Source of the DNA: a virus
DNA: 64,000 bases
Reading direction: 5' to 3' (one strand)
Virus record (IMG/VR): IMGVR_UViG_3300042934_000822
Coordinates: 16,909-80,908 of that record
Part shown: in pieces, positions 1 through 64,000 of the stretch
Numbering within the stretch: position 1 is the first letter of the stretch
How the letters are laid out: the number at the start of each line of letters is the position of its first letter
The notes under the pieces: generated by a model
Database searches by the model: none
What the model was told of the DNA's origin: nothing
The model's input: only the letters and a program-made list of their open reading frames with translations
Position numbers and translations under genes: made by a program

Positions 1-636
1 GCACAAGCCCACCGGTCTGCAGCATGCCGGTGAGGGTAGGCGCCTTCGTTTCAGGCCCAGAGTTTTCGAAGGGTGACTGCCAATTCTGGGTGATCGAGAC
101 GCTGCTGTTTTCCACCAGCGGGCCATAAACGCCTGCGAACTCTGCTGTGTCAGCGATCCCGTTGGCATCGCACACGAAGATCCTGGCCAGCAGAACCTGG
201 GACAGACTGCCCCAGTCACTGCCCAGATCGTTGTTGAGCCCGCTCAAGCCCAGCGCGCCGCCGGCAGGGCCCTGGATGATGTTGGCTACCGATCCCTTGA
301 TCGTCTCCCCGTTCACCAGAGTGGCGACCTTGCCGCGCACCTCGCTATAGACGTCAGCCACCGTCGTCTTGCCCTTGAACAGGTCGACAACGGTGCCTGA
401 GACCTTCTGGCCAGCGCCCACGATGGCTTTGAGGTTTGCCTCTCCGCCTACCCGGGCAGCGGCAATGTCGGCGGCCGACTCGAGCGTCCCGGTAACCACG
501 CTGGTGCCGACCTTTCCAGAAACGTCAGCCAATGACCCTAGCATTTTGTTGGATGTGGCCCCCAGGTTGACCGGAATGACCCCCTTGATGGAGGCCCCCA
601 CGGTCTTGCCCAGAGCATCGACGCTAAAGTCGGTCA
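1..636 (-). CDS. Hypothetical virion-region protein (partial, C-terminus cut by window edge)
   Basis: The frame stays open from a GTG start at 636 to the left edge of the window (212 codons seen). The start is supported by GGGAAG six bases upstream and by its position five bases after the stop of the preceding gene. The protein begins VTDFSVDALG and is rich in Gly, Val, Ala and Ser, with no cysteine cluster or membrane segment in most of it. It follows the probable core protein and the tail sheath in the same transcription unit, so a head or tail structural role is inferred from position only. I do not recognise a family. Confidence 0.6.
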
Positions 637-640
637 CTGG

Positions 641-1375
641 TTACTTCCCGATGGTTTTCAGGCGGATCCGCATCGACTTGGCACGCTTGCGCTTCGCGGT
701 ACCGGAGAAGGCTTTGCGCTGCATCTTGCGAACAGCGGCTTTCTGGCCGGCACTGAGGCGCACGGCGCCGCCGATGCGTTTCTTCACGCGAACTTTCTTG
801 CCGTCACGGATGGCCAGAACCTTGCGGTAGGTCGCGTCCAGCATCGAGTCATCGTCGCCATGCACGAACTTGTCGACCGCATCCAGCATGGCTTCCTCGC
901 CCTGGGGCATCTTGTCCAGGAGCACGTCATGGACGCGCGCAGCGACGTCGTTGTCGAAGTCCTCGAGCAGGGCGTCGATATCGCCCGAATCGACGCCCTG
1001 GCTCTCCAGGTAGTCGCCTACCAGGTTGGCCACGTCGTTGGCGTAGTCGGCCTCGTCGTCGGTCATGTCCTCGTCGCCCTCGCTGGCGGTACCGACGATC
1101 AGCGCGTAGAGCCGGTCGCCGTAGCCTTCCTCGGAGTCCAGGACGTCCGACTCCGACCACTCCTCGACGACAGCAGCCGCATCCACACGCATCTCATCGG
1201 TGAACACCGACTGGACGTCGTCGAGCATATGCTCGCCTTCACCGGTGCCCGTTCCGGCGCCGTTGGCGTTGTCCATCATGGCGCCGTTGCCCGGCTGAGT
1301 CGGGCTTTGCGGTGCGGCAAATGCAGCTTCCAGGGCGACGCTCGCGCCGATGATGCTGCTCACGTAATTATCCAT
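641..1375 (-). CDS. Probable prohead core/scaffold or internal head protein with protease-site motifs
   Basis: This 244-residue protein is strongly bipolar: residues 40-180 are very acidic (Asp/Glu-rich) and residues 181-244 are very basic (many Lys/Arg). The motif Met-Leu-Asp-(Asp/Ala) occurs at residues 50-53, 163-166 and 178-181, and a Val-Leu-Asp-Ser at 78-81. The last site lies exactly at the acidic/basic junction, so cleavage there would free a basic peptide of about 64 residues that could bind DNA. The start has AAGGGGGGG as ribosome site. It sits downstream of the capsid and sheath genes. No family is recognised; the core/scaffold role is inferred from charge, motif and position. Confidence 0.6.
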   Translation of the reverse strand: MDNYVSSIIGASVALEAAFAAPQSPTQPGNGAMMDNANGAGTGTGEGEHMLDDVQSVFTDEMRVDAAAVVEEWSESDVLDSEEGYGDRLYALIVGTASEGDEDMTDDEADYANDVANLVGDYLESQGVDSGDIDALLEDFDNDVAARVHDVLLDKMPQGEEAMLDAVDKFVHGDDDSMLDATYRKVLAIRDGKKVRVKKRIGGAVRLSAGQKAAVRKMQRKAFSGTAKRKRAKSMRIRLKTIGK

Positions 1376-1384
1376 GGCCCCCCC

Positions 1385-3022
1385 TTAGGGTTTTTCGATG
1401 GTCTGCGAAACGTTGGTGATGCGGTTGGTGCCGTCGTAGCAGATCGAGTACGACACATCCATTTTCTCGAACGGCTGCGACGAGTTCGGCTCGATAACAG
1501 CGACGAAGCACGCCCCGCCCAGCTCCGCGCTTGCACGCAGCCAGCCGGCCGACTGCAGCGACTCGAAGAACTTCTTGATGAACTTGCTCATGCCTTCGAT
1601 GGCTTCGGTCATCGGCTTCTGCAGCCAGCCCTGAGCCGCGGTCGTGACCACGTCGTCGACGTAGGTGGACATTTCAGCAACTGCGATCAGCTTGCTGGCG
1701 CCTTCGGTCTTCGCACCGGTGAGCGAGTCGATCCAGGCGTAAATGCCGCCGGTGCTGTAGTCACGGAAGATCACCGGGTTGATACGGGACTCTGCCAGCA
1801 CTTCCAAGTCGATCTCTTCGTCCAGGTCGAACACCTGCGAAATGTTCGTGCGAGCGACTGCCCAGCCGTCGCCGGCAACTGGACGATTGCGAGGCGCAAT
1901 GCCCTTGGCATTGGTCTGGGCGTTGCGGGCGCAGCGCAGGCCTGCCTGCATGCCCGAGGTACCGAAGATAGCCTTGCCCCCTACCACTGGGTTGTCGGCG
2001 CTCAAGGGCGCCCAGTACGCCTGGCTGTAGAGGCTATCGGTATCGCCGCCCACAGAGCCGTAGAACGCTGCAGCAGCCTCGGGCGACAGGTAACCAGGAA
2101 TATCCCACAGCACCTGACGGTTGATGGAGCTGCCCAGCTTCAGCAGACGCGAGATCAGGGCAACGTTCTCGGTACCGCCGCTGCAGAGATAGGAGTAGGT
2201 CTGCCGCGAACGCTTGAGGCGGTTGATGGCCTTGTCCATGTCACCGTTGGAGTAGACCTGCTCGCCTTCTTCGAAGTACTTGAGCAGCTTGCTCGAGAAC
2301 AGGTCTTTGTTGTCCTTGCGGCCGTAGAACACACAGTCGGCGCCTACGCTCGCGTTTTCTGCGACCGACACGACCTCGAGCACGTCAGTGTTCTGGGCGA
2401 TGACGTCGCCGATGTAGAAGCTTTTCTGGAATTCGTCCAGGGCAGTGACGTCCAGCGAGCCTTTGAAGGGCCCCAGGATCACGCGGTTGTCGATCACGTC
2501 GCGCAGCTGCACAGTGACGATCTTGCTCGGCGCCTTGGAGCCATCAGCGCTGGTTGCGGCATCGGCGTGGATCTCGGCGATGACGCCGTCGCTGAAACAC
2601 TCCAGGTGCTTGAGGGCGATCAGGTAGCCGCCGTTGAGGTCGGTATTCTGATCAGCGAGGGCCCAGACCTCGCCGGCGGCTTTGTCGTTGGCGGCGGTCG
2701 CCACCATCAGCTTGGTGACGGCGCCAGTACCGACCAGGCGGGACACTACGGCTTGAACAGTGCCGGCCTGCAGGGACTCGTAGATGTGCACGGCAGGTTC
2801 GGCCAGCTTGCTCACTGCGAGCGAAACGGCCTGGCCCAGCGTACGCTTGAAGCGACCCTGCCCAACGGCGAAGGCCTTGTCGATGCGCCCGCGCGGGAAT
2901 CGACCGACCAGGGCGATGTTATGGGCGGCCGTGCTGGTGCTGGGCTGCTCGGATTTGTCGCGGATGGTGTTGGTCTGGACGCCAGAGCGCTTGCCGACCG
3001 AACGGGAAATTACTTGGCTCAC
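1385..3022 (-). CDS. Contractile tail sheath protein
   Basis: The 545-residue protein has the layout of a myovirus tail sheath. The C-terminal half carries segments typical of the family, including a RINPVIFRDYSTGG-type stretch (about residues 408-421) followed by a conserved helix and beta-strand domain that packs against neighbouring subunits. The length fits sheath proteins (about 480-660 residues). Its start overlaps the preceding gene by 4 bp (ATGA), so translation is probably coupled. Neighbouring the capsid protein resembles the P1 arrangement of sheath gene 22 beside capsid gene 23. It is the best evidence that the virion has a contractile tail. Confidence 0.8.
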   Translation of the reverse strand: MSQVISRSVGKRSGVQTNTIRDKSEQPSTSTAAHNIALVGRFPRGRIDKAFAVGQGRFKRTLGQAVSLAVSKLAEPAVHIYESLQAGTVQAVVSRLVGTGAVTKLMVATAANDKAAGEVWALADQNTDLNGGYLIALKHLECFSDGVIAEIHADAATSADGSKAPSKIVTVQLRDVIDNRVILGPFKGSLDVTALDEFQKSFYIGDVIAQNTDVLEVVSVAENASVGADCVFYGRKDNKDLFSSKLLKYFEEGEQVYSNGDMDKAINRLKRSRQTYSYLCSGGTENVALISRLLKLGSSINRQVLWDIPGYLSPEAAAAFYGSVGGDTDSLYSQAYWAPLSADNPVVGGKAIFGTSGMQAGLRCARNAQTNAKGIAPRNRPVAGDGWAVARTNISQVFDLDEEIDLEVLAESRINPVIFRDYSTGGIYAWIDSLTGAKTEGASKLIAVAEMSTYVDDVVTTAAQGWLQKPMTEAIEGMSKFIKKFFESLQSAGWLRASAELGGACFVAVIEPNSSQPFEKMDVSYSICYDGTNRITNVSQTIEKP

Positions 3023-3378
3023 TTGGCCTTCTCCTTGGTCGCCTTCGGAGCGGCGACGGGTGCTGGGGCCTGGACATTCGCCGTGCTTTCAACCTCGGAA
3101 GCAGTGACGGTGGCGTAGTCTTCGGCTGTGTTGTTAGTACGGCTGGCGTACTCGCTGAGATCGGTGACCAGGCACCAGGCCTGCTGGAAGCTCTTGAGCT
3201 TCACGCTGTGTGTTTCCCCGGGCTGCAGCGCAGCATTGATCCCGCTCGAGGGGACTACTACCGGCAGAACGTTTTTGTGCTCCAGGTCCACAAGGAAGGG
3301 GAAGTCGCGGTTGGCGACCAGCTTTTCCACCAGCGGGCGCGGGTCATCGCCGGACGTGTGATCAATCTTGATTTGCAT
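3019..3378 (-). CDS. Small structural-region protein, related to the C-terminal domain of its neighbour
   Basis: This protein has 119 residues. The first 80 form a compact domain beginning MQIKIDHTSGD, with the stretch DFPFLVDLEHKN at about residues 26-37; the rest is an Ala/Pro/Lys linker-like tail. The domain resembles the C-terminal domain of the upstream protein (DFPALLDLTNHT and the following pattern of a Gly-turn and hydrophobic strands), so the two look like paralogues. It overlaps the upstream gene by 17 bp and the sheath gene by 4 bp. A neck, tail-tube or decoration role is possible but is not shown by the sequence. Confidence 0.6.
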   Translation of the reverse strand: MQIKIDHTSGDDPRPLVEKLVANRDFPFLVDLEHKNVLPVVVPSSGINAALQPGETHSVKLKSFQQAWCLVTDLSEYASRTNNTAEDYATVTASEVESTANVQAPAPVAAPKATKEKAK

Positions 3379-4189
3379 GGCCTACCTGTACACCTCGAAC
3401 GTTGTCCCACTGATCAAGCCGCGCGTGCCCGCGTAGCGTTTTCTCGAGCTTGAGGTACTGTTGCTCGGTCACCTCGATCTGAATCGAATCACCCGCCTCG
3501 ATCCTTTCGCCCCGCACCACGAAGCGACTTGCCGTGTGGTTGGTCAGGTCCAAAAGGGCTGGGAAGTCACGGATCTCGGGCATCGACCAGCCGCGTTCAC
3601 TGCCCAAAATTACAGGGGCAGCAGCAGCCTCTACTGGCGAGGTTTGCGTGGTTTCCGGACTGGCACCGGCCCGGCTTGCAGTAGGGGCTTTCGCGCCTTT
3701 GCGCGTTGACGCCTTCGCGCTTTCGCCCGTTGGCGCCTTTACGTCTTTGGCGGAAACGGTGCCAGTTGCCGCAGTTACGCCTTCGGTGTCGCCGGCAGGC
3801 GCTGCAGCAGCCACATCATCGGGGCCGTGACTGCCATCACCGGCAGCAGAGCCAGGCCCACTGCCGTCGAGAGAGCTGCCAGCAGCAGCAGCAGCAGCAT
3901 CAGCACCAACGCCATCCCGCTCAGGAACAGCGCCAGCACCAGCACCATTGCGGTCATCAGCGCCATTGGTATCAGAAGGGCCAGCAGCCTGGCTTTCAGC
4001 GTTCGTTTTTTCCGGTCCATGCTCGTCACCCGCGTCGGTGTCATCAGATTTATCGAGGACGCCAGTGGCCAGCTTGTCGCTGGCCTTCTCCTGGGCATTG
4101 GAAGATGACGCGTCGGCGCCATCTTTCCGTTGGCCAGCTGGCGCCGCCTTTCCAGCCTTGGCTTTCGCCGTGGTTGTCTTGGCAGCCAT
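3362..4189 (-). CDS. Low-complexity protein with a C-terminal domain shared with the next gene
   Basis: The 275-residue protein starts with about 185 residues of low-complexity Ala/Lys/Gly/Ser/Asp sequence, including KAPTGESAKA-type repeats near residues 150-175. It ends in an approximately 80-residue domain (from SMPEIRDFPALLD) that resembles the whole folded part of the following protein. The long linker before a small domain suggests a tethered virion accessory protein, but this is inference. The DNA encoding the linker contains GCGCGTT/GCGCC words like those near parA; here they are explained by the Ala/Lys codons. It lies directly after the capsid gene, 9 bp away. Confidence 0.6.
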   Translation of the reverse strand: MAAKTTTAKAKAGKAAPAGQRKDGADASSSNAQEKASDKLATGVLDKSDDTDAGDEHGPEKTNAESQAAGPSDTNGADDRNGAGAGAVPERDGVGADAAAAAAGSSLDGSGPGSAAGDGSHGPDDVAAAAPAGDTEGVTAATGTVSAKDVKAPTGESAKASTRKGAKAPTASRAGASPETTQTSPVEAAAAPVILGSERGWSMPEIRDFPALLDLTNHTASRFVVRGERIEAGDSIQIEVTEQQYLKLEKTLRGHARLDQWDNVRGVQVGHANQD

Positions 4190-4198
4190 GTCGCCCCC

Positions 4199-5881
4199 TT
4201 AATCCACGGCGACGACGTTGCGGATGGTGATCAGTGCACAGCCCATGGCCGATGCCGTGTGCGGGTTGACCTCGGTCAGGTCGCGCTTGAACAGCGCGGC
4301 GCCACTCTTGAGGTCGGGATTTACCGCCAGCGGGATCAGGGTCAGCGGAACCGCGTCGGAGAGCACGATCGGGTTACGCGCCACCTGGGCGGAGCGACCA
4401 ACACAGAGGATCTCGATCTCGGTTTCGGTTTCCTCGACGACGTACGGGGTGTAGTAGACGTCGTATTTGCCTTTGTACTTGCCTACGCGCCAGATGCCGG
4501 CCTTCGCGGATACACCCGACGGCACGAAGTCGGTGGAATCCATCGACAGGAACTGCGCCATGCCGATCGCGCCTACGTACCAGATGTTCAGACCGAACTC
4601 CATGGTGTTGTTGGCAACTTCCTGGTCGACCGTAGCCGCGAACGAACCGAAGTCGCGCCATACGGCCGCCCGGGTTTTGCTGATCAGCTGCTTGCCGGCG
4701 TCGAAGTCATAAACCCGATGGGTGCGCTTGGCGATACGCTTGAGCTTGCGCAGCGATGCGACGTAGCGTTCGGTGGCCACCTGGTTACGCGCTGCCTGGA
4801 CAGCGATGGTCAAGCCATCAGCACCCAGTTCCGCTCGGGTCTGGGAGTTGCTGTCAGGGGTTACCTGCATGAGCACGCGACTCGGCGCGCAGTACAGGCT
4901 GTAGCTCACGGATTTGGTGTTGATGTGCGGCGCCAAGTCTGGCTTGCGCTCGAAGTCGACGAAGGCTTGGACTTCTGGCCAGACGCCGGCCGGCAGGGCC
5001 GGATTGAAATTCACGGTACCCTCACCAGTATCAACGTTGACTTGGCCCGTGATGGAGTAACCCTCATCTTGAGTGCGGGTGTAGTGCCCCGATAGTTGAC
5101 TGACCGAGGAGCCAGTGACGACCTCCTGGCCGACTGGCATGCCATCGACGAAGACCCGAGTGCGACCTTGCAGGATCGGAACTTGAGCGCCAGCACCACC
5201 GATCTGCGCCGTCACCTTGAAGGTACCGGTCTTGCGATCTTCGGCCATGACCAGATCGAGCATACGCTCGGAGCGGGTGTACTCCAGGCCACCACCAGTG
5301 CCATCCAGGATGCGGCCTTTGGTGTAGCCGCCGAAATCGGAGCCGGCAACCGCACTGATGATCGCCAGCTTCGATTCGTTGGAGTTCAGGTCCGAAGGCA
5401 GGTACGCGCCAAAAGGCATGGCCTCGGACAAGCCGCCGGTGATAGCTACCGCGATACGGTTGGCCTGATGGGACAACGGCGTGGACTGGTTGTTGGTGCT
5501 GATGCTGTCCAAGGTCATGCCGCCAGGCAGCACGTTGGTAGCCGTGCCGTCGGCGACATGCTCAGCCTGAGAAATCACTGCATCGATCAACGCCCCGTCA
5601 GGCATGTGGCCGTTGCGATGCTCATAGCGAGCGATGCCGTCCAGCAGGCTGTGCACGGCCCGCGCACGGTCTTTGTCGCCGTCGATCCGATCGAGCAGGC
5701 GAGCCATACGATCAGGCAGCAGCTTGTTGGCGTTGGCGACCGCTTCTTTGATGGTGCTGACAGCCGAACCGCTGATGCTGTCGAGCATGTTCCCGTCTTC
5801 ACGCGCTGCGCCCACCAGGGAGTCGATCCGGGCCTCGGTTTCTTCGAGACCGCGGCCGGGCGCGTAAATATGTCGTGGCAT
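4199..5881 (-). CDS. Major capsid protein precursor
   Basis: The 560-residue protein is called capsid from its length, its place beside the sheath gene behind a late-type promoter, and a C-terminal domain with the look of a T4/P1-type capsid (VWRDFGSFAATVDQE, then a beta-rich segment around KAGIWRVGKYKGK and YYTPYV). The N-terminus carries two putative protease sites, NMLDS (D34) and MTLDS (D125). Cleavage at D125 would remove a charged, helical 125-residue delta-like region and leave about 435 residues. A third MLD (MLDL, around residue 204) lies inside the predicted fold and lacks Ser/Ala after Asp. Start supported by GAGGT nine bases upstream. Confidence 0.75.
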   Translation of the reverse strand: MPRHIYAPGRGLEETEARIDSLVGAAREDGNMLDSISGSAVSTIKEAVANANKLLPDRMARLLDRIDGDKDRARAVHSLLDGIARYEHRNGHMPDGALIDAVISQAEHVADGTATNVLPGGMTLDSISTNNQSTPLSHQANRIAVAITGGLSEAMPFGAYLPSDLNSNESKLAIISAVAGSDFGGYTKGRILDGTGGGLEYTRSERMLDLVMAEDRKTGTFKVTAQIGGAGAQVPILQGRTRVFVDGMPVGQEVVTGSSVSQLSGHYTRTQDEGYSITGQVNVDTGEGTVNFNPALPAGVWPEVQAFVDFERKPDLAPHINTKSVSYSLYCAPSRVLMQVTPDSNSQTRAELGADGLTIAVQAARNQVATERYVASLRKLKRIAKRTHRVYDFDAGKQLISKTRAAVWRDFGSFAATVDQEVANNTMEFGLNIWYVGAIGMAQFLSMDSTDFVPSGVSAKAGIWRVGKYKGKYDVYYTPYVVEETETEIEILCVGRSAQVARNPIVLSDAVPLTLIPLAVNPDLKSGAALFKRDLTEVNPHTASAMGCALITIRNVVAVD

Positions 5882-5939
5882 TCGTATTACCTCGTTGCTG
5901 AATAAAGGCGCCGCCCGCAGTGGTGGCGTTTCAGCAACG

Positions 5940-5982
5940 ATGGTAAAGACCCGAAAAGCCCCGATTTTCGGGGGGTTTGCGC
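5940..5982 (-). promoter_or_regulatory. Putative late promoter of the capsid operon
   Basis: Read on the minus strand: GCGCAAA, 4 bp, the inverted repeat CCGAAAATCGG, 15 bp, then TACCAT as a -10 box. The same parts with the same spacing occur in front of the fibre, portal and other late-type genes. The element lies 59-101 bp before the capsid start. The hairpin potential of the repeat could suggest a terminator, but no T-run follows directly and the spacing is shared between sites. Confidence 0.65.
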
Positions 5983-5990
5983 CGATTTTG

Positions 5991-8900
5991 CTATTTGCGT
6001 AGGACGATCAATCGCGCGTTGGCCGTGGTTTGCGCGAGCAGTGCGTTGTCGGTGAATGTACCGCCTTCCAGAGGTTCGACCTCGGCGCCGTGCTCCTCAA
6101 GCCATTCGCGGAAGGCGACTGCCTTCTGGTCCTTGCCGAAGAACACTCCTTCCCCTGCGATCGCCACCAACGTGCCGCCAGCTGCGAGCATGTCGAAGGC
6201 GTGCATGATGTGCGCGGCATCCCGCCGGTTGCTGAATGGCGGGTTCATCAGGATCGCCGGATATTTCTCGGTCGGGGTGAAGCCGTCGAAGTCGTGGTCG
6301 ACCACCGAATAGCCCTTGGCCGTGAGAATGTCGCGCAGCTGGCTGGAGATTTCGATGACGTCGACCTGGCCACCTTCCGACTTGGCCGCATCGGCCAGGT
6401 TTCCATTGCCGGCGCTGGGCTCGAGTACCCGTGTGCCGCTGCGGATGCCCGCCAGGCGCGCCATACGCTGGGCAACGTGCGCCGGGGTTGGGAAGAAGTC
6501 GATGCCCACCTTCTGCCCTACGATTGCCCGCTCAGCCTTTTTCACCGGGTCTTCCTCTGCCTTCTCCACCAGGAGAGGTATGAGAGCCTGCACTGCTGCC
6601 ACCAGGCCGGCAGTGTCCGTGACGCCCATGCGCGCCAGCCGATCGGCACGCGCAATTGAGTCCATGGGGTCGGCAAGATCCCACCCTTCCTTCACGGTCT
6701 TGAGTTCGGCGTAGCCCTTGCGGGTCAGAGCGATGGTTGTGGAGTCCAGGTTGAAGCGTTCAGGCCCGTTGCCCAGCTTGGCCAAGGCGGCGATCAAGCG
6801 GCTGTTACCCTTGGCGGCCTTCCTGGCAAGCGTGTCAGCGGCGCGGCTGTACCGGTTGCTCCACGACCAGGGCTGTGGGAAGGCCAAGAATCGGAGGTCG
6901 TTGTCTTCGAATGGCCGGCCGCGCCGCGCCGCGCGCCCCTGCCCTCCCAACTTCGCATCGGCATCCCACATGGCCAGGCGCATGAGTCGCTGCAGCTCCT
7001 CGAGCTGGGCGCGGCTCGACAGCTTCGCCAGTGGTCCAGCAGCACCGACCTCAATGGCATCGGCGACTCGGTTGAGGGTCTTGGCCACGGCCTTGCTGGT
7101 TTCGGCTTTCTCGATGGCGTACCCAGCTTCACGGGCCCGCTTGACGGTGTTGGTCTTCCGGCTGGCGCCCAGACTTGAGTCAGCATCACCGATGGCCTTG
7201 TTGGCCACCTGGCGCAGTTTCTCCACCTGGTTGGCCAGCGCCTGCTGGGCACGCTCGGCCGCCAGGCGCTCTGCAGTGGCCTGGGCCTCTGCCTGTTGCT
7301 CAGCACTCATCACCACCGGTGCCGGCGCGGCCTGGATGTGCTCGGTGTCACCGCCCAGGTGCTTCTCCCGGATGAAGTAGCCGCCGTTCATCTTCCAGGT
7401 GTAGGGGTCGATGGCCTTCGCCTCGGCCAGAGACAGGTCAGTGCGAATGATGCCGCGCAGGATCTTGTCCCGTCTGGTCTTGTACTCGATGATCTCCGGT
7501 GCAGGTGCAGGTGCAGGTGCAGGTGCAGGTGCCTCAGGCTGGTCCGTGTCCTGTACCAGGAACAAGTTGAGCACAAGCCGTTCGCCTGTGGAATCAAGGG
7601 TGACAGCGTCTGCGTCCTGTTCTACACTGGAATGGAGCCAATGCCCTGAATAGTAATCAGGGGCACATTGGCTCACTGAGGCGATGACTCCATCGGCCGG
7701 ACGCCCTGAATAGTGATCAGGGGAACTTCCAGTCGAATCGAGCATCGCCTTTTCTTTTGGCGGATCGATCAGCAGGTCGTAATACAGCCGCCCTTTGTCG
7801 TCTTGCTCGATGACCACCCGCACAGCTATAGACTCCCCCGCCAGCATCACCGTGCTGGACAGGTAGAAATAGGCGACGACCGAGCCCTTTTTCTCTGTCT
7901 TGTGATTCTCGCTGCGCTCTGCAACCTGCGCTGTAGAGATGATCTGCGGGATAGCGTGGAGCAGTTTCAGCTTCTTCGGATTGCCGCTGAACGCCAGGCT
8001 TTCCTTGATCCCGCGCTGGCGGATCTCAACCTTCTGGCCAAGCGCCGGGCAGTCGACCATCTGACCACGCAGACTTTCAAGGTGCGCTTTTACCGCCGCT
8101 CGCAGCTCTTTCTTCCCCTCAGGGGTATCAGGAAACTCCCCCAGTTCGAGCCCAGACACTGAAACTGGCTCAGCACCAGGTGCACGCTGGCGCCGCACTC
8201 GTTCGGACAGGTTCTCTTCAGCGTACTGGCGCAGGAACTCCAGATACTGTTCCCGGTGGTTGGCGATCCGGCCCACGGCCGCTTCAAACTCGCCAGCTCG
8301 AATTCCTGCCCAGCCCAAAAAGGCGGCGTTGCCATCCTCGAAAGCAGGTAAAGCCTCCTGGGTGTCCAGAAACGCCTGATAGATAGGATTGGCAGACACG
8401 CCTGCACCTGTTGTGCGCTCGAACTCCTCACGCTGTTCAGCCTCGCGCACATTGCGAATGCGCTCCGTCTCCACCGCCTCGGCTGCGGCACGTTCTGCAG
8501 CCTGCAGACGCTCACGCTCAGGCGCTGCAGCTCGTTCGGCAGCATCTACCTCATTCTGGGCTTTGCGGTCAGCGATTTGCTGCTGCTCCACCTGGTACGC
8601 CTGCACGTCGGCCGCACTGGCTTCCTCGCCGAAGACGGTGCGGAATTTCTCCGGCCCCCACTCCTGGGCCAAGATTCCCTTGAGGTCAACAAGGTCCACC
8701 GCTACCCCGGAGGCACTGCCCTGATAGCTTACAGAGACCCCGCCGCCCATCAGCCCGTGCTCGTAGATCACGGCGCCGCTTGCCAGGGTCTGGGCCCGCG
8801 TCGGCATGAATTCGGCAAGCCGGGCATTAGCCTTGGAGAAGAGGACGCCCTCGGGCATCTGTGTGACCTTGAGCCTGTCAAAGTTGGCTGCCGCGTAGGC

Positions 8901-9170
8901 CGCCATTGCCGCCGGGTTGCTGCCACTGACCAGCACCGCGCCGTTTTTCTGCACCTGTGTGCCTGTGGCCATTACAGCGGAGTCGACGTGCGGCGGCACA
9001 GCGCTGGCGCCCAGCAGCTGGCGCAGCTGCAGCGCTCTGGCGCTTGCCCGAGCCTGTTCCAAGGGGGAAAGCGTCCCCGACTGCAGCTGCTCACGCAGCC
9101 CCAGCAGTTCAGCGACCAGACGCATCTGCTCGATCGGCGCGAGGCTTGGGGGTTGGTTCGAATCAGTCAT
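5991..9170 (-). CDS. Polyvalent Dar-like protein with C-terminal N6-adenine DNA methyltransferase domain
   Basis: The 1059-residue protein has (1) an N-terminal pair of helical repeats ending LREQLQSG and QLRQLLG (about residues 12-55), also found in the next polyvalent protein; (2) a long middle region with coiled coil, a Pro-Ala stretch (residues 547-557) and low-complexity linkers; and (3) a class I methyltransferase domain from about residue 880 with the AdoMet motif LEPSAGNGNL and the catalytic motif NPPF, as in P1 DarB-type enzymes. Putative prohead-protease sites are AMLDS near 476 and TLDS near 525. I infer that it is packaged in the head, injected, and protects phage DNA from restriction. 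It overlaps the upstream gene by 8 bp. Confidence 0.75.
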   Translation of the reverse strand: MTDSNQPPSLAPIEQMRLVAELLGLREQLQSGTLSPLEQARASARALQLRQLLGASAVPPHVDSAVMATGTQVQKNGAVLVSGSNPAAMAAYAAANFDRLKVTQMPEGVLFSKANARLAEFMPTRAQTLASGAVIYEHGLMGGGVSVSYQGSASGVAVDLVDLKGILAQEWGPEKFRTVFGEEASAADVQAYQVEQQQIADRKAQNEVDAAERAAAPERERLQAAERAAAEAVETERIRNVREAEQREEFERTTGAGVSANPIYQAFLDTQEALPAFEDGNAAFLGWAGIRAGEFEAAVGRIANHREQYLEFLRQYAEENLSERVRRQRAPGAEPVSVSGLELGEFPDTPEGKKELRAAVKAHLESLRGQMVDCPALGQKVEIRQRGIKESLAFSGNPKKLKLLHAIPQIISTAQVAERSENHKTEKKGSVVAYFYLSSTVMLAGESIAVRVVIEQDDKGRLYYDLLIDPPKEKAMLDSTGSSPDHYSGRPADGVIASVSQCAPDYYSGHWLHSSVEQDADAVTLDSTGERLVLNLFLVQDTDQPEAPAPAPAPAPAPEIIEYKTRRDKILRGIIRTDLSLAEAKAIDPYTWKMNGGYFIREKHLGGDTEHIQAAPAPVVMSAEQQAEAQATAERLAAERAQQALANQVEKLRQVANKAIGDADSSLGASRKTNTVKRAREAGYAIEKAETSKAVAKTLNRVADAIEVGAAGPLAKLSSRAQLEELQRLMRLAMWDADAKLGGQGRAARRGRPFEDNDLRFLAFPQPWSWSNRYSRAADTLARKAAKGNSRLIAALAKLGNGPERFNLDSTTIALTRKGYAELKTVKEGWDLADPMDSIARADRLARMGVTDTAGLVAAVQALIPLLVEKAEEDPVKKAERAIVGQKVGIDFFPTPAHVAQRMARLAGIRSGTRVLEPSAGNGNLADAAKSEGGQVDVIEISSQLRDILTAKGYSVVDHDFDGFTPTEKYPAILMNPPFSNRRDAAHIMHAFDMLAAGGTLVAIAGEGVFFGKDQKAVAFREWLEEHGAEVEPLEGGTFTDNALLAQTTANARLIVLRK
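7498..7532 (-). repeat. Hexanucleotide tandem repeat coding for a Pro-Ala linker
   Basis: The hexamer GGTGCA (plus strand) is repeated more than five times without change and encodes alternating Pro-Ala in the methyltransferase fusion. It is a likely site of slipped-strand length change, but a 6-bp unit keeps the reading frame. Confidence 0.8.
7644..7722 (-). repeat. Pair of CCCTGA-N7-TCAGGG palindromes inside a gene
   Basis: Two copies of a 19-bp palindromic sequence (CCCTGA, seven bases, TCAGGG) lie at 7644-7662 and 7704-7722, exactly 60 bp apart. They sit in the coding sequence and yield the repeated peptide (H/Y)YSG. The match extends a few bases beyond the arms. They could be a protein-binding site or simply a peptide repeat kept in a linker. 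Confidence 0.6.
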
Positions 9171-11484
9171 GGGTCACCGCGAAAATGGAATCCAGCAAGG
9201 CCTCATTGGCCATGGCTTTCTCAAAGGCTTTTTCGTCACGCAGGGCCTTGAACACCTGGTCGAACGCAGCATTGATCCGGGTGCGTTCCTCGCCCTCGGG
9301 GTAGGGTTTGAATGGGGCATCCAGCTCGGGCAGATAGTGGTATTTGTTGTCCGCAAGACAGCTCAGGTAGTCGTTTTTCCGGCCCATGTCGGCCAGACGG
9401 TCCTCCAGATAGGCCTGGAACGCGCGCGCGGCCATTTCGAAGGGTTCCGACCAATACTTGCCGGTCACCCCGTCATCGAGTTTTTGCGCTTCCAGATAGA
9501 AATTCGAGACGCTGGCGCCAGACTTGACCTGCACCTCAGTGGCGTCTGCAGGCGAGTAGTAGGCCGCGGCCATTTCGCGCCACTGCTTCTTCTGCTTGAG
9601 GTAGGACTTGGACTGCAGGTTCTGATAGGCCCGGTCGACCGCCAGCACAGCGTCATGCGCGTTGCCGGCGTTCTTGATATCCAGCGCCACGCCGCGAAGG
9701 ACGCGGCCGTCCAGATTGAACTGGGCCTTCTCCAAGGCGCGCGGCGGTAGCTTGATCGTCTCCACCAGGCGCTCACTGCCTGAGGTCAGGGTCTGCTTGA
9801 GCGCGACGAAGGCTTCTCGGATAGCGCCAGGCGGCATCAGGTCAGGGTTGGCACTGGCGAACTCATCCCGGGCGCCATTCTCCCCGCGCAGGACGCTGGG
9901 CAGGATATTGTCCAGGGCGTGGTAGTGCTCATGTCCCAGCGCCCCGCCACCGTTCATTTTGGTCATGTTCATAACGCGCTCGACAGGCTCGTAATGCGCT
10001 CGAGCAGCACCCTTGCCCCCGGAACCACGGGCGCCAAAGGCCATGCCCAGGCGGCCACCGAATCCAAGATGGTTTTCATGGATGCCCAGCACGTCAGCCA
10101 TGTCCTGCATGGCGCCGGCAGTCTGCTCCACATGCCATTTGGCGCTGACGAAGTCGCTCAGCACCCAATTGCCCGACTGCACCGCGCGGAAGCCGCACAG
10201 GCGCTCTAGATCCTTGGTCGACGCAACGGCCACCGGCCGGCCGCCCACGCGTTCGAACTTGTCGACCACCTTGAGCGTGAAGCTGATCTTCTTCTTGCTG
10301 GCGCGTTTCGGCGCGGCCTTCTCCTTTGTGGTCCAGTCCCAGGACGCAGGTTCGCCGGACTTGGCGTTGACCACATGCCCGGCAAAGCTGTCAGACCCTC
10401 CTGCTCGCTTGGAGCGGTACAGGACCGTCTTGACGAAGCGATCGCCCAGGGACAGCCAAGCCCTGGCCTCAGGGCTGCGCAGGTTGCGAGCCTTAGCCAT
10501 GTCGACGATATCGGACCGGTCGGCTACCAGGTCGCTCCGTTGCCGGCGTAGCGCCTCATCCTCGTCCTTGGTCATGGCGATCTCATCGCCCCATGCCTTT
10601 TGCGCCGTCTCGTAGGCCGCTCGAGCGTCAGTGACGGCCTGGTCGTGAACCGGTTCAATAGACCAGCCACGCTTTTTCCGGTTGGCCAGCGCACTCTGCG
10701 CAGCGTATTGGGCGCTGGCCGCTGCCGTCATGGCCCGGTACAGCACGTTACGGCCGTCCTCGATCGCCTTGGAGCGGGCGCGCAGCTCCTCCAGTTGCGC
10801 GCTCAGCGCTCGGTACTGGTCCGACTCGTCAGCGTTCAGGCGCGTACCGAGCAGCTCCTCGCCAATCTCGGCCAGGGTGCTGGTGACGTCGGCGACCGTC
10901 TTGGCCGCCTCGAGCCTGGTCCTGATGGTTTCGATGCCCAGGGCGTAGCTCTGGCGGGCCTCGGGGCCGTCCTCTACTGGCGCGGTGCCGATCGCTGCAT
11001 ACGCCCGATCGATCAGGTACCCGGCCTGGGGTTCCATACCGCCTGCCTGCAGGCCTTCCCAGTCAACTTGGCCGAACAGGTTCGATTTCTTGATCAGCTC
11101 GCGCGCCTGGCGCGGGTTTTCCTCGATCGCCTTGAAGTCGATATCGCTGATGCGCAGCATCTGGCCAGCGTCGCGCGCTGCCTTGATCGAGGCAGCTGCC
11201 TGTTCTTTGCGGGAGCCGGAAATGTAGCCGGTGTCCTTGTAGCGGTAGTTCTCGCTGTTGGGGTCGTCGCTCAGGCCGTCGTCAGCTGCTGCCAGGCGCG
11301 CCTGCTCCGCGTCGATCGTCGCGGGTGCCTGGCGCACAATGCCGCCCAGCTGGACGTAAAGCTCCAACGCTTCGGTGGTTACCCGGGCTTGTTGGATAGG
11401 GTTCAAAGAGCCGGATTGCAGCTGCTCACGAAGCTGCAAAAGCCTGGTGGTCAACCTGGCTTGCTCGAGGGGGTTTAGAGCCAT
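9163..11484 (-). CDS. Polyvalent protein with LPD1-type domain (Dar-like, head-associated)
   Basis: Starting at the ATG at 11484 (MALNPLEQAR) the protein has 773 residues. It opens with two helical repeats of about 24 residues (NPLEQARLTTRLLQLREQL and NPIQQARVTTEALELYVQL), like the N-terminus of the following methyltransferase fusion. Near the middle is a segment typical of the large polyvalent-protein-associated domain LPD1: LGMAFGARGSGG, then INMTK-like sequence, then GHEHYHALDN, a histidine-rich motif recalling metalloproteases. The C-terminus carries ALLDS, a weak protease-site candidate. An ATG at 11517 is less likely, because it falls on the -10 box of a predicted promoter. Probable role: head-packaged protein delivered into the host. 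Confidence 0.7.
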   Translation of the reverse strand: MALNPLEQARLTTRLLQLREQLQSGSLNPIQQARVTTEALELYVQLGGIVRQAPATIDAEQARLAAADDGLSDDPNSENYRYKDTGYISGSRKEQAAASIKAARDAGQMLRISDIDFKAIEENPRQARELIKKSNLFGQVDWEGLQAGGMEPQAGYLIDRAYAAIGTAPVEDGPEARQSYALGIETIRTRLEAAKTVADVTSTLAEIGEELLGTRLNADESDQYRALSAQLEELRARSKAIEDGRNVLYRAMTAAASAQYAAQSALANRKKRGWSIEPVHDQAVTDARAAYETAQKAWGDEIAMTKDEDEALRRQRSDLVADRSDIVDMAKARNLRSPEARAWLSLGDRFVKTVLYRSKRAGGSDSFAGHVVNAKSGEPASWDWTTKEKAAPKRASKKKISFTLKVVDKFERVGGRPVAVASTKDLERLCGFRAVQSGNWVLSDFVSAKWHVEQTAGAMQDMADVLGIHENHLGFGGRLGMAFGARGSGGKGAARAHYEPVERVMNMTKMNGGGALGHEHYHALDNILPSVLRGENGARDEFASANPDLMPPGAIREAFVALKQTLTSGSERLVETIKLPPRALEKAQFNLDGRVLRGVALDIKNAGNAHDAVLAVDRAYQNLQSKSYLKQKKQWREMAAAYYSPADATEVQVKSGASVSNFYLEAQKLDDGVTGKYWSEPFEMAARAFQAYLEDRLADMGRKNDYLSCLADNKYHYLPELDAPFKPYPEGEERTRINAAFDQVFKALRDEKAFEKAMANEALLDSIFAVTHD

Positions 11485-11485
11485 G

Positions 11486-11514
11486 AAAAAGGGCCTGCAT
11501 AGTGTGCAAGCCCT
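11486..11514 (-). terminator. Rho-independent terminator of the 11538-12281 gene, overlapping a late promoter start
   Basis: On the minus strand AGGGCTTGCA pairs with TGCAGGCCCT around a short loop and is followed by TTTTT just before the ATG at 11484. Transcripts reading through from the upstream gene would form the full hairpin, whereas transcripts starting at the predicted late promoter (+1 near 11509) would lack part of the first arm. Confidence 0.6.
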
Positions 11515-11515
11515 C

Positions 11516-11558
11516 ATTTTGAAGCGGCGGAAACGCGCTATTCCGCTGGTGTTTCCGC
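11516..11558 (-). promoter_or_regulatory. Putative late promoter of the LPD1/methyltransferase pair
   Basis: On the minus strand: GCGGAAA, 4 bp, AGCGGAATAGC, then GCGTTTCCGCCGCTT (15 bp), then CAAAAT as the -10. The spacing is identical to the capsid, fibre and portal elements. It overlaps the 3' end of the preceding gene, as expected for a separately expressed late unit. Confidence 0.55.
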
Positions 11559-12281
11559 ATGCCGGACGAACACGTAGCCGCGCATGAACTGCTGAATGGT
11601 CATCAGCTGGTTCTGATTTGCGTTCACCCGCTCGATCTCAACGTCCAACTCGGACAAAGAGCCATTGAGTTCATCGATATCCTTGATGAACCATTCGCGC
11701 TGCTGGTGGAGCAGGGTGAATCTTGGGTTTTCAGTGAACACATCGCCGCGCTTCCAGTTGGCGGGCTTGGTCATGTCCAGCTTGGCCACCGGCTCCTCTG
11801 GTTGGAGAGGCGAATCGGAAACCAGCTCGAGGGGCTCCGACGTCTTCACCAGCTCCGCGTAATCGCTCACGGCCAACGCCGATGGAACAACTTGCGCAAC
11901 AGGCTCTTTCCCCTCGAGGCTGATCGCCGCCGTCGGCACCAAGGGGGCGACGTCAGCTGCAGGTGTGGTGATGGTGGACTGCGGCGGATCTGCCATCAGC
12001 GGCGCCAGCACGGGACTGGCCAGCAACTCGGCGAACGACCCGATGCTTACGCGTTGCGCCTCGGGCAACACGTCGAAGTACTCCTGCTGGCCCTGGGGCT
12101 CGATCTCGACGCAATCGATGCCAATGGGGATCAACACACCGCGCAGCTTATCCAGCAGCCCCGGGCGCATTTCACCCGTCATCACCAGCACCTTACGTGC
12201 CTGGGCCGCGTGCTGCTCCAGTCGGGTCAGCTCCTGCACGATCCCCGAAACCCCCATGTCTTGCCCCTGCACTTCGCTCAT
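11538..12281 (-). CDS. Hypothetical protein with C-terminal coiled coil
   Basis: Starting at the ATG at 12281 (MSEVQGQDM) the protein has 247 residues. The first 80 residues look like a small globular domain with a VLVMTGE strand. A Pro/Val/Ala-rich linker follows, then a predicted coiled coil (about residues 185-235, with QREWFIKDIDELNGSL). The start codon lies just downstream of a promoter that shares a composite operator with parA, so it may belong to the plasmid-maintenance regulon. It could be a partition partner or another lysogenic-stage protein. No family is recognised. Confidence 0.6.
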   Translation of the reverse strand: MSEVQGQDMGVSGIVQELTRLEQHAAQARKVLVMTGEMRPGLLDKLRGVLIPIGIDCVEIEPQGQQEYFDVLPEAQRVSIGSFAELLASPVLAPLMADPPQSTITTPAADVAPLVPTAAISLEGKEPVAQVVPSALAVSDYAELVKTSEPLELVSDSPLQPEEPVAKLDMTKPANWKRGDVFTENPRFTLLHQQREWFIKDIDELNGSLSELDVEIERVNANQNQLMTIQQFMRGYVFVRHAETPAE

Positions 12282-12317
12282 TGCCCGATTCCTGGATGAT
12301 TGGTAAACCAGGATTAT

Positions 12318-12368
12318 CAAGCGCGTTGGAGGGTACGCGCGTTGGCACCTTTGCGCGTTCGCGCCAAA
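12318..12368 (-). promoter_or_regulatory. Promoter with GC-rich composite operator shared with parA
   Basis: Minus strand: GGCGCGAACGCGC, a short spacer, then GCGCG-TACCCTCCAA-CGCGC (5-bp arms), then TTGATAAT as a -10. The parA promoter has the same two parts, with the central TTGGAGGGT in the opposite orientation. The distance to the ATG at 12281 is about 40 bp. Confidence 0.55.
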
Positions 12369-12392
12369 AAAACTTGTGATTGGTGACAGGCA

Positions 12393-12677
12393 TCAGCGAG
12401 TGGCGATCCAGCCGACCGGCTCGCTGTCCTGGTCTACCAGGGCTCGGAACTCGCTCATGGCTAGGGCGGGATTGTTGTAGCAGTAGCGCCGGGCGTAGCC
12501 GTACGGGTCAACGTCGGTGACGATTGCGACGGTGAAAATGAGCGGAATCATGGCCACATAGGTACCGTCTTCGAGCTGGCGCCAGCACAGGTACCGGTTG
12601 GCTGGGTTGTTCAGCTGAGCTTCGACCTCTGGGCGGGGCTGGGCGTTTATCATCCAGACATTTTGAGGGGCTTTCAT
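12393..12677 (-). CDS. Small hypothetical protein
   Basis: The ATG at 12677 (MKAPQNVWMI) gives 94 residues. This start is chosen because it follows a plausible promoter (TTTAAA-17-TACTAT) and an ATCAGCCAGA leader element; a longer frame upstream would run through an 8-bp tandem repeat. The protein contains a hydrophobic stretch (VAMIPLIFTVAIV, about residues 43-55) that could be a single membrane segment or a buried strand, and a YGYARRYCYNN motif. Function is unknown; the shared leader element suggests early or lysogenic expression. Confidence 0.55.
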   Translation of the reverse strand: MKAPQNVWMINAQPRPEVEAQLNNPANRYLCWRQLEDGTYVAMIPLIFTVAIVTDVDPYGYARRYCYNNPALAMSEFRALVDQDSEPVGWIATR

Positions 12678-12686
12678 GACTGATTT

Positions 12687-12740
12687 CTCTGGCTGATATC
12701 GTATGCGGACGATAGTACTGGCCAGAAATAGGAATTTAAA
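12687..12740 (-). promoter_or_regulatory. Promoter and ATCAGCCAGA leader element
   Basis: Minus strand: TTTAAA (12735-12740), 17 bp, TACTAT (12712-12717), then ATCAGCCAGAGA (12687-12698) about 10 bp before the ATG. The leader word recurs upstream of three other genes (start codons at 17209, 17632 and 45428). Confidence 0.5.
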
Positions 12741-12765
12741 CCTGTTTTCACGCGTTCGCGCGTTC

Positions 12766-12818
12766 GCGCTTTGGCGCTTTGGCGCTTTGGCGCTTTGGCG
12801 CTTTGGCGCTTTGGCGCC
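12766..12818. repeat. Tandem 8-bp repeat GCGCTTTG (six copies), candidate centromere or regulator array
   Basis: Six perfect copies of GCGCTTTG run from 12766 to 12813, preceded by GCGTTCGCGCGTTCGCGC. The same words appear beside parA. The 12678-12991 gap (about 310 bp) otherwise contains only a leader/promoter, a terminator, and a plus-strand coding-like fragment (12816 to about 12893, AYDALHNNEADF...) that has no start codon. Confidence 0.7.
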
Positions 12819-12924
12819 TATGATGCGCTTCACAACAATGAGGCAGATTTCGAAAAGATCGTCAACGATTTGGCTTCGGTTGAGAGTGTTTGATCTGCAG
12901 AGACCTTGAAAGCGGCGCGATAAA

Positions 12925-12952
12925 AAATGGGGCCTACTAAGGGCCCCATTTT
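12925..12952 (-). terminator. Rho-independent terminator of the DdrB-like gene
   Basis: On the minus strand ATGGGGCCC pairs with GGCCCCAT around a short loop, followed by TTTTTT. It lies 40 bp after the stop codon of the large gene that ends at 12992. Confidence 0.75.
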
Positions 12953-12991
12953 CAATTCAACGCTCGGCAGGTCAGGACTGCCGGAATACCC

Positions 12992-15900
12992 CTACAGAGT
13001 GTCAGCCGTGACCTTCAACGCATAGTCACGCAGCGCGTTGGACGCATCGGCAAACAGGTCTTTCAGCTCAGCCTCACCCCATTGGGCGTAGATCTCCTCG
13101 AGCCTGGCCAGCACCTCGGCGGGGCTTCCCAGGTCAGTCGTTCCTTCGATCAGGCTATCGAGATAGGCCTTTGCTGCTTTCAATTTGTCATCCTCGTCTG
13201 GCTCCGGGGGCGTCGATTGGTCAGGCTCGGCGGCGGCGGCCGGCGCTGGGGCAGCGAACATATCGCCTTGGTCGATGGCAAACAAGCCTTCACCGTACTC
13301 CTGGTCAAGCTTGCGGTTGGCCGCGCCCACAATGTCCGTGAAGCTGACAGCAGCGTCGCCGAACAAGCCTGCCGTCTGCTTGCGGGCGTTTTCGCTTTCC
13401 ACGAACTGGGCCATAGCCTTGAACGCGGTCCCCATGCGCTTGGCACTGCGATTGTTCTGGTGGATGAACATGGCCATGGCTGCCACGGCAGGATCGGTAC
13501 CACCGAACATATCGCCCTGGCGCAGGAACTCGTCCAGGCCCAGGCCGGCCTCCTTCGCCTGGCGCAGCACGTTGGTAGCGCCGATGATGGCGTTGACGGC
13601 CTCCTGATTGAGCGATAGCTCAACGGAGTCGGTAACACGGCCGCCAGCCTCCTCGGCACCAACCAGGTCGACCTCCTTGGCGCGCATGAAGTCTGGAGCG
13701 GCGCTGTTGAGTGCAGCCACGATGTTGGCGATCTCAGGCTTAGCGACGTCCGCGGTCATTTCCAGGAGGCGATCATCGGAGTAGGCGCCAGCGAACAGCG
13801 CAGCCTGCAGGCGGCTGATCAGGCCGCTGGTGGGCTTGCCCTCGGTGGTCAGGTACTGGGCAGCCTCCGCGTCACCCAGCGACTGCAGGAAGGCTGCAAC
13901 GAAGTCACGGTTTGCTGCGCTGTTGAGGTCTCCGTCTGCCAGCTTGGCCAGCATGGCGGTGTCAAGCCGCTTGGCATCGCTGCGCGCCTTCTCCGTGGCA
14001 GTCATGGCCAACTTATCATCCTGGTTGGCCTCGACAGCGAACGTCACACGATCGACGTCAGACCTGCGCACGCGCACCAGGACAGGGTTCTGCATGCGGT
14101 TGATCTTCTCCACGTCTACCCCGAAGTACTCCGCGTTCTCTACGAGCCATTCACGGTAGTCACCAGCAGAGCCGATCCGGTAGGCCTCTCGGATCGCCAT
14201 TGCGCGGCCGTTGCCCGACTCCACTACTCGATCAGGCCCAACGATGGGGGCACCGCTGTCGGCACGCTGGGTGCGCCCCAGGCTGTCTGGGTCGAGGCTG
14301 CGTGCAGTTTTTTGGACCCAGGCCTGCGAGGTGCTGCGGGAGCGGTCGCGCGGCTGGATCTCTGCGGGGTAGTCAGGATTCGGTGTGCCGTCGCTCTCAT
14401 GGCTGATCACCAGCTTGCCTGCCTCGATGACCTTGAAACCGGTCAGCACCTTGGTGCCCTTGGCCGTCTTCACGGTGTTGTCGCGGCCTTCCGCCTCAAT
14501 GGTACCGGTGTCCTCTTGCTCGGCCTTGAGCGCAGCGTTGGCGGTCCGTTCGGCACGCTCCTCCTCGCGCTCTGCAAGATGCGCCGCCAACATGGCTTCC
14601 TCCTGAGGCGTTTCAGGCTCGACGGTGGCCGCTGCCTGCACGGCAGCTGCTGCCTGTGCTGGTGTCTTCCCTGCAGCGAACAGCTGGTCCACCAGAGACT
14701 CCTGAGGCATGGCCATCGCATCCGCATCACCGTGACTGATCTCCATGCGCTCTGCTAGCGCTTCCAGGAACAGTTCCTGCCACGCATTACGCTCTGCAGG
14801 CGCAGCCGCTGGCGGCAGGGTGGTAGATGCTGGCGCACTCTTCCGGGCTGCCAACTGGGCGGTCAGATCCTCGATCTGCTTGTCCAGCTCGGCCAGCTCG
14901 TCCGTCTTTGCAGATTCCGCCTCTTTCAATGCCGCAAGCTGGGCATCGCGCTCGGCTTTATTGGCATTGGCCTGGGTGAACTTGGCGCTGTTCTTGTCGA
15001 CCAGCCTGATGATGCGTCGGGCAACCTCACGCGGGTTGAGATCCTGGCCACGCTCGGGCGCCACCACGATCGTGACGTCCTTCTTGTTGAGCACCCACTT
15101 CCAGCTAACCATCTCGTCGGTGGGACTCAGCTTGTTGGGGGTGGTGTCGGGGTTGTGGAAGAACACGCTGACGGACTGGCCATCGTCCATCGTGAACAAC
15201 ATGGCCAGCTGCGTGGTGCCTCGATTCTTGAATGCTTTGCTGACCTGGACGCCTTCTGGCTTCACTTGGGTCGCAACCATCTGCATGACGCGCAGCAGCT
15301 GGTTGGCCTTGCGCTCGAATTGCTGCACCTGGATCACCATGGCATCGAGCATGGCGCCATCGCTCATGAACTCCTCGAGGTCGGACAGGGTGGCCGCGTC
15401 CATCATCAATCCGCCACTGTCGTGACGGCGCAGCTTGGCGATCACGTCGCCAAGGGTCTCGCCTACAGGCATGCGCTGATCGTCCCAGCGCACGATTACG
15501 TCGGTCATGCTTACCGCCTTGTCTTCAATGAGATCGCCAGGCACAAGCGGCCGGCGCAGATCACCGTGCTTGAGCCAGTCCTTGAACTGCTTGATGCTGC
15601 AGGCCGTCAGGCTGGCCAGCCCGGTCCAGCCCTTTTCGTAGCTGTTGAGATAGGCCTGGCGCGCCTGCTCCTCGTCAGTGAACCCCAGCAGCACCTTGTG
15701 CTCATCGAAAGCACCAGTCTTGTCCTGCTGGTTGACGACAAAGACCTGCAGGCTCTCAGGCATGGGGCCGATGAACACGTCTACCGCGTCGCCGTCGGCG
15801 CCCACGGTGCCGTTGATGTAGCCGTAGTGGGCCATGCACACGACTGACCAGGGGGCCCCATCCGTTTTGCCTCGACGAGGCTGGAACATGGGCGTTTCGA

Positions 15901-16045
15901 TGGTGACGGTCATGCCGTGAAGACGCGTGCTGCCCTTCGAGTAGTTGCCGGCGCGGAGCTGCTCAGGCGTGGGAGTGGCGCGGGAGCCTGCGCCGAATGC
16001 GCCGGAATGGGCCGCGCCCTGTAGTGCTGCGAATTTGTCTGCCAT
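12992..16045 (-). CDS. Polyvalent protein: pyrophosphatase-like domain plus DdrB-like ParB-fold domain
   Basis: With the ATG at 16045 (MADKFAALQG, GAGG ribosome site) the protein has 1017 residues. An N-terminal domain (about residues 40-150) matches the inorganic-pyrophosphatase-like module of phage polyvalent proteins (GMTVTIETPMFQPRRGK, then HYGYINGTVGADGDAVDVFIG). Putative protease sites MMDA and MLDA lie near 213 and 230. A coiled-coil linker follows, then a DdrB-like ParB-superfamily domain (about residues 520-800, with GPDRVVESGNGRAMAIREAY and NPVLVRVRR). A YLDS occurs near the C-terminus. In P1, Ddr proteins are head-internal and affect antirestriction. Upstream ATGs are excluded because a terminator and a promoter lie there. 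Confidence 0.75.
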   Translation of the reverse strand: MADKFAALQGAAHSGAFGAGSRATPTPEQLRAGNYSKGSTRLHGMTVTIETPMFQPRRGKTDGAPWSVVCMAHYGYINGTVGADGDAVDVFIGPMPESLQVFVVNQQDKTGAFDEHKVLLGFTDEEQARQAYLNSYEKGWTGLASLTACSIKQFKDWLKHGDLRRPLVPGDLIEDKAVSMTDVIVRWDDQRMPVGETLGDVIAKLRRHDSGGLMMDAATLSDLEEFMSDGAMLDAMVIQVQQFERKANQLLRVMQMVATQVKPEGVQVSKAFKNRGTTQLAMLFTMDDGQSVSVFFHNPDTTPNKLSPTDEMVSWKWVLNKKDVTIVVAPERGQDLNPREVARRIIRLVDKNSAKFTQANANKAERDAQLAALKEAESAKTDELAELDKQIEDLTAQLAARKSAPASTTLPPAAAPAERNAWQELFLEALAERMEISHGDADAMAMPQESLVDQLFAAGKTPAQAAAAVQAAATVEPETPQEEAMLAAHLAEREEERAERTANAALKAEQEDTGTIEAEGRDNTVKTAKGTKVLTGFKVIEAGKLVISHESDGTPNPDYPAEIQPRDRSRSTSQAWVQKTARSLDPDSLGRTQRADSGAPIVGPDRVVESGNGRAMAIREAYRIGSAGDYREWLVENAEYFGVDVEKINRMQNPVLVRVRRSDVDRVTFAVEANQDDKLAMTATEKARSDAKRLDTAMLAKLADGDLNSAANRDFVAAFLQSLGDAEAAQYLTTEGKPTSGLISRLQAALFAGAYSDDRLLEMTADVAKPEIANIVAALNSAAPDFMRAKEVDLVGAEEAGGRVTDSVELSLNQEAVNAIIGATNVLRQAKEAGLGLDEFLRQGDMFGGTDPAVAAMAMFIHQNNRSAKRMGTAFKAMAQFVESENARKQTAGLFGDAAVSFTDIVGAANRKLDQEYGEGLFAIDQGDMFAAPAPAAAAEPDQSTPPEPDEDDKLKAAKAYLDSLIEGTTDLGSPAEVLARLEEIYAQWGEAELKDLFADASNALRDYALKVTADTL

Positions 16046-16071
16046 GGCTGTCGCCTCGGATGAAAGCACAC

Positions 16072-16114
16072 ACGATATAGGGCCAGGAAGGGCACTTTCG
16101 GGCAGGCTTTCCGC
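16072..16114 (-). promoter_or_regulatory. Putative late promoter of the DdrB-like gene
   Basis: Minus strand: GCGGAAA, 4 bp, GCCCGAAAGTG, 15 bp, TATCGT. The spacing is the same as at the other late elements although the 11-bp block is more diverged. It lies 27 bp before the chosen start codon. Confidence 0.5.
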
Positions 16115-16127
16115 CGATCGGCAGGCA

Positions 16128-16154
16128 CAAAAAAGGCGCCTCAATGGGCGCCTC
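16128..16154 (-). terminator. Rho-independent terminator after the 97-residue gene
   Basis: On the minus strand GAGGCGCC pairs with GGCGCC around CATT, followed by TTTTTT. It ends the parA/16172 unit before the late promoter of the next gene. Confidence 0.7.
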
Positions 16155-16171
16155 ATTGCCAACTTGCCAAC

Positions 16172-16465
16172 TCAGCGTGCTGAGCGCGGTACTGGTCGGC
16201 GATTGGTCTTCCGGTCGCGGTAACGCATCAGGGCGTCTTCGAAGTACTCGTCCTTCTCGCCAGCGGCTGTCCGCGCAGCGTGCGCCTCAAGCAGCAGGTT
16301 CAACAAGTCGGATGGCCGTGATAGGCGAAGCTCGGCTGTCGAGGTGCGCAGCGTCAGGTTGGGTCCCTTCTGCAGGTGCGCGTTGAAGCGGTAGCTCTCA
16401 GTCGATTCTTCAAGCTCCTGATCAACCTTCTGTCTACTGGGTCGGATGCTGGCTCGGTCACTCAT
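16172..16465 (-). CDS. Small protein after parA; candidate partition partner
   Basis: This protein has 97 residues and a good ribosome site (AGGTGAGCAATG). It is basic at both ends (MSDRASIRPSRQK at the start, RRPVPRSAR at the end), with an amphipathic helix region (SDLLNLLLEAHAARTAAG, about 52-69). It lies 84 bp after parA, and GC-rich inverted repeats fill the gap. Small ParA systems usually encode a small DNA-binding partner here, so a centromere-binding role is inferred from position and size; the sequence is not a recognisable ribbon-helix-helix or ParB protein. Confidence 0.55.
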   Translation of the reverse strand: MSDRASIRPSRQKVDQELEESTESYRFNAHLQKGPNLTLRTSTAELRLSRPSDLLNLLLEAHAARTAAGEKDEYFEDALMRYRDRKTNRRPVPRSAR

Positions 16466-16492
16466 TGCTCACCTGGTACTGTCATTGATCGA

Positions 16493-16540
16493 AGGCGCGA
16501 ACGCGTGTTGGTGATCATAGGGGAAAAGCGCGTTCGCGCC
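16493..16540. repeat. 12-bp inverted repeat between parA and the next gene, candidate parC/parS
   Basis: GGCGCGAACGCG (16493-16504) and CGCGTTCGCGCC (16529-16540) are perfect inverted copies 24 bp apart. The same 12-mer occurs upstream of parA and in the 12.3-kb operator. The position inside a partition operon fits a centromere. Confidence 0.55.
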
Positions 16541-16549
16541 AAGGCGCGT

Positions 16550-17209
16550 TTATTCCGTGCCCTCGAGCAGCGACAGTACGTTGTTCATGATGAGGGTGAT
16601 TTCATCGACCGCAGCCTGGTCGCGGGGCTTGTACTCGAAGACTGACTGGCCCACGCCCGCGCTCTCCGGATACGCGACGCGCTGGACCACGATGCCTTCG
16701 ATGACTGGCAGCTCGAAGACCTCGATTTCGCTCTGGATGTTCTTCGCTCGGTTGGTGCCCTGAATCACACGGGTCAGGACGAATGCAGCCTTGAGGGAGC
16801 GCGACACGTCCGCCAGCATTTCCTGGCGGTCCTTGATCATGTTGACCAGGTCTTCGGATGCCCAGACGTCGAGCTTCGAAGGCTGAACAGGGATCAACAC
16901 CAGGTCAGCAGCCTTGACGGCGGCCTCGGCCAGCTTGTTGGCCTTCGAAGCGCCATCGATGACCACATAGTCGTTCTTGATTCGGGAGACTTCACGCGAG
17001 AGCAGTTCCGGGCGATCGATTGCATAGATGCGCACCGTCTCCTGATCATCCTCTCGGGCTGCCGCCCAGTCGCGGGCAGTCCCTTGAGGATCGGAGTCAA
17101 CCAGCACCACGTCCATACCCTGACGGCTCATGGCGTCGACCAGGTTGTACGACAGGGTGGTTTTGCCGGCGCCGCCCTTGGGCTGCAGGACCGCAATGAC
17201 CTTTGGCAT
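16550..17209 (-). CDS. parA: ParA-type partition ATPase (short, type Ib-like)
   Basis: The ATG at 17209 has GAGGT eight bases upstream and gives 219 residues. The deviant Walker A motif KGGAGKTT is at residues 11-18; DSDPQGTARDW follows (Walker A' region, about residues 40-50) and VVIDGA is the Walker B. There is no N-terminal DNA-binding domain, so this is the short ParA class that relies on a small partner protein. It should position plasmid copies over the nucleoid, keeping the prophage as a plasmid. Promoter and operators lie just upstream; the probable partner gene lies downstream. Confidence 0.85.
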   Translation of the reverse strand: MPKVIAVLQPKGGAGKTTLSYNLVDAMSRQGMDVVLVDSDPQGTARDWAAAREDDQETVRIYAIDRPELLSREVSRIKNDYVVIDGASKANKLAEAAVKAADLVLIPVQPSKLDVWASEDLVNMIKDRQEMLADVSRSLKAAFVLTRVIQGTNRAKNIQSEIEVFELPVIEGIVVQRVAYPESAGVGQSVFEYKPRDQAAVDEITLIMNNVLSLLEGTE

Positions 17210-17223
17210 GAAGAAACCTCGAT

Positions 17224-17325
17224 TATCTGGCTGAATGAGGCCGGCACTATAACTGCAAAGCGCGTTCGTGCGAACCCTCCAACGCACAAAAGCGCGTTCG
17301 CGCCAAAGCGCCTTAGCGCCTTAGA
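17224..17325 (-). promoter_or_regulatory. parA promoter with composite operator and leader element
   Basis: Minus strand: GGCGCGAACGCGC, then GTGCG-TTGGAGGGTT-CGCAC, then GAACGCGCTTTG, overlapping a promoter TTCGCA (17269-17274), 17 bp, TATAGT (17246-17251). The leader then carries TTCAGCCAGATA (17224-17235). Operator half-sites over the -35 suggest autorepression, as is usual for par operons. Confidence 0.6.
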
Positions 17326-17339
17326 TGCGTCTGGGCATG

Positions 17340-17362
17340 AAAAAGCCCAGCAAAAGCTGGGC
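17340..17362 (-). terminator. Rho-independent terminator of the small secreted-protein gene
   Basis: On the minus strand GCCCAGC-TTTT-GCTGGGC is followed by TTTTTC. It lies 18 bp after the stop codon of the gene at 17381-17632 and insulates parA. Confidence 0.8.
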
Positions 17363-17380
17363 TCTGGTACTCAACAGCGG

Positions 17381-17632
17381 TTACATCTGAGCGACCCTTT
17401 CCTCCTCGACGGGCTCACGCAAGGTGGGCTCTACCAGGTCGTTTCTGGCCAGCCTCCCGTTACCTGGCCAGGTGCCTTCTTGGATCATCTGCTTGTTGAA
17501 CTTGGCGTCAGCTACCTGTTGCTCGAAATCAGCAGATCCGGCGAGCCCGAAGCAAACGGCAAGTGCGACACCGGTGAGGAAAGTAGACACCGGGCCCATG
17601 AACTGCTGACGCTTATGATTGTGTGTACGCAT
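17381..17632 (-). CDS. Small exported or membrane-anchored protein
   Basis: This 83-residue protein begins with a basic stretch (MRTHNHKRQQ), then a hydrophobic segment (VSTFLTGVALAVCFGLAGSA, about residues 15-34) that looks like a signal peptide or anchor, then a polar, charged tail. It could therefore act in the inner membrane or periplasm. It has its own promoter region with an ATCAGCCAGATA leader element and its own terminator. A role in exclusion or lysis control is possible but nothing in the sequence proves it. Confidence 0.55.
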   Translation of the reverse strand: MRTHNHKRQQFMGPVSTFLTGVALAVCFGLAGSADFEQQVADAKFNKQMIQEGTWPGNGRLARNDLVEPTLREPVEEERVAQM

Positions 17633-17647
17633 TGGTGAAGTCCTTCA

Positions 17648-17689
17648 TATCTGGCTGATAGGTGAAGCGAGAAGGACATTATCATTATG
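17648..17689 (-). promoter_or_regulatory. Leader element and -10 region of the small exported-protein gene
   Basis: Minus strand: overlapping -10-like words CATAAT and GATAAT (17678-17689), then about 18 bp, then ATCAGCCAGATA (17648-17659), 16 bp before the ATG. No clear -35 is seen. Confidence 0.4.
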
Positions 17690-17749
17690 TTAATTTTCTA
17701 GCAATGAAGCATTATCAAATTACTAATTTTTTGCAGACTGGAGAAGGTC

Positions 17750-18211
17750 ATGCAGGTGCTGGTATCGATCGCGGGTTATGGAGGGGAGGGCGCCAAGCCT
17801 ACGACCCTGGCTGCATTTTTTGACGAGTCCAACAGCTCGATGGTGGCGCTAAAGGAGGTCCCATTTCGCGAAAAAGCCGACAAAGGCTACGCATTTGTGA
17901 CCAATCTTCGGCTTGAAAACTACGATTGCCTGTTCACCGAATCGCATCTGCAGGGGGCCATCCTCGCCTACCGCGAAGAGGTGGCCAGGGTAGGGTTCAT
18001 CTTGGCAGATGAAGTGGGCAAGCATCGTCCTCGGATAGAAACTGACGGGATCGACGCCTCAGGCCAGAAATACCGCCTGCACGCCAGCATGACCAATGGT
18101 GAGGTGGCAGTGCTGGCGCTGGCACACTTCCAGTCACGCCAGCGCTCCGTGGGCTCTCTCACGAATCAGATGGACAAGATGGCCGACCTCTACAACATCA
18201 GATCGATCTAG
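17750..18211 (+). CDS. Hypothetical protein on the plus strand
   Basis: This 153-residue frame is on the strand opposite to its neighbours and has a good ribosome site (GGAGAAGGTC before the ATG), with AT-rich sequence upstream where a promoter could lie. The protein begins MQVLVSIAGYGGEG and contains an EEVARVGFILADEVGKHRP stretch; no transmembrane segment is seen. It ends convergently with the DarA-like gene, overlapping by 4 bp. No family is recognised. Divergent placement from the 17632 gene suggests separate control. Confidence 0.6.
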   Translation: MQVLVSIAGYGGEGAKPTTLAAFFDESNSSMVALKEVPFREKADKGYAFVTNLRLENYDCLFTESHLQGAILAYREEVARVGFILADEVGKHRPRIETDGIDASGQKYRLHASMTNGEVAVLALAHFQSRQRSVGSLTNQMDKMADLYNIRSI

Positions 18212-19203
18212 TCGGCAGCCGCATAGGGCTCGCCAAACGAGTCGTAACCGGCCTCATCCAGGGCAGTGACACCTGTTGGCGTGATCAAGTACAGCCCTGA
18301 CTCAACCTCGACCATTCCCAGCGCCAGCAGCTCGGCCAGTGCGTTCTGGTCATCGATGGCGTCAGCTTCGGCCGCCGATACCGCTGCGATCACCACCAGC
18401 TGCGCCAGGCCTGCATCACTGATCTCTGTAGGGGCGCTGTCCAGCATGCCGAGGGCCAGGCGGTAGGCCTCGGCGCTATGCTGCTGCAGCGCGGCCAGTG
18501 GCAAGTCGCCAGACTCGAGGCTCACCCGGTGATCAGCCTCCGTAGCACTCAGGGCTGCGCGCAAGACGCTCCCTGCGCCCTCTGTCGCCGCGCTGTCGAG
18601 CATTTCAGGCTTTTCCGCCACCAGGTCTCGGGCTTCGATGTAAGTCGTCGCCAGCGGCTTCACAGCGGCCTGCAGGTGAACCTGCTGAGGCGACGGCGCG
18701 CCGATGCTGTCGGTCATGACACCCAGCTGCTGCTGTAGATCAGCGACAGTTGCCTTGCGCTCGGCAATTTGCGCATCGAGCGCACTGACGCGCTCCTGCA
18801 GGGCCTGGGCCATCTTGGGCTTTGGCGTGCTCAGGCCAGGCGGAAGCGCCACCTTGACCCGGGCCTGAGCCTTCTGGAAGGCCGCCTGGTTGCTCTCTGC
18901 GGCCCTGGCCAACTCTGCAACTGCCTTGGCCATGTCGTCGTGATTCTTGATCGGCACGACGGACTTGTTCAGCACAGCCTGGAAAATGTCGCCGGTGGCG
19001 ATAACGCGCAGTGTGATCAGCTGCCCGCTGGCCAGCGTCAGGGTCGCCTCACGGTAGGTGACGCTGTTGCTGCGCTTGGGCTTGTCCATGAACTCGGTGG
19101 CCACTACCGGTTGCCCGGCGCGGATCATCCACTGCTTGATCTTTTTCAGCGCGCCCTCGGCGGCCGATGCGCTGGAGAAGTCCAGCGGGTTCGCTACTGG
19201 CAT
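18208..19203 (-). CDS. DarA-like head-associated antirestriction protein (DarA_N-type domain)
   Basis: The ATG at 19203 follows GGGGG and gives 331 residues. Residues about 15-115 resemble the DarA N-terminal domain of P1-like phages: a GQLITLRVIATGDIFQ strand pair, then VVPIKNHDDMAKAVAELA, then a helix ending FQKAQARVKVALPPG. The rest is coiled coil and small helical blocks broken by MLDS near residue 200, MLDS near 251 and MTDS near 163. P1 DarA is matured in the head, so these sites fit proteolytic processing. It is expected to be packaged and to help the other Dar proteins enter the head. Confidence 0.7.
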   Translation of the reverse strand: MPVANPLDFSSASAAEGALKKIKQWMIRAGQPVVATEFMDKPKRSNSVTYREATLTLASGQLITLRVIATGDIFQAVLNKSVVPIKNHDDMAKAVAELARAAESNQAAFQKAQARVKVALPPGLSTPKPKMAQALQERVSALDAQIAERKATVADLQQQLGVMTDSIGAPSPQQVHLQAAVKPLATTYIEARDLVAEKPEMLDSAATEGAGSVLRAALSATEADHRVSLESGDLPLAALQQHSAEAYRLALGMLDSAPTEISDAGLAQLVVIAAVSAAEADAIDDQNALAELLALGMVEVESGLYLITPTGVTALDEAGYDSFGEPYAAAD

Positions 19204-19233
19204 AGATTGCCCCCATTCTCGGTTTATGAGGCC

Positions 19234-19277
19234 ATTGTGCGCGCCTGCAGGACGGGCATTAGGCAGCATGTTTGCGG
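19234..19277 (-). promoter_or_regulatory. Weak candidate late promoter of the DarA-like gene
   Basis: Minus strand: CCGCAAA, then CACAAT 31 bp later, one base more than the other late elements (spacing 16 instead of 15). The 11-bp block is not palindromic. Its position, 31 bp before the start, is right. Confidence 0.3.
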
Positions 19278-19288
19278 GGGAGCAGCCG

Positions 19289-19315
19289 AAAAAAAGCCCC
19301 AGCTTTTGCTGAGGC
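19289..19315 (-). terminator. Rho-independent terminator of the 19337-19603 gene
   Basis: On the minus strand GCCTCAGC-AAAA-GCTGGGGC (one mismatch) is followed by seven T residues, 22 bp after the stop codon. Confidence 0.75.
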
Positions 19316-19336
19316 CCTGATAGAGAGCACGAATTG

Positions 19337-19603
19337 TTACTTCTCCTCACCTTTGTCTGGAGCCGCGAGTCGTTTGTAGCTCTCGAGCACTTTGGCGCAC
19401 TTCGGCGAGCCTTTACGCGTGCCCTCAGAGATCGCATCTGCGAGTTGTTCCATAGTCTGTTGGGTGCCCACGGCTTGACCAACGGCCAAGCCCTTGATGA
19501 AGCCAGAGGCTTCTCCCATTTCGAATCCAGCCTCAAATGCGACACGCGCGGCCGCATCTACAGTGTGTTTGACGTATTTGTCGTACAAATCTTCTTGTGC
19601 CAT
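19337..19603 (-). CDS. Small hypothetical protein
   Basis: The ATG at 19603 (MAQEDLYDKYVK) gives 88 residues, mostly helical, with a Gly-rich middle (EASGFIKGLAVGQAVG) and a charged C-terminus ending KGEEK. A longer upstream frame exists but its extra residues look non-coding and overlap the LexA region. A short hairpin (CCTCGCC/GGGCGAGG) lies 20-40 bp before the start. It is divergent from umuD. Function is unknown. Confidence 0.5.
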   Translation of the reverse strand: MAQEDLYDKYVKHTVDAAARVAFEAGFEMGEASGFIKGLAVGQAVGTQQTMEQLADAISEGTRKGSPKCAKVLESYKRLAAPDKGEEK

Positions 19604-19924
19604 GGTGAAAATCCCAATTTGCTCCTCGCCCCCTTGGCGAGGTAAGCAACGTGAGGTTACCCGTGTCTCGAACTGCCCACCAGCAGTGGTCGATAAGGTA
19701 CCAGACCACATGACGACTGGCGTTCCCATGGCCAGATCGCCAGCGCCACTGCCTCGATCGAGACACCGACCGCCTATGCCAGCTGGTTGGCAACGAAGAC
19801 ACCCGATGTGAAAAATCTTGCGGGTTACCGAATCAATGTAATACTGTAAAAATATACAGTAAAAATACCGATCCACCAGACGCCGCCCTAGAGCGGTTTT
19901 GACCGGCTACTTGCGGTGACACCC
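19604..19924. other. Divergent intergenic region between the 19603 gene and umuD
   Basis: These 321 bp hold a LexA box near the umuD side, a small hairpin near 19622-19642 on the minus-gene side, and AT-rich promoter-like DNA at 19825-19865. I see no coding signal. Confidence 0.6.
19844..19859 (+). promoter_or_regulatory. LexA (SOS) box of umuDC
   Basis: CTG-TAAAAATATA-CAG matches the gammaproteobacterial LexA consensus (CTG-N10-CAG) with an AT-rich centre. It is 65 bp before the umuD start and would place the mutagenic polymerase under host SOS control. Confidence 0.85.
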
Positions 19925-20356
19925 ATGTCCTACACCATCCTCGGCCCCATCGGGCCTTCTACCGTATCCCTCCCGCTGTTTGCCTGCCGCGTTCCTGCCG
20001 GCTTTCCATCCCCTGCAGCAGATCACCTGGAAAATCACATCTCCTTGGACGAGCTGTTCGACATTCGAGCACCGCACGTCTACCTGGTGAAGATTGAAGG
20101 CGACAGCATGAGCGGCGCCGGCCTCTTTACCGGTGACCTGGTGATTGTGGATCGAAGTCGCGAGGCCCGGCATGGCGATATCGTGATCGCAGCCCTGAAC
20201 GGAGAGCCGGTGTGCAAGCGGCTGCACCACAAGGGCAGTCAGCTGATCCTGCTGTCGGAAAACCCGGGCTACCCCGCGCGATACATCCTGGAAAGCGATG
20301 AAATGACCATCTGGGGCGTTGTCCGCTACAGCGTGCGCGACCATGCCTACGCCTAA
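19925..20356 (+). CDS. umuD: UmuD/RulA-type SOS mutagenesis protein (self-cleaving)
   Basis: From the ATG at 19925 the protein has 143 residues, close to the usual 139-146. It shows the peptidase S24 features of UmuD: the cleavage region VPAGFPSPA with Ala25-Gly26, the nucleophile in EGDSMSG (Ser61), and the general-base Lys98 in VCKRL. RecA filaments would stimulate self-cleavage to UmuD', which joins UmuC to form DNA polymerase V. It overlaps umuC by 14 bp. It is carried on the plus strand, against the phage genes around it, behind a LexA box. Confidence 0.9.
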   Translation: MSYTILGPIGPSTVSLPLFACRVPAGFPSPAADHLENHISLDELFDIRAPHVYLVKIEGDSMSGAGLFTGDLVIVDRSREARHGDIVIAALNGEPVCKRLHHKGSQLILLSENPGYPARYILESDEMTIWGVVRYSVRDHAYA

Positions 20357-21623
20357 ACCTACGTTTGCCCTGGTGGACTGCAATTCGTTCTATGCGTCCT
20401 GTGAGAGGGTCTTTCGGCCTGATCTGGCCAGGACGCCGATAGTTGTCCTGTCGAACAACGATGGCTGTGTGATTGCCCGCAGCTACGACGCCAAGCCATT
20501 CGTGAAAATGGGTGCGCCCTACTTTCAGATCAAAGACACGCTGCGCAGACATGGCATCGTGGCGTTCAGCAGCAACTATGCCTTGTACGGGCAAATGTCA
20601 GAACGCGTGATGACCTTGATCGAGAGCATGGTGGCTGGCTCTGAGGTCTACAGCATCGACGAAATTTTCTGCGATCTGACCGGCCAGCCCGGCGACCTCA
20701 CAGAGCTGGGGCGCTCGATCCGCGAGCGCGTCTTGAAAGCGACGGGCATTCCAGTTGGCGTGGGCATTGCCCATACCAAGACCCTGGCCAAGCTGGCCAA
20801 CCACACAGCCAAGCGCCTGCAGCAGCACACAGGCGGCGTGGTCGATATCTGCGACTCCTTCAAACGTGATTGGGTGCTGCGCAACACTGCAGTGTCCGAG
20901 GTGTGGGGGGTTGGGCGCCGTCTGACGACTCATCTGCAGGCGATGGGTATCCGATCGGCCATGGACCTGGCCAAGGCCAACCCTGTCACCCTGCGCGCCA
21001 AATTCAGCGTCGTCCTGGAACGCACGGCTCGCGAGCTGGCAGGAGTGCCGTGCCTTGGCCTGGAAGATCCCGACCCTCCCAAGCAAGAGATTTGCTGCAG
21101 CCGCATGTTCGGCAAGCGACTCACCGAGCTATCCCCCATCAAGGAAGCGGTGGCCACCTACACAGCGCGTGCCGCTGAAAAGCTGCGTGCTCAGGGTTCC
21201 ATGTGCAAGAAGATGCGGGTCAGCGTGCGCACTGGCATGTTCAACCCCGACGAGGCCCGGTATGCAAATGGTGTCCTGGTGGAATTGCCTTACCCCACCA
21301 ACGACACACTGTTGCTGACCAATGCAGCCACGCAAGCCGTAGAGAGCATTTATCGAGAGGGCTACCGCTACAGCAAGGCCGAGATACTGCTACTCGACCT
21401 GAGGCAGCCAGGCGAGTACACAGGTGATCTGTTTGCCGTGACTCAACCGAAGAGATCCCAGGATCTGATGAACACGCTGGACAGCATCAATGCTCGGTGG
21501 GGGCGTGGTACGGTGAGGACCGCGGCCGCCCCCATCGAACCGGACTGGGGCATGCGTCGGGAGTTCATGAGCCAGAGCTACACCACGCGCATCGATCAGC
21601 TGTGGACGGTCAGTGCGCACTAG
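20343..21623 (+). CDS. umuC: UmuC/RulB-type translesion DNA polymerase V subunit
   Basis: The ATG at 20343 gives 426 residues, the usual UmuC length. Y-family motifs are clear: FALVDCNSFYASCE near the N-terminus (first metal-binding Asp), VYSIDEIFCDLTG (second acidic motif, about residues 102-114), and VGIAHTKTLAKLAN (helix of the palm/thumb region), followed by a little-finger domain. With UmuD' it copies past DNA damage with low fidelity. On a phage-plasmid it may aid replication of damaged DNA or raise host mutation rate. It is convergent with the PAAR gene. Confidence 0.92.
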   Translation: MPTPKPTFALVDCNSFYASCERVFRPDLARTPIVVLSNNDGCVIARSYDAKPFVKMGAPYFQIKDTLRRHGIVAFSSNYALYGQMSERVMTLIESMVAGSEVYSIDEIFCDLTGQPGDLTELGRSIRERVLKATGIPVGVGIAHTKTLAKLANHTAKRLQQHTGGVVDICDSFKRDWVLRNTAVSEVWGVGRRLTTHLQAMGIRSAMDLAKANPVTLRAKFSVVLERTARELAGVPCLGLEDPDPPKQEICCSRMFGKRLTELSPIKEAVATYTARAAEKLRAQGSMCKKMRVSVRTGMFNPDEARYANGVLVELPYPTNDTLLLTNAATQAVESIYREGYRYSKAEILLLDLRQPGEYTGDLFAVTQPKRSQDLMNTLDSINARWGRGTVRTAAAPIEPDWGMRREFMSQSYTTRIDQLWTVSAH

Positions 21624-21651
21624 CTCAACCCCACCCGCAGAGCGTGGTCCA

Positions 21652-21915
21652 TCAGCCCACGAGGACATTCGGCGAACCCGTAGCCTGGTGGGTGCAGTTG
21701 GCCAGGTCGCCAGCACGGCAGACTGGCTTGCCCTGGGCGAACACCGTGGCGCTGCCGGTGACCATCGCAGGGCCGGCGTGGGCGCCCACACCGTGCCCTG
21801 CAACGTCTGCCCCTACCACTGCGATCGGGGCACCGTTGACCAACACGGTGGGCGCCAGGTTGCCGGTGATGACGCCCCCGGCGTTGTCGATTCCTACTCG
21901 AGCTGCTCCAGGCAT
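21652..21915 (-). CDS. PAAR-domain tail spike tip protein
   Basis: The 87 residues are rich in Gly, Val, Ala and Pro and have PAAR-repeat structure (MPGAARVGIDNAGGVITG, VLVNGAPIAVVGADVAGH, VFAQGKPVCRAGDLANCTH) with the His/Cys residues that bind the metal at the tip. Such proteins cap the central spike of contractile tails and pierce the outer membrane. The gene is last in the tail operon, directly after the spike gene. Confidence 0.88.
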   Translation of the reverse strand: MPGAARVGIDNAGGVITGNLAPTVLVNGAPIAVVGADVAGHGVGAHAGPAMVTGSATVFAQGKPVCRAGDLANCTHQATGSPNVLVG

Positions 21916-21924
21916 GTCTTTCTC

Positions 21925-22368
21925 CTACTGGTTGAGTTTGATGATGCTGGCCAGCAAGGCGATCTGCGAGCCGGTGATCTCGAGCTTCGAGCCCCCGACC
22001 TGCAGGAGGATCTTGGTACCCGCCTTGAGAACGATGGTCTTGCCGGCGTTCAGGTTGAGCGCTTCGTCGGCGTTCTGCTCGATGTTGTCATGGGCCCACC
22101 GGCGCCATCCCACCCCATTGCCGACATGGGCATTACGGTATCCCATGATGATGGGATAGCGCGGGTCGCCGTTGTGAAAGCTGATGTTGACCGGTAGCCC
22201 TTCAACGATGCGGATCTCGGTGTTCTTGGCATCGTCGCCGATCGGATAGTTGATCTCGGCCAGCGGCCAGATGCTGGCGCCGTCGGTGAGCGGCGGTATT
22301 TCTACGCGGACTTCGCGTCGAGCGCGGTCTACCGAGCGCACGAAGCCTGGATACACGTCACTTGGCAT
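21925..22368 (-). CDS. Baseplate central spike protein (gpV/gp5-like)
   Basis: The 147-residue protein has an N-terminal OB-fold region (PGFVRSVDRARREVRVEIPP, then WPLAEINYPIGDD, IVEGLPVNISFHNGDPRYPIIMGYRNA) and a C-terminal beta-helix-like part (EALNLNAGKTIVLKAGTKILLQVGG). This is the layout of the P2 gpV / phage Mu gp45 spike. It probably forms the trimer on which the PAAR tip sits. It overlaps the upstream gene by 11 bp. Confidence 0.78.
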   Translation of the reverse strand: MPSDVYPGFVRSVDRARREVRVEIPPLTDGASIWPLAEINYPIGDDAKNTEIRIVEGLPVNISFHNGDPRYPIIMGYRNAHVGNGVGWRRWAHDNIEQNADEALNLNAGKTIVLKAGTKILLQVGGSKLEITGSQIALLASIIKLNQ

Positions 22369-23257
22369 CGATGAGCTTCCCCATCCAGAGACGGCTGCGG
22401 TCCTCCACAGCCCCTTCGTTATTTTCCATGCAATGGGCAGCGGTCAGGACGACCAGGTTTTCGCCTGCCACGCGCAGGACGTCGCCGGCGACAACCTGCT
22501 GGCAGATCATGCTGTCGAGGATCTTGGTGCGCACCAGGACGCTGCTGGCATTGCGCAGCTGGCGCAGGTCCATCCCGGGCTGGAACTGCAGGCGACGTCC
22601 CTGGTTCATGGCCCCCTTGACGATATCGGCCTTGTCGTCGGTCGAAAAGAACGAGGGCACCTGCTGGAACTGGTGGAACTCGCTGCTGACCATAGCGCTG
22701 CTGTCGACCTGGCCGATGTTGTCGCGCGGCGCCTGCGCCATCAGGTCGACCAGGCGCATGACGCTGATCTGCCCATTGCGCAGTACCAGGGCCGCGCCTT
22801 CCTCCTGCAGCACCTGCACCAGGTGCACGCTGGGCTCAAACCCACGGAAGCAGGTGAATCGCGGCACCACAAAGTCGTTGCCGATCGTGGCATAGGCGCC
22901 GCATGCTCTGTACGCAGCGCCGAAGGTCTCCCCCTCCTGCACGACTGCAGTTTGACGCGGCTTGGCCACGCCGGCGCAGTTGTGCAGCAGGCCGATCACT
23001 TTCATGGACTGCTGCTGGTTCTTGCCCTGGACCTGGCCAAGAGGCGCGCCCCGGTCGGTATGAACGATCTCGTACTGCAGATTCTCGCGTCCGGACCAGA
23101 ACGAATTGCCCTCTACCAGGCGTTCTTCCACTCCGTCGATCAGCTTGCAGGTGAACTCGACCGTGCGGGGCACCGGCGCCAGATCAGAACGGAGGGTCCA
23201 GTTGAGCACCACGTCGGTAGGCAACTGGTCTCCGTTTTCTTTGAGCAGAATGTTCAC
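22358..23257 (-). CDS. Baseplate hub-region protein, function not recognised
   Basis: A GTG at 23257 overlapping the TGA of the preceding gene (GTGA) gives 299 residues beginning VNILLKENGDQLPTDVVLNW. The longer frame upstream has no ribosome site and an Arg-rich, non-coding look. The position just before the spike and the beta-rich, mixed composition suggest the tail hub (gpD/gp27-like), for example the IGNDFVVPRFTCFRGFEPS segment. That assignment is inference; no diagnostic motif is seen. Confidence 0.6.
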   Translation of the reverse strand: MNILLKENGDQLPTDVVLNWTLRSDLAPVPRTVEFTCKLIDGVEERLVEGNSFWSGRENLQYEIVHTDRGAPLGQVQGKNQQQSMKVIGLLHNCAGVAKPRQTAVVQEGETFGAAYRACGAYATIGNDFVVPRFTCFRGFEPSVHLVQVLQEEGAALVLRNGQISVMRLVDLMAQAPRDNIGQVDSSAMVSSEFHQFQQVPSFFSTDDKADIVKGAMNQGRRLQFQPGMDLRQLRNASSVLVRTKILDSMICQQVVAGDVLRVAGENLVVLTAAHCMENNEGAVEDRSRLWMGKLIDAK

Positions 23258-24030
23258 CTGGTGGCGCTCCAGGTCACGCCCTCGGCCGTGCCGACGGTAC
23301 GCAGGTGCGCCACGGTGTCGTCGCTCTGGATCTCTTTCACCGAGGGGTAACCCGGCGGCGTGCAGTTGCTGCCGTCGTTGGGCTCGCCTTCCTGGGGCGC
23401 ATCGAAGAACGGAATCACGCATTTGAGCGTCAGGTCGGCCGCCAGGATCTTGAGGTTCTTGGCGTCGTGCGGCGGCGCCACGTTCATCCAGTCGATGCGG
23501 TTGGTCTCCAGCGTGACGGGCATGGGCACGCTGTACTGGCCAAACTTATAAGGGGCATCGAATCGCCGGTTCTTCGGCTCCTGGATGAACGAAGAAAGCT
23601 GGGCGGCCAGGCTCTGTGCCGACCCGCCCTCACTCGCGAAGATCACCACCTGGACCCGGCGGTCCTGCATCACGTCCTTGTAGCCATACCAGGAACCACC
23701 CTCCACGATCTGCACCAGGCGCCGGCTGGAATGCTGGCCACCCCAGTCGGCGCCGGTGCCCAGGAAGTTGTCATCCATGGCCATCAAGACCACCGGAAGC
23801 GTTCCTTCGCCATTGGACGATTGGCGATACAGCGCCAGCATTTCCTCGGCCGCGTCGATCATGCGTGCAGGCGCCCACTGAAGGGCCTCCCTGGTGGGCT
23901 TTTTCAGGAAGCGCTGCACAGCCGCGGTATCGGCGTATTCGGCATAGATCCCCTTGCGCCAGCTTGCAAGGTAACGGCCAAACCCGACTCTGGTCTGGTC
24001 GAAGCTGCCGTTCTTGTTGGTGGTGGTCAT
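23254..24030 (-). CDS. Baseplate or tail protein, function not recognised
   Basis: The 258-residue protein begins MTTTNKNGSFDQTRVGFGR and includes LPVVLMAMDDNFLGTG and VQVVIFASEGGSAQSLAAQL, mixed alpha/beta segments of a globular protein. It lies between the fibre-assembly gene and the hub-like gene, with overlap at its 3' end (GTGA), in the tail operon that starts at the fibre promoter. A baseplate role follows from context only. Confidence 0.6.
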   Translation of the reverse strand: MTTTNKNGSFDQTRVGFGRYLASWRKGIYAEYADTAAVQRFLKKPTREALQWAPARMIDAAEEMLALYRQSSNGEGTLPVVLMAMDDNFLGTGADWGGQHSSRRLVQIVEGGSWYGYKDVMQDRRVQVVIFASEGGSAQSLAAQLSSFIQEPKNRRFDAPYKFGQYSVPMPVTLETNRIDWMNVAPPHDAKNLKILAADLTLKCVIPFFDAPQEGEPNDGSNCTPPGYPSVKEIQSDDTVAHLRTVGTAEGVTWSATR

Positions 24031-24077
24031 ACAGTCCTCTGCAGCGCCAGCAGCAGCTGGCGCCGGTGTAGTTGGGG

Positions 24078-24995
24078 TCAGGCCTGCTTGGTGGCGTCTT
24101 CGGCTTCTGGGGCTGCGTCCGTGGCCACAATGCCCTCCTGGGCAGCCTCAGGCGCTGGCGCCGGCTCAGCGCCAGTTGAACCCTCGCCTTGCGCAGTCTC
24201 TGTCTCGAAAGCCACAGCTGGATCGATATCGTAAGGGTCTTGGTGCTGGGCAACCTGATCGCCTTTGCTCGCTCCGGCTGCATCGATCTCATCGAAGCCT
24301 TGGCTTTCCAGCCAGGCGTCTGCACCTTCACCGGCTGGGCAGGTCGGCCAATCAGCGGTTTCAGGGACGCTCTGGCTGGCATCCAACCGGCCCAGGAGTA
24401 CGAGGTAGACCTTCCATGCCTTGACCTCGGCGACTTCCTCGGGCGTGGCCATGTCCAGCTCCACGGCATAGTTCAGCCGTGTGATCGTGTCGGTGGCCAG
24501 CTGGTTGAGCAGCCGTTTCTTGAGCGTGGCATTGGCCTGCAGGGCGCGGGTCTTTGCTGCTTCATCCTCTACCCACTCGTCCCCACTCCACTGGTCGTAC
24601 TGGCCGGGCTCTTGGAGCGTGTGCGTGGCCGGAATCGCGCCCAGGACCTCCCAAACCTGTGCTTCACCGGTTTCGACGCTGTACACGGTCTTGCCGCGAT
24701 GATCCTCGACCTCCTCCCAGCCCTTGCCGTCGTCGGCCAGCCTCATCACATGGCCAAGCCGGGCTGAGGCCTCTGGCTTACCCAGTACAGCACAGGCCGG
24801 AACGAGCCACACGCCAGGCTCCAAAGGGCTGGGGTTCGCACGGTCTGCGCGTCGATACTCGCGTGTATAGGGCGAGTAGCTGCTCACGAAAGGCGCCTCC
24901 ACTCCCTCTTCTTTCCACCACTCTGCAGGGCCAGAAAGTGACGACTCGTCGATCAGCATTGCGTCGTCCTGGGTCATTTCAATGTCTTGGGTCAT
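24078..24995 (-). CDS. Tail fibre assembly protein (Caudo_TAP family)
   Basis: From the ATG at 24995 the protein has 305 residues; another ATG at 25025 overlaps the end of the fibre gene. The central part has the family pattern: VYSVETGEAQVWEVLGAIPATHT-like region, then DQWSGDEWVED, then RLNYAVELDMATPEEVAEVKAWKVYLVLLGRLD, then DWP. Such chaperones fold and trimerise the fibre encoded just upstream, and often stay on the fibre tip. The C-terminus (about 80 residues, Ala/Glu-rich) is an unusual low-complexity extension. Confidence 0.8.
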   Translation of the reverse strand: MTQDIEMTQDDAMLIDESSLSGPAEWWKEEGVEAPFVSSYSPYTREYRRADRANPSPLEPGVWLVPACAVLGKPEASARLGHVMRLADDGKGWEEVEDHRGKTVYSVETGEAQVWEVLGAIPATHTLQEPGQYDQWSGDEWVEDEAAKTRALQANATLKKRLLNQLATDTITRLNYAVELDMATPEEVAEVKAWKVYLVLLGRLDASQSVPETADWPTCPAGEGADAWLESQGFDEIDAAGASKGDQVAQHQDPYDIDPAVAFETETAQGEGSTGAEPAPAPEAAQEGIVATDAAPEAEDATKQA

Positions 24996-25009
24996 GGGTA
25001 AATGCTCAA

Positions 25010-28000
25010 TCAGTACTTGATACAAGGGAGAAACGCGACGTTGTGTGGTCGGCCATCCGCCTCACCAGAGGGGTAAACGGTAATGACGTGGTTGTGCGCA
25101 CCAGAGGCGGAGGAAGTCCACGACTGATAGCCATCACCTACTTCATCGCCCATGACCGCGTTACCACCCGATGCCACACGGCCGGATTCGATACGTTCGC
25201 GAATAAGCGTTGTGGTGTGCGTGTGCGAACCATTAACTGCGGCGGTCGACCTGTGGGTGTGCTCGACGTTGGCGCTTTCCTGGGTCGAACCGAACACACG
25301 GTCGACGTCGAGTCCGCGCCCATCATCGAAGCCTCGGTCGAAACTGCCTCGAGAGTCCGGCAGGTTGAAGGTGGTCGAGCCATCCCCCGCGCCGAATCTC
25401 GTCCCGATCTTCTCGAACAGTGGCTTGTAGGCCGTTCGCGAGACAGCCGAACCATCACGCACCAGATACCCTGCCGGCGGCGTAGGAGTAGCGAAATGCG
25501 TGACCTCACCAACGCGATCGCCCAGCTGGCTTACACTGACAACCTCCTCGAGCTTGCCGCGATCAATGACCCAGTAATTGGTGCCGCTGCTGGCGATCTC
25601 CACCCACTCGTTGTACTGCAGGTTGAGAGTGCTGCCGGCAACCCCTGTTTCCTGTTGAATCGTGCCGCCTGAGTGGGTGATCTTCACCACGCCCGACGAC
25701 TGATTGCGGAAGGTGAAGACCAGGCCGTTCCCGATCGAACCGCTCGAAGGCAGTGTTGCCGTCGACCCTACCCCCGTCATGTTGATCCAGCGACCGGTAT
25801 CGTTGGCAGAGACCGAGTAGTTGCCGCTCGCCCCGATGCCGACCCCTGTGAAACGGCGGGTGTTGTAGTCGATCTCGCTTTGAACCCATCCGCTACTCGG
25901 CACCCGTGTCGAGCTATCACGCGCAGGTGGCGCGGCGACGTTAGCCCCTTCCGAGAACGAAAGCATGCCAGATACCAAGCTCACCGATAGCGGCCGCTTT
26001 GCGCTCCAAGCACCAAACGCATCGCCCAGGGCAGTGAGCAACAGATACAGCGTGGCGCCATCGTTGCGCCAGATCGTGCCGTACTTCTTGTTCGTGTCGA
26101 CCAACCGCAGACCATCCGTCGACGAGACGATCAGTTCCCCGTTGACCTGGGCATACGGGAAGTTGTTGGCGCCAAAGTTGAGGTTGGTACCGTCGTTGAC
26201 GATATCGGCCTGGTAGCCCTGCTCGATGTACTGCCCCACCCCACCGGAATTCTTGAGGCGCAGCGTGTAGTTGCCGCTTGTGCGGTTGAAAACAGTCCAC
26301 CGGTTCTGGCCCGTGGGCACAATGACGTCAATGTTGCCGGTCAAGGCGCCGGTGAACCATAAGACGCCGACATTCGCTTCGGCCTCGCTGAGGGTCACGG
26401 TCTTGTTGCCGGCGACGTTCTTGGTCGTGATGCCGTTGACGAAGGTGCCCACGCCCAGAGTCTGCAGCGCTGCAGCCTGGCTGTTGTCGTCCAGCAACGT
26501 CTGGGCGAACGAACTGACGCTGATCTCCGAAAAGATCTCCTTGAAGATGATCGGGTTGGCGCCAATCGACTGGTAGCCGATCCACATCCGGCCAGAGCCA
26601 TAGTCCGAGAAGATGCCGGTATAGCCGTCCTGCGCGTCACGTCGGCCCAGAATCTGCCACATGCCATAGGAGGGCGAGGTACCGGCCACGCTGACCGGGA
26701 TCGTTACGCCATTGGCCTTCGTGCCGTTGAGATCGATGAATCCGCTCCAGCCCGCTGGCTTGGACCAGTCCGATTCGCTCGTGAAAGCGACCTTCTGAGG
26801 GCGCAGAATGCCCAGGCCATAGTCACCGACCTTGAGCATCCGACCAGGCGTCGAGTCCAAATCGCCGTTGGTCTTGACCAGCGTGTCCGTGTCCCAGCAC
26901 ATGGACCACGGGGACCACTCACTGTTGTAGCGGGCCCGGTTCCACATCCGGCCATTGCTGAACTCCTGATACATCTGGGTCGTGATCCCGCTGGCGCCGT
27001 TCTGGACGAACAGCGTGCCGGCCTTGGCCAACGGGTAGTTGAGGTCCAAGCTGGCGTAGGCATTCAGCGCCTGTCCAAAAGAGCCCGAGGTGACGTAGTT
27101 GTTGAGGTTGCTGCCCGAGGGGATGGCATTGGCTGACCCCTTGATGCCCATGCCGACAGCCGTCAGCGCATCGACCACTTCGTCGGAGGTAGCCGACCTT
27201 TTCCACGGCTTCCAGCTGCTCGAGGCGCGGCCGCGGTACCAGGTGGCGTTGCCGTCGCGATCCATCAGGTATTGGCCCTGGGAAGCACCGTCCAAGACCA
27301 CATGGATGATGATCGGACTGTACATATCGCAGGTGGTGGCGCCGCTTGGCCAGGTACCTGGGGTCTTGCCACGCACGCCCATGTAGAAGCCCGAGGCAGG
27401 AATGTCGTCGACGCTGCGCCCTTCAAGCGAAATGGCGCCAGCACCCAGGCCGAAGTCCCCTACCTTGAGCATGCGGCCGGCGGTCGTATCGTCGCGCGAC
27501 GCAGTCTTCTCGAGGTTACCGCTGTGCCAGGACTCAACCCAGTCGCTCCAGCCGCTCGTCGACAGCGAACGGGTGAACACGCGCCCCCCGGACGTGGTGA
27601 AGAAGGTCTGAGCAGCCCCTGTGGCGTCGACGTTGGCGTGCACCAGCAGGCCGAAGGCCTTCACCGGCGTGTTCGCGGCTGTGCCCTGCAGGTAGTAGAA
27701 GCCGCTGGTGCTGATGGTGTTGGCGTTTCCAGATGGCTGGGCATTGCCGCCCAGGCCGAAGTCGCCCACCTGCAGCATGCGCCCTGGGGTGCTGTCGGTC
27801 CTGCTATCGGTCTTGATGAGCGTCGCCGAGTCCCAACTGAATGCCCAGGTGCTCCAGCTGCTGTTGTAACGCGCGCGGCTCCAGATCCGGCTGGTGTTGT
27901 ACTCCTGGTAGATCTGCGTGGTGATGGCGCCACCACCGGTCTGGACAAAGAGGGTGCCTGCCTTGAGCACGGGGTAGTTCAGGTCGAACGAGGTGTTGGC

Positions 28001-31000
28001 GTTCAACGACTGGCCGTAGGTGCCCGAGGTCAGCAGGGTGTTGAGGTCGACATTCGAACCCAGTGCCGTCGGTGAACTCGATACGTTGATCGAGCTGATG
28101 CCGAACCCTACGGACGCCAGAGCCGCTAACACGTCGTCGGACGTGGCCACACGGGCCCAGTTCTTCCATTTGCCTGAGGCCTGGCCACGGTAGTAGGTCG
28201 TGTTGGTATCACGATCCATCATGTACTGGCCCTGGGAGGCATCGCCCGCTTTGATATGGATGATCAAAGGGCTGTACACGTCGCAGGTGGTCGCGCCGCT
28301 CGGCCAGGTGCCCGGGGTGGTCGAGCGGGTGGCGGTATAGAACCCAGTGGCGCTCAGGTCATCGATGCTCTTGTCGACCAGATTGATGGTCGTCGTGCCC
28401 AGGCCAAAGTCACCAACCTTGAGCATGCGCCCGGCAGTCGTATCGTCCCGAGAAGTCGTTTTCTCCAGGTTGTCGCTGGTCCAGGACTGGGTCCAGTTGC
28501 CCCACTTGCCGCCTGTGTACCGGCGCTGCCAGTAGGCGCCACCCTGCAGCAGCTGCTGCTGAATGGTGTCCTTGTTCCAGGTGGAGACGATGAGCATGGC
28601 GCCATGGCCTGCACCTGCCGGCGTGTTGGTCGCCGGATCCTGCACGCGGTAGAACCCTGTCAGCACCGCCTCATTCACGTCGGTGATCACCGGTGCCAGC
28701 ACAGACGTGCCGGTGCCCAGGCCGAAGTCACCGGTGCGCAACATGCGGCCGCTGGTGCTGTCGAGCGAGTTCTCCGTCTTGATCAGGTTCCGGTCGGTCC
28801 AGGACTCGGTCCAGTCGGACCAGGCCGTATCAGCGGCCGTGCCGGTGTAGGTCCGGTTCCAGACGCGCGGCACGCCGTCCGTGGAATAGAACGTCTGCAT
28901 GACCCGCCCGAACGATCCGGCGAAGTTGTTGCGGCCGTTGACCACCAGCACACCATAGCTGGCAGGCTTTTTACCGGCAGTGTTGGCGCCGATCGCATAC
29001 CAGCCGTTGGCCAGGCTCTGGTCGTCAATGTTGGCCTCGTAGGCCATGGTCTTGGCGCCGAGCCCGAAGTCGCCCACCTTGACGATCTCGGTCCACGCAC
29101 TCCAGACGCCCGTCGCTCCAACCTTCTTGCGGATCCACAGGTCTGCGGTGGCAATGCCAGCTATCGAGGCGTACTGAACCACGCTGTTGTTGTATGCCTG
29201 GACCAGAAGCCAGACCGGAGTATTGGCGACCGGGCTGTTCTTGTAGGTGGTGTCGAGCCGGTAAAAGCCGGCAACGGTCGCGTCATTGGCGTCTGTTACC
29301 GACAGCTGCGCGCCCAGGCCGTAGTCACCTACGCGTACCAGCCGGCCGGCGGTGGTATCGGTCGTGCTCAGAGCCTTCTGAGCGTTCTGGCCGGTCCAGA
29401 CCTCGACCCAGTCAGACCACGACGACGTCGAGGCCTTGTAGGCCCGCTTCCACTCACGCGGGAAACCGGCGTCGGTCTCGATGAATGTCTGGGTGATACG
29501 TGCTGAGGCGCCTGTCTGGTTCTTGCGGCCAACGACCTGCAGGATGCCCCACGTATTCGGCTTGCTGCCCGTCGTCTGGCTGTTGACGGCATAGGTGCCG
29601 TTGGGGAGAGCCACATCATCCACGTTGTTGACGATGTTGTTGGTCGCCAGGTCGAGCGAGCCGGTACCGAAGTCGCCTACCTGCAGCATGCGGCCCAGGG
29701 TGCTATCGCTGTTGTTGGCAGTCTTGACCAGGTTGTTGCCGTTCCACAGCTCGACCCATGGCGTCCAGATCCTGGCCCCGGTGGTGCCGTTGCAAGCACG
29801 CTGGAACATGCGTGGCGAGCTTTGCGGCATGAAAATCTGCTGGACCCAGTTCTTGGCGTTGGCCATCACGATGACCTTGCCAGCACCCGTACCAGGCGGG
29901 ACGTTGGCGGCCTTGTTCGAGGCCATGTAGAAGCCAGTGGCGTTCAGGGCATCGAGGTCAGTTGTAACGTCGACAAGGTCAGTGGCGCCAAGGCCAAAGT
30001 CGCCTACACGCAAGACACGGCCGATCGTCGTGTCACTCTCCGACGTGGTCAACGTGGCCAGCGCGGCATCGCCCAGTTCCAGAGCCGTCCGAGCGCTCTC
30101 AGCGGTCTTGCCGATCACCAGCTGGTTGCCGTCGTGGAAAAGCTCCACCGAGGCCCATTCGTTCTTGAGCTTGCGGCGCAGCCACATGCGGTTGCTGACG
30201 TGGCTGGTTACCAGCTGCGACGCGGAATCTGTGGTGTCGCCCGTCAGGTGGACAACCTCGCCAGACTCACCGTTGGCCGGTCGGCCGACAGTCGAAGGCC
30301 CCCAGCCATAGCTGCCACTGGCGGTCAGCGTGTTGATGTTGGCGGTGGCGTTCAGCACCGTGGCGCCGGCGCCGAACGAACCAGGAATCAGGAGGGTGCC
30401 CGGCGTGGTGTCGTACAGCGAGGCCTGGATGCGGGCGCTGATGCCCTCGTGCAGGCGCAACGGACTCACCCAGCGATCCGCCGCGGTGGTGTTCTTGTCT
30501 TTCACCTGAGCTGCGGTGGAGGCGAAGTCCTGGTACTCGCGCTTGGTGTAGGTATCAGCCACCGCGAAGGTGCTGAGCGCCACGATGGTGACTACCGTCC
30601 CGACGACGATGCCGGCGGCGCTGGCGGCGGTCAGGGTCACGTTCTGCCCATCAGCTGCGGTAAAGCCGTTCTGGGGCAGTTTGCTCCCGCCAACGAACAC
30701 CATCACGCTACCCGGCGTGTACACGCCTTTGAAGGCGGTCTGCTTGGCCGTCGTCGCGGCCGTCGGGTACTCGATGTAGAACTGGCCACCGCCCACGCCG
30801 CCGTTGAGCTGGAAGCGCGTGCCGTCGTAGATCACGTCGTAGACGGAGTCAGCCTTGAGGTCGCTGGGGATCAGGGCGTTGCCGCCACTCTTGACCACCT
30901 GCTTGACGCCCAGGCCGTTGATGTTGATCGTCACGGCGCCTGTGTTGCCGTAGGAGGCCTTGAACCGGAACTGCTGCCCCGGGCGGTAGGCATTCAGGAC

Positions 31001-31597
31001 GATCTCACTGGACATGGTCAGCAAGATGGCATTGGCTGAGCCACCAACGGTTTCAGCCCACAGGTCGGCCTGGGCGTCTGGGAACAGGGAGTGCTTGACG
31101 TAGTCGGGGTGGGCGTTGGATGCCCCTTCATGGGCCGCGAGTGCCGCCAGGGCCTCGCTTTCCTTGGGATCGATCTGGACGGTGATGGTGGCGGCCGGTA
31201 CCGAGGACAGCACCAGGTCGTTGAAGTGAACGGCAGCAACGCCATCGGTCTTGACGAAGGCCGGCTTGCCGGCGGCCGTCGACCACACGAACACCAAGAT
31301 GTTGTTGGACCAGTAACCGATCTCGGTGATGGGGATGCCGTTCTCGCCACCGCCGATATTCTCGCGCCAGGCGGCCAGCATGCGCAGCTGGGTAGGCGTG
31401 GGCCGAGTGCCGCCCGCCAACGTTACCTTGGCGCTCACAGGCGTCTTGAGCGCCACCTCTTTGCCGGTTGGGGCGTACTTGCCGGTACCGAACGATACGT
31501 GCGTCAGGTTCAGCGATACGCCTTGATTCGAGCTGGAAAGAGCCAGCTCCTGCCCCGCTGCTGTGAGCGTGGGATTTACGATTACCGGATCAGCCAT
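25010..31597 (-). CDS. Giant repetitive tail fibre (2195 residues)
   Basis: The N-terminus (MADPVIVNPTLTAAGQELAL to about residue 190) matches the baseplate-attachment domain of P2-type fibres. About a dozen repeats of roughly 100-130 residues follow, each containing GRMLKVGDFGLG or a close variant plus a knob-like part (SGFY... and W..W.ESW), as in pyocin_knob fibres. Near the C-terminus is a collar domain (PPAGYLVRDGSAVSR, FGAGDGSTTFNLPDSRG, HTHRS) followed by a Gly/His-rich tip. It should bind the host surface. The length is far above the usual 500-1000 residues, through repeat expansion. It has its own late promoter. Confidence 0.88.
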   Translation of the reverse strand: MADPVIVNPTLTAAGQELALSSSNQGVSLNLTHVSFGTGKYAPTGKEVALKTPVSAKVTLAGGTRPTPTQLRMLAAWRENIGGGENGIPITEIGYWSNNILVFVWSTAAGKPAFVKTDGVAAVHFNDLVLSSVPAATITVQIDPKESEALAALAAHEGASNAHPDYVKHSLFPDAQADLWAETVGGSANAILLTMSSEIVLNAYRPGQQFRFKASYGNTGAVTININGLGVKQVVKSGGNALIPSDLKADSVYDVIYDGTRFQLNGGVGGGQFYIEYPTAATTAKQTAFKGVYTPGSVMVFVGGSKLPQNGFTAADGQNVTLTAASAAGIVVGTVVTIVALSTFAVADTYTKREYQDFASTAAQVKDKNTTAADRWVSPLRLHEGISARIQASLYDTTPGTLLIPGSFGAGATVLNATANINTLTASGSYGWGPSTVGRPANGESGEVVHLTGDTTDSASQLVTSHVSNRMWLRRKLKNEWASVELFHDGNQLVIGKTAESARTALELGDAALATLTTSESDTTIGRVLRVGDFGLGATDLVDVTTDLDALNATGFYMASNKAANVPPGTGAGKVIVMANAKNWVQQIFMPQSSPRMFQRACNGTTGARIWTPWVELWNGNNLVKTANNSDSTLGRMLQVGDFGTGSLDLATNNIVNNVDDVALPNGTYAVNSQTTGSKPNTWGILQVVGRKNQTGASARITQTFIETDAGFPREWKRAYKASTSSWSDWVEVWTGQNAQKALSTTDTTAGRLVRVGDYGLGAQLSVTDANDATVAGFYRLDTTYKNSPVANTPVWLLVQAYNNSVVQYASIAGIATADLWIRKKVGATGVWSAWTEIVKVGDFGLGAKTMAYEANIDDQSLANGWYAIGANTAGKKPASYGVLVVNGRNNFAGSFGRVMQTFYSTDGVPRVWNRTYTGTAADTAWSDWTESWTDRNLIKTENSLDSTSGRMLRTGDFGLGTGTSVLAPVITDVNEAVLTGFYRVQDPATNTPAGAGHGAMLIVSTWNKDTIQQQLLQGGAYWQRRYTGGKWGNWTQSWTSDNLEKTTSRDDTTAGRMLKVGDFGLGTTTINLVDKSIDDLSATGFYTATRSTTPGTWPSGATTCDVYSPLIIHIKAGDASQGQYMMDRDTNTTYYRGQASGKWKNWARVATSDDVLAALASVGFGISSINVSSSPTALGSNVDLNTLLTSGTYGQSLNANTSFDLNYPVLKAGTLFVQTGGGAITTQIYQEYNTSRIWSRARYNSSWSTWAFSWDSATLIKTDSRTDSTPGRMLQVGDFGLGGNAQPSGNANTISTSGFYYLQGTAANTPVKAFGLLVHANVDATGAAQTFFTTSGGRVFTRSLSTSGWSDWVESWHSGNLEKTASRDDTTAGRMLKVGDFGLGAGAISLEGRSVDDIPASGFYMGVRGKTPGTWPSGATTCDMYSPIIIHVVLDGASQGQYLMDRDGNATWYRGRASSSWKPWKRSATSDEVVDALTAVGMGIKGSANAIPSGSNLNNYVTSGSFGQALNAYASLDLNYPLAKAGTLFVQNGASGITTQMYQEFSNGRMWNRARYNSEWSPWSMCWDTDTLVKTNGDLDSTPGRMLKVGDYGLGILRPQKVAFTSESDWSKPAGWSGFIDLNGTKANGVTIPVSVAGTSPSYGMWQILGRRDAQDGYTGIFSDYGSGRMWIGYQSIGANPIIFKEIFSEISVSSFAQTLLDDNSQAAALQTLGVGTFVNGITTKNVAGNKTVTLSEAEANVGVLWFTGALTGNIDVIVPTGQNRWTVFNRTSGNYTLRLKNSGGVGQYIEQGYQADIVNDGTNLNFGANNFPYAQVNGELIVSSTDGLRLVDTNKKYGTIWRNDGATLYLLLTALGDAFGAWSAKRPLSVSLVSGMLSFSEGANVAAPPARDSSTRVPSSGWVQSEIDYNTRRFTGVGIGASGNYSVSANDTGRWINMTGVGSTATLPSSGSIGNGLVFTFRNQSSGVVKITHSGGTIQQETGVAGSTLNLQYNEWVEIASSGTNYWVIDRGKLEEVVSVSQLGDRVGEVTHFATPTPPAGYLVRDGSAVSRTAYKPLFEKIGTRFGAGDGSTTFNLPDSRGSFDRGFDDGRGLDVDRVFGSTQESANVEHTHRSTAAVNGSHTHTTTLIRERIESGRVASGGNAVMGDEVGDGYQSWTSSASGAHNHVITVYPSGEADGRPHNVAFLPCIKY

Positions 31598-31625
31598 GGT
31601 GCCCCCAATTTGTAGATTGGGGGAA

Positions 31626-31668
31626 ATGCTACGGACCGAAAAACGCCCTATTTCCGGGCACTTTGCGC
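31626..31668 (-). promoter_or_regulatory. Putative late promoter of the fibre operon
   Basis: Minus strand: GCGCAAA, 4 bp, CCGGAAATAGG, GCGTTTTTCGGTCCG (15 bp), TAGCAT. Parts and spacing equal those of the capsid and portal elements. It lies 29 bp before the fibre start and drives fibre, chaperone, baseplate and spike genes down to 21652. Confidence 0.65.
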
Positions 31669-31672
31669 CGTT

Positions 31673-32284
31673 TTAGCGTCCTGGGCGGATGGTGGTCGAG
31701 AGTCTGGCCACGGTGACCGAACGCCCCGGTAGCGCAACGCTGTAACCCAGCGTGATGGTCTTGGCGATGCGAAGCTCGAGGACGAACTTGGCTGCTACGG
31801 CCGTGCGGCTGGCGCGCAGGATTCGTTCCGGCACGATGGGCGTCTCGATATCCACACGCAGCCGACTGGTCAGGTAGTAGTCATCGAGCTTGCCGCCGAT
31901 ATCGGCGATCTCGCCCTGGCTCAGGCAATCGGTGGGGTATTTGCCGTCCTTGTGGCACCACAGCTGCGTGATGGTATAGACCGGACCGAACAGGGTGCTG
32001 AGGTACGCGCCCAGGAACGCGGTACCGCGCTGAGGGTTGTTGTAGCGCCAGGCATGGAACAGGTAGCGGATCTGGTCCACCGTCGTCGTGCGCAGCACCG
32101 CCAGCCCGTCGTTGGAGACGTACCGCTCGATGATGCCGATCGAACCCAGGTGCGGCATGCCGTAGAGCGCCAGCTCGTTCACGCTGGGGGCCACGCGCTC
32201 GCGATACAGCTGCAGGAACAGGGCTTTGAACTCAGCTTCGACGTCGTCAGCAACGGCGCTGCGCTGCAGCGGGATCAGCTCCAT
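31673..32284 (-). CDS. Baseplate protein downstream of baseplate J (possible gpI-like)
   Basis: The 203-residue protein begins MELIPLQRSAVADD and contains the stretch TTTVDQIRYLFHAWRYNNPQRGTAFLGAYLSTLFGP, which resembles the region of P2 gpI-type baseplate proteins that follows gpJ. The gene overlaps baseplate J by 1 bp and ends just upstream of the fibre promoter, the usual order J-I-fibre. I am confident of the tail role and less so of the exact family. Confidence 0.6.
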   Translation of the reverse strand: MELIPLQRSAVADDVEAEFKALFLQLYRERVAPSVNELALYGMPHLGSIGIIERYVSNDGLAVLRTTTVDQIRYLFHAWRYNNPQRGTAFLGAYLSTLFGPVYTITQLWCHKDGKYPTDCLSQGEIADIGGKLDDYYLTSRLRVDIETPIVPERILRASRTAVAAKFVLELRIAKTITLGYSVALPGRSVTVARLSTTIRPGR

Positions 32285-33687
32285 TACTCGGCCTCCTCCG
32301 TGACTACCTGCAGGCTGGCTTCGGTGATGTACCGGTGGTGCTCAGGCAGTACCTTGGGGATTTGGTTGGTGATGGAGTTGATCACCAGGTTGCCGAGCCG
32401 TGGGTTGAGCGCCTCCACCTTGTCCCGCAGCAGGTCGTAAATGTCCTTCTCCAGCATCCTGGCCTCGCCGCGCTGGGACCACGCGGACTTTTTGCCGTAT
32501 TTGTCGAGCATCAGCGTACGAACCTGCTCTTTCACGGCCGCGCCGTCGTACACCGAGGTGATGTACAGCGTGAGCTTGACCGACACGATCGAGGGGACGA
32601 CGTCACGCCGCCGGTAGCGCAGGCTGCTGTCGGCACGGCGGATGATCTCCTCGATGCGTTTGTGCAGGGTGTCGTCGTCCCCGCTGCCCTTGGTCGCTGC
32701 CACGAAAATGGAGTTGATGTTGGCGTAGCTGGGTCCGCGCGCCTCCTCCTCACGGGCTTCATTCCACACGCTGAGGAACATCACCGGAGCCACCTTCTTG
32801 CGTACCAGGAAGTCGAAGTTGGACTGGAAAACGGCGTTCTCGCCGTAGATGGCCGGGTACGAACCGATCTCGCGCATGGTGTTGATATCCATAGGGTCCG
32901 CACCCGGCTGGCTGACCTTGGCCAGCTCCATGACCATCTGCGACTCCAGGTTGCCCACGTTGGCGCCAGCGTAGCGGAAGGCAAACTTCATGCCCTGGGA
33001 CAGGACGAGTTCGCCCTCGGTGTCCTCGACCCGAATCTTGATGCTCTCGCCAATAGCTGGCTGGTAGCCCGATAGGTTCTGGATGCCGAACTGCACGCTG
33101 ATCACGCTGCTGGCGTCGCACTTGATGTTGAACACCTTGTCGCCGGCCAGCGTGTTGGCAAAGTCGTTGGACAGTTCGAAGTCGGTCACCGCCACGCTGG
33201 TGATATGGCCAACCTCGGCCGCCGGGATCTCCACGCTGTAGAACGGCATCGACTTGCTCACAGAGTGCGCCAGCGTGCGGGTTTTGACCTGCTTGGCGAT
33301 CATGGTGCCGACCTGGCCAGCCAGCAGCGTGACGCCGCCGGTGACGATCCAATAGCGCCCCTGTTGGTCGATCAGCTCACGGCCGGCAATGACCCGCATC
33401 GTCGTGTTGGACCCATTGGTCACGGTGATGGTGGCGATCGTTGGCGTGGCAAAAGGAAGGATGCCCTTCACAGCGCCATCGGCGCGCACGGTGACGTCCC
33501 GGGCTTTGGTGAAGGGCTCGGCACCGGTCACGTCGACCTGCGTGCTCAGCATGGCCAACATCGCGGCATCCGACCCGATCATTTGCATGATCATGGGGTC
33601 GCCGATCGCATAGCGAGCCGCGATCGTTGGGTAGTCCGCAATGGCGTTTACCGCCGCCTGGATGAACTGGTCTTTAGTAACTGCCAC
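32284..33687 (-). CDS. Baseplate wedge protein (gpJ / Mu gp47 type)
   Basis: The 467-residue protein starts MAVTKDQFIQAAVNAIADYPTIAARYAIGDP and has the J-like core: RDVTVRADGAVKGILPFATPTIATITVTNG, VIAGRELIDQQGRYWIVTGGVTLLAG, and a C-terminal part with conserved RRRDVVPSIVSVKLTLYITSV. This protein forms the wedge that holds the fibres and transmits the contraction signal. Overlaps on both sides (14 bp and 1 bp) show a tightly coupled operon. Confidence 0.78.
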   Translation of the reverse strand: MAVTKDQFIQAAVNAIADYPTIAARYAIGDPMIMQMIGSDAAMLAMLSTQVDVTGAEPFTKARDVTVRADGAVKGILPFATPTIATITVTNGSNTTMRVIAGRELIDQQGRYWIVTGGVTLLAGQVGTMIAKQVKTRTLAHSVSKSMPFYSVEIPAAEVGHITSVAVTDFELSNDFANTLAGDKVFNIKCDASSVISVQFGIQNLSGYQPAIGESIKIRVEDTEGELVLSQGMKFAFRYAGANVGNLESQMVMELAKVSQPGADPMDINTMREIGSYPAIYGENAVFQSNFDFLVRKKVAPVMFLSVWNEAREEEARGPSYANINSIFVAATKGSGDDDTLHKRIEEIIRRADSSLRYRRRDVVPSIVSVKLTLYITSVYDGAAVKEQVRTLMLDKYGKKSAWSQRGEARMLEKDIYDLLRDKVEALNPRLGNLVINSITNQIPKVLPEHHRYITEASLQVVTEEAE

Positions 33688-34006
33688 GGTCGACCTCTCC
33701 TACGAGGGAATCAACGCTGATAGAGCTGCCGTTGATGTTGATGAACAGGTTTCGTTGGTCGATGCCGTCGTCGGTGGCTTCCAGGCTGATCGTGCCGGGC
33801 GGCAAGGCCGCCAGAACGGGAATGTCGACCTTCATCTTGGCCAGGAAGGCGTCGGCGATCGGCGAACTGAGCGGCTTTTGCAGCCAATCATCGAGCGGCG
33901 CGCCGTAGGGGGACCCCAGGTAACTTTTGGGCTTCGTCCGCAGCCAGTGGGCGATCATTCGAAACAGCAGGTCCACGTTGAAAACATCATTTGCCATGTC
34001 AGTCAT
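33674..34006 (-). CDS. Small baseplate protein
   Basis: The ATG at 34006 (MTDMANDVFNVD) gives 110 residues; an upstream start would add a Trp-rich segment without a ribosome site. It includes DLLFRMIAHWLRTKPKSYLGSPYG and ends with a beta-rich stretch (NLFININGSSISVD). The place just before baseplate J is where gpW/gp25-like or gp46-like proteins lie, which fits the size. I do not see the lysozyme-fold signature of gp25, so the family is left open. Confidence 0.6.
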   Translation of the reverse strand: MTDMANDVFNVDLLFRMIAHWLRTKPKSYLGSPYGAPLDDWLQKPLSSPIADAFLAKMKVDIPVLAALPPGTISLEATDDGIDQRNLFININGSSISVDSLVGEVDRGSY

Positions 34007-34081
34007 AGGCCACCAGAAACGGTTTGTTGACTGAAATGGTGCCAAAGAAAAACCGCCACATTGCGTGGCGGTTTGCGTGAC

Positions 34082-37000
34082 TCACAGGCTGCGAGCAGTG
34101 CCGCCCATGCCAATCCCACCCGTTGCAGCGTGCGCGATGGCACGGTCGCTGATGTTCTGGCTCAGCGGCGCCAGGACCTGACCTGCCGGCGCTGCTGGCG
34201 TCTTACTCGGCGCTGGCATCGGCTTGGCCACTTGGGGCGTTGCCGGGATCCGCGCATGCGAGGCATCCGGCGCCGGCGCGCTGTAGCTTGGCACCTTGAT
34301 CGGCGGCACCGCGGCTGGGGCGGAACCACTGACCATGGCTGGCGCACGCGCCTGCACGCTGGCAGGGTTGGCCGCCGGCGTCACAGGCGCCAGCGATACC
34401 GGCGTCATAGGCATCATCCCCAGCGGCATGCTGCTGCCTTTGGCGGCAACCTGCAGCGGCGTTGGCCCTGCCATCACGCCCATCCCGGCGAGCATCGACC
34501 CACCTGGTGCGCCGGTGGTGCTGCCGGCGTTGAGAGCACCAGGCGCGGCAGGAGTGGCTGCCATGGCGCCAGGACTTCCTGGAACGCTGACCGGGGTCTT
34601 TACCAGCGGAGTGGCCAGGGCCTCGAGCGACAGCGCCGCCCCGACCTTGGGCGCAGCGGCGCCGTTCTTCTGGCCGGCCGCTGCGAGAACGCCGACCGGT
34701 CCTGCTGCAGCGCCAGCAGGTTGCCCCTTCACCTTGGCCAGGGTGCTGCCGATCGCGCCCATGGCAGTCTTGGGCGCCGCCACGCGCACGTCGTCAGCCT
34801 TGCGGGTAGGCGTCAGGTCGCCAGCATTGGCCTGGGCCAGGTACCCTTCGTATTTGGCTTCGACGTCGCTCCAGCCATTGGTGCCTCCGTTGGTACGCCT
34901 GCGCGCGCCCTTGATATCCCCCCGTGTTGCAAGCTCGTTGGCGCCGGAATCCTTCCAGTGCTGGACCGCGATCTGTGCCGAGTACCTGGGGTCGCTGGCC
35001 AGCTCGGGGTTGTTGACCAGGTCGATGCCCAGCTTCTGGCCCATCCGCTCGTATTGGTCACGCCCGGTCAGCTGAATGTCGCCACGACCCCTGTACTTGA
35101 ACCCATCACCAGGATCCTTGTTGCCCATGCGGCCGCCGTATACGCGATTCGCGATCGCCTCAGGGTTGCCGGCATCGGCCCGGGCGGTCTCGGCGTCCTT
35201 GTAGTACTTGGGGAAGACCTCCTGCAGGCGCTTGGCGCTGTAGTTGAGGTTCTCGCCCTTCGCCTTGAAGCCTCCCGACTCATGGTCCACGTTGGCCATG
35301 AGCGCCGCCTTGGATTTCTCATCGGTGATGCCGCCGGCGTCCATGGCCTTGATCAGCTCATCCTTGCGGGCGTTGGAGCCGCCCGTGTACCGGCCGCCGC
35401 TGATCTTGTACAGCGCGTTCTGCTTGACGTCCTGGATCGAGGCGCGCTTTTCGTTGATGTAGTCGCGTGCGGTATAGGCCTTGTCCTGTACGGTGTCCTT
35501 GGCACTCCTGTAGGTCGATACGACCTTCTCTCTTGCCTCGGTGAACGTCTCGACCAGCTTGTCTTTGACGTTGTAGTAGGCGTCGGCGACCTTGCCCCAC
35601 GACTCTTTCGCCCAGTCGGCCATGCCGCTGATCATGCTCGAGCCGGCCGCTACCACGCTGCTCCAACCGTCCTTGACAGCTGTGAACGAGTCGCTGGCCA
35701 TCTTGAAGGCGCCATCGGCTACGGTGGTCCAGGCGCTCGAGATATCGGCCATCATACCGGTCATGTCGACCGTGCTCAGCCACTCGCCCACCGCCGTGCC
35801 CAGCTGGTCACCCAGCATGTTGCCGACGATCGCACCAGCAGGGCCGCCAACCATCCCCAGCGCGCCCCCCAATACGCCGCCAGCCAGGCCGCCCATGGCA
35901 CCCCAGCGATCGGCCTTCTGTGCACGCTGCTCCTCAGGTGTTGCGTTCGGGTCATCCTTGGCCATAGCTGCTTGCGCAAAGAGGCCGGCACCGAGCACAG
36001 CGCCCAGAACCGGTATCTTGGTCAGTAGCTTCTTGCCCACCTTGCCTGCGCCGCGCGCCGCGCGCGCCGCCTTGGAGGCTCTCGACGGTGCGCCCGCCTC
36101 CTCACCCAGGCCTGCGCGGGTTGCGCGCCCGCTGCCCTCGGCAACGACCTCTGCAGGTGCTGTTCGGCCTGCACGTCGGCTTCGAATGGCAGCGCGTTTT
36201 TCCTTGGCCCTGGCTGCATCTGGACTGCTGGCCGTGCCGGAGCCGGCGCTCGAAGCCGCTGTCCGGCTTGAGGTGCTGCCAGGCCTGGTGCTGGTGCGCG
36301 ATTCGAAACGGCCGGTCTCCCGGTTACGGGTGATGTGCCGCGCTTCGGCCGCTCGCCGCCCCCGCCTGTCGATCGCTTGCCGGCGTGCATTCGCGCCCTG
36401 GCCACGCCGGCCTCCATCAGCACCGCGAGTCCCCCGTCGGCCTCGGCCACCACGATCGCCACGGCCACGCAGGCCGCCCAGCCCTTTGGCCAGCCCACCA
36501 AGAGCACCCAACGCCTTGAGCATACCTGTCATGCGGGCAAGCGCGCGCAACGGCGACAGCAGCATCCCCAGCATCGACAGCAGCCCCGTCAGCACCAGGC
36601 CCATGCCACGGCCGCCACTCTTCTTGTTGCCCTCGCGCAATTCGCCCCAGATCCGGCGGTACCAGACTACGGCCTGGCGCTGGCGCTTGTCCTCAGGCGT
36701 GCGCCCCATCCCGAACAGGCGACCGAGCGGCTTCACTGCGCCCACGACTGGCGAGACGATCCCCCCCAGTTCCTTGGCCGCCGTTACTGCAGGATCGACG
36801 TTGTCAGCACCATGGCTCAAGCCATCGGCCACGCTCTTGAGCGACTCGGAGGCCGCCCCCATGGCCTTGGAGGTGCGCGTTTCGCTAGAGCCTGCGTCTT
36901 CCCGGTCCCCCGAACCGAAGCGTCCATCTGCCCCGCGCCGGCGCTGAGCGGAATGCCCCGCCTCTGGGGCTTCCTGGTCGGCGCCAGCACGTTCAAACCG

Positions 37001-37735
37001 CCCTTGGGCATCACGCCGGCGGCCCTGCTCCTCAGCCGCGATGCGCGCCTGGCGCGGGTCAGCGATGATTGGGTCACCAGTGGGCAGGGGCACATGCGCG
37101 GGCGTACCCGGGGCGGCCGAGGCAAAGCGCCCTTGCTCATCACGCGCCTGGCGATGAGTGGACCCCGAGGTGTCAGGTGCAGCGGCAGAGGTAGTCGCGG
37201 AAGGTGGTGCACCGGGAGCTACTGCAGGCGGTGCTGGTGCTGCACGCGTGTCTTCGCCCGCGCCCGGGTTCTGCGCCAGTGGCCGGCCGCCAGGCTGGGA
37301 TGCGGCGCCCGGGGCAGACACTGTCGCTGTAGAGGTAGCTGGCCCCGGGGCAATGGGTGCGACCGAGGCTGGTGCGTGCGCCACGATGATCGGCTCAATG
37401 TCGATCGGCGGCACGTCGACCTGCACTGCAGGCGCAGGGCCTGCCGAGGCCGGCTTCTCGGCAGCGGCACCTGGTAGGGCCGGGGCGATCATTGCCAGTC
37501 CGGAACGCTCGTCGGGCCCGCGCGGCGGCATCGGCGGCCGGTTGGGCTCCACTGGCTTGAATGCGTTGGCCGAATTGACCGCGTCGACCAGTCTGCCCAG
37601 CTGCTCGACCGTCTCCTCGGTGTTCCCACGGATCTCGCGCAGCAGCGCCAGCTCGCGCGCGATCTTGTCCAGGTCGTCAGTTACCTTGGGGCCGACCAGG
37701 AAGCCCCCGGCGTCATGGTTGAGTTCTCTGGTCAT
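34082..37735 (-). CDS. Tape measure-like tail protein with GH19-type lysozyme domain
   Basis: The 1217-residue protein contains a Pro/Ala/Gly-rich N-terminal third, a Gly-rich hydrophobic middle (LTKIPVLGAVLGAGLFAQ and GLAGGVLGGALGMVGGPAG, about residues 570-650) with coiled regions around it, and a GH19/muramidase-like domain (about residues 800-980): ALMANVDHESGGFKA, NRVYGGRMGN, FKYRGRGDIQLTGRDQYER. A long C-terminal Ala/Pro tail follows. This mix fits a tape measure protein that threads the tail tube and digests peptidoglycan during entry. The length would set a tail of moderate length. Confidence 0.7.
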   Translation of the reverse strand: MTRELNHDAGGFLVGPKVTDDLDKIARELALLREIRGNTEETVEQLGRLVDAVNSANAFKPVEPNRPPMPPRGPDERSGLAMIAPALPGAAAEKPASAGPAPAVQVDVPPIDIEPIIVAHAPASVAPIAPGPATSTATVSAPGAASQPGGRPLAQNPGAGEDTRAAPAPPAVAPGAPPSATTSAAAPDTSGSTHRQARDEQGRFASAAPGTPAHVPLPTGDPIIADPRQARIAAEEQGRRRDAQGRFERAGADQEAPEAGHSAQRRRGADGRFGSGDREDAGSSETRTSKAMGAASESLKSVADGLSHGADNVDPAVTAAKELGGIVSPVVGAVKPLGRLFGMGRTPEDKRQRQAVVWYRRIWGELREGNKKSGGRGMGLVLTGLLSMLGMLLSPLRALARMTGMLKALGALGGLAKGLGGLRGRGDRGGRGRRGTRGADGGRRGQGANARRQAIDRRGRRAAEARHITRNRETGRFESRTSTRPGSTSSRTAASSAGSGTASSPDAARAKEKRAAIRSRRAGRTAPAEVVAEGSGRATRAGLGEEAGAPSRASKAARAARGAGKVGKKLLTKIPVLGAVLGAGLFAQAAMAKDDPNATPEEQRAQKADRWGAMGGLAGGVLGGALGMVGGPAGAIVGNMLGDQLGTAVGEWLSTVDMTGMMADISSAWTTVADGAFKMASDSFTAVKDGWSSVVAAGSSMISGMADWAKESWGKVADAYYNVKDKLVETFTEAREKVVSTYRSAKDTVQDKAYTARDYINEKRASIQDVKQNALYKISGGRYTGGSNARKDELIKAMDAGGITDEKSKAALMANVDHESGGFKAKGENLNYSAKRLQEVFPKYYKDAETARADAGNPEAIANRVYGGRMGNKDPGDGFKYRGRGDIQLTGRDQYERMGQKLGIDLVNNPELASDPRYSAQIAVQHWKDSGANELATRGDIKGARRRTNGGTNGWSDVEAKYEGYLAQANAGDLTPTRKADDVRVAAPKTAMGAIGSTLAKVKGQPAGAAAGPVGVLAAAGQKNGAAAPKVGAALSLEALATPLVKTPVSVPGSPGAMAATPAAPGALNAGSTTGAPGGSMLAGMGVMAGPTPLQVAAKGSSMPLGMMPMTPVSLAPVTPAANPASVQARAPAMVSGSAPAAVPPIKVPSYSAPAPDASHARIPATPQVAKPMPAPSKTPAAPAGQVLAPLSQNISDRAIAHAATGGIGMGGTARSL

Positions 37736-37736
37736 G

Positions 37737-38684
37737 TCAGAAGCGCCCGATTGCCCGGTTTACCAGATCCACGCCCCGCCGCAACAAGCCTTGCTGCTCT
37801 TTTTCTGCCTCCTCCTGGGGTGAGTTCTCGATCGGCGCAAGGGTCGCGTGCATGTAGTGGGCGGCACTGTCGAGCATTCCATGGGCGCGGTCTCGCGACA
37901 GGGTCGAGCCACGCTGGAACACGTCAGGCGCCGCTGCAGGTAAGAACGAGGTGCTGTCCATCATGGCGCCGCCGCCCTTGCGCAGCTCGGCGATGTGCGA
38001 CAGCAGCTTGGCGTTCTGGGTCACCAGGTCGTCGTTCAGCCGGCACTGGTGCAGGTAGCTGTCGCTCATGCCCTCCAGGGCGACGCCGCTGGCCTCTACC
38101 TGGGCGTCGCGCTCGGCCAGAATGCCGTCGATGCTGTCGAGCATGGCGCTGTACTCAGTGGCGAAGCTCTCACCCTGCAGAGCGCCTGCCTCCGTACTGT
38201 CCAGCATCGCGTCGTAGCCACGATTGGTGTCGTAGTTGGGGCTGCGCACGAAGTCCATGCCGAAGTAGTCTTTGGGCGTGCGCTTGCCGTTGATCAGCGG
38301 GGCGAAAAAGACCGAACTGAATCCCCAGCTCTTGCCCTTGTACAAAGCCCGGGCGATACGTCCGGAGGGGGTGGGCAGAAACTCCTGCTGGTGCTCGATG
38401 GTGCCGTCAGGGTAGGCCTTGATCATCACCGTTTTCACGGTTGGTTCCAGCACCACGGTCCTGCCGCCTTCGATGACAACCTCAGGTGGCTGCAGGCCGT
38501 ACTTTTCGCGGAAACAGTGCCCCACATAGCCGCAAAGGTCGCCCTTACGGACAGCCTCCTGCACCACCGGCCCGTTGAGCAGCAGGCACAGCGCTGGGAT
38601 GTCGATGTCACGATCGGCGCCGGTGAATTCACGGCCTCGATCCTTCACGTTGTAGCGGATTACCTCGGTTCGGTTATCCATCAT
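37737..38684 (-). CDS. Prohead maturation protease (T4 gp21/P1 Pro-like) with self-cleavage motifs
   Basis: The 315-residue protein follows the portal gene with a 4-bp overlap. Residues 50-150 recall gp21-type proteases: GYVGHCF (His56), then a beta region ending LPTPSGRIARALYKGKSWGFSSVF (Ser123/Ser124), then FGMDF (Asp144); these are the likely catalytic His, Ser and Asp. Four copies of (M/A)M(L/M)DS follow at D162, D183, D243 and D272. All lie after the catalytic domain, as expected if the enzyme trims its own C-terminal core-like tail. It probably processes the capsid, core and Dar-like proteins. The portal-protease gene order matches P1. Confidence 0.72.
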   Translation of the reverse strand: MMDNRTEVIRYNVKDRGREFTGADRDIDIPALCLLLNGPVVQEAVRKGDLCGYVGHCFREKYGLQPPEVVIEGGRTVVLEPTVKTVMIKAYPDGTIEHQQEFLPTPSGRIARALYKGKSWGFSSVFFAPLINGKRTPKDYFGMDFVRSPNYDTNRGYDAMLDSTEAGALQGESFATEYSAMLDSIDGILAERDAQVEASGVALEGMSDSYLHQCRLNDDLVTQNAKLLSHIAELRKGGGAMMDSTSFLPAAAPDVFQRGSTLSRDRAHGMLDSAAHYMHATLAPIENSPQEEAEKEQQGLLRRGVDLVNRAIGRF

Positions 38685-40288
38685 TCGTCCTCGTTGGTGT
38701 CTTGCGTCAGCGCGCGCTCTGGCGGCATCTGATCGTTGTCGTCATCGAAGCCCCCCAGCATCCCGCCCCCCATGCCCGGCGGTGCCGGCGGCTTGGCGTT
38801 CTTGAGCCCGTTGGTGAGGATCTTGGCGAAGTCGTGGTCTAGCTCGGACTTGATGAAAATCTGCTCTGCAGCCTCAGGCGGCAGGCCCAGGTCGCGCATG
38901 CCGGTCATCATCTGCACCAGCATCAGCGAGCCGTTGATCGCACGTTCCCGGCTGGCCTGCTTTTCGGCCTCGAGCGCTGCGATCGAGCCGTAGAAGTTGA
39001 TGGCGTAGGGGCGACTGCTGTCGTCCCAGGTGCGCCCGTACTTGGCGATCATGTGTCGGTCGATCACGTCGTTGCAGTACGCTGTATAGGCGGTTCGAAT
39101 GATGCGGGAGCGCTCGGCAGCCTGGCTGCTGGTGCGGTTGAACCCCCCTTCGCCAAGCCCACCGGTCAGCTGATCGGCAAAGCCGACCATGGACAGGTCA
39201 ATCCCGGCGGTACCAGCCAGCTTGCGGGCGTGAAACATCACGTCCTCGATGTTGGTACCGGCGCCGGAGTTGGACGTACCGTTGAACTGGCTAATCTGGG
39301 TAAGCTGCTTCTCGTTGTAGGTCGGCATGATGTGGAAGTTGCGGGAGGTGGCGTAACGCCCGGTCCGTACCGCCTCCTCGGCACGCTGCTTCATGGCCTG
39401 TAGCATCCGCTCGAGCGAGCGCATGAAGCTGGCCTGCTGGTCAGCCGTCATATCGGTCATGTTGGCGCCCAGCATCGTCTCATCGATCGCGCCTGCGATT
39501 CGTTGGCCGACCAGGCCCCGGAGCGCCGCCTCCAGGTTGTCGAAGTCGGTTTCGGCGGCCTCCAGGAAGGAACCACCCACCTGCGCCGGCAATGCCTCCA
39601 TCTGCGAAGGGTCGTTCGACTCCAGGTTGATACGCTGGGCGTTCTCCACGGCCCGCATCTGCGCCAGGTAGCCCATGCGGGGCATCTTCATGCGCACCAT
39701 GTCGATGTGGCTCAGGCGCGAATCGATCTTCTTGCCCAACGAGACCACGTAGGTGACCGTCTGGCCCAGGACCTCATAGGGCTGGACCAGGGGCGGGAAG
39801 ATATCGGCGTTGAGCGCGTACAGGCCGTGGCCCTTGCGCACATAGAGGCGGGTGTAGGCGTCGCCATAGGCCGCTGCGTTGAAGCACACCTGGTGGGCGT
39901 TATCGTTGAAAAACGGCACCAGGCACTGCAGCTCCTCGATGATCTTCTTGTCGCCACTGGTGGCGCTCGGCTTGGGCTCGATGAAGATCGTTTCGCCTGT
40001 GGTCTCATGGCCACCCAGCGCCATCTGCACATGCAGGCGCAGGATGGTGTTCATCAGCCCGTCCTGGGCCATGTGGTGCCACTTACGGAAGATTTCGACG
40101 CGCGTGCGGGCCGGCCGGTCGCCGTCGCCCATCATCACCTCGACGCCCACATAGTCGGCGTCGTAGGTCGAGACGGAATTCTGCATCGCAGGTTCAGCCA
40201 CCTCGCCCAGGAGCAGCTGCGTAGTCGTCCTGGTGAGGCTGGCCAGGCTACTCATGAGCCTGCGCTTGGGTTTCGGTTGATCTGCCAT
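38681..40288 (-). CDS. Portal protein (T4 gp20-like)
   Basis: The ATG at 40288 gives 535 residues, in the usual portal range. Features include the N-terminal VEIFRKWHHMAQDGLMNTILRLHVQMALGGHETTG region, a gp20-like clip/stem segment (PLVQPYEVLGQTVTYVVSLGKK), and IDLSMVGFADQLTGGLGEGGFNRTSSQAAERSRIIR, a stretch typical of T4/P1-type portals in the wing/crown region. The C-terminus is acidic and Gly/Pro-rich. As a dodecamer it would form the DNA entry channel and the tail joint. No protease-site motif is present. A TTG at 40303 is an alternative start. Confidence 0.8.
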   Translation of the reverse strand: MADQPKPKRRLMSSLASLTRTTTQLLLGEVAEPAMQNSVSTYDADYVGVEVMMGDGDRPARTRVEIFRKWHHMAQDGLMNTILRLHVQMALGGHETTGETIFIEPKPSATSGDKKIIEELQCLVPFFNDNAHQVCFNAAAYGDAYTRLYVRKGHGLYALNADIFPPLVQPYEVLGQTVTYVVSLGKKIDSRLSHIDMVRMKMPRMGYLAQMRAVENAQRINLESNDPSQMEALPAQVGGSFLEAAETDFDNLEAALRGLVGQRIAGAIDETMLGANMTDMTADQQASFMRSLERMLQAMKQRAEEAVRTGRYATSRNFHIMPTYNEKQLTQISQFNGTSNSGAGTNIEDVMFHARKLAGTAGIDLSMVGFADQLTGGLGEGGFNRTSSQAAERSRIIRTAYTAYCNDVIDRHMIAKYGRTWDDSSRPYAINFYGSIAALEAEKQASRERAINGSLMLVQMMTGMRDLGLPPEAAEQIFIKSELDHDFAKILTNGLKNAKPPAPPGMGGGMLGGFDDDNDQMPPERALTQDTNEDE

Positions 40289-40321
40289 GGATTGGGTACG
40301 CAATAGGCCTGTTTGGGGTCC

Positions 40322-40364
40322 AGCGTACCGGCGCAGAAACGCCCGATTTTCGGACGGTTTGCGC
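40322..40364 (-). promoter_or_regulatory. Putative late promoter of the portal operon
   Basis: Minus strand: GCGCAAA, 4 bp, CCGAAAATCGG, GCGTTTCTGCGCCGG (15 bp), TACGCT. The palindromic block is identical to that of the capsid element. It lies 34 bp before the portal start and probably drives portal, protease, tape measure and baseplate genes to 31673. Confidence 0.65.
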
Positions 40365-40377
40365 GCTTTTCGAGGGT

Positions 40378-40893
40378 CTACAGCGCTTCGGTGGCCAGCT
40401 CGTCCGGCCGCGCGTTGAGCAAGTACTTGCGGGTGTAGGGCGGGATGTTGAGGTTGCCTGTAACGCCAACGATTTCGTAGTTGACGATGATCCCATCGCC
40501 CACCAGCACAGCCACCAGCATCCGCTTTTCAGGCAGGACGTAATCGTCGGTACCAGGATCTGCCAGTGGCTCTATCGACGCCTCCAGGACGCTACCGCTG
40601 TAGTCCAGGAGGCCGCCATCATTGGAGGTGTTGCCCAGCTCGGCCGCGAAGCCCTGGGCGAAGTGGATGACTGCATCACAAGCTCTGACCCATGAGTAGT
40701 TCACCTCGTCCTCATCGGACATGACAGTGGCGCCACCCAGCATGCCGGGCTCGTCCTCGAGGTCGTCATGCTCTGCAGGCGCAGTGCCGCGCTCGACCCG
40801 CTTGGTGAACAGCACGCAGTCGATCCGGTTCGGCTCGCGCAGGGTGCGCTGGCGGTTGGCACGGTTCACGGCGATTGCCACGTTGTTGAGCAT
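40378..40893 (-). CDS. Hypothetical head/tail-region protein
   Basis: The 171-residue protein begins MLNNVAIAVNRANRQRTL and is acidic in the middle (EHDDLEDEPG, SDEDEVNY). The C-terminal half is beta-rich (DDYVLPEKRMLVAVLVGDGIIVNYEIVGVTGNLNIPPYTRKYLLN). Its stop codon touches the portal promoter. The preceding gene is 2 bp away, so the two are coupled. Context suggests a neck or tail-completion protein; I do not recognise the family. Confidence 0.6.
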   Translation of the reverse strand: MLNNVAIAVNRANRQRTLREPNRIDCVLFTKRVERGTAPAEHDDLEDEPGMLGGATVMSDEDEVNYSWVRACDAVIHFAQGFAAELGNTSNDGGLLDYSGSVLEASIEPLADPGTDDYVLPEKRMLVAVLVGDGIIVNYEIVGVTGNLNIPPYTRKYLLNARPDELATEAL

Positions 40894-40895
40894 GG

Positions 40896-41975
40896 TTACC
40901 TCTGGGCCTGGTCAGCAGCGGTGATAGCGGCCACGGCGGCGTCTCGGCCGTACCCCATCGCCATCAGCGTCTTGATTTTCTGTTCGAAGGGCACGGACTT
41001 GTTGACCTTCGCGGTATGGGTCTTGCGTAGTTGGTCATTGGCGGCCTTGACCCGCTCGGCCGCGCGGCGCTTCTCGGCCGGCTGCGCCTGGCGCGCATGC
41101 CGGCGTTCCTCGCTGGTGGTGATGGTCCGGTCACGCTTGCGGGCCTTGAGCGCCTGCTGGACGAACTTCTGCTGGTCGGCCACCGAAACGGTCTGGTTCT
41201 TGTTGCTGAGCGTCTTGCGCCCGTTGTCGATCATGCGCTGGGCGAAGTTCTCGAAGGTCGGCCCATGGGCAATGACGGCCATCACGCGCAAGACGTGCTT
41301 GCAGGCCACCCCGTACAGCTTCGGGTTGCGCACCTTCGGGAAACCGTCCTCAGCCCGGCCCACGTTGAAGTTGCCGATCGTGGCGATGTAGCGGTACCAG
41401 AACGTGTGCCGGCCGCAGTCGCAGTCAAACTTGATCTTGCCGCGCGCCATCTGCCGCGCGGCCTCGCGCGTCGACAGGCCGCCAGCCAGGGCGGTGTCGT
41501 ACCCCATGAACTGCACGGTGACGAAGTGGCGCTGGGTGTCCGAGTTCGGCCCGGCATTGGTCTGGAACTGGACCACGCCAGCGCGGTTGGCCAGGGGAGT
41601 GGCGAAGTGGATCTGCTTGTTCGCTCGCTGGCGGTCCTCTGGGCGAGACAGGTCGATCACCTGGCGCGCCAGGATGCCGCCGGCGTCCCCAGTAGGCTTG
41701 CCGGCCCTGAACTGCCCGTGCTTGCGCTGGATATCCCGCACAGCGGCCTTGAAGGCCAGGATATCGTCGAAGGTCAGCATGCGCGGCTTGCCGTCGATCG
41801 TGGTGAACAGCTGGCGCGATGGGTCGTACAGGCCGGACAAGTCGTCGGCACTCAGGATCACACCCTGGTCGGCCAGGCGGCGCTGCAGGTCGTGTTCGAA
41901 CGATTCGCGCGCCTGCTTGCCCGAGCGCGCGGCGCCCTGGATGAACTCCAGGCGCGTGTTGCTGGTGGTCGCCAT
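40896..41975 (-). CDS. SWIM-like zinc-finger phage protein
   Basis: The ATG at 41975 has GGAAGGTG upstream and gives 359 residues. The centre shows a SWIM-type metal site: FDCDCGRHTFWYRY (CxC and His) and, 25 residues on, YGVACKHVLRVM (CxH). The C-terminus is Lys/Arg/Gln-rich with a coiled-coil look and RHARQAQPAEKRRAAERVK. Putative structural phage proteins of this type are found in neck or tail operons, but the role is not known to me. SWIM domains bind DNA or proteins. Confidence 0.6.
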   Translation of the reverse strand: MATTSNTRLEFIQGAARSGKQARESFEHDLQRRLADQGVILSADDLSGLYDPSRQLFTTIDGKPRMLTFDDILAFKAAVRDIQRKHGQFRAGKPTGDAGGILARQVIDLSRPEDRQRANKQIHFATPLANRAGVVQFQTNAGPNSDTQRHFVTVQFMGYDTALAGGLSTREAARQMARGKIKFDCDCGRHTFWYRYIATIGNFNVGRAEDGFPKVRNPKLYGVACKHVLRVMAVIAHGPTFENFAQRMIDNGRKTLSNKNQTVSVADQQKFVQQALKARKRDRTITTSEERRHARQAQPAEKRRAAERVKAANDQLRKTHTAKVNKSVPFEQKIKTLMAMGYGRDAAVAAITAADQAQR

Positions 41976-42271
41976 CAGCGCACCTTCCGTGTTTCGGTGC
42001 TCAGGCCACACTTCTGCTTGAGGTAGCGCAGGTGCTCGGCCGTGGGCAGCACCAGGTTCTGCTCCTCGAGCACGGAGTCCACGGTGGCCAGGCCTGCTGC
42101 AGCCTGGATCGCCAGCGTTTCCTCAGGGTCGCCATACACGCGCCGCGCGACCAGGGTCAGGTCGAAACGCTCACTCGGCAGAGTACGCACCACCTGGCGC
42201 GCGCCCGAATACGTGGGCTCTGTCACTGCGAACAGACGCACCTCACGGTAGAACCTGGAAACCTCAATCAC
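41975..42271 (-). CDS. Possible baseplate wedge protein (gp53/LysM-like)
   Basis: The 98-residue protein begins MIEVSRFYREVRLFAVT. The pattern LPSERFDLTLVARRVYGDPEETLAIQAAAGL followed by ..LPTAEHLRYLKQ resembles small gp53- or tail-X-like proteins in which a LysM-like fold ends in a hydrophobic Pro motif. It shares one base with the next start codon (TGATG overlap). It is the first gene after a putative late promoter, so it should be a virion component. Confidence 0.5.
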   Translation of the reverse strand: MIEVSRFYREVRLFAVTEPTYSGARQVVRTLPSERFDLTLVARRVYGDPEETLAIQAAAGLATVDSVLEEQNLVLPTAEHLRYLKQKCGLSTETRKVR

Positions 42272-42314
42272 GGGTGTTTACCTTGCTGGCGCCAGCGACC
42301 CTGGCCAAGGGGTC

Positions 42315-42357
42315 ATTGTGCTGGCGCCCCGGGGCGGGCTCCGGGCAAGGTTTGCGT
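42315..42357 (-). promoter_or_regulatory. Putative late promoter of the 42271-40378 unit
   Basis: Minus strand: ACGCAAA, 4 bp, GCCCGGAGCCC, 15 bp (GCCCCGG...), CACAAT. The spacing is exact, but the block has drifted and the -10 is weak. It lies 44 bp before the start codon and directly after the rep stop. Confidence 0.45.
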
Positions 42358-42358
42358 G

Positions 42359-43426
42359 TTACTCGGCGTCAGCCTCGTAGGAAGCACCGCGGCTGCTATC
42401 GGGCGACAGCTTCCACTTATCGGCCTGGGACCGGTGCACCATCCGCAGGATGGAGTCTGCCTTGCCCTGCTCCTCGGCCAAGGAGTAGTCCGGCAGGTTG
42501 TCGTCCTTGATGATGGCGCGGATCATGCGGTTGAACTCCTTCCGTGATCCCTGGCTTCCGCTGCGCTCGTAGATCGTGCCAAAGCTCCAGGCCGCCGAGT
42601 CCTTGCCTGCCGCGCGGCGCGCCAGGCGGTACACGAACCTGGCCAGGCCGCGCTCGATCTTGAAGTAGTCCGGATTGACCGTGAGCACCTCAGGCTGATG
42701 GCCTGCCGTGATCTCGTCGTACATCCACTGGGCGACCCGGAACTCAATGGCCTCGACCTTCTTGGTGCGCGGGTTGCTCAGCACCTTGAATGGCCCGATC
42801 AGGTTCTCGCCCTCGGTGATCGTCATGGGCTTGTCGCCCACGTTGCGGGTGCGCTCGATCTTGACGTGGGTAGTGCTCAAACGCTCCAGGGCGCCGACCA
42901 CGGCGTCTTTCTGGTTGCCGCCATTGTCGCGTCGGCAGAAATTCAGCACGTCGGCGATCGCCGGCCGGAACACCTGGCCAGGCTTGGCTCCTTTGCCCTC
43001 ACGGTGGCGGTTCATCGCCTCTGTGAGATGCGACACGGCCATCAGCACAATGTCGTAGTCGTAGACCGAGGCCATGCCCAACGGGCCAGACGTGACCTGC
43101 ACGCCCCCATCGGGCAGCGTGTAGGTCAGGATCGTGTTGGCGCGCTTGTCGCTCTTGGAGAGTCGGAACACAGCGACGTCCATCACCGTCCTGCTATCGC
43201 GGCTTCCAACGTCGCACAGGACCGGCGCGTAAAAGTCAGCCTGAACCGGATCCTGGGACGCCACAGCCGCTTTCTTGCGAGGGGCCTTGGGCGCCGCCTT
43301 GCGAGCGGGCGCGGGCTTCTTCGGCGCGGCCTGGGGCTGAGGCTCGTCCAGGCCTTTCAACAGGTCGCCCTGGGCCTTCTTGGCCTGTAGCTCCAGCAAT
43401 CGCTGCGCGTGCTTGTTGGTTGCCAT
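42359..43426 (-). CDS. repA: Plasmid replication initiator (RPA/RepA family)
   Basis: The 355-residue protein has a Lys/Ala-rich N-terminus (about 55 residues, with PRKKAAVAS) and then the RPA-type domain: YTLPDGGVQVTSGPLGMASVYDYDIVLMAVSHLTEAMNR, FRPAIADVLNFCRRDNGGNQ, AVVGALERLSTTHVKIERTR, and VAQWMYDEI...LTVNPDYFKIERGLARFVYRLARRAAG. This family opens iteron origins. The iterons lie right upstream of its start, so the protein likely controls its own copy number. It is the strongest evidence that the element replicates as a plasmid. Probable promoter: -10 TATCAT near 43485-43495. Confidence 0.85.
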   Translation of the reverse strand: MATNKHAQRLLELQAKKAQGDLLKGLDEPQPQAAPKKPAPARKAAPKAPRKKAAVASQDPVQADFYAPVLCDVGSRDSRTVMDVAVFRLSKSDKRANTILTYTLPDGGVQVTSGPLGMASVYDYDIVLMAVSHLTEAMNRHREGKGAKPGQVFRPAIADVLNFCRRDNGGNQKDAVVGALERLSTTHVKIERTRNVGDKPMTITEGENLIGPFKVLSNPRTKKVEAIEFRVAQWMYDEITAGHQPEVLTVNPDYFKIERGLARFVYRLARRAAGKDSAAWSFGTIYERSGSQGSRKEFNRMIRAIIKDDNLPDYSLAEEQGKADSILRMVHRSQADKWKLSPDSSRGASYEADAE

Positions 43427-43520
43427 GTGCGTGATCCGTGCCTGTCGAGTGCGCTGCCAGGGCGGCAGTGCCGTGAATGATAAGTGCTGTGGTGGTCACC
43501 GCAAACCTTGTGGTCGTTTG
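43427..43520 (-). promoter_or_regulatory. rep leader and probable promoter
   Basis: On the minus strand a weak TTTGCG-17-TATCAT promoter precedes a leader of about 60 bp carrying a CTGCC-GCCCT-GGCAG hairpin. Rep binding at the iterons just upstream could repress it. Confidence 0.35.
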
Positions 43521-43524
43521 GGGT

Positions 43525-43752
43525 GGGTGGGTGAATTACGGAAAAACGGAGTGTGATATGCGCGCAACCCCCGTATTTACTGGGGAAAGGAGGCTTAAAC
43601 GGGGTGTGAAACCCTCGCCAGACCCGCGAAACGCGTAATTCACACACCACCGAGCGGCTGGCGGGCCCAAATCCGTAATTCACCCACCAAAAAGCGTAAT
43701 TCGCCCACCCTTTTCCGTAATTCACCCACCCATTCCAGTAATTCACCCACCC
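43525..43752. repeat. Iterons of the plasmid origin (five direct, one inverted)
   Basis: Direct copies of CGTAATTCACCCACC (with small changes) start at 43634, 43674, 43695, 43716 and 43738, spaced 21-22 bp in the last four, that is two helical turns. One inverted copy lies at 43525-43541. The spacing and position beside rep are typical of Rep binding sites. Confidence 0.88.
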
Positions 43753-43762
43753 GCCCACAGGG

Positions 43763-43886
43763 TTGTCTACAGCCTGCAAGCCCCGCCACGCGCGGGCTGG
43801 AACGAGTTATGAACAATCGCCAAAACTTATATAAAACTGCTTTAAAACTCTCTAAAACCTTTTTCCCTGGAAGGGGCTGTGGACAA
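43763..43886. other. Plasmid origin core: DnaA-like boxes and AT-rich 11-mers
   Basis: DnaA-box-like words TTGTCTACA (43763-43771) and TTGTCCACA (43878-43886, minus strand) flank an AT-rich stretch. There AAAACT occurs at 43822, 43833 and 43844, and AAAACC at 43854, an 11-bp periodicity like DNA-unwinding elements. Together with the iterons this is a complete theta-type origin. Confidence 0.75.
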
Positions 43887-43929
43887 CCGTACCGCCGACG
43901 CCATCGTCTACCCCTTCCATGACACATGG

Positions 43930-44352
43930 CTACGCTGTGGCGCGGCTGTTACGAAGCAGCTGGCCACGGGCCTGGCTCACGTCCTGACGCAACCCCTCCA
44001 ACCCTTCCAGGTGGACGAATGCTTGCTCAGTGGTCTCAGGCATGATGTAGGCGACCATGAAGCTGTTGACCAGGCTCTTGATCAGCCCAGCGGTATCGTG
44101 GCCCCTCACAGCACTGACAACGCACAGCTGCTCGAGCACCACCACCGGCGTCGTTTCCAGGAAGTCCCGGCCAAGGCGCTGGCCCATGTCGAGCATCGAG
44201 CGGCGATAGTAGTCCTGGGCGTCGACGCTGCCGGCAAGCTCCAGGCGCCGCCCTGTCAGGGCGCCGACGGGGATCTTGGCCAGCTCGAGTAACTTGGCAT
44301 CGACCACAGCCTCGATCTGCTGCAGGTGACCAGATGGCTCAGCACCCCTCAT
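43930..44352 (-). CDS. Hypothetical protein beside the origin
   Basis: The ATG at 44352 (MRGAEPSGHLQQIEAVVD) gives 140 residues and overlaps the preceding HTH gene by 4 bp; a longer frame upstream is only the shadow of that gene. It is mostly helical, with LELAKIPVGALTGRRLELAG and a C-terminal VHLEGLEGLRQDVSQARGQLLRN. A MLDM occurs but the residue after Asp is Met, and I do not count it as a protease site. Position between the origin and a regulator suggests copy or regulatory control. No family is recognised. Confidence 0.55.
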   Translation of the reverse strand: MRGAEPSGHLQQIEAVVDAKLLELAKIPVGALTGRRLELAGSVDAQDYYRRSMLDMGQRLGRDFLETTPVVVLEQLCVVSAVRGHDTAGLIKSLVNSFMVAYIMPETTEQAFVHLEGLEGLRQDVSQARGQLLRNSRATA

Positions 44353-44846
44353 GCCTTGTCTTCCTCGGCGGTGCCGAAGTGCGGACGCGCCAGCAGGGCC
44401 TCGAGCGCCAGCTCGAGCATGACGCCCGATCCGGCCGCGCGCCCTTGCATGTAGTCGCTCAGGTTCTGACGGGTAACGCCCACACGCTCGGCTACGCTCT
44501 GCTGTGACATATCGAACTTGTGCATGATTTGCGTCACCAACCGGCGAATGCGCTCGCTTTTGGCAGGCCTGGGAGCCTGCCCTAGAAGCTCTTCCCACCA
44601 ATCAAACTCATGCGGGGCGAGCTGTAGGGCTGCCTTCTCAATTTCGGCAAAGGTGGCAGCATCGTCTTCGAAGTTCAGTTGGTGCAGACTCCATTCGCCG
44701 CCTGCAAAACGCTCGCAGTGCCAGGTCTTACCTTGACCTGCCACCTGTGAGAGTTCGACCTTGTAGACCGCGCTTTCAAACGCGCGAACGAAGACCAGGG
44801 CCGTGCCTTTCAGGTCGACGAAGCTGATTACGGTATCGTTGTTCAT
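44349..44846 (-). CDS. Helix-turn-helix DNA-binding protein
   Basis: The 165-residue protein has an N-terminal alpha/beta domain of about 95 residues and a C-terminal HTH (about residues 100-150): KSERIRRLVTQIMHKFDMSQQSVAERVGVTRQNLSDYMQGRAAGSG. The SQQSVAERVGVTRQNLSDYM stretch is the recognition unit of an XRE-type fold. The separate N-terminal part could sense a ligand or bind a partner. It is coupled to the next gene (ATGA), near the plasmid origin. It may act on the palindrome upstream of the 45428 gene or on the rep region. Confidence 0.65.
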   Translation of the reverse strand: MNNDTVISFVDLKGTALVFVRAFESAVYKVELSQVAGQGKTWHCERFAGGEWSLHQLNFEDDAATFAEIEKAALQLAPHEFDWWEELLGQAPRPAKSERIRRLVTQIMHKFDMSQQSVAERVGVTRQNLSDYMQGRAAGSGVMLELALEALLARPHFGTAEEDKA

Positions 44847-44888
44847 TGGCTGTGTTCCATGTCATCCGGGCGGTTTGCACGGTACTAG

Positions 44889-44909
44889 GAAGCCCCCAGC
44901 GAGGGGGCT
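44889..44909 (-). terminator. Hairpin terminator after the 44946-45428 gene (weak T-run)
   Basis: On the minus strand GCCCCC-TCGCT-GGGGGC is followed by TTCC, so the T-run is poor. Confidence 0.4.
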
Positions 44910-44945
44910 GCGTAAGAGTTCAGGGATGCGTGCTAGGCCAAGGGC

Positions 44946-45428
44946 TCACGCCGGTGCAGCCGCGCTTGGCGTGCCGGGATGGGTGAACGCGCCAGCAAGC
45001 CCGTTGCTTTCCACCTGCAGCAGCAACGCGGCATCAAGCCCGAGCTTCTCGCAGACAGCGATAGCAGCGCGCTCGGCAGACTGGGAATTGCTGGCGGTCA
45101 CGCCCCGGCGCATAGCACGGGCCAGGTAGCCGCCAGTGATGTACCGCACGTTGATCTGCACAGCGACAGCGCTTGTCGCGCCAGCGTCCTCCTGGGCAGC
45201 CACTGGGGTGCAGTGTTCCAGGTCAACGAAACCGCGCTTGCCTTCCAGGAACACGATGGCGGTATGGCCACCGGTTACCTGTGCTTCGCTCGAGGTGCGG
45301 CCACGGAAAGTTTCGCCATCGCCGAGGATCTCCTCGAAGCTAACGAGCGTGCCCGGCGGGTTGGCAGCGTTCCACTGGTCACATTGGATTTGAAGCTCGG
45401 CGGGGGTTTTGCGTTTCGGTAAGGGCAT
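44946..45428 (-). CDS. Hypothetical protein with leader-controlled expression
   Basis: The 160-residue protein begins MPLPKRKTPAELQIQCDQWNAANPPGTLVSF. The first part is like a short domain seen in many Pseudomonas phages (GDGETFRGRTSSEAQVTGGHTAIVFLEGKRGFVDLEHCTP). The second half is mixed, ending TPSAAAPA. Its upstream region carries a strong promoter, the ATCAGCCGGATA leader and a 19-bp palindrome. Expression in the early or lysogenic state is therefore likely. The biochemical role is unknown. Confidence 0.6.
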   Translation of the reverse strand: MPLPKRKTPAELQIQCDQWNAANPPGTLVSFEEILGDGETFRGRTSSEAQVTGGHTAIVFLEGKRGFVDLEHCTPVAAQEDAGATSAVAVQINVRYITGGYLARAMRRGVTASNSQSAERAAIAVCEKLGLDAALLLQVESNGLAGAFTHPGTPSAAAPA

Positions 45429-45436
45429 TTTGGTGT

Positions 45437-45512
45437 ATCCGGCTGATATTGAGCCTAGATTCTAAGCGGCCTCGGCTACATTTTCAACTCTTAATGTAAT
45501 CTGAGATTACAT
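45437..45512 (-). promoter_or_regulatory. Promoter, leader element and 19-bp palindromic operator
   Basis: Minus strand: the perfect palindrome ATGTAATCTGAGATTACAT (45494-45512) lies just upstream of TTGAAA, 16-17 bp, TAGAAT, followed by ATCAGCCGGATA (45437-45448). The palindrome is in the place for an activator or a repressor. Confidence 0.6.
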
Positions 45513-45519
45513 ATAGATG

Positions 45520-45984
45520 TTATTGAGGCGTCCAGGACGACGCCTGGGAGGCCACAGCTCGGCTAGCCGTCAGCCTGGCGCCGCGTCTAATCAGAGCGCT
45601 CGCTCCTCGATTCTCGGCGTTCCGGGCGCAGGCCACCTCGAACGGTCGTACGTCTTGCCGGCGCGAAAGGCTGTACTCACCAGCGATCGTGCGCACCTGG
45701 CGCTGGTATCCCGCTCCAACGACCTCCAAGGCTGCGCTGTCGACTACTAGGACGTCCCGACTCGCCCGCAACATGCCCTGCAGGCCGGTTTCGATGCCCT
45801 TGAGGGTTACCCTTTGACGCTGGGGACGATCATCGCCAGGCACCTGGCTCACCGAACTCAGCAGGAGGCGTTCATCCCCGCTCGGCAGAACGCCCATTAC
45901 AAATTTATTGTCAGCCCGAAACGCCACGAACGCCGCTGCATCCATGATTTCGTTCCTTGGGTATGCGTAGCACATGAACTGCAT
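45520..45984 (-). CDS. Hypothetical protein in the repressor-element regulon
   Basis: The ATG at 45984 has GAGGGGTT seven bases upstream and gives 154 residues. An ATG farther upstream lies inside the TTATGTACGCGGATAG element and is unlikely. The first half contains EIMDAAAFVAFRADNKFVMGVLPSGDERLLLSS; the second half is Arg-rich (GYQRQVRTIAGEYSLSRRQDVRPFEVACARN). No family is recognised. Its promoter shares an operator-like element with the repressor gene at 52297. Confidence 0.5.
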   Translation of the reverse strand: MQFMCYAYPRNEIMDAAAFVAFRADNKFVMGVLPSGDERLLLSSVSQVPGDDRPQRQRVTLKGIETGLQGMLRASRDVLVVDSAALEVVGAGYQRQVRTIAGEYSLSRRQDVRPFEVACARNAENRGASALIRRGARLTASRAVASQASSWTPQ

Positions 45985-46030
45985 GATCCAACCCCTCGCT
46001 CGGATGTGACGAAACCGGCAATTTGCCACT

Positions 46031-46054
46031 AAAAAACTATCCGCGTACATAATT
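46031..46054 (-). promoter_or_regulatory. TTTGTACGCGGATAG-type operator/promoter element
   Basis: Minus strand: TTATGTACGCGGATAGTTTTTT, one of four copies in the window. It lies about 50 bp before the start codon at 45984, where a -10 would be expected (GATAGT). Confidence 0.5.
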
Positions 46055-46187
46055 CGGACGAAAAAACCGTGTTTTGGATCCTGAAAACGGCCTTCGAGCG
46101 ATTTTATGGGTTGGCCGATCGCGTCTGGGGCGGCTCAACCAAAGGCCGCGATTCAGCCAATGCGCTGGCGCTCCTGCGCCACCTGCC

Positions 46188-47744
46188 TCACTGCAGGTTG
46201 GCCAGCGCCGCCATTGCCTTCTGCAAGGCACTCTCGCGCTTATCCTGCACCAGGTTCTCGCTCTCACCCCGGGCAGGGATGTAGTCGACCTCCTCGAGGT
46301 AGGCCATGGCCACGGTATCGAATAGGTCAGGGGACGAGAGGTTCTCTGCTGCCATGTCCTGCTTACGAGCGATGTGGTACCTGCCAAGCTCGTCCAGGTG
46401 GTAGGGCATCCGGCTAGCCTGGTCGAGTAGATCCTTCTGGTACTTGGCGATGAAGCGCACGGCGCCATCCTTGATGGCTTCAATGGCGTGCACGGTCGAC
46501 TGCGCGCGCTGGTTGAGGAAGCGCTTGCGGTACTCGTTTGAGAAGGGTCTTTCGCCCCAGCGCACGCCTTTGAAGCTGATCCCGCCGCCGTCCAGCTCCA
46601 TCATGCGCTTGAGGAACTGGTTACCCATGCCGTTGGTATCGACCACGATGGTGACGTTGCTGAACGCCGCAGCGTAATCCAGCACCTTGCGCGCCACCGG
46701 GGTCCAGTCCTCAGTGCTGGTGTACACAGGCACGTCGACCACTTCTACGCGGCGCCGATCCTGCATCATGCGGTCACCGTTGCCGATGACCTTGAAGTGG
46801 GTGGCCACCGTTTTGTCCCGTCCCACGCCAGCGGCGACGTCGACCACGATGACGTGCCCATAGGCTTCGCCGTCCAGAATGACGCGCGGCCCCTCGATGA
46901 CACGCTCGATCGCCGCGCGACTGATCAGGTATTTGCTCGAATGGGTCGGGAACATACCCCGGACCTTGATCTGGTACTCAGGGTCGTCCCGGCCGCCGTA
47001 TTGGATGACCTTCGCCTTGATGAAAGGCAGGTCAACCAGCGGGCTGTCCTCGGAACTGAACGTCAGCGCAGTCCACTCGCCGCCCTGCTCCTTGCTCAAG
47101 TTGTGGTGAGTGTCCCGGAAGAACCCACTGTCACGGGTAGGCTGGGACGCCATGATGAAGCGGTTACGCTTGTCGGTCAGTGCGCCGCCGATCACACCGA
47201 AGTTGGCGTCAGGGATACCAGACGCCTCGTCCGCCATCCACAACAGGTAACGCTCATGGGTACCGGCCAGGTTCTCAGGGGAGCCGCGCGGCGCTGTACG
47301 GGTGGTGATGAACCAGGTAGCCGACTTTGTGTTGATGTACACCTTCTCGGCCTGGATGGTGACGTAGTCAGCGATCCACGCGTGCGGACCCTTCCTGATC
47401 TCCGTCAGCAAGTTCGTCATTTCCTTCCACACACCCTCACGCACCGTTTTGAGCTTGGGCGCGGTGATGTAGGTGTTGGAGTTGGGGTAGCAGAACAGAT
47501 GCCAGAAGCCAACCACGCCGAATGAGCGCGTCTTACCGGTACCGTGCCCGGATGCCACGGACACTCGGGCGCCGAACAGACTGGTTTCGTCGAACAGGTC
47601 TTTCTGCTGGTGGGTGACGTCCATGCCGCACACCTCTACCGCGAAGGCGTAGATATCGGCCGCATAGCGTTCTATGAACTCGAGGTGGCGCGGATCCGCG
47701 TCGATAGCGATCTGCTCAACCTTTTGTCTGGATGATATGGCCAT
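46188..47744 (-). CDS. Terminase large subunit (TerL)
   Basis: The 518-residue protein has Walker A GHGTGKT (residues 66-72) and Walker B LLWMADEAS (about 167-175; Asp172, Glu173) in the packaging ATPase. The RNase H-like nuclease has Asp in HVIVVDVAAG (about 295), VVDTNGMG (about 360) and SPDLFDTVAM (about 485). It cuts concatemers and pumps DNA through the portal. It follows a degenerate copy of its own ATPase half. The length is near the usual 500-600. Confidence 0.88.
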   Translation of the reverse strand: MAISSRQKVEQIAIDADPRHLEFIERYAADIYAFAVEVCGMDVTHQQKDLFDETSLFGARVSVASGHGTGKTRSFGVVGFWHLFCYPNSNTYITAPKLKTVREGVWKEMTNLLTEIRKGPHAWIADYVTIQAEKVYINTKSATWFITTRTAPRGSPENLAGTHERYLLWMADEASGIPDANFGVIGGALTDKRNRFIMASQPTRDSGFFRDTHHNLSKEQGGEWTALTFSSEDSPLVDLPFIKAKVIQYGGRDDPEYQIKVRGMFPTHSSKYLISRAAIERVIEGPRVILDGEAYGHVIVVDVAAGVGRDKTVATHFKVIGNGDRMMQDRRRVEVVDVPVYTSTEDWTPVARKVLDYAAAFSNVTIVVDTNGMGNQFLKRMMELDGGGISFKGVRWGERPFSNEYRKRFLNQRAQSTVHAIEAIKDGAVRFIAKYQKDLLDQASRMPYHLDELGRYHIARKQDMAAENLSSPDLFDTVAMAYLEEVDYIPARGESENLVQDKRESALQKAMAALANLQ

Positions 47745-47810
47745 GCTTTTCCTTACGCCCTGGGGCGGGGATTGATCAGCGCCCCACTGTACGGGGCGTT
47801 TGGGAGGGCT

Positions 47811-48650
47811 TTAGCGCAGGGTTTGCCCCAGCGGGGTGTCCTGCAGCAGGGAGGCCAGGTAACCGGCCTCCCTGCTCGTCAGCGGCTTGCCGGCGACCAG
47901 CTCGACGAAGGCACGCACCTGGGCCTGCAGAGGGGGCAGCTGCTGCGGGTTTGCCGGTGGCTTGTCGGCGGCCGGCCTGAAAAAGTCCAGCAGGAAAGTT
48001 GCTGGGCCTGCTGGCGCGGACGTGAACTCAAGATCGAGGACGGGCCAATCTTGGGCACATGCGTTTGCCATGAGGGCCTTGGGCACATGCAGGTCACAGG
48101 CGACGATCAATCCAGTCCCGGGGTGGACCAGGCCAGCCAACAGCGCCGCCAGGCAATTGGCCGGCAGCGTGTCGCCCGCCTCAAACAGCCATAGCAGGTT
48201 GTCGCCGCCATAGCTGGCCAGCTGCTCGGGCGTCTTCGCCGATACCTTGCGCAGGATGATCTGGCTGTCCTTGTCCACGAACCAACCGCTGGCACGGTGC
48301 TTGACGGCCCGCGCCAGCCAGTAGAAACGCCCTTGCTGCATGCAGGCGAGCAACGTCTTGATGGCGAGATTAGTTTGACAGGCGCTGGCTGTGGGCGAGC
48401 CGATCAAGACGGTGGAGCGCTGGCGGGTGGCGACCTGCCAAAGCGCAATCACCGCCAGTAGGCGCGCCTGGCGCTCTGGACTGCCTACGTTGTGCATCAC
48501 CAGCCGGCGCATGCCCTGCTTGAGTGCCTTGGCTGCCTCGCTGAGCTTGCTACCAGGCTCAATGGCGCAGACCTCAATCATGAAGGCCGGCAGGTCGTTG
48601 TGGTAGCGCTCTGCGAAGGCTTGCCAACGCAGATCATCGTACAGGCTCAT
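47811..48650 (-). CDS. Degenerate TerL ATPase-domain paralogue
   Basis: The 279-residue protein aligns by eye to the TerL ATPase half: FAERYHNDLPAFMIEVCAIEP matches FIERYAADIYAFAVEVCGMD, the IALWQ...STVLIGSPTAS region matches the TerL FWHLF...NTYITAPKLK region, and TPEQLASYGGDNLLWLFEAGD matches SPENLAGTHERYLLWMADEAS. The Walker A place reads NVGSPER instead of GHGTGKT, and the Walker B acidic pair is changed. It is thus probably inactive as a motor, and may regulate packaging. It has no nuclease half. A separate C-terminal tail replaces it. It lies 66 bp upstream of TerL. Confidence 0.65.
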   Translation of the reverse strand: MSLYDDLRWQAFAERYHNDLPAFMIEVCAIEPGSKLSEAAKALKQGMRRLVMHNVGSPERQARLLAVIALWQVATRQRSTVLIGSPTASACQTNLAIKTLLACMQQGRFYWLARAVKHRASGWFVDKDSQIILRKVSAKTPEQLASYGGDNLLWLFEAGDTLPANCLAALLAGLVHPGTGLIVACDLHVPKALMANACAQDWPVLDLEFTSAPAGPATFLLDFFRPAADKPPANPQQLPPLQAQVRAFVELVAGKPLTSREAGYLASLLQDTPLGQTLR

Positions 48651-49234
48651 CGTCCAGCTCCTGCGCCCTGATGGCGTTCACGATCGGCAATCAGCAGCGC
48701 CACGGCCTTGGTGATGGACTCGGTGGCGTCGCAGCGCTTCATGGGGCTGTTTGGCCATGGCCAGAACCTCTGGAAGGCAAAGGCTTGAACGCCTGCGGCC
48801 TGGAACACGTAGCACCCGGCCGCGCGGATCAGCTCGTGTTTGGTGTACTGCATATCCCAGCCGAGGGAGAACCCTTCCATGGTCTGTTGGCGCTGGCGCT
48901 CCATGACCATGGCCATGGCCGTCGGGCTGGCGCCAGGCACGTTGGCGAACAGTGGCATGGGCGCCTGCCACCCTTGGCGTACCTTAGCCTCCCAGTCGGG
49001 CGAGCCAGGGCCGGTCGGGCGCGAATAGACCACGCTGTGTGGCTTGTTGGCGCGGCGTGTAGCCCAGACGACGGGCGTGATGCCGGCGTCGCCCAGGGGC
49101 TTGGCCACGCTGAGCCATACCTGGTAGGTCGCCTGGGTTGCGGGGTTACAGTACCCATCACCATCCTGCTCGAGGTCGGTGATGCCGGCCTGCTGGCAGG
49201 AGTGTTCGAAGTCCGCGCGCTCCAGGAACATCAT
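48647..49234 (-). CDS. Hypothetical protein in the terminase region
   Basis: The ATG at 49234 (MMFLERADFEHSCQQAG) gives 195 residues and overlaps the upstream gene by 4 bp (next Met at 49231 is also possible). It contains VVWATRRANKPHSVVYSRP and GFSLGWDMQYTKHELIRAAGCYVFQAAG, and ends with a polar, basic tail. No metal or nucleotide motif is seen. The overlap with the terminase paralogue at the 3' end ties it to the same transcription unit. Function is unknown. Confidence 0.6.
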   Translation of the reverse strand: MMFLERADFEHSCQQAGITDLEQDGDGYCNPATQATYQVWLSVAKPLGDAGITPVVWATRRANKPHSVVYSRPTGPGSPDWEAKVRQGWQAPMPLFANVPGASPTAMAMVMERQRQQTMEGFSLGWDMQYTKHELIRAAGCYVFQAAGVQAFAFQRFWPWPNSPMKRCDATESITKAVALLIADRERHQGAGAGR

Positions 49235-49455
49235 GCAACACCCGCCAGGGGCGATGCCTCGATGATCTGCCAGCGATCGGGCTTCAATTGCCGGCGCTCG
49301 AAGCACTCTACCGCGCCAGCTGGACTGCGCAGATACAGCTTCTCGCCAATCTCCAGCTCGACCTGGTGGCGTTCTTGGGTTTTCAGGTCCACTACGGCGA
49401 TCGACGGGCGATCGCGGGTGCTGCCTGCGTTGGTCAGAAATGGAGTCGTTTGCAT
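49231..49455 (-). CDS. Small hypothetical protein
   Basis: The ATG at 49455 (MQTTPFLTNAG) gives 74 residues with two beta-rich parts (IAVVDLKTQERHQVELEIGEKLYLRSPAG and VECFERRQLKPDRWQIIEAS). It lies 2 bp after the zinc-ribbon gene and overlaps the next gene by 4 bp. The sequence looks like a small beta-barrel or SH3-like domain, a guess from the strand pattern. Confidence 0.55.
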   Translation of the reverse strand: MQTTPFLTNAGSTRDRPSIAVVDLKTQERHQVELEIGEKLYLRSPAGAVECFERRQLKPDRWQIIEASPLAGVA

Positions 49456-49457
49456 GG

Positions 49458-49631
49458 TCAAGGCATCTTCAAGGACAGTTGAGCGCGGGTGCACTCGTTG
49501 AAACCGTGCGGGAGGGCCTTGGTGGCCCGCTCGCAGTTGCGGCGCCCGCAGTCTTGGCAGTAGGTGTAGGCGGTAGGGCGGCCTCGGTGGCGCCATACGA
49601 CACGCGCACCGTCGCAATAACGGCACTGCAA
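49458..49631 (-). CDS. Short zinc-ribbon protein with a TTG start
   Basis: A TTG at 49631 preceded by GAGGGAG (about 5 bases away) opens a 57-codon frame. The protein has CRYC near the start and CQDC about 24 residues later, with further cysteines (RNCERA, NECTR), a typical zinc-ribbon layout. Both flanking genes are spaced 2-13 bp from it, which supports a true gene in the operon. Such small ribbons often act as adaptors in phage transcription or terminase regions. Confidence 0.6.
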   Translation of the reverse strand: MQCRYCDGARVVWRHRGRPTAYTYCQDCGRRNCERATKALPHGFNECTRAQLSLKMP

Positions 49632-49644
49632 TGGGTGCTCCCTC

Positions 49645-50427
49645 TTAATCCGCGTACTGGGGGAGACGCGAAGCCATCATCTGATCCGCGTAGGCCCACC
49701 GGCGGACAGCGAAGGCGGCCAGGTCCTCATCCTCGAGCATAAGGAGCGGGCAGTGGATGGCGAAGTCATCGCGCAGGTCCTGCAAGTGCTCGAGGTCCGC
49801 TGATTCCAGGCGCTTGCTGGCATCTTCCACACCTGCAGCGACTTGGGGCTTGTTGGTGTCGACAGCGTCAGACGTGGAGGTCGGGCAGGTGACCACTGTC
49901 TTATCCTGGCCGGCGCCATAGTCGATATGGGTTGGCGGCATTACCCCCACCGGTAGCACATGAAAGTTGCGCGGACCTGCACGCTTGCCTTCGTACCACG
50001 TCTCGAACGTAGCCTTCTCGCTGACCTCGACGTCGGCCGGCAGCTCAGGGTTGCTAAGCCGGCATGTGACGTTGACCTGGTGAGGCTCTACAGGCACGAC
50101 GACTACCGGTACAGCACAGACACCCTCAGCCACAGGCACCTTACTGGTGCGGCCGATCTGCCTGGCCAGCTGGCGCGAACGCTCGGCTGGCGACTTGGTG
50201 AAGTCCTCGATGACTGGACGCAGCGCTACTGGCGTCTTGATATGGCCACCTGCGCCCTTCTGAATCGGCGCCCAGCCGGCCGAGGTGCCCACGAACAGAA
50301 CCTGGTGCTCATTGCCCTTACGGACGCGGCACTTGTTGTCTGTCAGGTACTGGCGGAAGGCGGGCAGCTGCTCGAGCGTGAGCAGGCCGGTGTCGTTGGT
50401 CTTGATCATGGTCAGGGCACTGCTCAT
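49645..50427 (-). CDS. Hypothetical protein in the terminase region
   Basis: The 260-residue protein begins MSSALTMIKTNDTGLLTLEQLPAFRQYLTDNKCRVRKGNEHQVLFV, a small helical/strand domain, followed by LRPVIEDFTKSPAERSRQLARQIGR, Pro/Val-rich strands, and a charged C-terminus. The C-terminal part (DDFAIHCPLLMLEDEDLAAFAVRRWAYADQMM) is helical. It overlaps the HTH gene upstream by 4 bp. I do not recognise the family. Confidence 0.6.
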   Translation of the reverse strand: MSSALTMIKTNDTGLLTLEQLPAFRQYLTDNKCRVRKGNEHQVLFVGTSAGWAPIQKGAGGHIKTPVALRPVIEDFTKSPAERSRQLARQIGRTSKVPVAEGVCAVPVVVVPVEPHQVNVTCRLSNPELPADVEVSEKATFETWYEGKRAGPRNFHVLPVGVMPPTHIDYGAGQDKTVVTCPTSTSDAVDTNKPQVAAGVEDASKRLESADLEHLQDLRDDFAIHCPLLMLEDEDLAAFAVRRWAYADQMMASRLPQYAD

Positions 50428-50735
50428 TGAATCTGCTCCTGCGTGCTGGCGGCCACATACGGCCTCAGGTTGGCGGCGCGACCCGGGCGTCGGGTCGTCG
50501 TCTTCTCAGTTTTCAGGGCAATAGGCTTGACCCATAGCTGCCCCGTCTTGAACAAGTACAACTCCCACAAACCCAGCTTGATTTCGGCTTTCCCTTCCTC
50601 GTAGCTCTGCCAGGATCGGCGGCTGACGTGGATGAGCACGGCGCTTTCGCGCTGGCTCAAGCCTGCGTGCTTGCGGGAAGCGCGAATGGCTTCTGGGGCG
50701 GGTATCAAGCCGGCCACGGACGCTGTAGCGGTCAT
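50424..50735 (-). CDS. XRE-type helix-turn-helix regulator
   Basis: The 103-residue protein carries an HTH from about residue 12 to 65: PAPEAIRASRKHAGLSQRESAVLIHVSRRSWQSYEEGKAEIKLGLWELYLFKTGQ. The length and shape match small phage transcription regulators (Cro/CII-like). It lies between the terminase small subunit and the next gene with 4-bp overlaps on both sides, so it is produced with packaging genes and may time their expression. Confidence 0.7.
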   Translation of the reverse strand: MTATASVAGLIPAPEAIRASRKHAGLSQRESAVLIHVSRRSWQSYEEGKAEIKLGLWELYLFKTGQLWVKPIALKTEKTTTRRPGRAANLRPYVAASTQEQIQ

Positions 50736-51814
50736 TCCAATTGTCCTTGTTCGATCAAGCGCCGGCGCTCTTGCATGGCCGCGCGCTCTCGCTCTGTCTT
50801 CTCTTGGGCGGCCGCGATACGGGCGTCCAGTTCTTCGGTGCTTGGGCCCTGCTGAACGACCACAGCCGGTTCGACGTGCAGGTCGAATATCTTGGCCACC
50901 AGCTCGCGGTAAGCCTTCTGGGAGCCAGCACGGACCTTGATGCCGTCCTTGGTCTCCTCAACACCCTCATACAGCGCCAGAGCGGCTGGGCTGTAATTGC
51001 GAGAGTCATGGAAGAAGGTGTACTGGTACCCCTCGCCGGCGCATTCCGGACACTCAGGGTGGGGAGGCTCGCGCTTGTCGTAACCCAGGCCACCAAGCTC
51101 ATCGAACGGTGGCAGGGTCTTGCCTTCCTTGGAGGCGTCCAGCGCGGCCGCATCGTACTCAGCGCGGCGCTCCTCCATTTCCCGGGGCGTGTGCTGATAC
51201 CGATGGTCAATGCCGTGGCAGTAGCGGCAGCACGCGCGGCGCAGCTCGGATAGCTCTCGAGCGTCGGCGAAGGCGGCGGCATGGATGACGCCGATGGTCT
51301 GGTTCTGCACGTCCGCCGTGCGCTTGAACATTTCGACCTGGCGCGCGGCGTAGTACGGGTGGCCCTTAACCTTTTTTAACAGCCTGCTGGCGCCTGCTGC
51401 TGCCACGTAATCGCTCTTGGCGGTGTAGCCCGCTTCACGGTACGCCCAGGTGGCGTTGTAGCTCGCCAGGTACAGGTCGACGAACAGAGCCATCTTGGGG
51501 CTCAGGCCGTGCAACTCCGCGAGCGCCAAGGCTTCCAGCTGTTTTTCAGAGAGCGGCACGGGATTTTTGACGACCGTCGTGCCTTGCTGACCAGGTGCGC
51601 CGCCGGCAGTGGCGGCCGAGGCTTTCGTGGCACCTGGTGCGGCGGATTTTCGAGCCTTTGCGGGGGCTTTCCCGGGTGCCTTTTTGCCGCCCGTTGCCGT
51701 GTTCACCTTAACAGCGGCAGCAGGACGGGGGGATTTAGCACCAGGCTTCCCCCTGGACGCGGATAGTTGATCCGCACCCTTTGCTTCACCGTCAGTCTTT
51801 GGGATTCGTGGCAT
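50732..51814 (-). CDS. Terminase small subunit-like protein
   Basis: The ATG at 51814 has GAGGT upstream and gives 360 residues. The Ala/Lys/Pro-rich N-terminus (about 75 residues) is followed by a Terminase_2-type HTH region: MALFVDLYLASYNATWAYREAGYTAKSDYVAAAGASRLLKK, then VKGHPYY. A metal-binding knuckle follows (CCRYCHG... and CPECAGEGY). The C-terminus is coiled coil. This resembles small subunits that bind the pac site, though it is longer than usual (150-250 residues) because of the added zinc region. Confidence 0.65.
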   Translation of the reverse strand: MPRIPKTDGEAKGADQLSASRGKPGAKSPRPAAAVKVNTATGGKKAPGKAPAKARKSAAPGATKASAATAGGAPGQQGTTVVKNPVPLSEKQLEALALAELHGLSPKMALFVDLYLASYNATWAYREAGYTAKSDYVAAAGASRLLKKVKGHPYYAARQVEMFKRTADVQNQTIGVIHAAAFADARELSELRRACCRYCHGIDHRYQHTPREMEERRAEYDAAALDASKEGKTLPPFDELGGLGYDKREPPHPECPECAGEGYQYTFFHDSRNYSPAALALYEGVEETKDGIKVRAGSQKAYRELVAKIFDLHVEPAVVVQQGPSTEELDARIAAAQEKTERERAAMQERRRLIEQGQLE

Positions 51815-51890
51815 GGCTACCTCAAGGCGCACTTTGTTCGATACTGGACGTGGTCAGAGGGCCAACTTCCTGCGCCTCCTGCACGCCTGT

Positions 51891-51912
51891 AAAAAAGCCC
51901 GCATGTGCGGGC
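51891..51912 (-). terminator. Rho-independent terminator in the 51.9-kb leader region
   Basis: On the minus strand GCCCGCA-CA-TGCGGGC is followed by TTTTTT. Placed upstream of TerS, it could end repressor-region transcripts or attenuate packaging-gene expression. Confidence 0.75.
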
Positions 51913-52252
51913 CCTCTCACTTCTTCCTGATACAGGGCATGCAGGCTGGTACCCGCACACCACTTCCAGACTCGGGAACGTCTCTGGCCAGACGCGCAAT
52001 GCAGCCAACAGCCCCATCCCTACACGGTTATCCATGCTTCTGGTGTTTGAGGGCCGATTTGCACCCCTCACATGCCCTCTTTCCCAGGCATGCGGCTCTA
52101 CCGGTCAACAGCACCAGCAGGCCACCAACAACGAGCGACCGCGCAACGCACCCGTTAGGCGGGTCAGTCCTCACACAGCACTCACAACACTCACAGAACA
52201 CAGCAAGTCACGCCCGCGCCGGCCCCAGAAGGGGTTAGCCGCGGCTCCCACT

Positions 52253-52291
52253 GCATAAAGCAACGCTCTGGCTGAAAGCGTTCCTTTATGC
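52253..52291. repeat. 15-bp inverted repeat downstream of the repressor gene
   Basis: GCATAAAGCAACGCT (52253-52267) pairs with AAGCGTTCCTTTATGC (52276-52291) with one mismatch and a short loop. There is no T-run, so it is not a simple terminator; it could be a protein-binding site or an RNA structure. Confidence 0.6.
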
Positions 52292-52296
52292 GGTGA

Positions 52297-53064
52297 TCAT
52301 CCGAACAGCAGCAGCTGCCGAATCTTTTCCTTCATTACGTCCGGCGCGATCGCCACCGGCTCAACCTCGTCATGCGCCATCTGTTCGCGCTTCACCCGCT
52401 TGGAATGGTCTTGCATGGTCACATGAAGCTCGCCCACCAAACGGACCACCTTTGCGCCACCGCGCACGTCTTCAAACTCTGGCTGGCGACACATCACCTC
52501 GAGCGCGCCCATCAGGTCCACGACCTTGGTGGCCACCGTACCCAAAAGGACGCGGTCCAGACTGAACCCCTCGAGCATGATCGCGCTGCGGGTGGCCAGG
52601 GCCTGGACCATGTTCTGGAACTCGCCACTCACAGCCTCGGCCATCACGCCGCACAGCACCGCCTGGTTGCCTTCCTCGGGCGCGCGGCCTATGTCGTCGT
52701 GCAGGCCCATCAGGTAGTCGATCTGCACGCAGTAGAGCTTGGCCATGCGCCGCAGATTGTTGAGGCTTGGCGCGCGCCGGCTGTTCTCGAACAGGCTGAC
52801 CTGCGTCACGCCACGGTGTGCGAGCGCCACCCCGGCCGTGCTCTCGGTGAAACCCGCCAGCTTGCGAGCTTTGCGCAGGCGCGGACCCATGATTGCCATC
52901 AGTTCTGCTTCGGCTTGGCGCGCGACGTCGGACGGACTGGAACCCTCGCCCAGATCCTCGTTTTCACCAAAAAGGGACGCTGAGGAGTCAAAACCCCCCT
53001 TTTGACCCACTTTTTGAGCCCCATGGGCCTCTTGAAAACTATCCGCGTACAAATTCGCGTCCAT
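52297..53064 (-). CDS. Lambda-type repressor/regulator
   Basis: The ATG at 53064 has AGGAGG five bases upstream and gives 255 residues. An HTH lies at about residues 58-115 (IMGPRLRKARKLAGFTESTAGVALAHRGVTQVSLFENSRRAPSLNNLRRMAKLY), preceded by a 55-residue N-terminal tail and followed by an alpha-helical domain likely to mediate dimer formation. One copy of the TTTGTACGCGGATAG element is 30 bp upstream of the start and a second forms codons 4-10 (NLYADSF), so it probably controls itself and the other copies. This is the best candidate for a prophage repressor in the window. Confidence 0.7.
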   Translation of the reverse strand: MDANLYADSFQEAHGAQKVGQKGGFDSSASLFGENEDLGEGSSPSDVARQAEAELMAIMGPRLRKARKLAGFTESTAGVALAHRGVTQVSLFENSRRAPSLNNLRRMAKLYCVQIDYLMGLHDDIGRAPEEGNQAVLCGVMAEAVSGEFQNMVQALATRSAIMLEGFSLDRVLLGTVATKVVDLMGALEVMCRQPEFEDVRGGAKVVRLVGELHVTMQDHSKRVKREQMAHDEVEPVAIAPDVMKEKIRQLLLFG

Positions 53065-53119
53065 GACTGCCTCCTGATGCGATTCGGGCCGGAGTAAAAA
53101 CTATCCGCGTACACAAATC
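53033..53119 (-). promoter_or_regulatory. Pair of TTTGTACGCGGATAG elements around the repressor start
   Basis: Copies at 53033-53054 (inside the gene) and 53096-53119 (promoter) are 62 bp apart and share (T)TTGT(GT)ACGCGGATAGTTTT on the minus strand. The upstream copy could supply GATAGT as the -10. Looping between two sites would be possible. Confidence 0.55.
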
Positions 53120-53332
53120 AAGGCATTGGCGTAATTCCTTCGCTATCGAAGTGAACTAAAGGCCAACATCCTGCGCCCCCTATGTATGCTGGGTTTGACG
53201 CATGCTTATCATTCGTGAAGGGATCTCAGGCGCGCGAATTCAGCCGCGCGCGTGGGTACGATCTACTGGTGTGGGGTTGGTGATGCCAGATTGCCAGCCT
53301 TCGCGACGGTATACGCCGCTGACTGGCGAGTA

Positions 53333-53388
53333 GTCCCACAATGACCGGATGGTTTGTGGGACGCCACCTGTATGGGCAACCAGGTGGC
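53333..53388. other. Two adjacent perfect hairpins in the 53.1-53.4 kb gap
   Basis: GTCCCACAA/TTGTGGGAC (53333-53362, 9-bp arms) is followed without a gap by GCCACCTG/CAGGTGGC (53363-53388, 8-bp arms). The 53065-53404 gap otherwise contains the repressor promoter and a GGCCAACATCCTGCGCC segment. I see no protein-coding signal. A small structured RNA or a terminator pair for the DUF1064-like gene is possible. Confidence 0.5.
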
Positions 53389-53404
53389 TCAAGAAGGAGT
53401 CAAA

Positions 53405-53935
53405 TCACTCGCGCACAAGCTCGATATCCCAACCGCCACCCTTGCTCTTGGGGACCGGATAGACCACGCGGAACGCAAACGGGTACTCCTGGGCTGCGAT
53501 CTTCATCTTTACCTTGGCGTCGTCCGTGTAGATGGCTTTGGCGCCCTTCACGTCGTGCATTTCCAGCGCCCCGTCCGCCAGCAGCAACATGAAGTCAGGG
53601 GTCAGGCTGGTTTGAGGCGCCAGCAGCAGCTTGCAGGGTTCGAAGCGCCACCACAGCACCTCCCCTGCCAGCTTGAGCTGGTCCAGGTACGCGGCATACC
53701 TGGTCTCGGTGTCGTTCATGGTGCCCTTGGCCAGCCTACCCTTTGCCTGCATGCGCTCGATGCTGGAGGGCTTGGCTTTGGTGGCGATCGCTGAGGGCGG
53801 TACTGCAGGTGGCGTCGTGGCTTGCCCGGGCTGAGCCGGTACCTTTGGCTTGGCGCCGGCGCGGCCTTGTTCACGGACCTTGTACCCAGGCGGCAAGCGC
53901 TGCAGGGCTTCTTCGGTCAACCATCGTTTGCTCAT
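53405..53935 (-). CDS. PD-(D/E)XK nuclease (DUF1064-like)
   Basis: The 176-residue protein has an Ala/Pro/Lys-rich N-terminus (about 70 residues) and a nuclease-like domain: NDTETRYAAYLDQLKLAGEVLWWRFEP, then TPDFMLLLADGALEMHDVKGAK (Asp, and E-x-x-D-x-K of the PD-(D/E)XK fold), then YPFAFRVVYP. This is the DUF1064 type found in phage replication regions, probably acting on branched or damaged DNA. It lies 58 bp downstream of a TerL-nuclease-like gene in the early operon. Confidence 0.75.
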   Translation of the reverse strand: MSKRWLTEEALQRLPPGYKVREQGRAGAKPKVPAQPGQATTPPAVPPSAIATKAKPSSIERMQAKGRLAKGTMNDTETRYAAYLDQLKLAGEVLWWRFEPCKLLLAPQTSLTPDFMLLLADGALEMHDVKGAKAIYTDDAKVKMKIAAQEYPFAFRVVYPVPKSKGGGWDIELVRE

Positions 53936-53993
53936 GTGTTTGAGTCCTTTCAGGCTGGCCGGTCAGCCATCGACGTAGCTGTCCAACGATTAG

Positions 53994-55055
53994 TCATGGC
54001 TGCAGTTCCAGGAAGGCCATACACAGAGTGTCGAACAACGGGCTAGGCTTAGAACAAGGTGTGCGCTGTGCGTTATAGCGCCCCTCGCTGTCAAAGGTCA
54101 TGGTGTAGGGCAACCTCATACCCTCGCCTAAGATCGCTCGCCTGTCTTGCTCATCATTGTGAGCAGCCAGGCGACCACCCCGTACCGCCTCAGCCGCAGA
54201 TACCAGGCCCATAGCTCTCAGGCTCTGGAACCTCTTTCTGTTTTCTTTGTGCCGTGGCGCTGAACGCCAATCGACCTGGCGAACCTTGACGCCCTCGATT
54301 CTCAGCACCTCCGCGAAGCAAGTTCCCAGATTGCTGCCGTCCACCACGGCAAACGGATCATTCATGCAGGTCATCATTCCGGCGATGCGCCGCGCCTCGA
54401 CCCAAGGATCAAGCGTATGCGTATGGGCTAGGGTGGCCATCACTTCGACCTTGAGCGGTTTCCTGCCTGCACTCATGGCGTCGCCAGCCACCCGGTAGTG
54501 CATTGCGATCAAGGTTTCGCCCTCGATGAAGACACCCACAACATCACGCGCATCTGGCCCTGTCAGTTCCCCTGGTCCGAACTCTGGCATCAAGCAGCGG
54601 CGAAGTTGCTCCTCTTCGATTCGAAGTTTGGAAGCCGAGTCAGTAGCTGGCTTCCACCCCTCATTCACCGTCAGGCGGACCTTTTGGGCTTGCAGCTCAA
54701 GCACCTGAGTTTTGAGCACCTGACTACGCTCCACCAGGTTCACCGCCAGCATTTCGAGCGCAGCCTGGTAGGTCAGGTGCCCCTGCTGAGCAAGGCGCAA
54801 TGCGTTATTGATCTCTGGGCAGGTATAGGCCAGCGCGTTCAGGCGGCCACGGTAGCCCTCCAGCTGTTGATCCCCAGCGGCTCTCGCCTCCTCCTGCCCG
54901 GTCAGGTCTTTCAGACGCTCTAGCATCTGATCGGCCAGTGTGCAGTGGTCCACAGCATCAAGGATTGGCATAGGCACGAACTCCACCCCCATCTTGGCCA
55001 TGGCCTCTGCCGCGCCGAGGGAGGTTTTCAGCAGGTGTGGGTGAGCAGGCTTCAC
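53994..55055 (-). CDS. Protein with a degenerate TerL nuclease-like domain
   Basis: A GTG at 55055 overlapping the previous stop (GTGA) gives 353 residues. The N-terminal half is helical/coiled (QLEGYRGRLNALAYTCPEINNAL, EMLAVNLVERSQVLKTQVLEL). From about residue 165 the protein aligns by eye to the TerL nuclease: FAVVDGSNLGTCFAEVL matches TIVVDTNGMGNQFLKRM, RHKENRKRFQSLRA matches FSNEYRKRFLNQRA, MRLPYTMTFDSEGRYNA matches SRMPYHLDELGRYHI, and PSPLFDTLCMAFLE matches SPDLFDTVAMAYLE. The first catalytic Asp is missing. There is no ATPase half. It may be a packaging accessory or an old recombination product. Confidence 0.6.
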   Translation of the reverse strand: MKPAHPHLLKTSLGAAEAMAKMGVEFVPMPILDAVDHCTLADQMLERLKDLTGQEEARAAGDQQLEGYRGRLNALAYTCPEINNALRLAQQGHLTYQAALEMLAVNLVERSQVLKTQVLELQAQKVRLTVNEGWKPATDSASKLRIEEEQLRRCLMPEFGPGELTGPDARDVVGVFIEGETLIAMHYRVAGDAMSAGRKPLKVEVMATLAHTHTLDPWVEARRIAGMMTCMNDPFAVVDGSNLGTCFAEVLRIEGVKVRQVDWRSAPRHKENRKRFQSLRAMGLVSAAEAVRGGRLAAHNDEQDRRAILGEGMRLPYTMTFDSEGRYNAQRTPCSKPSPLFDTLCMAFLELQP

Positions 55056-55885
55056 GATTGCACCTCAGCCAATTGGTCGCGTTGTTCACGGTACGCGGCG
55101 GCTGCGGCCACGTCTTCTGCAGTCACGGTGTACGGTTGGATCTCATGCACCTCGTAGAAACCCACACTGCAGTGGCGGTCAAACCATGCGCCAACCGGCT
55201 CCATTAGCTTGTCCAGCTCTTTCATCTGGTCAGCGTCGATCTCAGGAAAGTTATCGGCGAATTCGCTTTCATCGGCCGCGCGCTCGTTCATGTGCTGCCA
55301 GATATCGTCGGAGTCCGGCACATAGCTGCTGGCCTTATTGCGGCGGATTTTGCCTCGGTAGATAACCGTTCCTTTTGCCAGTTCGTGATCGGCAACGTAT
55401 GCCGCTACACCGTCATCACGCCAATCTTCGGTGTGGTGATTACTACCGAAGGCATATTCGATCTGTGGCGCTACTGCAGCTGCCTTAGCTGGTGTTGGGA
55501 TGATGGATACCGGGGCCGGCTTCCCACGGGATGCCATGATGGCTGCCCTTTCCGAATCAGTGACCATCATTGAACTCATCACGACAATGTCGTGCGGCCA
55601 TTGTGGCTTGTCGATCGGTGGGAGCAGGTGTCCATCCACCTTCGAAAGATCTGCTCTTAAATCGGGGAAAGTAACCCCCCCTACGCCATCGCCCTGCGCT
55701 GGATGCCAGGACCAAAGCATTCCCTGCTTTTCCGCCTTTCCTAGAATCTGATACTCGCGGTTCAATGCGATCGCACAGACGAACGCAGGCCGATATACGA
55801 CGCAGGCAACGAAAAACTTCCTGCCAACCAGGTAGTAGCCTTCGCCCGTGATCTGCTCAATTCCATCCAATTGCATAATTTCCAT
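55052..55885 (-). CDS. Hypothetical phage protein
   Basis: The ATG at 55885 has GAGGA seven bases upstream and gives 277 residues; earlier starts overlap the macro-domain gene. The first part (MQLDGIEQITGEGYYLVGRKFFVACVVYRPAFVCAIALNREYQ) is mixed alpha/beta; the second (DDGVAAYVADHELAKGTVIYRGKIRRNK to VGFYEVHEIQPYTV) resembles a domain common in Pseudomonas phages, of unknown function. It is coupled to the next gene through GTGA. Confidence 0.55.
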   Translation of the reverse strand: MEIMQLDGIEQITGEGYYLVGRKFFVACVVYRPAFVCAIALNREYQILGKAEKQGMLWSWHPAQGDGVGGVTFPDLRADLSKVDGHLLPPIDKPQWPHDIVVMSSMMVTDSERAAIMASRGKPAPVSIIPTPAKAAAVAPQIEYAFGSNHHTEDWRDDGVAAYVADHELAKGTVIYRGKIRRNKASSYVPDSDDIWQHMNERAADESEFADNFPEIDADQMKELDKLMEPVGAWFDRHCSVGFYEVHEIQPYTVTAEDVAAAAAYREQRDQLAEVQS

Positions 55886-55965
55886 CAGATGTTCCTCATG
55901 AACGTGTTTGGCTGCGGCTGTGGTCAGCGCGCGTATTGTCTGAGTGTCAATGGTCACAGCTGCTG

Positions 55966-56505
55966 CTACGGGCCAGTAGGAAGTGGGATCCTGAATGGAA
56001 TACCTCTCAGGTTGCGTCGATAGTCTCCATTGGGGCCATCGTATCTGTCGTATTCCACGAAGGTGACGTTCTCGCCCGCCAGCTCCTCGTCGATGATTGC
56101 GCTGATGATGTTCCAATCGCCCCCGCCCCGGGCAGCGCCGATCGCCGGTACCGCGAAGCGCAGGCCCTGGCCACCGTACTCGGCGCGCAGGCCCGCGAAG
56201 ACCGATCGCACGGCGGTGTACTGGGTCAGTGGCCCGCCACCTGGGCCTACACCTGCCCAGTTGAACTGGGTGTAGGCGTTGACGATGACGCCCTGGGCCA
56301 CGATGGCCTTGGAGTAGGTACCCAGCTTGGCGGGGTCATGGATAGGCGTCTGCATGTCCGCCTGCAGCGCCTCGGGGAATGCCTGGCTGATTGTGCGAGC
56401 GATGCCGTCGTCCATGTTGCAGTGGCAGTTCTGGCCATGGACGATGACGTCGAACCGGCCTGCTTTGAAAAGGGCCACCAGGTCGCCACGGATTGAGTGC
56501 AGCAT
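55966..56505 (-). CDS. Macro-domain protein (ADP-ribose/ADP-ribose-1''-phosphate binding)
   Basis: The ATG at 56505 gives 179 residues, a whole macro domain. Seen motifs: VIVHGQNCHCNMDDGIARTISQAFPEALQAD (the ADP-ribose-binding N-x-N region and phosphate loop) and GLRFAVPAIGAARGGGDWNIISAII. It lacks a membrane or secretion signal. Such domains remove or sense ADP-ribose, so in a phage it may blunt NAD-consuming host defence or process tRNA-splicing by-products. It is spaced one base from the preceding stop. Confidence 0.75.
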   Translation of the reverse strand: MLHSIRGDLVALFKAGRFDVIVHGQNCHCNMDDGIARTISQAFPEALQADMQTPIHDPAKLGTYSKAIVAQGVIVNAYTQFNWAGVGPGGGPLTQYTAVRSVFAGLRAEYGGQGLRFAVPAIGAARGGGDWNIISAIIDEELAGENVTFVEYDRYDGPNGDYRRNLRGIPFRIPLPTGP

Positions 56506-56506
56506 T

Positions 56507-57283
56507 TCAGTTGTCTCCTTTGCTAGCCAGAGCGGCGCGGGCCATCCAGAACTTCTCAGCCGTATCAAGCCTCCCCTCGTTGAGGTATGGGATGCCGAGC
56601 AAGGCTTTTCCGAACTCCGCCCGTTCGTCGATCTCGACTGGCGCACTCGGCTGCGACGTCAGGTTTCCAGCCCGGGCAGCGAGGCAATTGCTGCACAGTT
56701 CGCCGGAATGGATGTGATCGTTCCTGGCATCCACCCAGTTATGCGCGCAAGCGCTCGGCTCTGCGCTGGCGGATAGGTTGGCTTCGATGCGGTGATGCAG
56801 GTCTATCGACTCGGCTGTTGAAAAAACGTCGTCCCATAGCAACGCGTTTGTATTGACCACGCCCTGCAGCAACTGGCCTCGCTCGGCCACCTGAGCGCGA
56901 GCATTGTTGCGCTCAAACGTCAGCCGTCCGGCTGTTCCTCTCCACTTGGCAGCCTCGCATCGCAGCCGCTCAACCTCGGCACGATCGGCAAGCGGGCCAA
57001 GCGGCCTGATATCGACCGTGTGACCCACCGCACGATAGTGGGCGGCTGTTGCGTCAGCCTTGTTATGGGTCCGCGCAAGCAACGTCGTGTATCCAGACAC
57101 CTCAATTTCGAATGCCACCGGCTCGCCTTGGCCCTGCTGGGCTGGCTGGCCGAAAACGTTCTCTGCAATGAGGTCTGCGCTGATTTCGTTAAGCGCCTGC
57201 ACCTGCTCGAGCGCAGCCGTGAGCGACTCGAGGGTGAAGGTTCGGGTTCCGTGGGTGCTGCTGGGTCGTTTTTCTTGGGGCAT
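56507..57283 (-). CDS. Hypothetical protein with Cys/His cluster
   Basis: The 258-residue protein begins MPQEKRPSSTHGTRTFTLES. Residues 50-95 form a small domain with FEIEVSGYTTLLARTHNKADATAAHYRAVGHTVDI. A coiled segment follows, then a conserved ACAHNWVDARNDHIHSGELCSNCLAAR region (Cys/His pairs, probably zinc-binding) found in many Pseudomonas phage proteins. Function is unknown. It lies 14 bp downstream of the m5C methyltransferase gene. Confidence 0.6.
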   Translation of the reverse strand: MPQEKRPSSTHGTRTFTLESLTAALEQVQALNEISADLIAENVFGQPAQQGQGEPVAFEIEVSGYTTLLARTHNKADATAAHYRAVGHTVDIRPLGPLADRAEVERLRCEAAKWRGTAGRLTFERNNARAQVAERGQLLQGVVNTNALLWDDVFSTAESIDLHHRIEANLSASAEPSACAHNWVDARNDHIHSGELCSNCLAARAGNLTSQPSAPVEIDERAEFGKALLGIPYLNEGRLDTAEKFWMARAALASKGDN

Positions 57284-57297
57284 GGGGTGCTCCTTGC

Positions 57298-58221
57298 CTA
57301 TGCGGCTTCAAGTAGGGCTTCGATGACGCGCTGGCCGGCCAGCGGCGGAACTGCATTGCCTGCCATGTGCATGGTCAGCCGGTGGTTATCCGGGCGCCGA
57401 GTGTCGGCAGGAAAGGACTGCGCGGCCAGGGCCTCGCTGGCGCTGAGCATCCGCATCCGCCCGCCGTCGACCAGTGCCCAGCGATCCAAGGTGGTGATGG
57501 TGCCGATCGGGCGGTTCATGTCGCGCCCGGTCAGCCCAGACCCCTTGCCGTAGTAGGGCATGATGAACCGCTCGCCGAACCGTGCCCGGCCGTTGCGCAC
57601 GCGGTCGAGCGTGGCCTGGGCTCGGCCCGGCTTCTCGATTGCCGACCAGCGCCCAGCATCAAAGTCCAGGAAACTGGCGGCCGGGATGTGCTGGCGCTGC
57701 TGCAGGTTGAGCATCAGCGGTGCCCGGCTGCGGGTGATGACCAGGAACAGGCGCACCCGGTGCTGCGGCACGCCGAGGTCGGCGCAGTCCACCACATGCG
57801 GCGAGGCCTGGTAGCCCAGGGCCTGAACCGCGGCCAGCCAAGCTGGGTAAAGCGCCCAGTCGGTGAACTCGGGCACGTTCTCCACAAGCGCGGCTGGCGG
57901 CCTGTGGAATTCCAGCGCCGACACTACCGCCCAGGCTGTCGAGCGCGAAGAGTCATGCTGCGGGTTGCCGGAAGACTTGCCGCGCGCTTTCGAGTGGCCC
58001 TGGCAGCACGGCGAGGCCAGCAGCAGGTCATGCGCTGGCACCTGCTCCCAGCGCGCCTGGTGAAGATCCTGGCAAACGTGCTGGGTGTCGGGATGGTTGG
58101 CGCTGTGCCATTCGACGGCGGCCGGCCAGTGGTTTGCCGCCCATAGAACCTGGACGCCTGCGGCGCGCGCGCCGGTGCTCCATCCACCTAAACCGGCGAA
58201 CAGGTCGATTGCTGTTGGCAT
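57298..58221 (-). CDS. DNA (cytosine-5) methyltransferase
   Basis: The ATG at 58221 (GAGGT upstream) gives 307 residues. All key motifs are present: I, DLFAGLGGWSTG; IV, LASPCCQGHS with the catalytic Cys; VI, ENVPEF; VIII, QHRVRLF; and X, GNAVPPLAGQR. The target-recognition region (about residues 170-230) is short. It should methylate host-like sites on phage DNA against restriction, or regulate expression. No matching endonuclease gene is next to it, so it is an orphan enzyme. Confidence 0.9.
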   Translation of the reverse strand: MPTAIDLFAGLGGWSTGARAAGVQVLWAANHWPAAVEWHSANHPDTQHVCQDLHQARWEQVPAHDLLLASPCCQGHSKARGKSSGNPQHDSSRSTAWAVVSALEFHRPPAALVENVPEFTDWALYPAWLAAVQALGYQASPHVVDCADLGVPQHRVRLFLVITRSRAPLMLNLQQRQHIPAASFLDFDAGRWSAIEKPGRAQATLDRVRNGRARFGERFIMPYYGKGSGLTGRDMNRPIGTITTLDRWALVDGGRMRMLSASEALAAQSFPADTRRPDNHRLTMHMAGNAVPPLAGQRVIEALLEAA

Positions 58222-58229
58222 GGGATACC

Positions 58230-59009
58230 TCAAGCCTGAGTGAGCTGCAGTGGATGCTCGCCACCGGTGGCCAGCCCTGGGTTGATCTCTACGCGCTGCC
58301 CGGCCAGCAGGCCGGCAATCTGCGCTTCCAGGTCCAGCTCGATCTCGGGATTCTTGCGGGCTTTGCCTATCTCCTTGCCTGCTAGGTACTGCTCGATCAG
58401 AGCTTTGTCCTGAGCTTCAACCGCGACCAGGTCGCGGCCGCTTGCGCGGCTCGGCAGGGCGGCATCCTCTTCGCCGCGCGGCACCAGGTCGTGGATCTTG
58501 CTGTACACCGCCGAGACCCATGCGAGTGCGAAGTGGTTGCCGGCGGTCTCGGGCGAGTAGCGACTGCGGCGCTGCCCGGCCCTGACCTGCGATACGTACT
58601 CACGCCGCGCGGCGGTCAGCTTGGCCAGCAGCGCCTCATAGGCGTACATGGCGATTTGCGGGGCAGGCGTCACGCCGACGAACTGCGCGCGCGCCACGAC
58701 GCGGCCGGCAGCCTTGCTCCAGCGCTTCACGTCCAGGGGGCGCACGCCGAATGCTCTTGCCACGATCGCGCTGAGTTGCCTGTCCCATGTTGGTCGGCGA
58801 GTGATTCGGTATTCCTTCGAGTCAACCTCGCCGACGTCGCTCAGCCGAACATCAACCTCGGTCAGGCGGTATTCGCGCATCAGCGCCTGGGCCTGGCGCA
58901 TCGCGGTCGCGGCTTCGGTTTCGTTGGAGCTGGCTGATAGGGCCAGGCAGCGTTTGATCTTGCGGATCACGCGCTCGAGCTTGGCGTCATCGATTTTCTT
59001 GGCAGTCAT
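58230..59009 (-). CDS. DUF2786-family protein
   Basis: The 259-residue protein begins MTAKKIDDAKLERVIRKIKRCLALSASSNETEAATAMRQAQALMREYRLTEVDV, the N-terminal helical region of DUF2786 phage proteins. A middle domain (SKEYRITRRPTWDRQLSAIVARAFGV) and a helix-rich C-terminus follow. DUF2786 proteins are common in phages and have unknown function, possibly nucleic-acid related. It overlaps nothing and is 8 bp from the m5C gene. Confidence 0.7.
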   Translation of the reverse strand: MTAKKIDDAKLERVIRKIKRCLALSASSNETEAATAMRQAQALMREYRLTEVDVRLSDVGEVDSKEYRITRRPTWDRQLSAIVARAFGVRPLDVKRWSKAAGRVVARAQFVGVTPAPQIAMYAYEALLAKLTAARREYVSQVRAGQRRSRYSPETAGNHFALAWVSAVYSKIHDLVPRGEEDAALPSRASGRDLVAVEAQDKALIEQYLAGKEIGKARKNPEIELDLEAQIAGLLAGQRVEINPGLATGGEHPLQLTQA

Positions 59010-59054
59010 GGGCGATCCTCGCCGGTTGGCGTGAAAGAAATTGAGAGGGGAGCG

Positions 59055-60005
59055 CTACTCGCAGAGGCCGTAGGCCGAGGAGCAACTGTGCTGGCTATCG
59101 GCGCGGGCGATCAGGTCGACCATGTCGAATTGGCGACCGCCGCGGGCCGTATTGGCCCACTTGACCATCCGGTCGATTCCATGAGTGGCCTGTGTGATGT
59201 TGTCGTTCGCATGCACGGTCGGATCGTTTACGGCCGGAAAGAACGTGGCGGCGCCACGCTTACTGGCGATGCTCACTAGGCGCTCCCACTCGCGCACCCT
59301 GGCGACCTCTTCTGGCCACCTGGAGGCAATCTCGCGTAGCTCGTCCTTTGCGCACATGATGCATGGCATGCAGCCGACGCGATTGCACCCCTGGAGGTAC
59401 AGCGGGTTTGGCTTGATTCCTGCGGCGCGGTGGGCTTCGAATACGGCCCGGACGGGCCACTTCAAAATCGGTCGATAGTTGAACAGGCCGCCACCCACCT
59501 CGTCACATTCCGGCAGGTAGCGGCGGTTGAGAGATTCATCGGCGCGCACGCCCTGCCACGACACAATCATGCTGTCGCCGTCCATCAGCGGGAGAAACAC
59601 CTGCTCGATGATCGGGTTGCGTTTGAGTTCGTCGGTGCAAAAGCGAGTCTTCGACCCAGGGAAGCGACCCTTCCAGAGGCAAAGGTCGAGGAAAGGGTTT
59701 CCGGTCGGATGCAGCACATCCAGAGCGGCCAGCACGATGCTTTCGGGCACCCCCTGGGACCGCCACTTCGTTTCGATGAACTTGCGCTTGCCAGCGATCT
59801 GCCTGGCGAAGTCCGCCTTGACCCAACGGATCGGCACGCCCGTGGCTTCGGCCAGGTAGTGCACGTAGTCATAGGTGGCCGGGTGTTCATGCCCAGTGTC
59901 AGCGAACACAGCACTGAGATTGGGCACTTCCAGCTCACGGGCGACCAGCAGCGTGGCGGTGCTGTCTTTACCGCCGCTGATGCTGACGATGTTGTGTTCG
60001 CTCAT
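59055..60005 (-). CDS. PAPS-reductase-like (PP-loop) protein
   Basis: The 316-residue protein has the PP-loop SGGKDSTA at residues 10-17, the strand VFADTGHEHPATYDYV, and a cysteine motif GCNRVGCMPCIMCAKDEL (about residues 215-232), as in phosphoadenosine phosphosulfate reductase-family and DndC-like enzymes. It probably adenylates a substrate and moves sulfur. In phages this could modify nucleic acids or sulfur metabolism. The C-terminal HSCSSAYGLCE adds two more Cys. It overlaps the next gene by 4 bp. Confidence 0.75.
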   Translation of the reverse strand: MSEHNIVSISGGKDSTATLLVARELEVPNLSAVFADTGHEHPATYDYVHYLAEATGVPIRWVKADFARQIAGKRKFIETKWRSQGVPESIVLAALDVLHPTGNPFLDLCLWKGRFPGSKTRFCTDELKRNPIIEQVFLPLMDGDSMIVSWQGVRADESLNRRYLPECDEVGGGLFNYRPILKWPVRAVFEAHRAAGIKPNPLYLQGCNRVGCMPCIMCAKDELREIASRWPEEVARVREWERLVSIASKRGAATFFPAVNDPTVHANDNITQATHGIDRMVKWANTARGGRQFDMVDLIARADSQHSCSSAYGLCE

Positions 60006-60394
60006 GCCTGCATCACTACGGTCGGGATCTCCATCGATTCGCCGATGCTGCGCAGGACAACCAGCCGACAGGCCGCCTCGAGGTGACCGGTACCAGGCGC
60101 CGAGGTCATCAGGTCACGCTTGGAGTAAGCGACGTAGCTGGACAGGCCCAAGGGCGTGCAGTCGAGGGGGTTGAAGCAGATATCGTGCTCGGCCAGCAAA
60201 GCGCCGCCGGCGCGCCAATCTGAGGTCGGTGAGTACTTATCCCGAGTCGAGATCAGGTTGAAGCGCACACACTGGCCCGCCAGGTCGAAGGTGATAGGCA
60301 GCTTCTGGGCGATACCCACCGCCCAGTCGAGGGCCAGGCCGGTCAGTTCCAGCGTGTTCACTCGGACCGTGTCCAATTTCCGGGCGGCGCTCAT
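60002..60394 (-). CDS. DUF2591-like phage protein
   Basis: The 130-residue protein matches the DUF2591/NinX-like pattern: VNTLELTGLALDWAVGIAQKLP near the start, then SPTSDWRAGGALLAEHDICFNP, and the C-terminal LEAACRLVVLRSIGESMEIPTVVMQA. Its neighbour upstream has the same layout, and the two overlap by 4 bp, suggesting a tandem duplication. Function unknown; such proteins occur in early regions. Confidence 0.65.
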   Translation of the reverse strand: MSAARKLDTVRVNTLELTGLALDWAVGIAQKLPITFDLAGQCVRFNLISTRDKYSPTSDWRAGGALLAEHDICFNPLDCTPLGLSSYVAYSKRDLMTSAPGTGHLEAACRLVVLRSIGESMEIPTVVMQA

Positions 60395-60798
60395 TGGGAC
60401 ACCACCAGCGCCGCAGGCACGTCGACATGGTTGCCATGCTTCGCCCGCACCAGAGCACGCAGGACAGCCACGCCCTTCGAGGAGCCTATACCGACCGAGT
60501 CCGGCGTAGCGCTGGCGTAGTACTGCTTACCATCAGGCATCTGACCCCAGCCGCCTTCGGGCTCCAGGCACTCGCCCAACTCAACCAGGTGAGCGTCGAC
60601 CAGCTCCCACATTTGCGCGGCATTGGTCAGAGGTGCCCACTCCAGCGATCGGAAGTGCGCCATGGCAACAGTAGGGTGCTGACCTTCCTCAGCTGCAGGA
60701 ACGATGACCAAGTCCTGGCCAGCCACGACGCCGGCGGCGTACTCAAGGGGCGCACCGTCGAGGGTCTGGGTTTCAACAGTCACTTTCGCGTCGATCAT
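60391..60798 (-). CDS. DUF2591-like phage protein, second copy
   Basis: The ATG at 60798 (MIDAKVTVETQTLDG) gives 135 residues. The order of features is that of the next gene: PLEYAAGVVAGQDLVIV, WAPLTNAAQMWELVDAHLVELG, then VLRALVRAKHGNHVDVPAALVV at the end. It is coupled to its neighbours on both sides by 4-bp overlaps. A long frame upstream in the same register is the shadow of the 60795 gene. Function unknown. Confidence 0.6.
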   Translation of the reverse strand: MIDAKVTVETQTLDGAPLEYAAGVVAGQDLVIVPAAEEGQHPTVAMAHFRSLEWAPLTNAAQMWELVDAHLVELGECLEPEGGWGQMPDGKQYYASATPDSVGIGSSKGVAVLRALVRAKHGNHVDVPAALVVSQ

Positions 60799-61541
60799 TG
60801 CGCAGTACCTTGCGTCTTTGTGGCCCGAGGGCGCTTTTGCTTGATAGGCACGCCATCTGCTGGCGCTGTGGAGGTTCCAGCAAAGGCTGTGTTGCCGCCG
60901 CTTTCGAAATTGGAGGGGGAGCCCTCGACCAGGAACGGTTCGACCAGGTGCCAGGTCCACCTGCCGTTGGTGGCCTGTGTCAGCCAGTTCGCCCAGGCGG
61001 GCGCATCCTCCCATCGAGGTGGGGGCTTGATTCGGGTTCTGGCTTTTGCCGGCGCACGCGTGGGCTTTGGCTTGCCTGGCGCCAGCTTGGCTGGCCTGGG
61101 TAGGCCTTTCTCCTCGGCTTCGGCTGCCTCCCGCACGCGCAGGCCCTGTTCGAAGATCTTGCTGACCGTGCGAGAGCCCAAGCCGTCCTCGGGCATGATT
61201 CCGCGATCGCAGTGAGGGCAGCACGGAAGATCCGCGCGCGAGCGCCACACGCTTTCAACCTGCTTGGCCGCCTTGAGGTGGAGGCTCAACTGGCTAGCCT
61301 CATGGACCGCGGTCTTTTCGCTTTCAAGGCGATCCACCTGGCGCTTCCAGTCCGTCGCCAGCATCTGCAGCGCCCAGTACGCGGATACCTGTGATTCGCA
61401 GTCCATGCACTTGACCACCTCGCCGACGTCATCAAGCCGAATACGCTTGTGCTGGCAGCCTTTCACGCGTCGGGCGTGATCATCCTTGAGCCTGGCGATC
61501 TGCAGATCGGCGAACTGTACAACGTTGGATAAGTCGCTCAT
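60795..61541 (-). CDS. Hypothetical protein with zinc-binding cysteines
   Basis: The 248-residue protein has two Cys-rich sites: GCQHKRIRLDDVGEVVKCMDCESQVSAYWALQML (residues 27-60) and LPCCPHCDRGIMPEDGLGSRTVSKIF (about 105-130), then a Lys/Pro/Ala-rich tail. Both look like zinc knuckles. The first resembles a domain frequent in Pseudomonas phages. Ribosome site AGGGAG. Its promoter carries the TTTGTACGCGGAT element, linking it to the repressor regulon. Confidence 0.6.
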   Translation of the reverse strand: MSDLSNVVQFADLQIARLKDDHARRVKGCQHKRIRLDDVGEVVKCMDCESQVSAYWALQMLATDWKRQVDRLESEKTAVHEASQLSLHLKAAKQVESVWRSRADLPCCPHCDRGIMPEDGLGSRTVSKIFEQGLRVREAAEAEEKGLPRPAKLAPGKPKPTRAPAKARTRIKPPPRWEDAPAWANWLTQATNGRWTWHLVEPFLVEGSPSNFESGGNTAFAGTSTAPADGVPIKQKRPRATKTQGTAQ

Positions 61542-61562
61542 GGCAAGCTCCCTGTGGCCTGG

Positions 61563-61596
61563 CGAGCATCATACCCATCCGCGTACAAATCCAATA
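61563..61596 (-). promoter_or_regulatory. TTTGTACGCGGAT element with -10 TATGAT
   Basis: Minus strand: GGATTTGTACGCGGATGGGTATGATGC. TATGAT is a good -10 and the element lies in the -35 to -15 zone. It is 20-55 bp before the start codon at 61541. The AT-rich DNA around 61590-61625 lies upstream of this promoter. Confidence 0.55.
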
Positions 61597-61638
61597 GCGA
61601 TTTATTAATATATTTTGATTTTGTCTAAGCTCGAGGCG

Positions 61639-61662
61639 AAAAAAATCCCGGTGGCCCGGGAT
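61639..61662 (-). terminator. Rho-independent terminator after the HigA-region genes
   Basis: On the minus strand ATCCCGG-GCCA-CCGGGAT is followed by TTTTTT. It ends the unit from 63.1 kb to 61.97 kb before the early promoter at 61.57 kb. Confidence 0.8.
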
Positions 61663-61782
61663 TCTCGCTTGCGGTGGCTGAGGTCGTGACGAACAGATCG
61701 GCGCTCACCAATACGGCCTGGCAGACGCCGAAAGGTCGTGATTCCTAAATAGGTATCCCACCCAACCCGGGATATCCCACTG

Positions 61783-61944
61783 ATGCGCTATATCGAAGTT
61801 TTAGCTCTGGTCGCGAGCGTGCTCGCCTCACTCGCCACCGCCTGCAGCGTTTTCAAGGCACCTGAGCCAGCCCCGACTGAGGTCAGCATTACAGTCAACG
61901 GGCCGGTGAATGCGCCGATAAGTGTTTTGGTGGCGCCTCGCTGA
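61783..61944 (+). CDS. Short lipoprotein- or membrane-like protein
   Basis: An ATG at 61783 opens a 53-codon plus-strand frame, MRYIEVLALVASVLASLATACSVFK, with a hydrophobic leader and a LATAC lipobox-like site, followed by a short, Pro/Val-rich tail (APEPAPTEVSITVNGPVNAPISVLVAPR). The strand is opposite to the operon, and the stop is just before the end of the minus-strand gene at 61974. A short inverted repeat (GGGATATCCC) near the ribosome site makes expression less sure. Possible spanin-like or surface function. Confidence 0.45.
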   Translation: MRYIEVLALVASVLASLATACSVFKAPEPAPTEVSITVNGPVNAPISVLVAPR

Positions 61945-61973
61945 GGTGCGCAGAGCTATCGCCTGGCCACGGC

Positions 61974-62234
61974 CTATATCTCGAAGGCGATCGGCTCGTT
62001 CAGGTGCGAACGCGCATCGAGCGCCAACCAGCCTGCCAACTCCTTGCCTGTCTCGGCATAGGCGGTATCCACCAGGGCGGCCTTGTCTGGGGACAGCGCT
62101 TCCCGCTGATGGAAGTAGGCATGTGCTGCCTGCCGGTACGCGTTCAACGCGTCCATGGCTTCCGGGCTCAGCGTCAGCGTGAGGGGCTCAGTCAGCACTG
62201 CAGGTGCTGAGTTGCTGGAATGTGCAGTAGGCAT
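61974..62234 (-). CDS. Small hypothetical protein after HigA
   Basis: The 86-residue protein begins MPTAHSSNSAPAVLTEPLTLTLSPEAMDALNAYRQAAHAYFHQ; the helix continues to ALVDTAYAETGKELAGWLALDARSH. It lies 12 bp after higA and just before the terminator. No family is recognised; the all-helical fold fits an accessory protein. Confidence 0.5.
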   Translation of the reverse strand: MPTAHSSNSAPAVLTEPLTLTLSPEAMDALNAYRQAAHAYFHQREALSPDKAALVDTAYAETGKELAGWLALDARSHLNEPIAFEI

Positions 62235-62246
62235 AGGGCTCTCCTT

Positions 62247-62534
62247 TCAGGCTATGGCTGCAAATCGGGCGATCGCCGGCTGTTCGCGGTGTTCGGCCTG
62301 CCACAGATCATAGTCGACCTGGACAGCGAGCCAGGTACGTGCGCGCCCGATGCCTGCGCGCTCCAAGCGCACGGCAAGGTCGGGACTGATCGGCGCCCGT
62401 CCGTGCAGCACCCGCGAGAGAGTCTCCCGAGAGAAGCCCAAGCGGCGCGCCAGCTCGGCGATCTTGATGCCCAGCTCCGGTAGAACGTCCTCGAGCAGGG
62501 TTTCGCCAGGATGTGGGGGGTTGTGCATAGGCAT
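62247..62534 (-). CDS. higA: HigA-type antitoxin
   Basis: The ATG at 62534 (MPMHNPPHPGETLLEDVLPELG) gives 95 residues with an XRE HTH: IKIAELARRLGFSRETLSRVLHGRAPISPDLAVRLERAGIG. The PPHPGE N-terminus is the hallmark of HigA antitoxins. It should bind HigB and repress its own operon. It follows higB by 10 bp, the usual toxin-first order. Longer upstream frames are shadows of the toxin gene. Confidence 0.88.
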   Translation of the reverse strand: MPMHNPPHPGETLLEDVLPELGIKIAELARRLGFSRETLSRVLHGRAPISPDLAVRLERAGIGRARTWLAVQVDYDLWQAEHREQPAIARFAAIA

Positions 62535-62544
62535 GATGCGATCC

Positions 62545-62823
62545 TCAGTGGTAGTCGAGGTAGTCGACGAGTTCGACGTCGCTTCCAACGAAACGAAAGA
62601 TGACCCGCCAGTTCCCGCTGATGGTGATTGACCAGTATCCGTCCAGGTTGCCTTTGAGGGCATGAAGGCGCCAGCCAGGAAGGTCGACGTCGGCCGGTGC
62701 TGTGGCTCGGTCCAGGAAGGGCAGCACACGCCCCAGGCGCTTGGCATGGTCGGCGCGGATCCCCTTGGTGGACCCAGTTTCGAAGAAGGCTCGAAGCCCT
62801 TTGTGCTGGAAGGTCTTGATCAT
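62545..62823 (-). CDS. higB: HigB-type toxin (RelE-like mRNA interferase)
   Basis: The 92-residue protein begins MIKTFQHKGLRAFFETGSTKGIRADHAKRLGRVLPFL and ends with the HigB core WRLHALKGNLDGYWSITISGNWRVIFRFVGSDVELVDYLDYH, with the basic residues (Lys, Arg) that make the RNase site. It cleaves mRNA at the ribosome unless HigA is bound. It overlaps the upstream small gene by 4 bp, so the pair is part of a longer phage operon. It acts as an addiction module for the plasmid form. Confidence 0.88.
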   Translation of the reverse strand: MIKTFQHKGLRAFFETGSTKGIRADHAKRLGRVLPFLDRATAPADVDLPGWRLHALKGNLDGYWSITISGNWRVIFRFVGSDVELVDYLDYH

Positions 62824-63017
62824 GGCAAAGTGTGACCTATGACGTCACGCTTTACAACACCCGCCGGCCTTGCTTGCAGAATGGCCACTGCTCCACGGTG
62901 CGTGGGGCCCCGCGAGGTACGATGACTTGGGCGGAAAGGCTGACCACGCTCGGCCTGGGCTTGGGCGGCGTCGCCGGCGGCGATGATCCGCTGAAACTGT
63001 TCCTCGCTCATCAGCAT
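62820..63017 (-). CDS. Small protein before higB
   Basis: This protein has 65 residues (MLMSEEQFQRIIAAGDAAQAQAERGQPFRPSHRTSRGP...). It overlaps higB by 4 bp and the upstream mini-gene by 7 bp, so translation is coupled. The first 25 residues are helical, the rest Arg/Pro-rich and probably unfolded. It may only maintain coupling, or be a short DNA-binding peptide. Confidence 0.45.
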   Translation of the reverse strand: MLMSEEQFQRIIAAGDAAQAQAERGQPFRPSHRTSRGPTHRGAVAILQARPAGVVKRDVIGHTLP

Positions 63018-63133
63018 GCGTCACCCCCGAACAGGATCCGCCGGCCAAGGTGCCAGGACTCGCCCAACTCATGCACCAGGTACATGCTGCTGGTTGGGTC
63101 GTGGAGTGGGTGGTGTGTGCGCGCGTCAATCAT
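63011..63133 (-). CDS. 40-residue mini-gene (uncertain)
   Basis: The ATG at 63133 opens MIDARTHHPLHDPTSSMYLVHELGESWHLGGRILFGGDAC, 40 residues. Its stop lies within the start of the next gene (ATGCTGATG). AGGA lies about 14 bases upstream, a poor distance. The composition (VHELGESWHLGGRILF) looks protein-like. It could be a genuine short gene or an N-terminal leader. Confidence 0.4.
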   Translation of the reverse strand: MIDARTHHPLHDPTSSMYLVHELGESWHLGRRILFGGDAC

Positions 63134-63195
63134 GGGGCTTGCTTCCTGCTCGAGCTACTGGAACGCCTGGGCAAGGGCCAGGCATTCGTAGTATA

Positions 63196-63245
63196 AGCAC
63201 TAACGCGCGTTCGCGCTATCGCGCGTTAGTGCTTTGGCGCTTTCG
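63196..63245. repeat. 14-bp perfect inverted repeat with GCGCGTTCGCGC core
   Basis: AGCACTAACGCGCG (63196-63209) and CGCGCGTTAGTGCT (63220-63233) are perfect inverted copies around TTCGCGCTAT, followed by GGCGCTTTCGCGC. The words match the parA-linked GC-rich repeats. It follows directly after the 63248 gene, and could be a centromere or regulator site, or a hairpin that ends transcription (no T-run). Confidence 0.55.
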
Positions 63246-63247
63246 CG

Positions 63248-63778
63248 CTATTGCACCCGTGCGAATTCGATCTCTTCGATGTGCCCGACCAGGTCAGGAA
63301 CAGCGGCCGCCAGCAACAGCAGTGCACCCACCTTGCGTGGGTGGCCACCGCACACTACACCCGTGACGTCCTGCACCTCGTTCGCCAGCTCCTTAATGTG
63401 ACTCAAAGGCTCTTGTCCGTAGGTGCGAAGTGGCGTGTCAGGATCGAAGTTGAGCCGGCTTCGCGCCAGCTCAGTCTGCAGGTCCTGGATGTAGCGCTCG
63501 AGCGTCGAGCCCAAGGCGCCACCTACCGAAACCTTGGCCCACTCTTGGTCGATCGACAGATCGCCGATGCTGAGGACGCTTTCCCGAAGGGCCTCAAGCT
63601 CCTCGATCGCTGGCAGTGCCTCACGCTGCAGCGCCATGGATAGCTGGCGCATGGTCATGCCTGGGTCGCCCGGCACTTTCGCGCGTGGATGATCCAGCAG
63701 CGCGTCGACAGCCAGGCGTACCAATTGGGCCAGGCGGCTCTCCTCCTCAGGCGCGGGGGGTGTGGTCTGGTTATCCAT
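63248..63778 (-). CDS. Hypothetical phage protein
   Basis: This protein has 176 residues and begins MDNQTTPPAPEEESRLAQLVRLAVDALLDHPRAK. It is mostly helical, with coiled-coil-like stretches (PAIEELEALRESVLSIG, LERYIQDLQTELARSRL) and a C-terminal HPRKVGALLLLAAAVPDLVGHIEEIEF. GGAG lies six bases before the ATG. No family is recognised. It is the first complete gene at the right end of the early operon. Confidence 0.55.
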   Translation of the reverse strand: MDNQTTPPAPEEESRLAQLVRLAVDALLDHPRAKVPGDPGMTMRQLSMALQREALPAIEELEALRESVLSIGDLSIDQEWAKVSVGGALGSTLERYIQDLQTELARSRLNFDPDTPLRTYGQEPLSHIKELANEVQDVTGVVCGGHPRKVGALLLLAAAVPDLVGHIEEIEFARVQ

Positions 63779-63845
63779 GGTGGTTCTCCGACTGTTCCGA
63801 GTCTTGATGTTGTTTCAGGTGGCGACCGCGTGCGTTACGAGTCAT
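63770..63845 (-). CDS. 24-residue ORF between two genes (uncertain)
   Basis: ATG at 63845 overlapping the stop of the next upstream frame (ATGA) opens MTRNARGRHLKQHQDSEQSENHHG. It is very basic and polar and ends within the next gene's start region. It may only couple translation. Confidence 0.25.
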
Positions 63846-64000
63846 GGAGCACCCCAGGGAATCAAGGGCGTGACGTAGGCCAGCATCTGCACATGCTTAG
63901 GTTGCTGGCAGGCAGTAAGCCCGAAGTGCTTGACGGGCTTGCCGCTGGCCAGCAGTTGCGCCAGGACAGTGTCGAGCATGTGACGCATGTGCTTTGGGAT
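63842..64000 (-). CDS. Hypothetical protein (partial, N-terminus outside window)
   Basis: The frame is open from the right edge to a stop at 63842-63844 (52 codons): ...IPKHMRHMLDTVLAQLLASGKPVKHFG...LTACQQPKHVQMLAYVTPLIPWGAP. It contains MLDT, but Thr follows Asp and the context is an early operon, so it is not counted with the protease-site motif. Function unknown. Confidence 0.5.
   Translation of the reverse strand: MPKHMRHMLDTVLAQLLASGKPVKHFGLTACQQPKHVQMLAYVTPLIPWGAP

Follow-up and report, generated by a model that had tools for sequence, protein, structure and literature searches.

Catalytically dead ATPase and nuclease halves of the large terminase subunit form a conserved set of genes in P1-like Pseudomonas phage-plasmids

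In the usual view, tailed phages package their DNA with a motor that is a homomeric ring of the large terminase subunit (TerL), aided by the small subunit (TerS); in phages such as lambda, it is through its N-terminal segment that TerL contacts TerS. We know of no natural non-catalytic paralogues of a packaging motor other than those described here. The T4 packaging motor accepts inactive subunits, with packaging then being slower and interrupted by pauses (PMC8589836), and phi29 gp16 has a vestigial nuclease domain that has retained DNA binding (PMC7672431). In the open-access literature (subscription literature being outside the scope of the search), no paralogous, split or inactive TerL halves are described beside an intact TerL, which agrees with the sequence-only reading of the DNA analysed here, to which no phage described in this way was known.

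The window, i.e. the whole stretch of 64,000 nucleotides that was analysed, represents most of an 80.9 kb IMG/VR virus record, and it is part of a P1-like Pseudomonas phage-plasmid, as follows from its set of marker genes and from its nearest named relative, the P. putida plasmid pKF715C, the TerL of which is 87% identical to that of the window. A PacB-type TerL, a P1-type portal, antirestriction proteins and plasmid replication and partition genes are all present, the markers found including the RepA replication initiator (PF10134), ParA, Hdf-/DarB-like proteins and a portal of PHROG 1497. Features written below as start..end lie on the minus strand. The intact, P1 PacB-like TerL (518 aa; 46188..47744) has every catalytic motif, and is separated by a gap with a GC-rich stem (47745..47810) from the ATPase-half pseudo-TerL P0002 (279 aa; 47811..48650), which consists of a TerL-like part (about residues 6-208; 48027-48635) and a C-terminal tail (..FVELVAGKPLTSREAGYL..QTLR; 47814..47921). 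Between the ATPase half and terL, a terminator-like hairpin with a T run is found in the related locus L058 and, less clearly, in L010; an Rfam search found no RNA family. The start of P0002 lies within the stop codon of the upstream gene (219 aa; 48647..49306), with a 4 bp overlap (ATGA), as is the case for its homologues in L003, L004 and L010. TerS (Terminase_2) is encoded at 50732..51832. P0003 (353 aa; 53994..55055) is a DUF1382 protein (residues 1-56; 54888..55055; Pfam E=2.8e-10) fused to a nuclease-half pseudo-TerL with the RNase H fold (residues 183-350; 54006..54509), and its start overlaps the upstream gene in a similar way, via GTGA. A Holliday-junction resolvase-like gene (53405-53935) adjoins P0003.

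The relation of both proteins to TerL was assessed with two HMMs, one per TerL domain and based on eleven genomes, with reversed ORFs as the null. Among all ORFs, the N-domain HMM matches P0002 with E=2.1e-13 (best reversed-ORF match, E=1.1); BLASTP aligns the protein with residues 17-278 of the window TerL (E=5e-11, 22% identity over 273 columns), and PHROG 5902, the family of the window TerL, is matched with E=2.4e-4. P0002 thus has the homology and the fold of the TerL ATPase, but lacks Walker A (GxxxxGKT/S), where GSPERQA stands in place of the TerL GHGTGKT, and Walker B (hhhDE), where EA stands in place of DE (LLWLFEA); furthermore, R153 of TerL, the probable arginine finger, is replaced by A. 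The last approximately 35 residues form a tail without clear TerL origin, and the C-domain HMM has no match in the 279 residues of P0002, so that the RNase H nuclease domain is absent. The AlphaFold2 model (mean pLDDT 82.5) has Sf6 gp2 (E=7e-5) and HK97 TerL (E=6e-4) as its top Foldseek matches in the PDB, and T4 gp17 is matched as well; because TerL sequences were among the AlphaFold input rows, the fold matches of this protein and of P0003 (below) are a confirmation and not independent evidence.

Also among the structural matches of P0002 is the phage TerL bound to Avs3 (8dgc), which brings in the idea of anti-defence decoys, namely free TerL domains that would occupy the host Avs proteins sensing the TerL fold without triggering them. 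Rapid evolution of the halves is compatible with such a role, but a free TerL domain might equally trigger Avs, and the decoy reading is very improbable.

In P0003, residues 183-350 align with residues 313-484 of TerL (E=4e-17, 30% identity), and the TerL nuclease HMM matches the protein with E=4.4e-24 against E=2.5 for the reversed-ORF null. The homology and the fold of the nuclease are therefore present, but not all three catalytic acids, the equivalent of D302 being V while those of D369 and D476 are retained. Most 10-residue blocks of the AlphaFold2 model from residue 171 onward exceed a pLDDT of 80, and its top Foldseek match in the PDB is the G20c TerL nuclease (E=5e-6). The N-terminus is DUF1382, a feature that the sequence-only reading had missed, and no TerL ATPase domain is present. 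The likeness to the DUF1382 family (PF07131) is confined to these 56 residues: known members have approximately 60 aa, whereas P0003 is longer and fused to the TerL nuclease half. DUF1382 proteins without a nuclease half are found in relatives (L003, 45-584; L014, 743-1279). That 47811-48650 aligns with the ATPase half of TerL with Walker A and the Walker B acids lost, that 53994-55055 contains the nuclease half with two of the three Asp kept, that neither protein has the other half and that both are pseudo-enzymes from TerL domains had all been proposed from the letters alone, and is borne out by the profile matches (reversed-ORF null, E>=1), by models that match solved TerL domains and by the lost catalytic residues. 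Since their catalytic motifs are lost, the halves are TerL-derived pseudo-enzymes and not terminases.

Relatives of the locus were collected by TerL scans, which gave 28 loci, and from plasmids, which gave six further records; HMM scans then covered all ORFs of the loci as well as whole records. The relatives were reached only by way of TerL: searches with P0002 or P0003 alone found none among viral contigs, and a search of the phage collection with P0002 also found none. Genome contigs scanned with TerL alone gave no match. In 14 records an ATPase half is present, without exception directly upstream of terL, namely in the window, L003, pKF715C, L058, L061, L062, L063, DR133 (CP048608, L010/L065), L066, L067, L070, L075, L076 and L007, where the half is truncated. 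Two of these, pKF715C and DR133, are isolate plasmids, and the remainder include IMG/VR contigs. In a survey of 299 Pseudomonas genomes, three gave a TerL-like match, one of which (L076) carries an ATPase half.

The nuclease halves (18 across 13 records) are found in at least five contexts, and at least three different neighbouring genes carry one as a fusion or an insertion. They are (i) free-standing just downstream of terL in L003, L005 and L006; (ii) fused to DUF1382 in the window; (iii) inserted in the middle of the homologue of the window gene at 49645..50427 in DR133, L066, L070, L075 and L076 (c1); (iv) part of a protein that is more degenerate and lies downstream of terL, in six records (c2); (v) placed inside the homologue (L086, 5556-6830, in the genome of L059) of the window gene at 44946..45428; and (vi) free-standing, with a serine-rich tail and far from terL, in CP018759 and L087. 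The nuclease half behaves as a mobile module. Furthermore, pKF715C, L058, L061, L062 and L063 have the ATPase half without a nuclease half, and G003, G004, G007, W02 and G015 the opposite, so that the split pair suggested by the sequence-only reading is not supported as a fixed unit, each half often occurring without the other. L005 and L006 have no ATPase half but retain, in situ, its C-terminal tail of approximately 35 aa as an ORF of approximately 55 aa. The ORF and record HMM scans found neither half in a number of records, among them L060, L064, CP070504, Burkholderia pBVIE05, Xanthomonas phage Rb1, Ideonella, Acinetobacter phage ABMM1 and an E. albertii P1-like plasmid. In plasmids of E. 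coli M719 and Vibrio campbellii, the extra TerL places proved to be second copies of an ordinary TerL with broken frames, not dead halves. The halves are dispensable, because they are not always together, close relatives (L060, L064, CP070504) lack both, and the ATPase half of G005 is truncated.

Another reading is an exaptation outside packaging. In it, proteins of recombination or replication would use the nuclease half as a module for binding branched DNA, and an unrelated scaffold role would fall to the ATPase half. Early genes, such as that for DUF1382, are among the fusion partners of the modules, P0003 adjoins the resolvase-like gene, and TerL nuclease domains are similar to RuvC, as indicated by the structural matches and by PMC5389553; the ATPase half is, however, invariably directly beside terL, and this exaptation is unlikely.

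Across the relatives, the last TerL residue covered by the ATPase halves is near 236, and the first one covered by the free nuclease halves is near 266-272, so that the split coincides with the boundary between the domains and neither half contains the linker. Every half that could be scored has lost Walker A, Walker B or the first nuclease Asp and has retained fold residues. K71 and T72 of Walker A and D172 of Walker B are kept in none of the 13 scorable ATPase halves; G66, Q47 and Q201 are likewise kept in 0%, R153 is gone, and E173 is retained once, while R19, F23, F34, W81, P96 and W123 are kept in 100%. The L007 fragment is without the Walker A region and has E at position 172. Among the 18 nuclease halves, none keeps D302, with D369 and D476 being kept in 56 and 44%, respectively. 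The best-kept segment of the ATPase halves corresponds to TerL residues 14-45 (47% identity to TerL versus 18-38% elsewhere), and the conservation of TerL itself is not highest there; this N-terminal segment could also have been retained for folding alone.

A rival reading takes such proteins for decaying remnants of a duplicated terL, i.e. broken and functionless pieces heading for loss. The truncated ATPase half of G005, the tail left alone in G003 and G004, the absence of the halves from several relatives and their long branches in comparison with TerL speak for decay. Pairwise codon models were fitted to unsaturated pairs and compared with omega=1: the ATPase halves gave omega values of 0.12-0.26 and the less diverged pairs of c1/c2 nuclease halves values of 0.08-0.16 (p<1e-8 in both cases), against 0.03-0.07 for the TerL of the same genomes; for the window's own copies the dN/dS distances are saturated. 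Open frames of 220-430 codons persist in very divergent genomes, gene order is retained across six DR133-type genomes, and the starts are coupled to the upstream gene. Thus, the frames being open and omega being 0.08-0.26 in relatives (the window copy being saturated), the halves do not have the marks of pseudogenes, and the purifying selection observed in relatives means that they are not simply decaying; the decay reading, improbable overall, is largely refuted for the groups tested. Conservation of pseudo-enzymes in relatives, in 14 records for the ATPase halves and in 13 for the nuclease halves, together with purifying selection there, makes a non-enzymatic function likely. The halves are TerL-derived, catalytically dead, conserved genes, which form a lineage-specific set in P1-like Pseudomonas phage-plasmids.

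As to their origin, the ATPase halves are monophyletic (bootstrap 100) and join within the TerLs of P1-like Pseudomonas and Burkholderia elements, while the nuclease halves form at least five tree groups with weak deep nodes, which fits a single or several origins. One attractive, though unproved, idea is that the intact terL was inserted into an older terL, the halves of which would now flank it as in L003, that of the ATPase upstream and that of the nuclease downstream; TerL residues from approximately 237 to 265 are, however, absent from either half, and the tree has weak deep nodes. A split or intein-interrupted terL rejoined in trans was rejected, catalytic residues being lost in both halves and an intact TerL being encoded at 46188-47744, and DNA recombination was rejected as the reason for keeping the copies, these being too divergent.

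Fast divergence and patchy presence would also suit an arms race, in which the halves would be dominant-negative inhibitors of the terminases of superinfecting phages or satellites, thus shielding the resident phage-plasmid, and the performance of the T4 motor does fall with inactive subunits (PMC8589836). However, the halves sit in the phage's own terminase region, and its own TerL would be expected to be hit too, which leaves interference rather unlikely.

Our proposal, a tentative one to which we give somewhat less than even chances, is that the halves act by binding and not by chemistry, the ATPase half as a partner or competitor in packaging and the nuclease half as a binding module. For the ATPase half, the role of partner or competitor is the most likely one because the TerL N-terminal segment and the fold are kept and the catalytic residues dropped: it would bind TerS or join the TerL assembly as a non-catalytic component, and may tune the initiation or the rate of packaging. 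The nuclease half, as a dead RNase H-fold module, would most likely still bind DNA or the motor and carry its fusion partner there. The presence of nuclease halves in genes without a known packaging role counts against the proposal. In a bolder form of it, which is conceivable and somewhat unlikely, the packaging machine would be heteromeric or would have a brake of its own: the dead halves would bind TerS, TerL, the portal or pac and set the start and speed of packaging, with the nuclease half serving as a transferable module that targets other phage proteins to the motor. The preservation of the dead halves suggests an as yet undescribed kind of packaging partner or regulator.

To our knowledge, a conserved set of dead TerL halves in a phage lineage would be the first case of motor paralogues that are non-catalytic by nature, and it provides ready-made parts for studying separately the contacts of the ATPase and nuclease domains. 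The nuclease half, found in several unrelated genes, would clearly illustrate how a viral enzyme domain becomes a mobile module for binding. With TerL of the P1 PacB type (PHROG 5902 / PHROG 2) the halves share sequence and fold, P0002 those of the ATPase and P0003 those of the nuclease, as well as the neighbourhood, but each has one TerL domain only, Walker A and B and the first nuclease Asp are lost, and they occur beside an intact TerL. In phi29 gp16 (PMC7672431) a TerL-type RNase H domain likewise survives without catalysis; there, however, it belongs to a working motor ATPase, whereas the nuclease half described here is separate, additional to an intact TerL and fused elsewhere. Finally, T4 gp17 motors with ATPase-dead subunits (PMC8589836) form a ring that works, although more slowly, despite its inactive members; that mixture is made of laboratory mutants, whereas here the inactive paralogue is naturally encoded, and is without a nuclease domain.

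In the gap between the gene of the catalytically dead TerL ATPase-domain relative (the ATPase half) and terL (47745-47810), the window carries a GC-rich stem, which is also found in the same gap of the related loci L003, L004, L005, L010 (the DR133 plasmid), L058 and L066, where the upstream gene is the ATPase half or its remnant. The stem of L058 is terminator-like, with a T run present (GGGCCGGTAATTCGGCCCTTTTTG), and that of L010 is partly so; z-scores range from -1.6 to -3.3. In L005 and L006, the ATPase-half gene is reduced to its conserved tail alone, AFIELVAGKPLTPxQA..QT, as a small ORF of approximately 55 aa (9772-9933 and 9772-9936, respectively).

The nuclease halves of the same two loci (L005 11601-12485; L006 11567-12454) bear a conserved C-terminal extension, GASSGDTLRLLxEV, missing in TerL and in the L003 copy. 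The free-standing nuclease halves of L087 (5994-7031) and L025 (3932-4954), encoded far from terL, end in a serine/glycine-rich tail (SSYDSGSSGYSSYSS...).

Upstream of the terminase region, window 55966-61248 includes genes for a cytosine DNA methylase (57298-58233), a DUF2786 protein (58230-59009) and a PAPS-reductase-like protein (59055-60005).

The 114 kb circular plasmid record CP018759.1 has two TerL copies with the same score, one near each end (13930-15513 and 108172-109755), apparently because terminal redundancy was left untrimmed in the assembly. The second, frame-broken copies of an ordinary TerL on the P1-like plasmids NZ_AP023436.1 (L094, L098) and NZ_CP050473.1 (L095, L097) were ruled out as dead halves, since the pieces retain intact catalytic motifs.

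In several relatives, TerL is split near the Walker A motif, at about residue 65-69, by an insert of 140-400 aa (L012 11986-14262; L063 9962-12280; L064 9965-12295; L009 682-2673; also L072-L074 and L077). These inserts are probably inteins, because the annotation of the one in CP070504, a relative with neither half, names a Hint-domain homing endonuclease.
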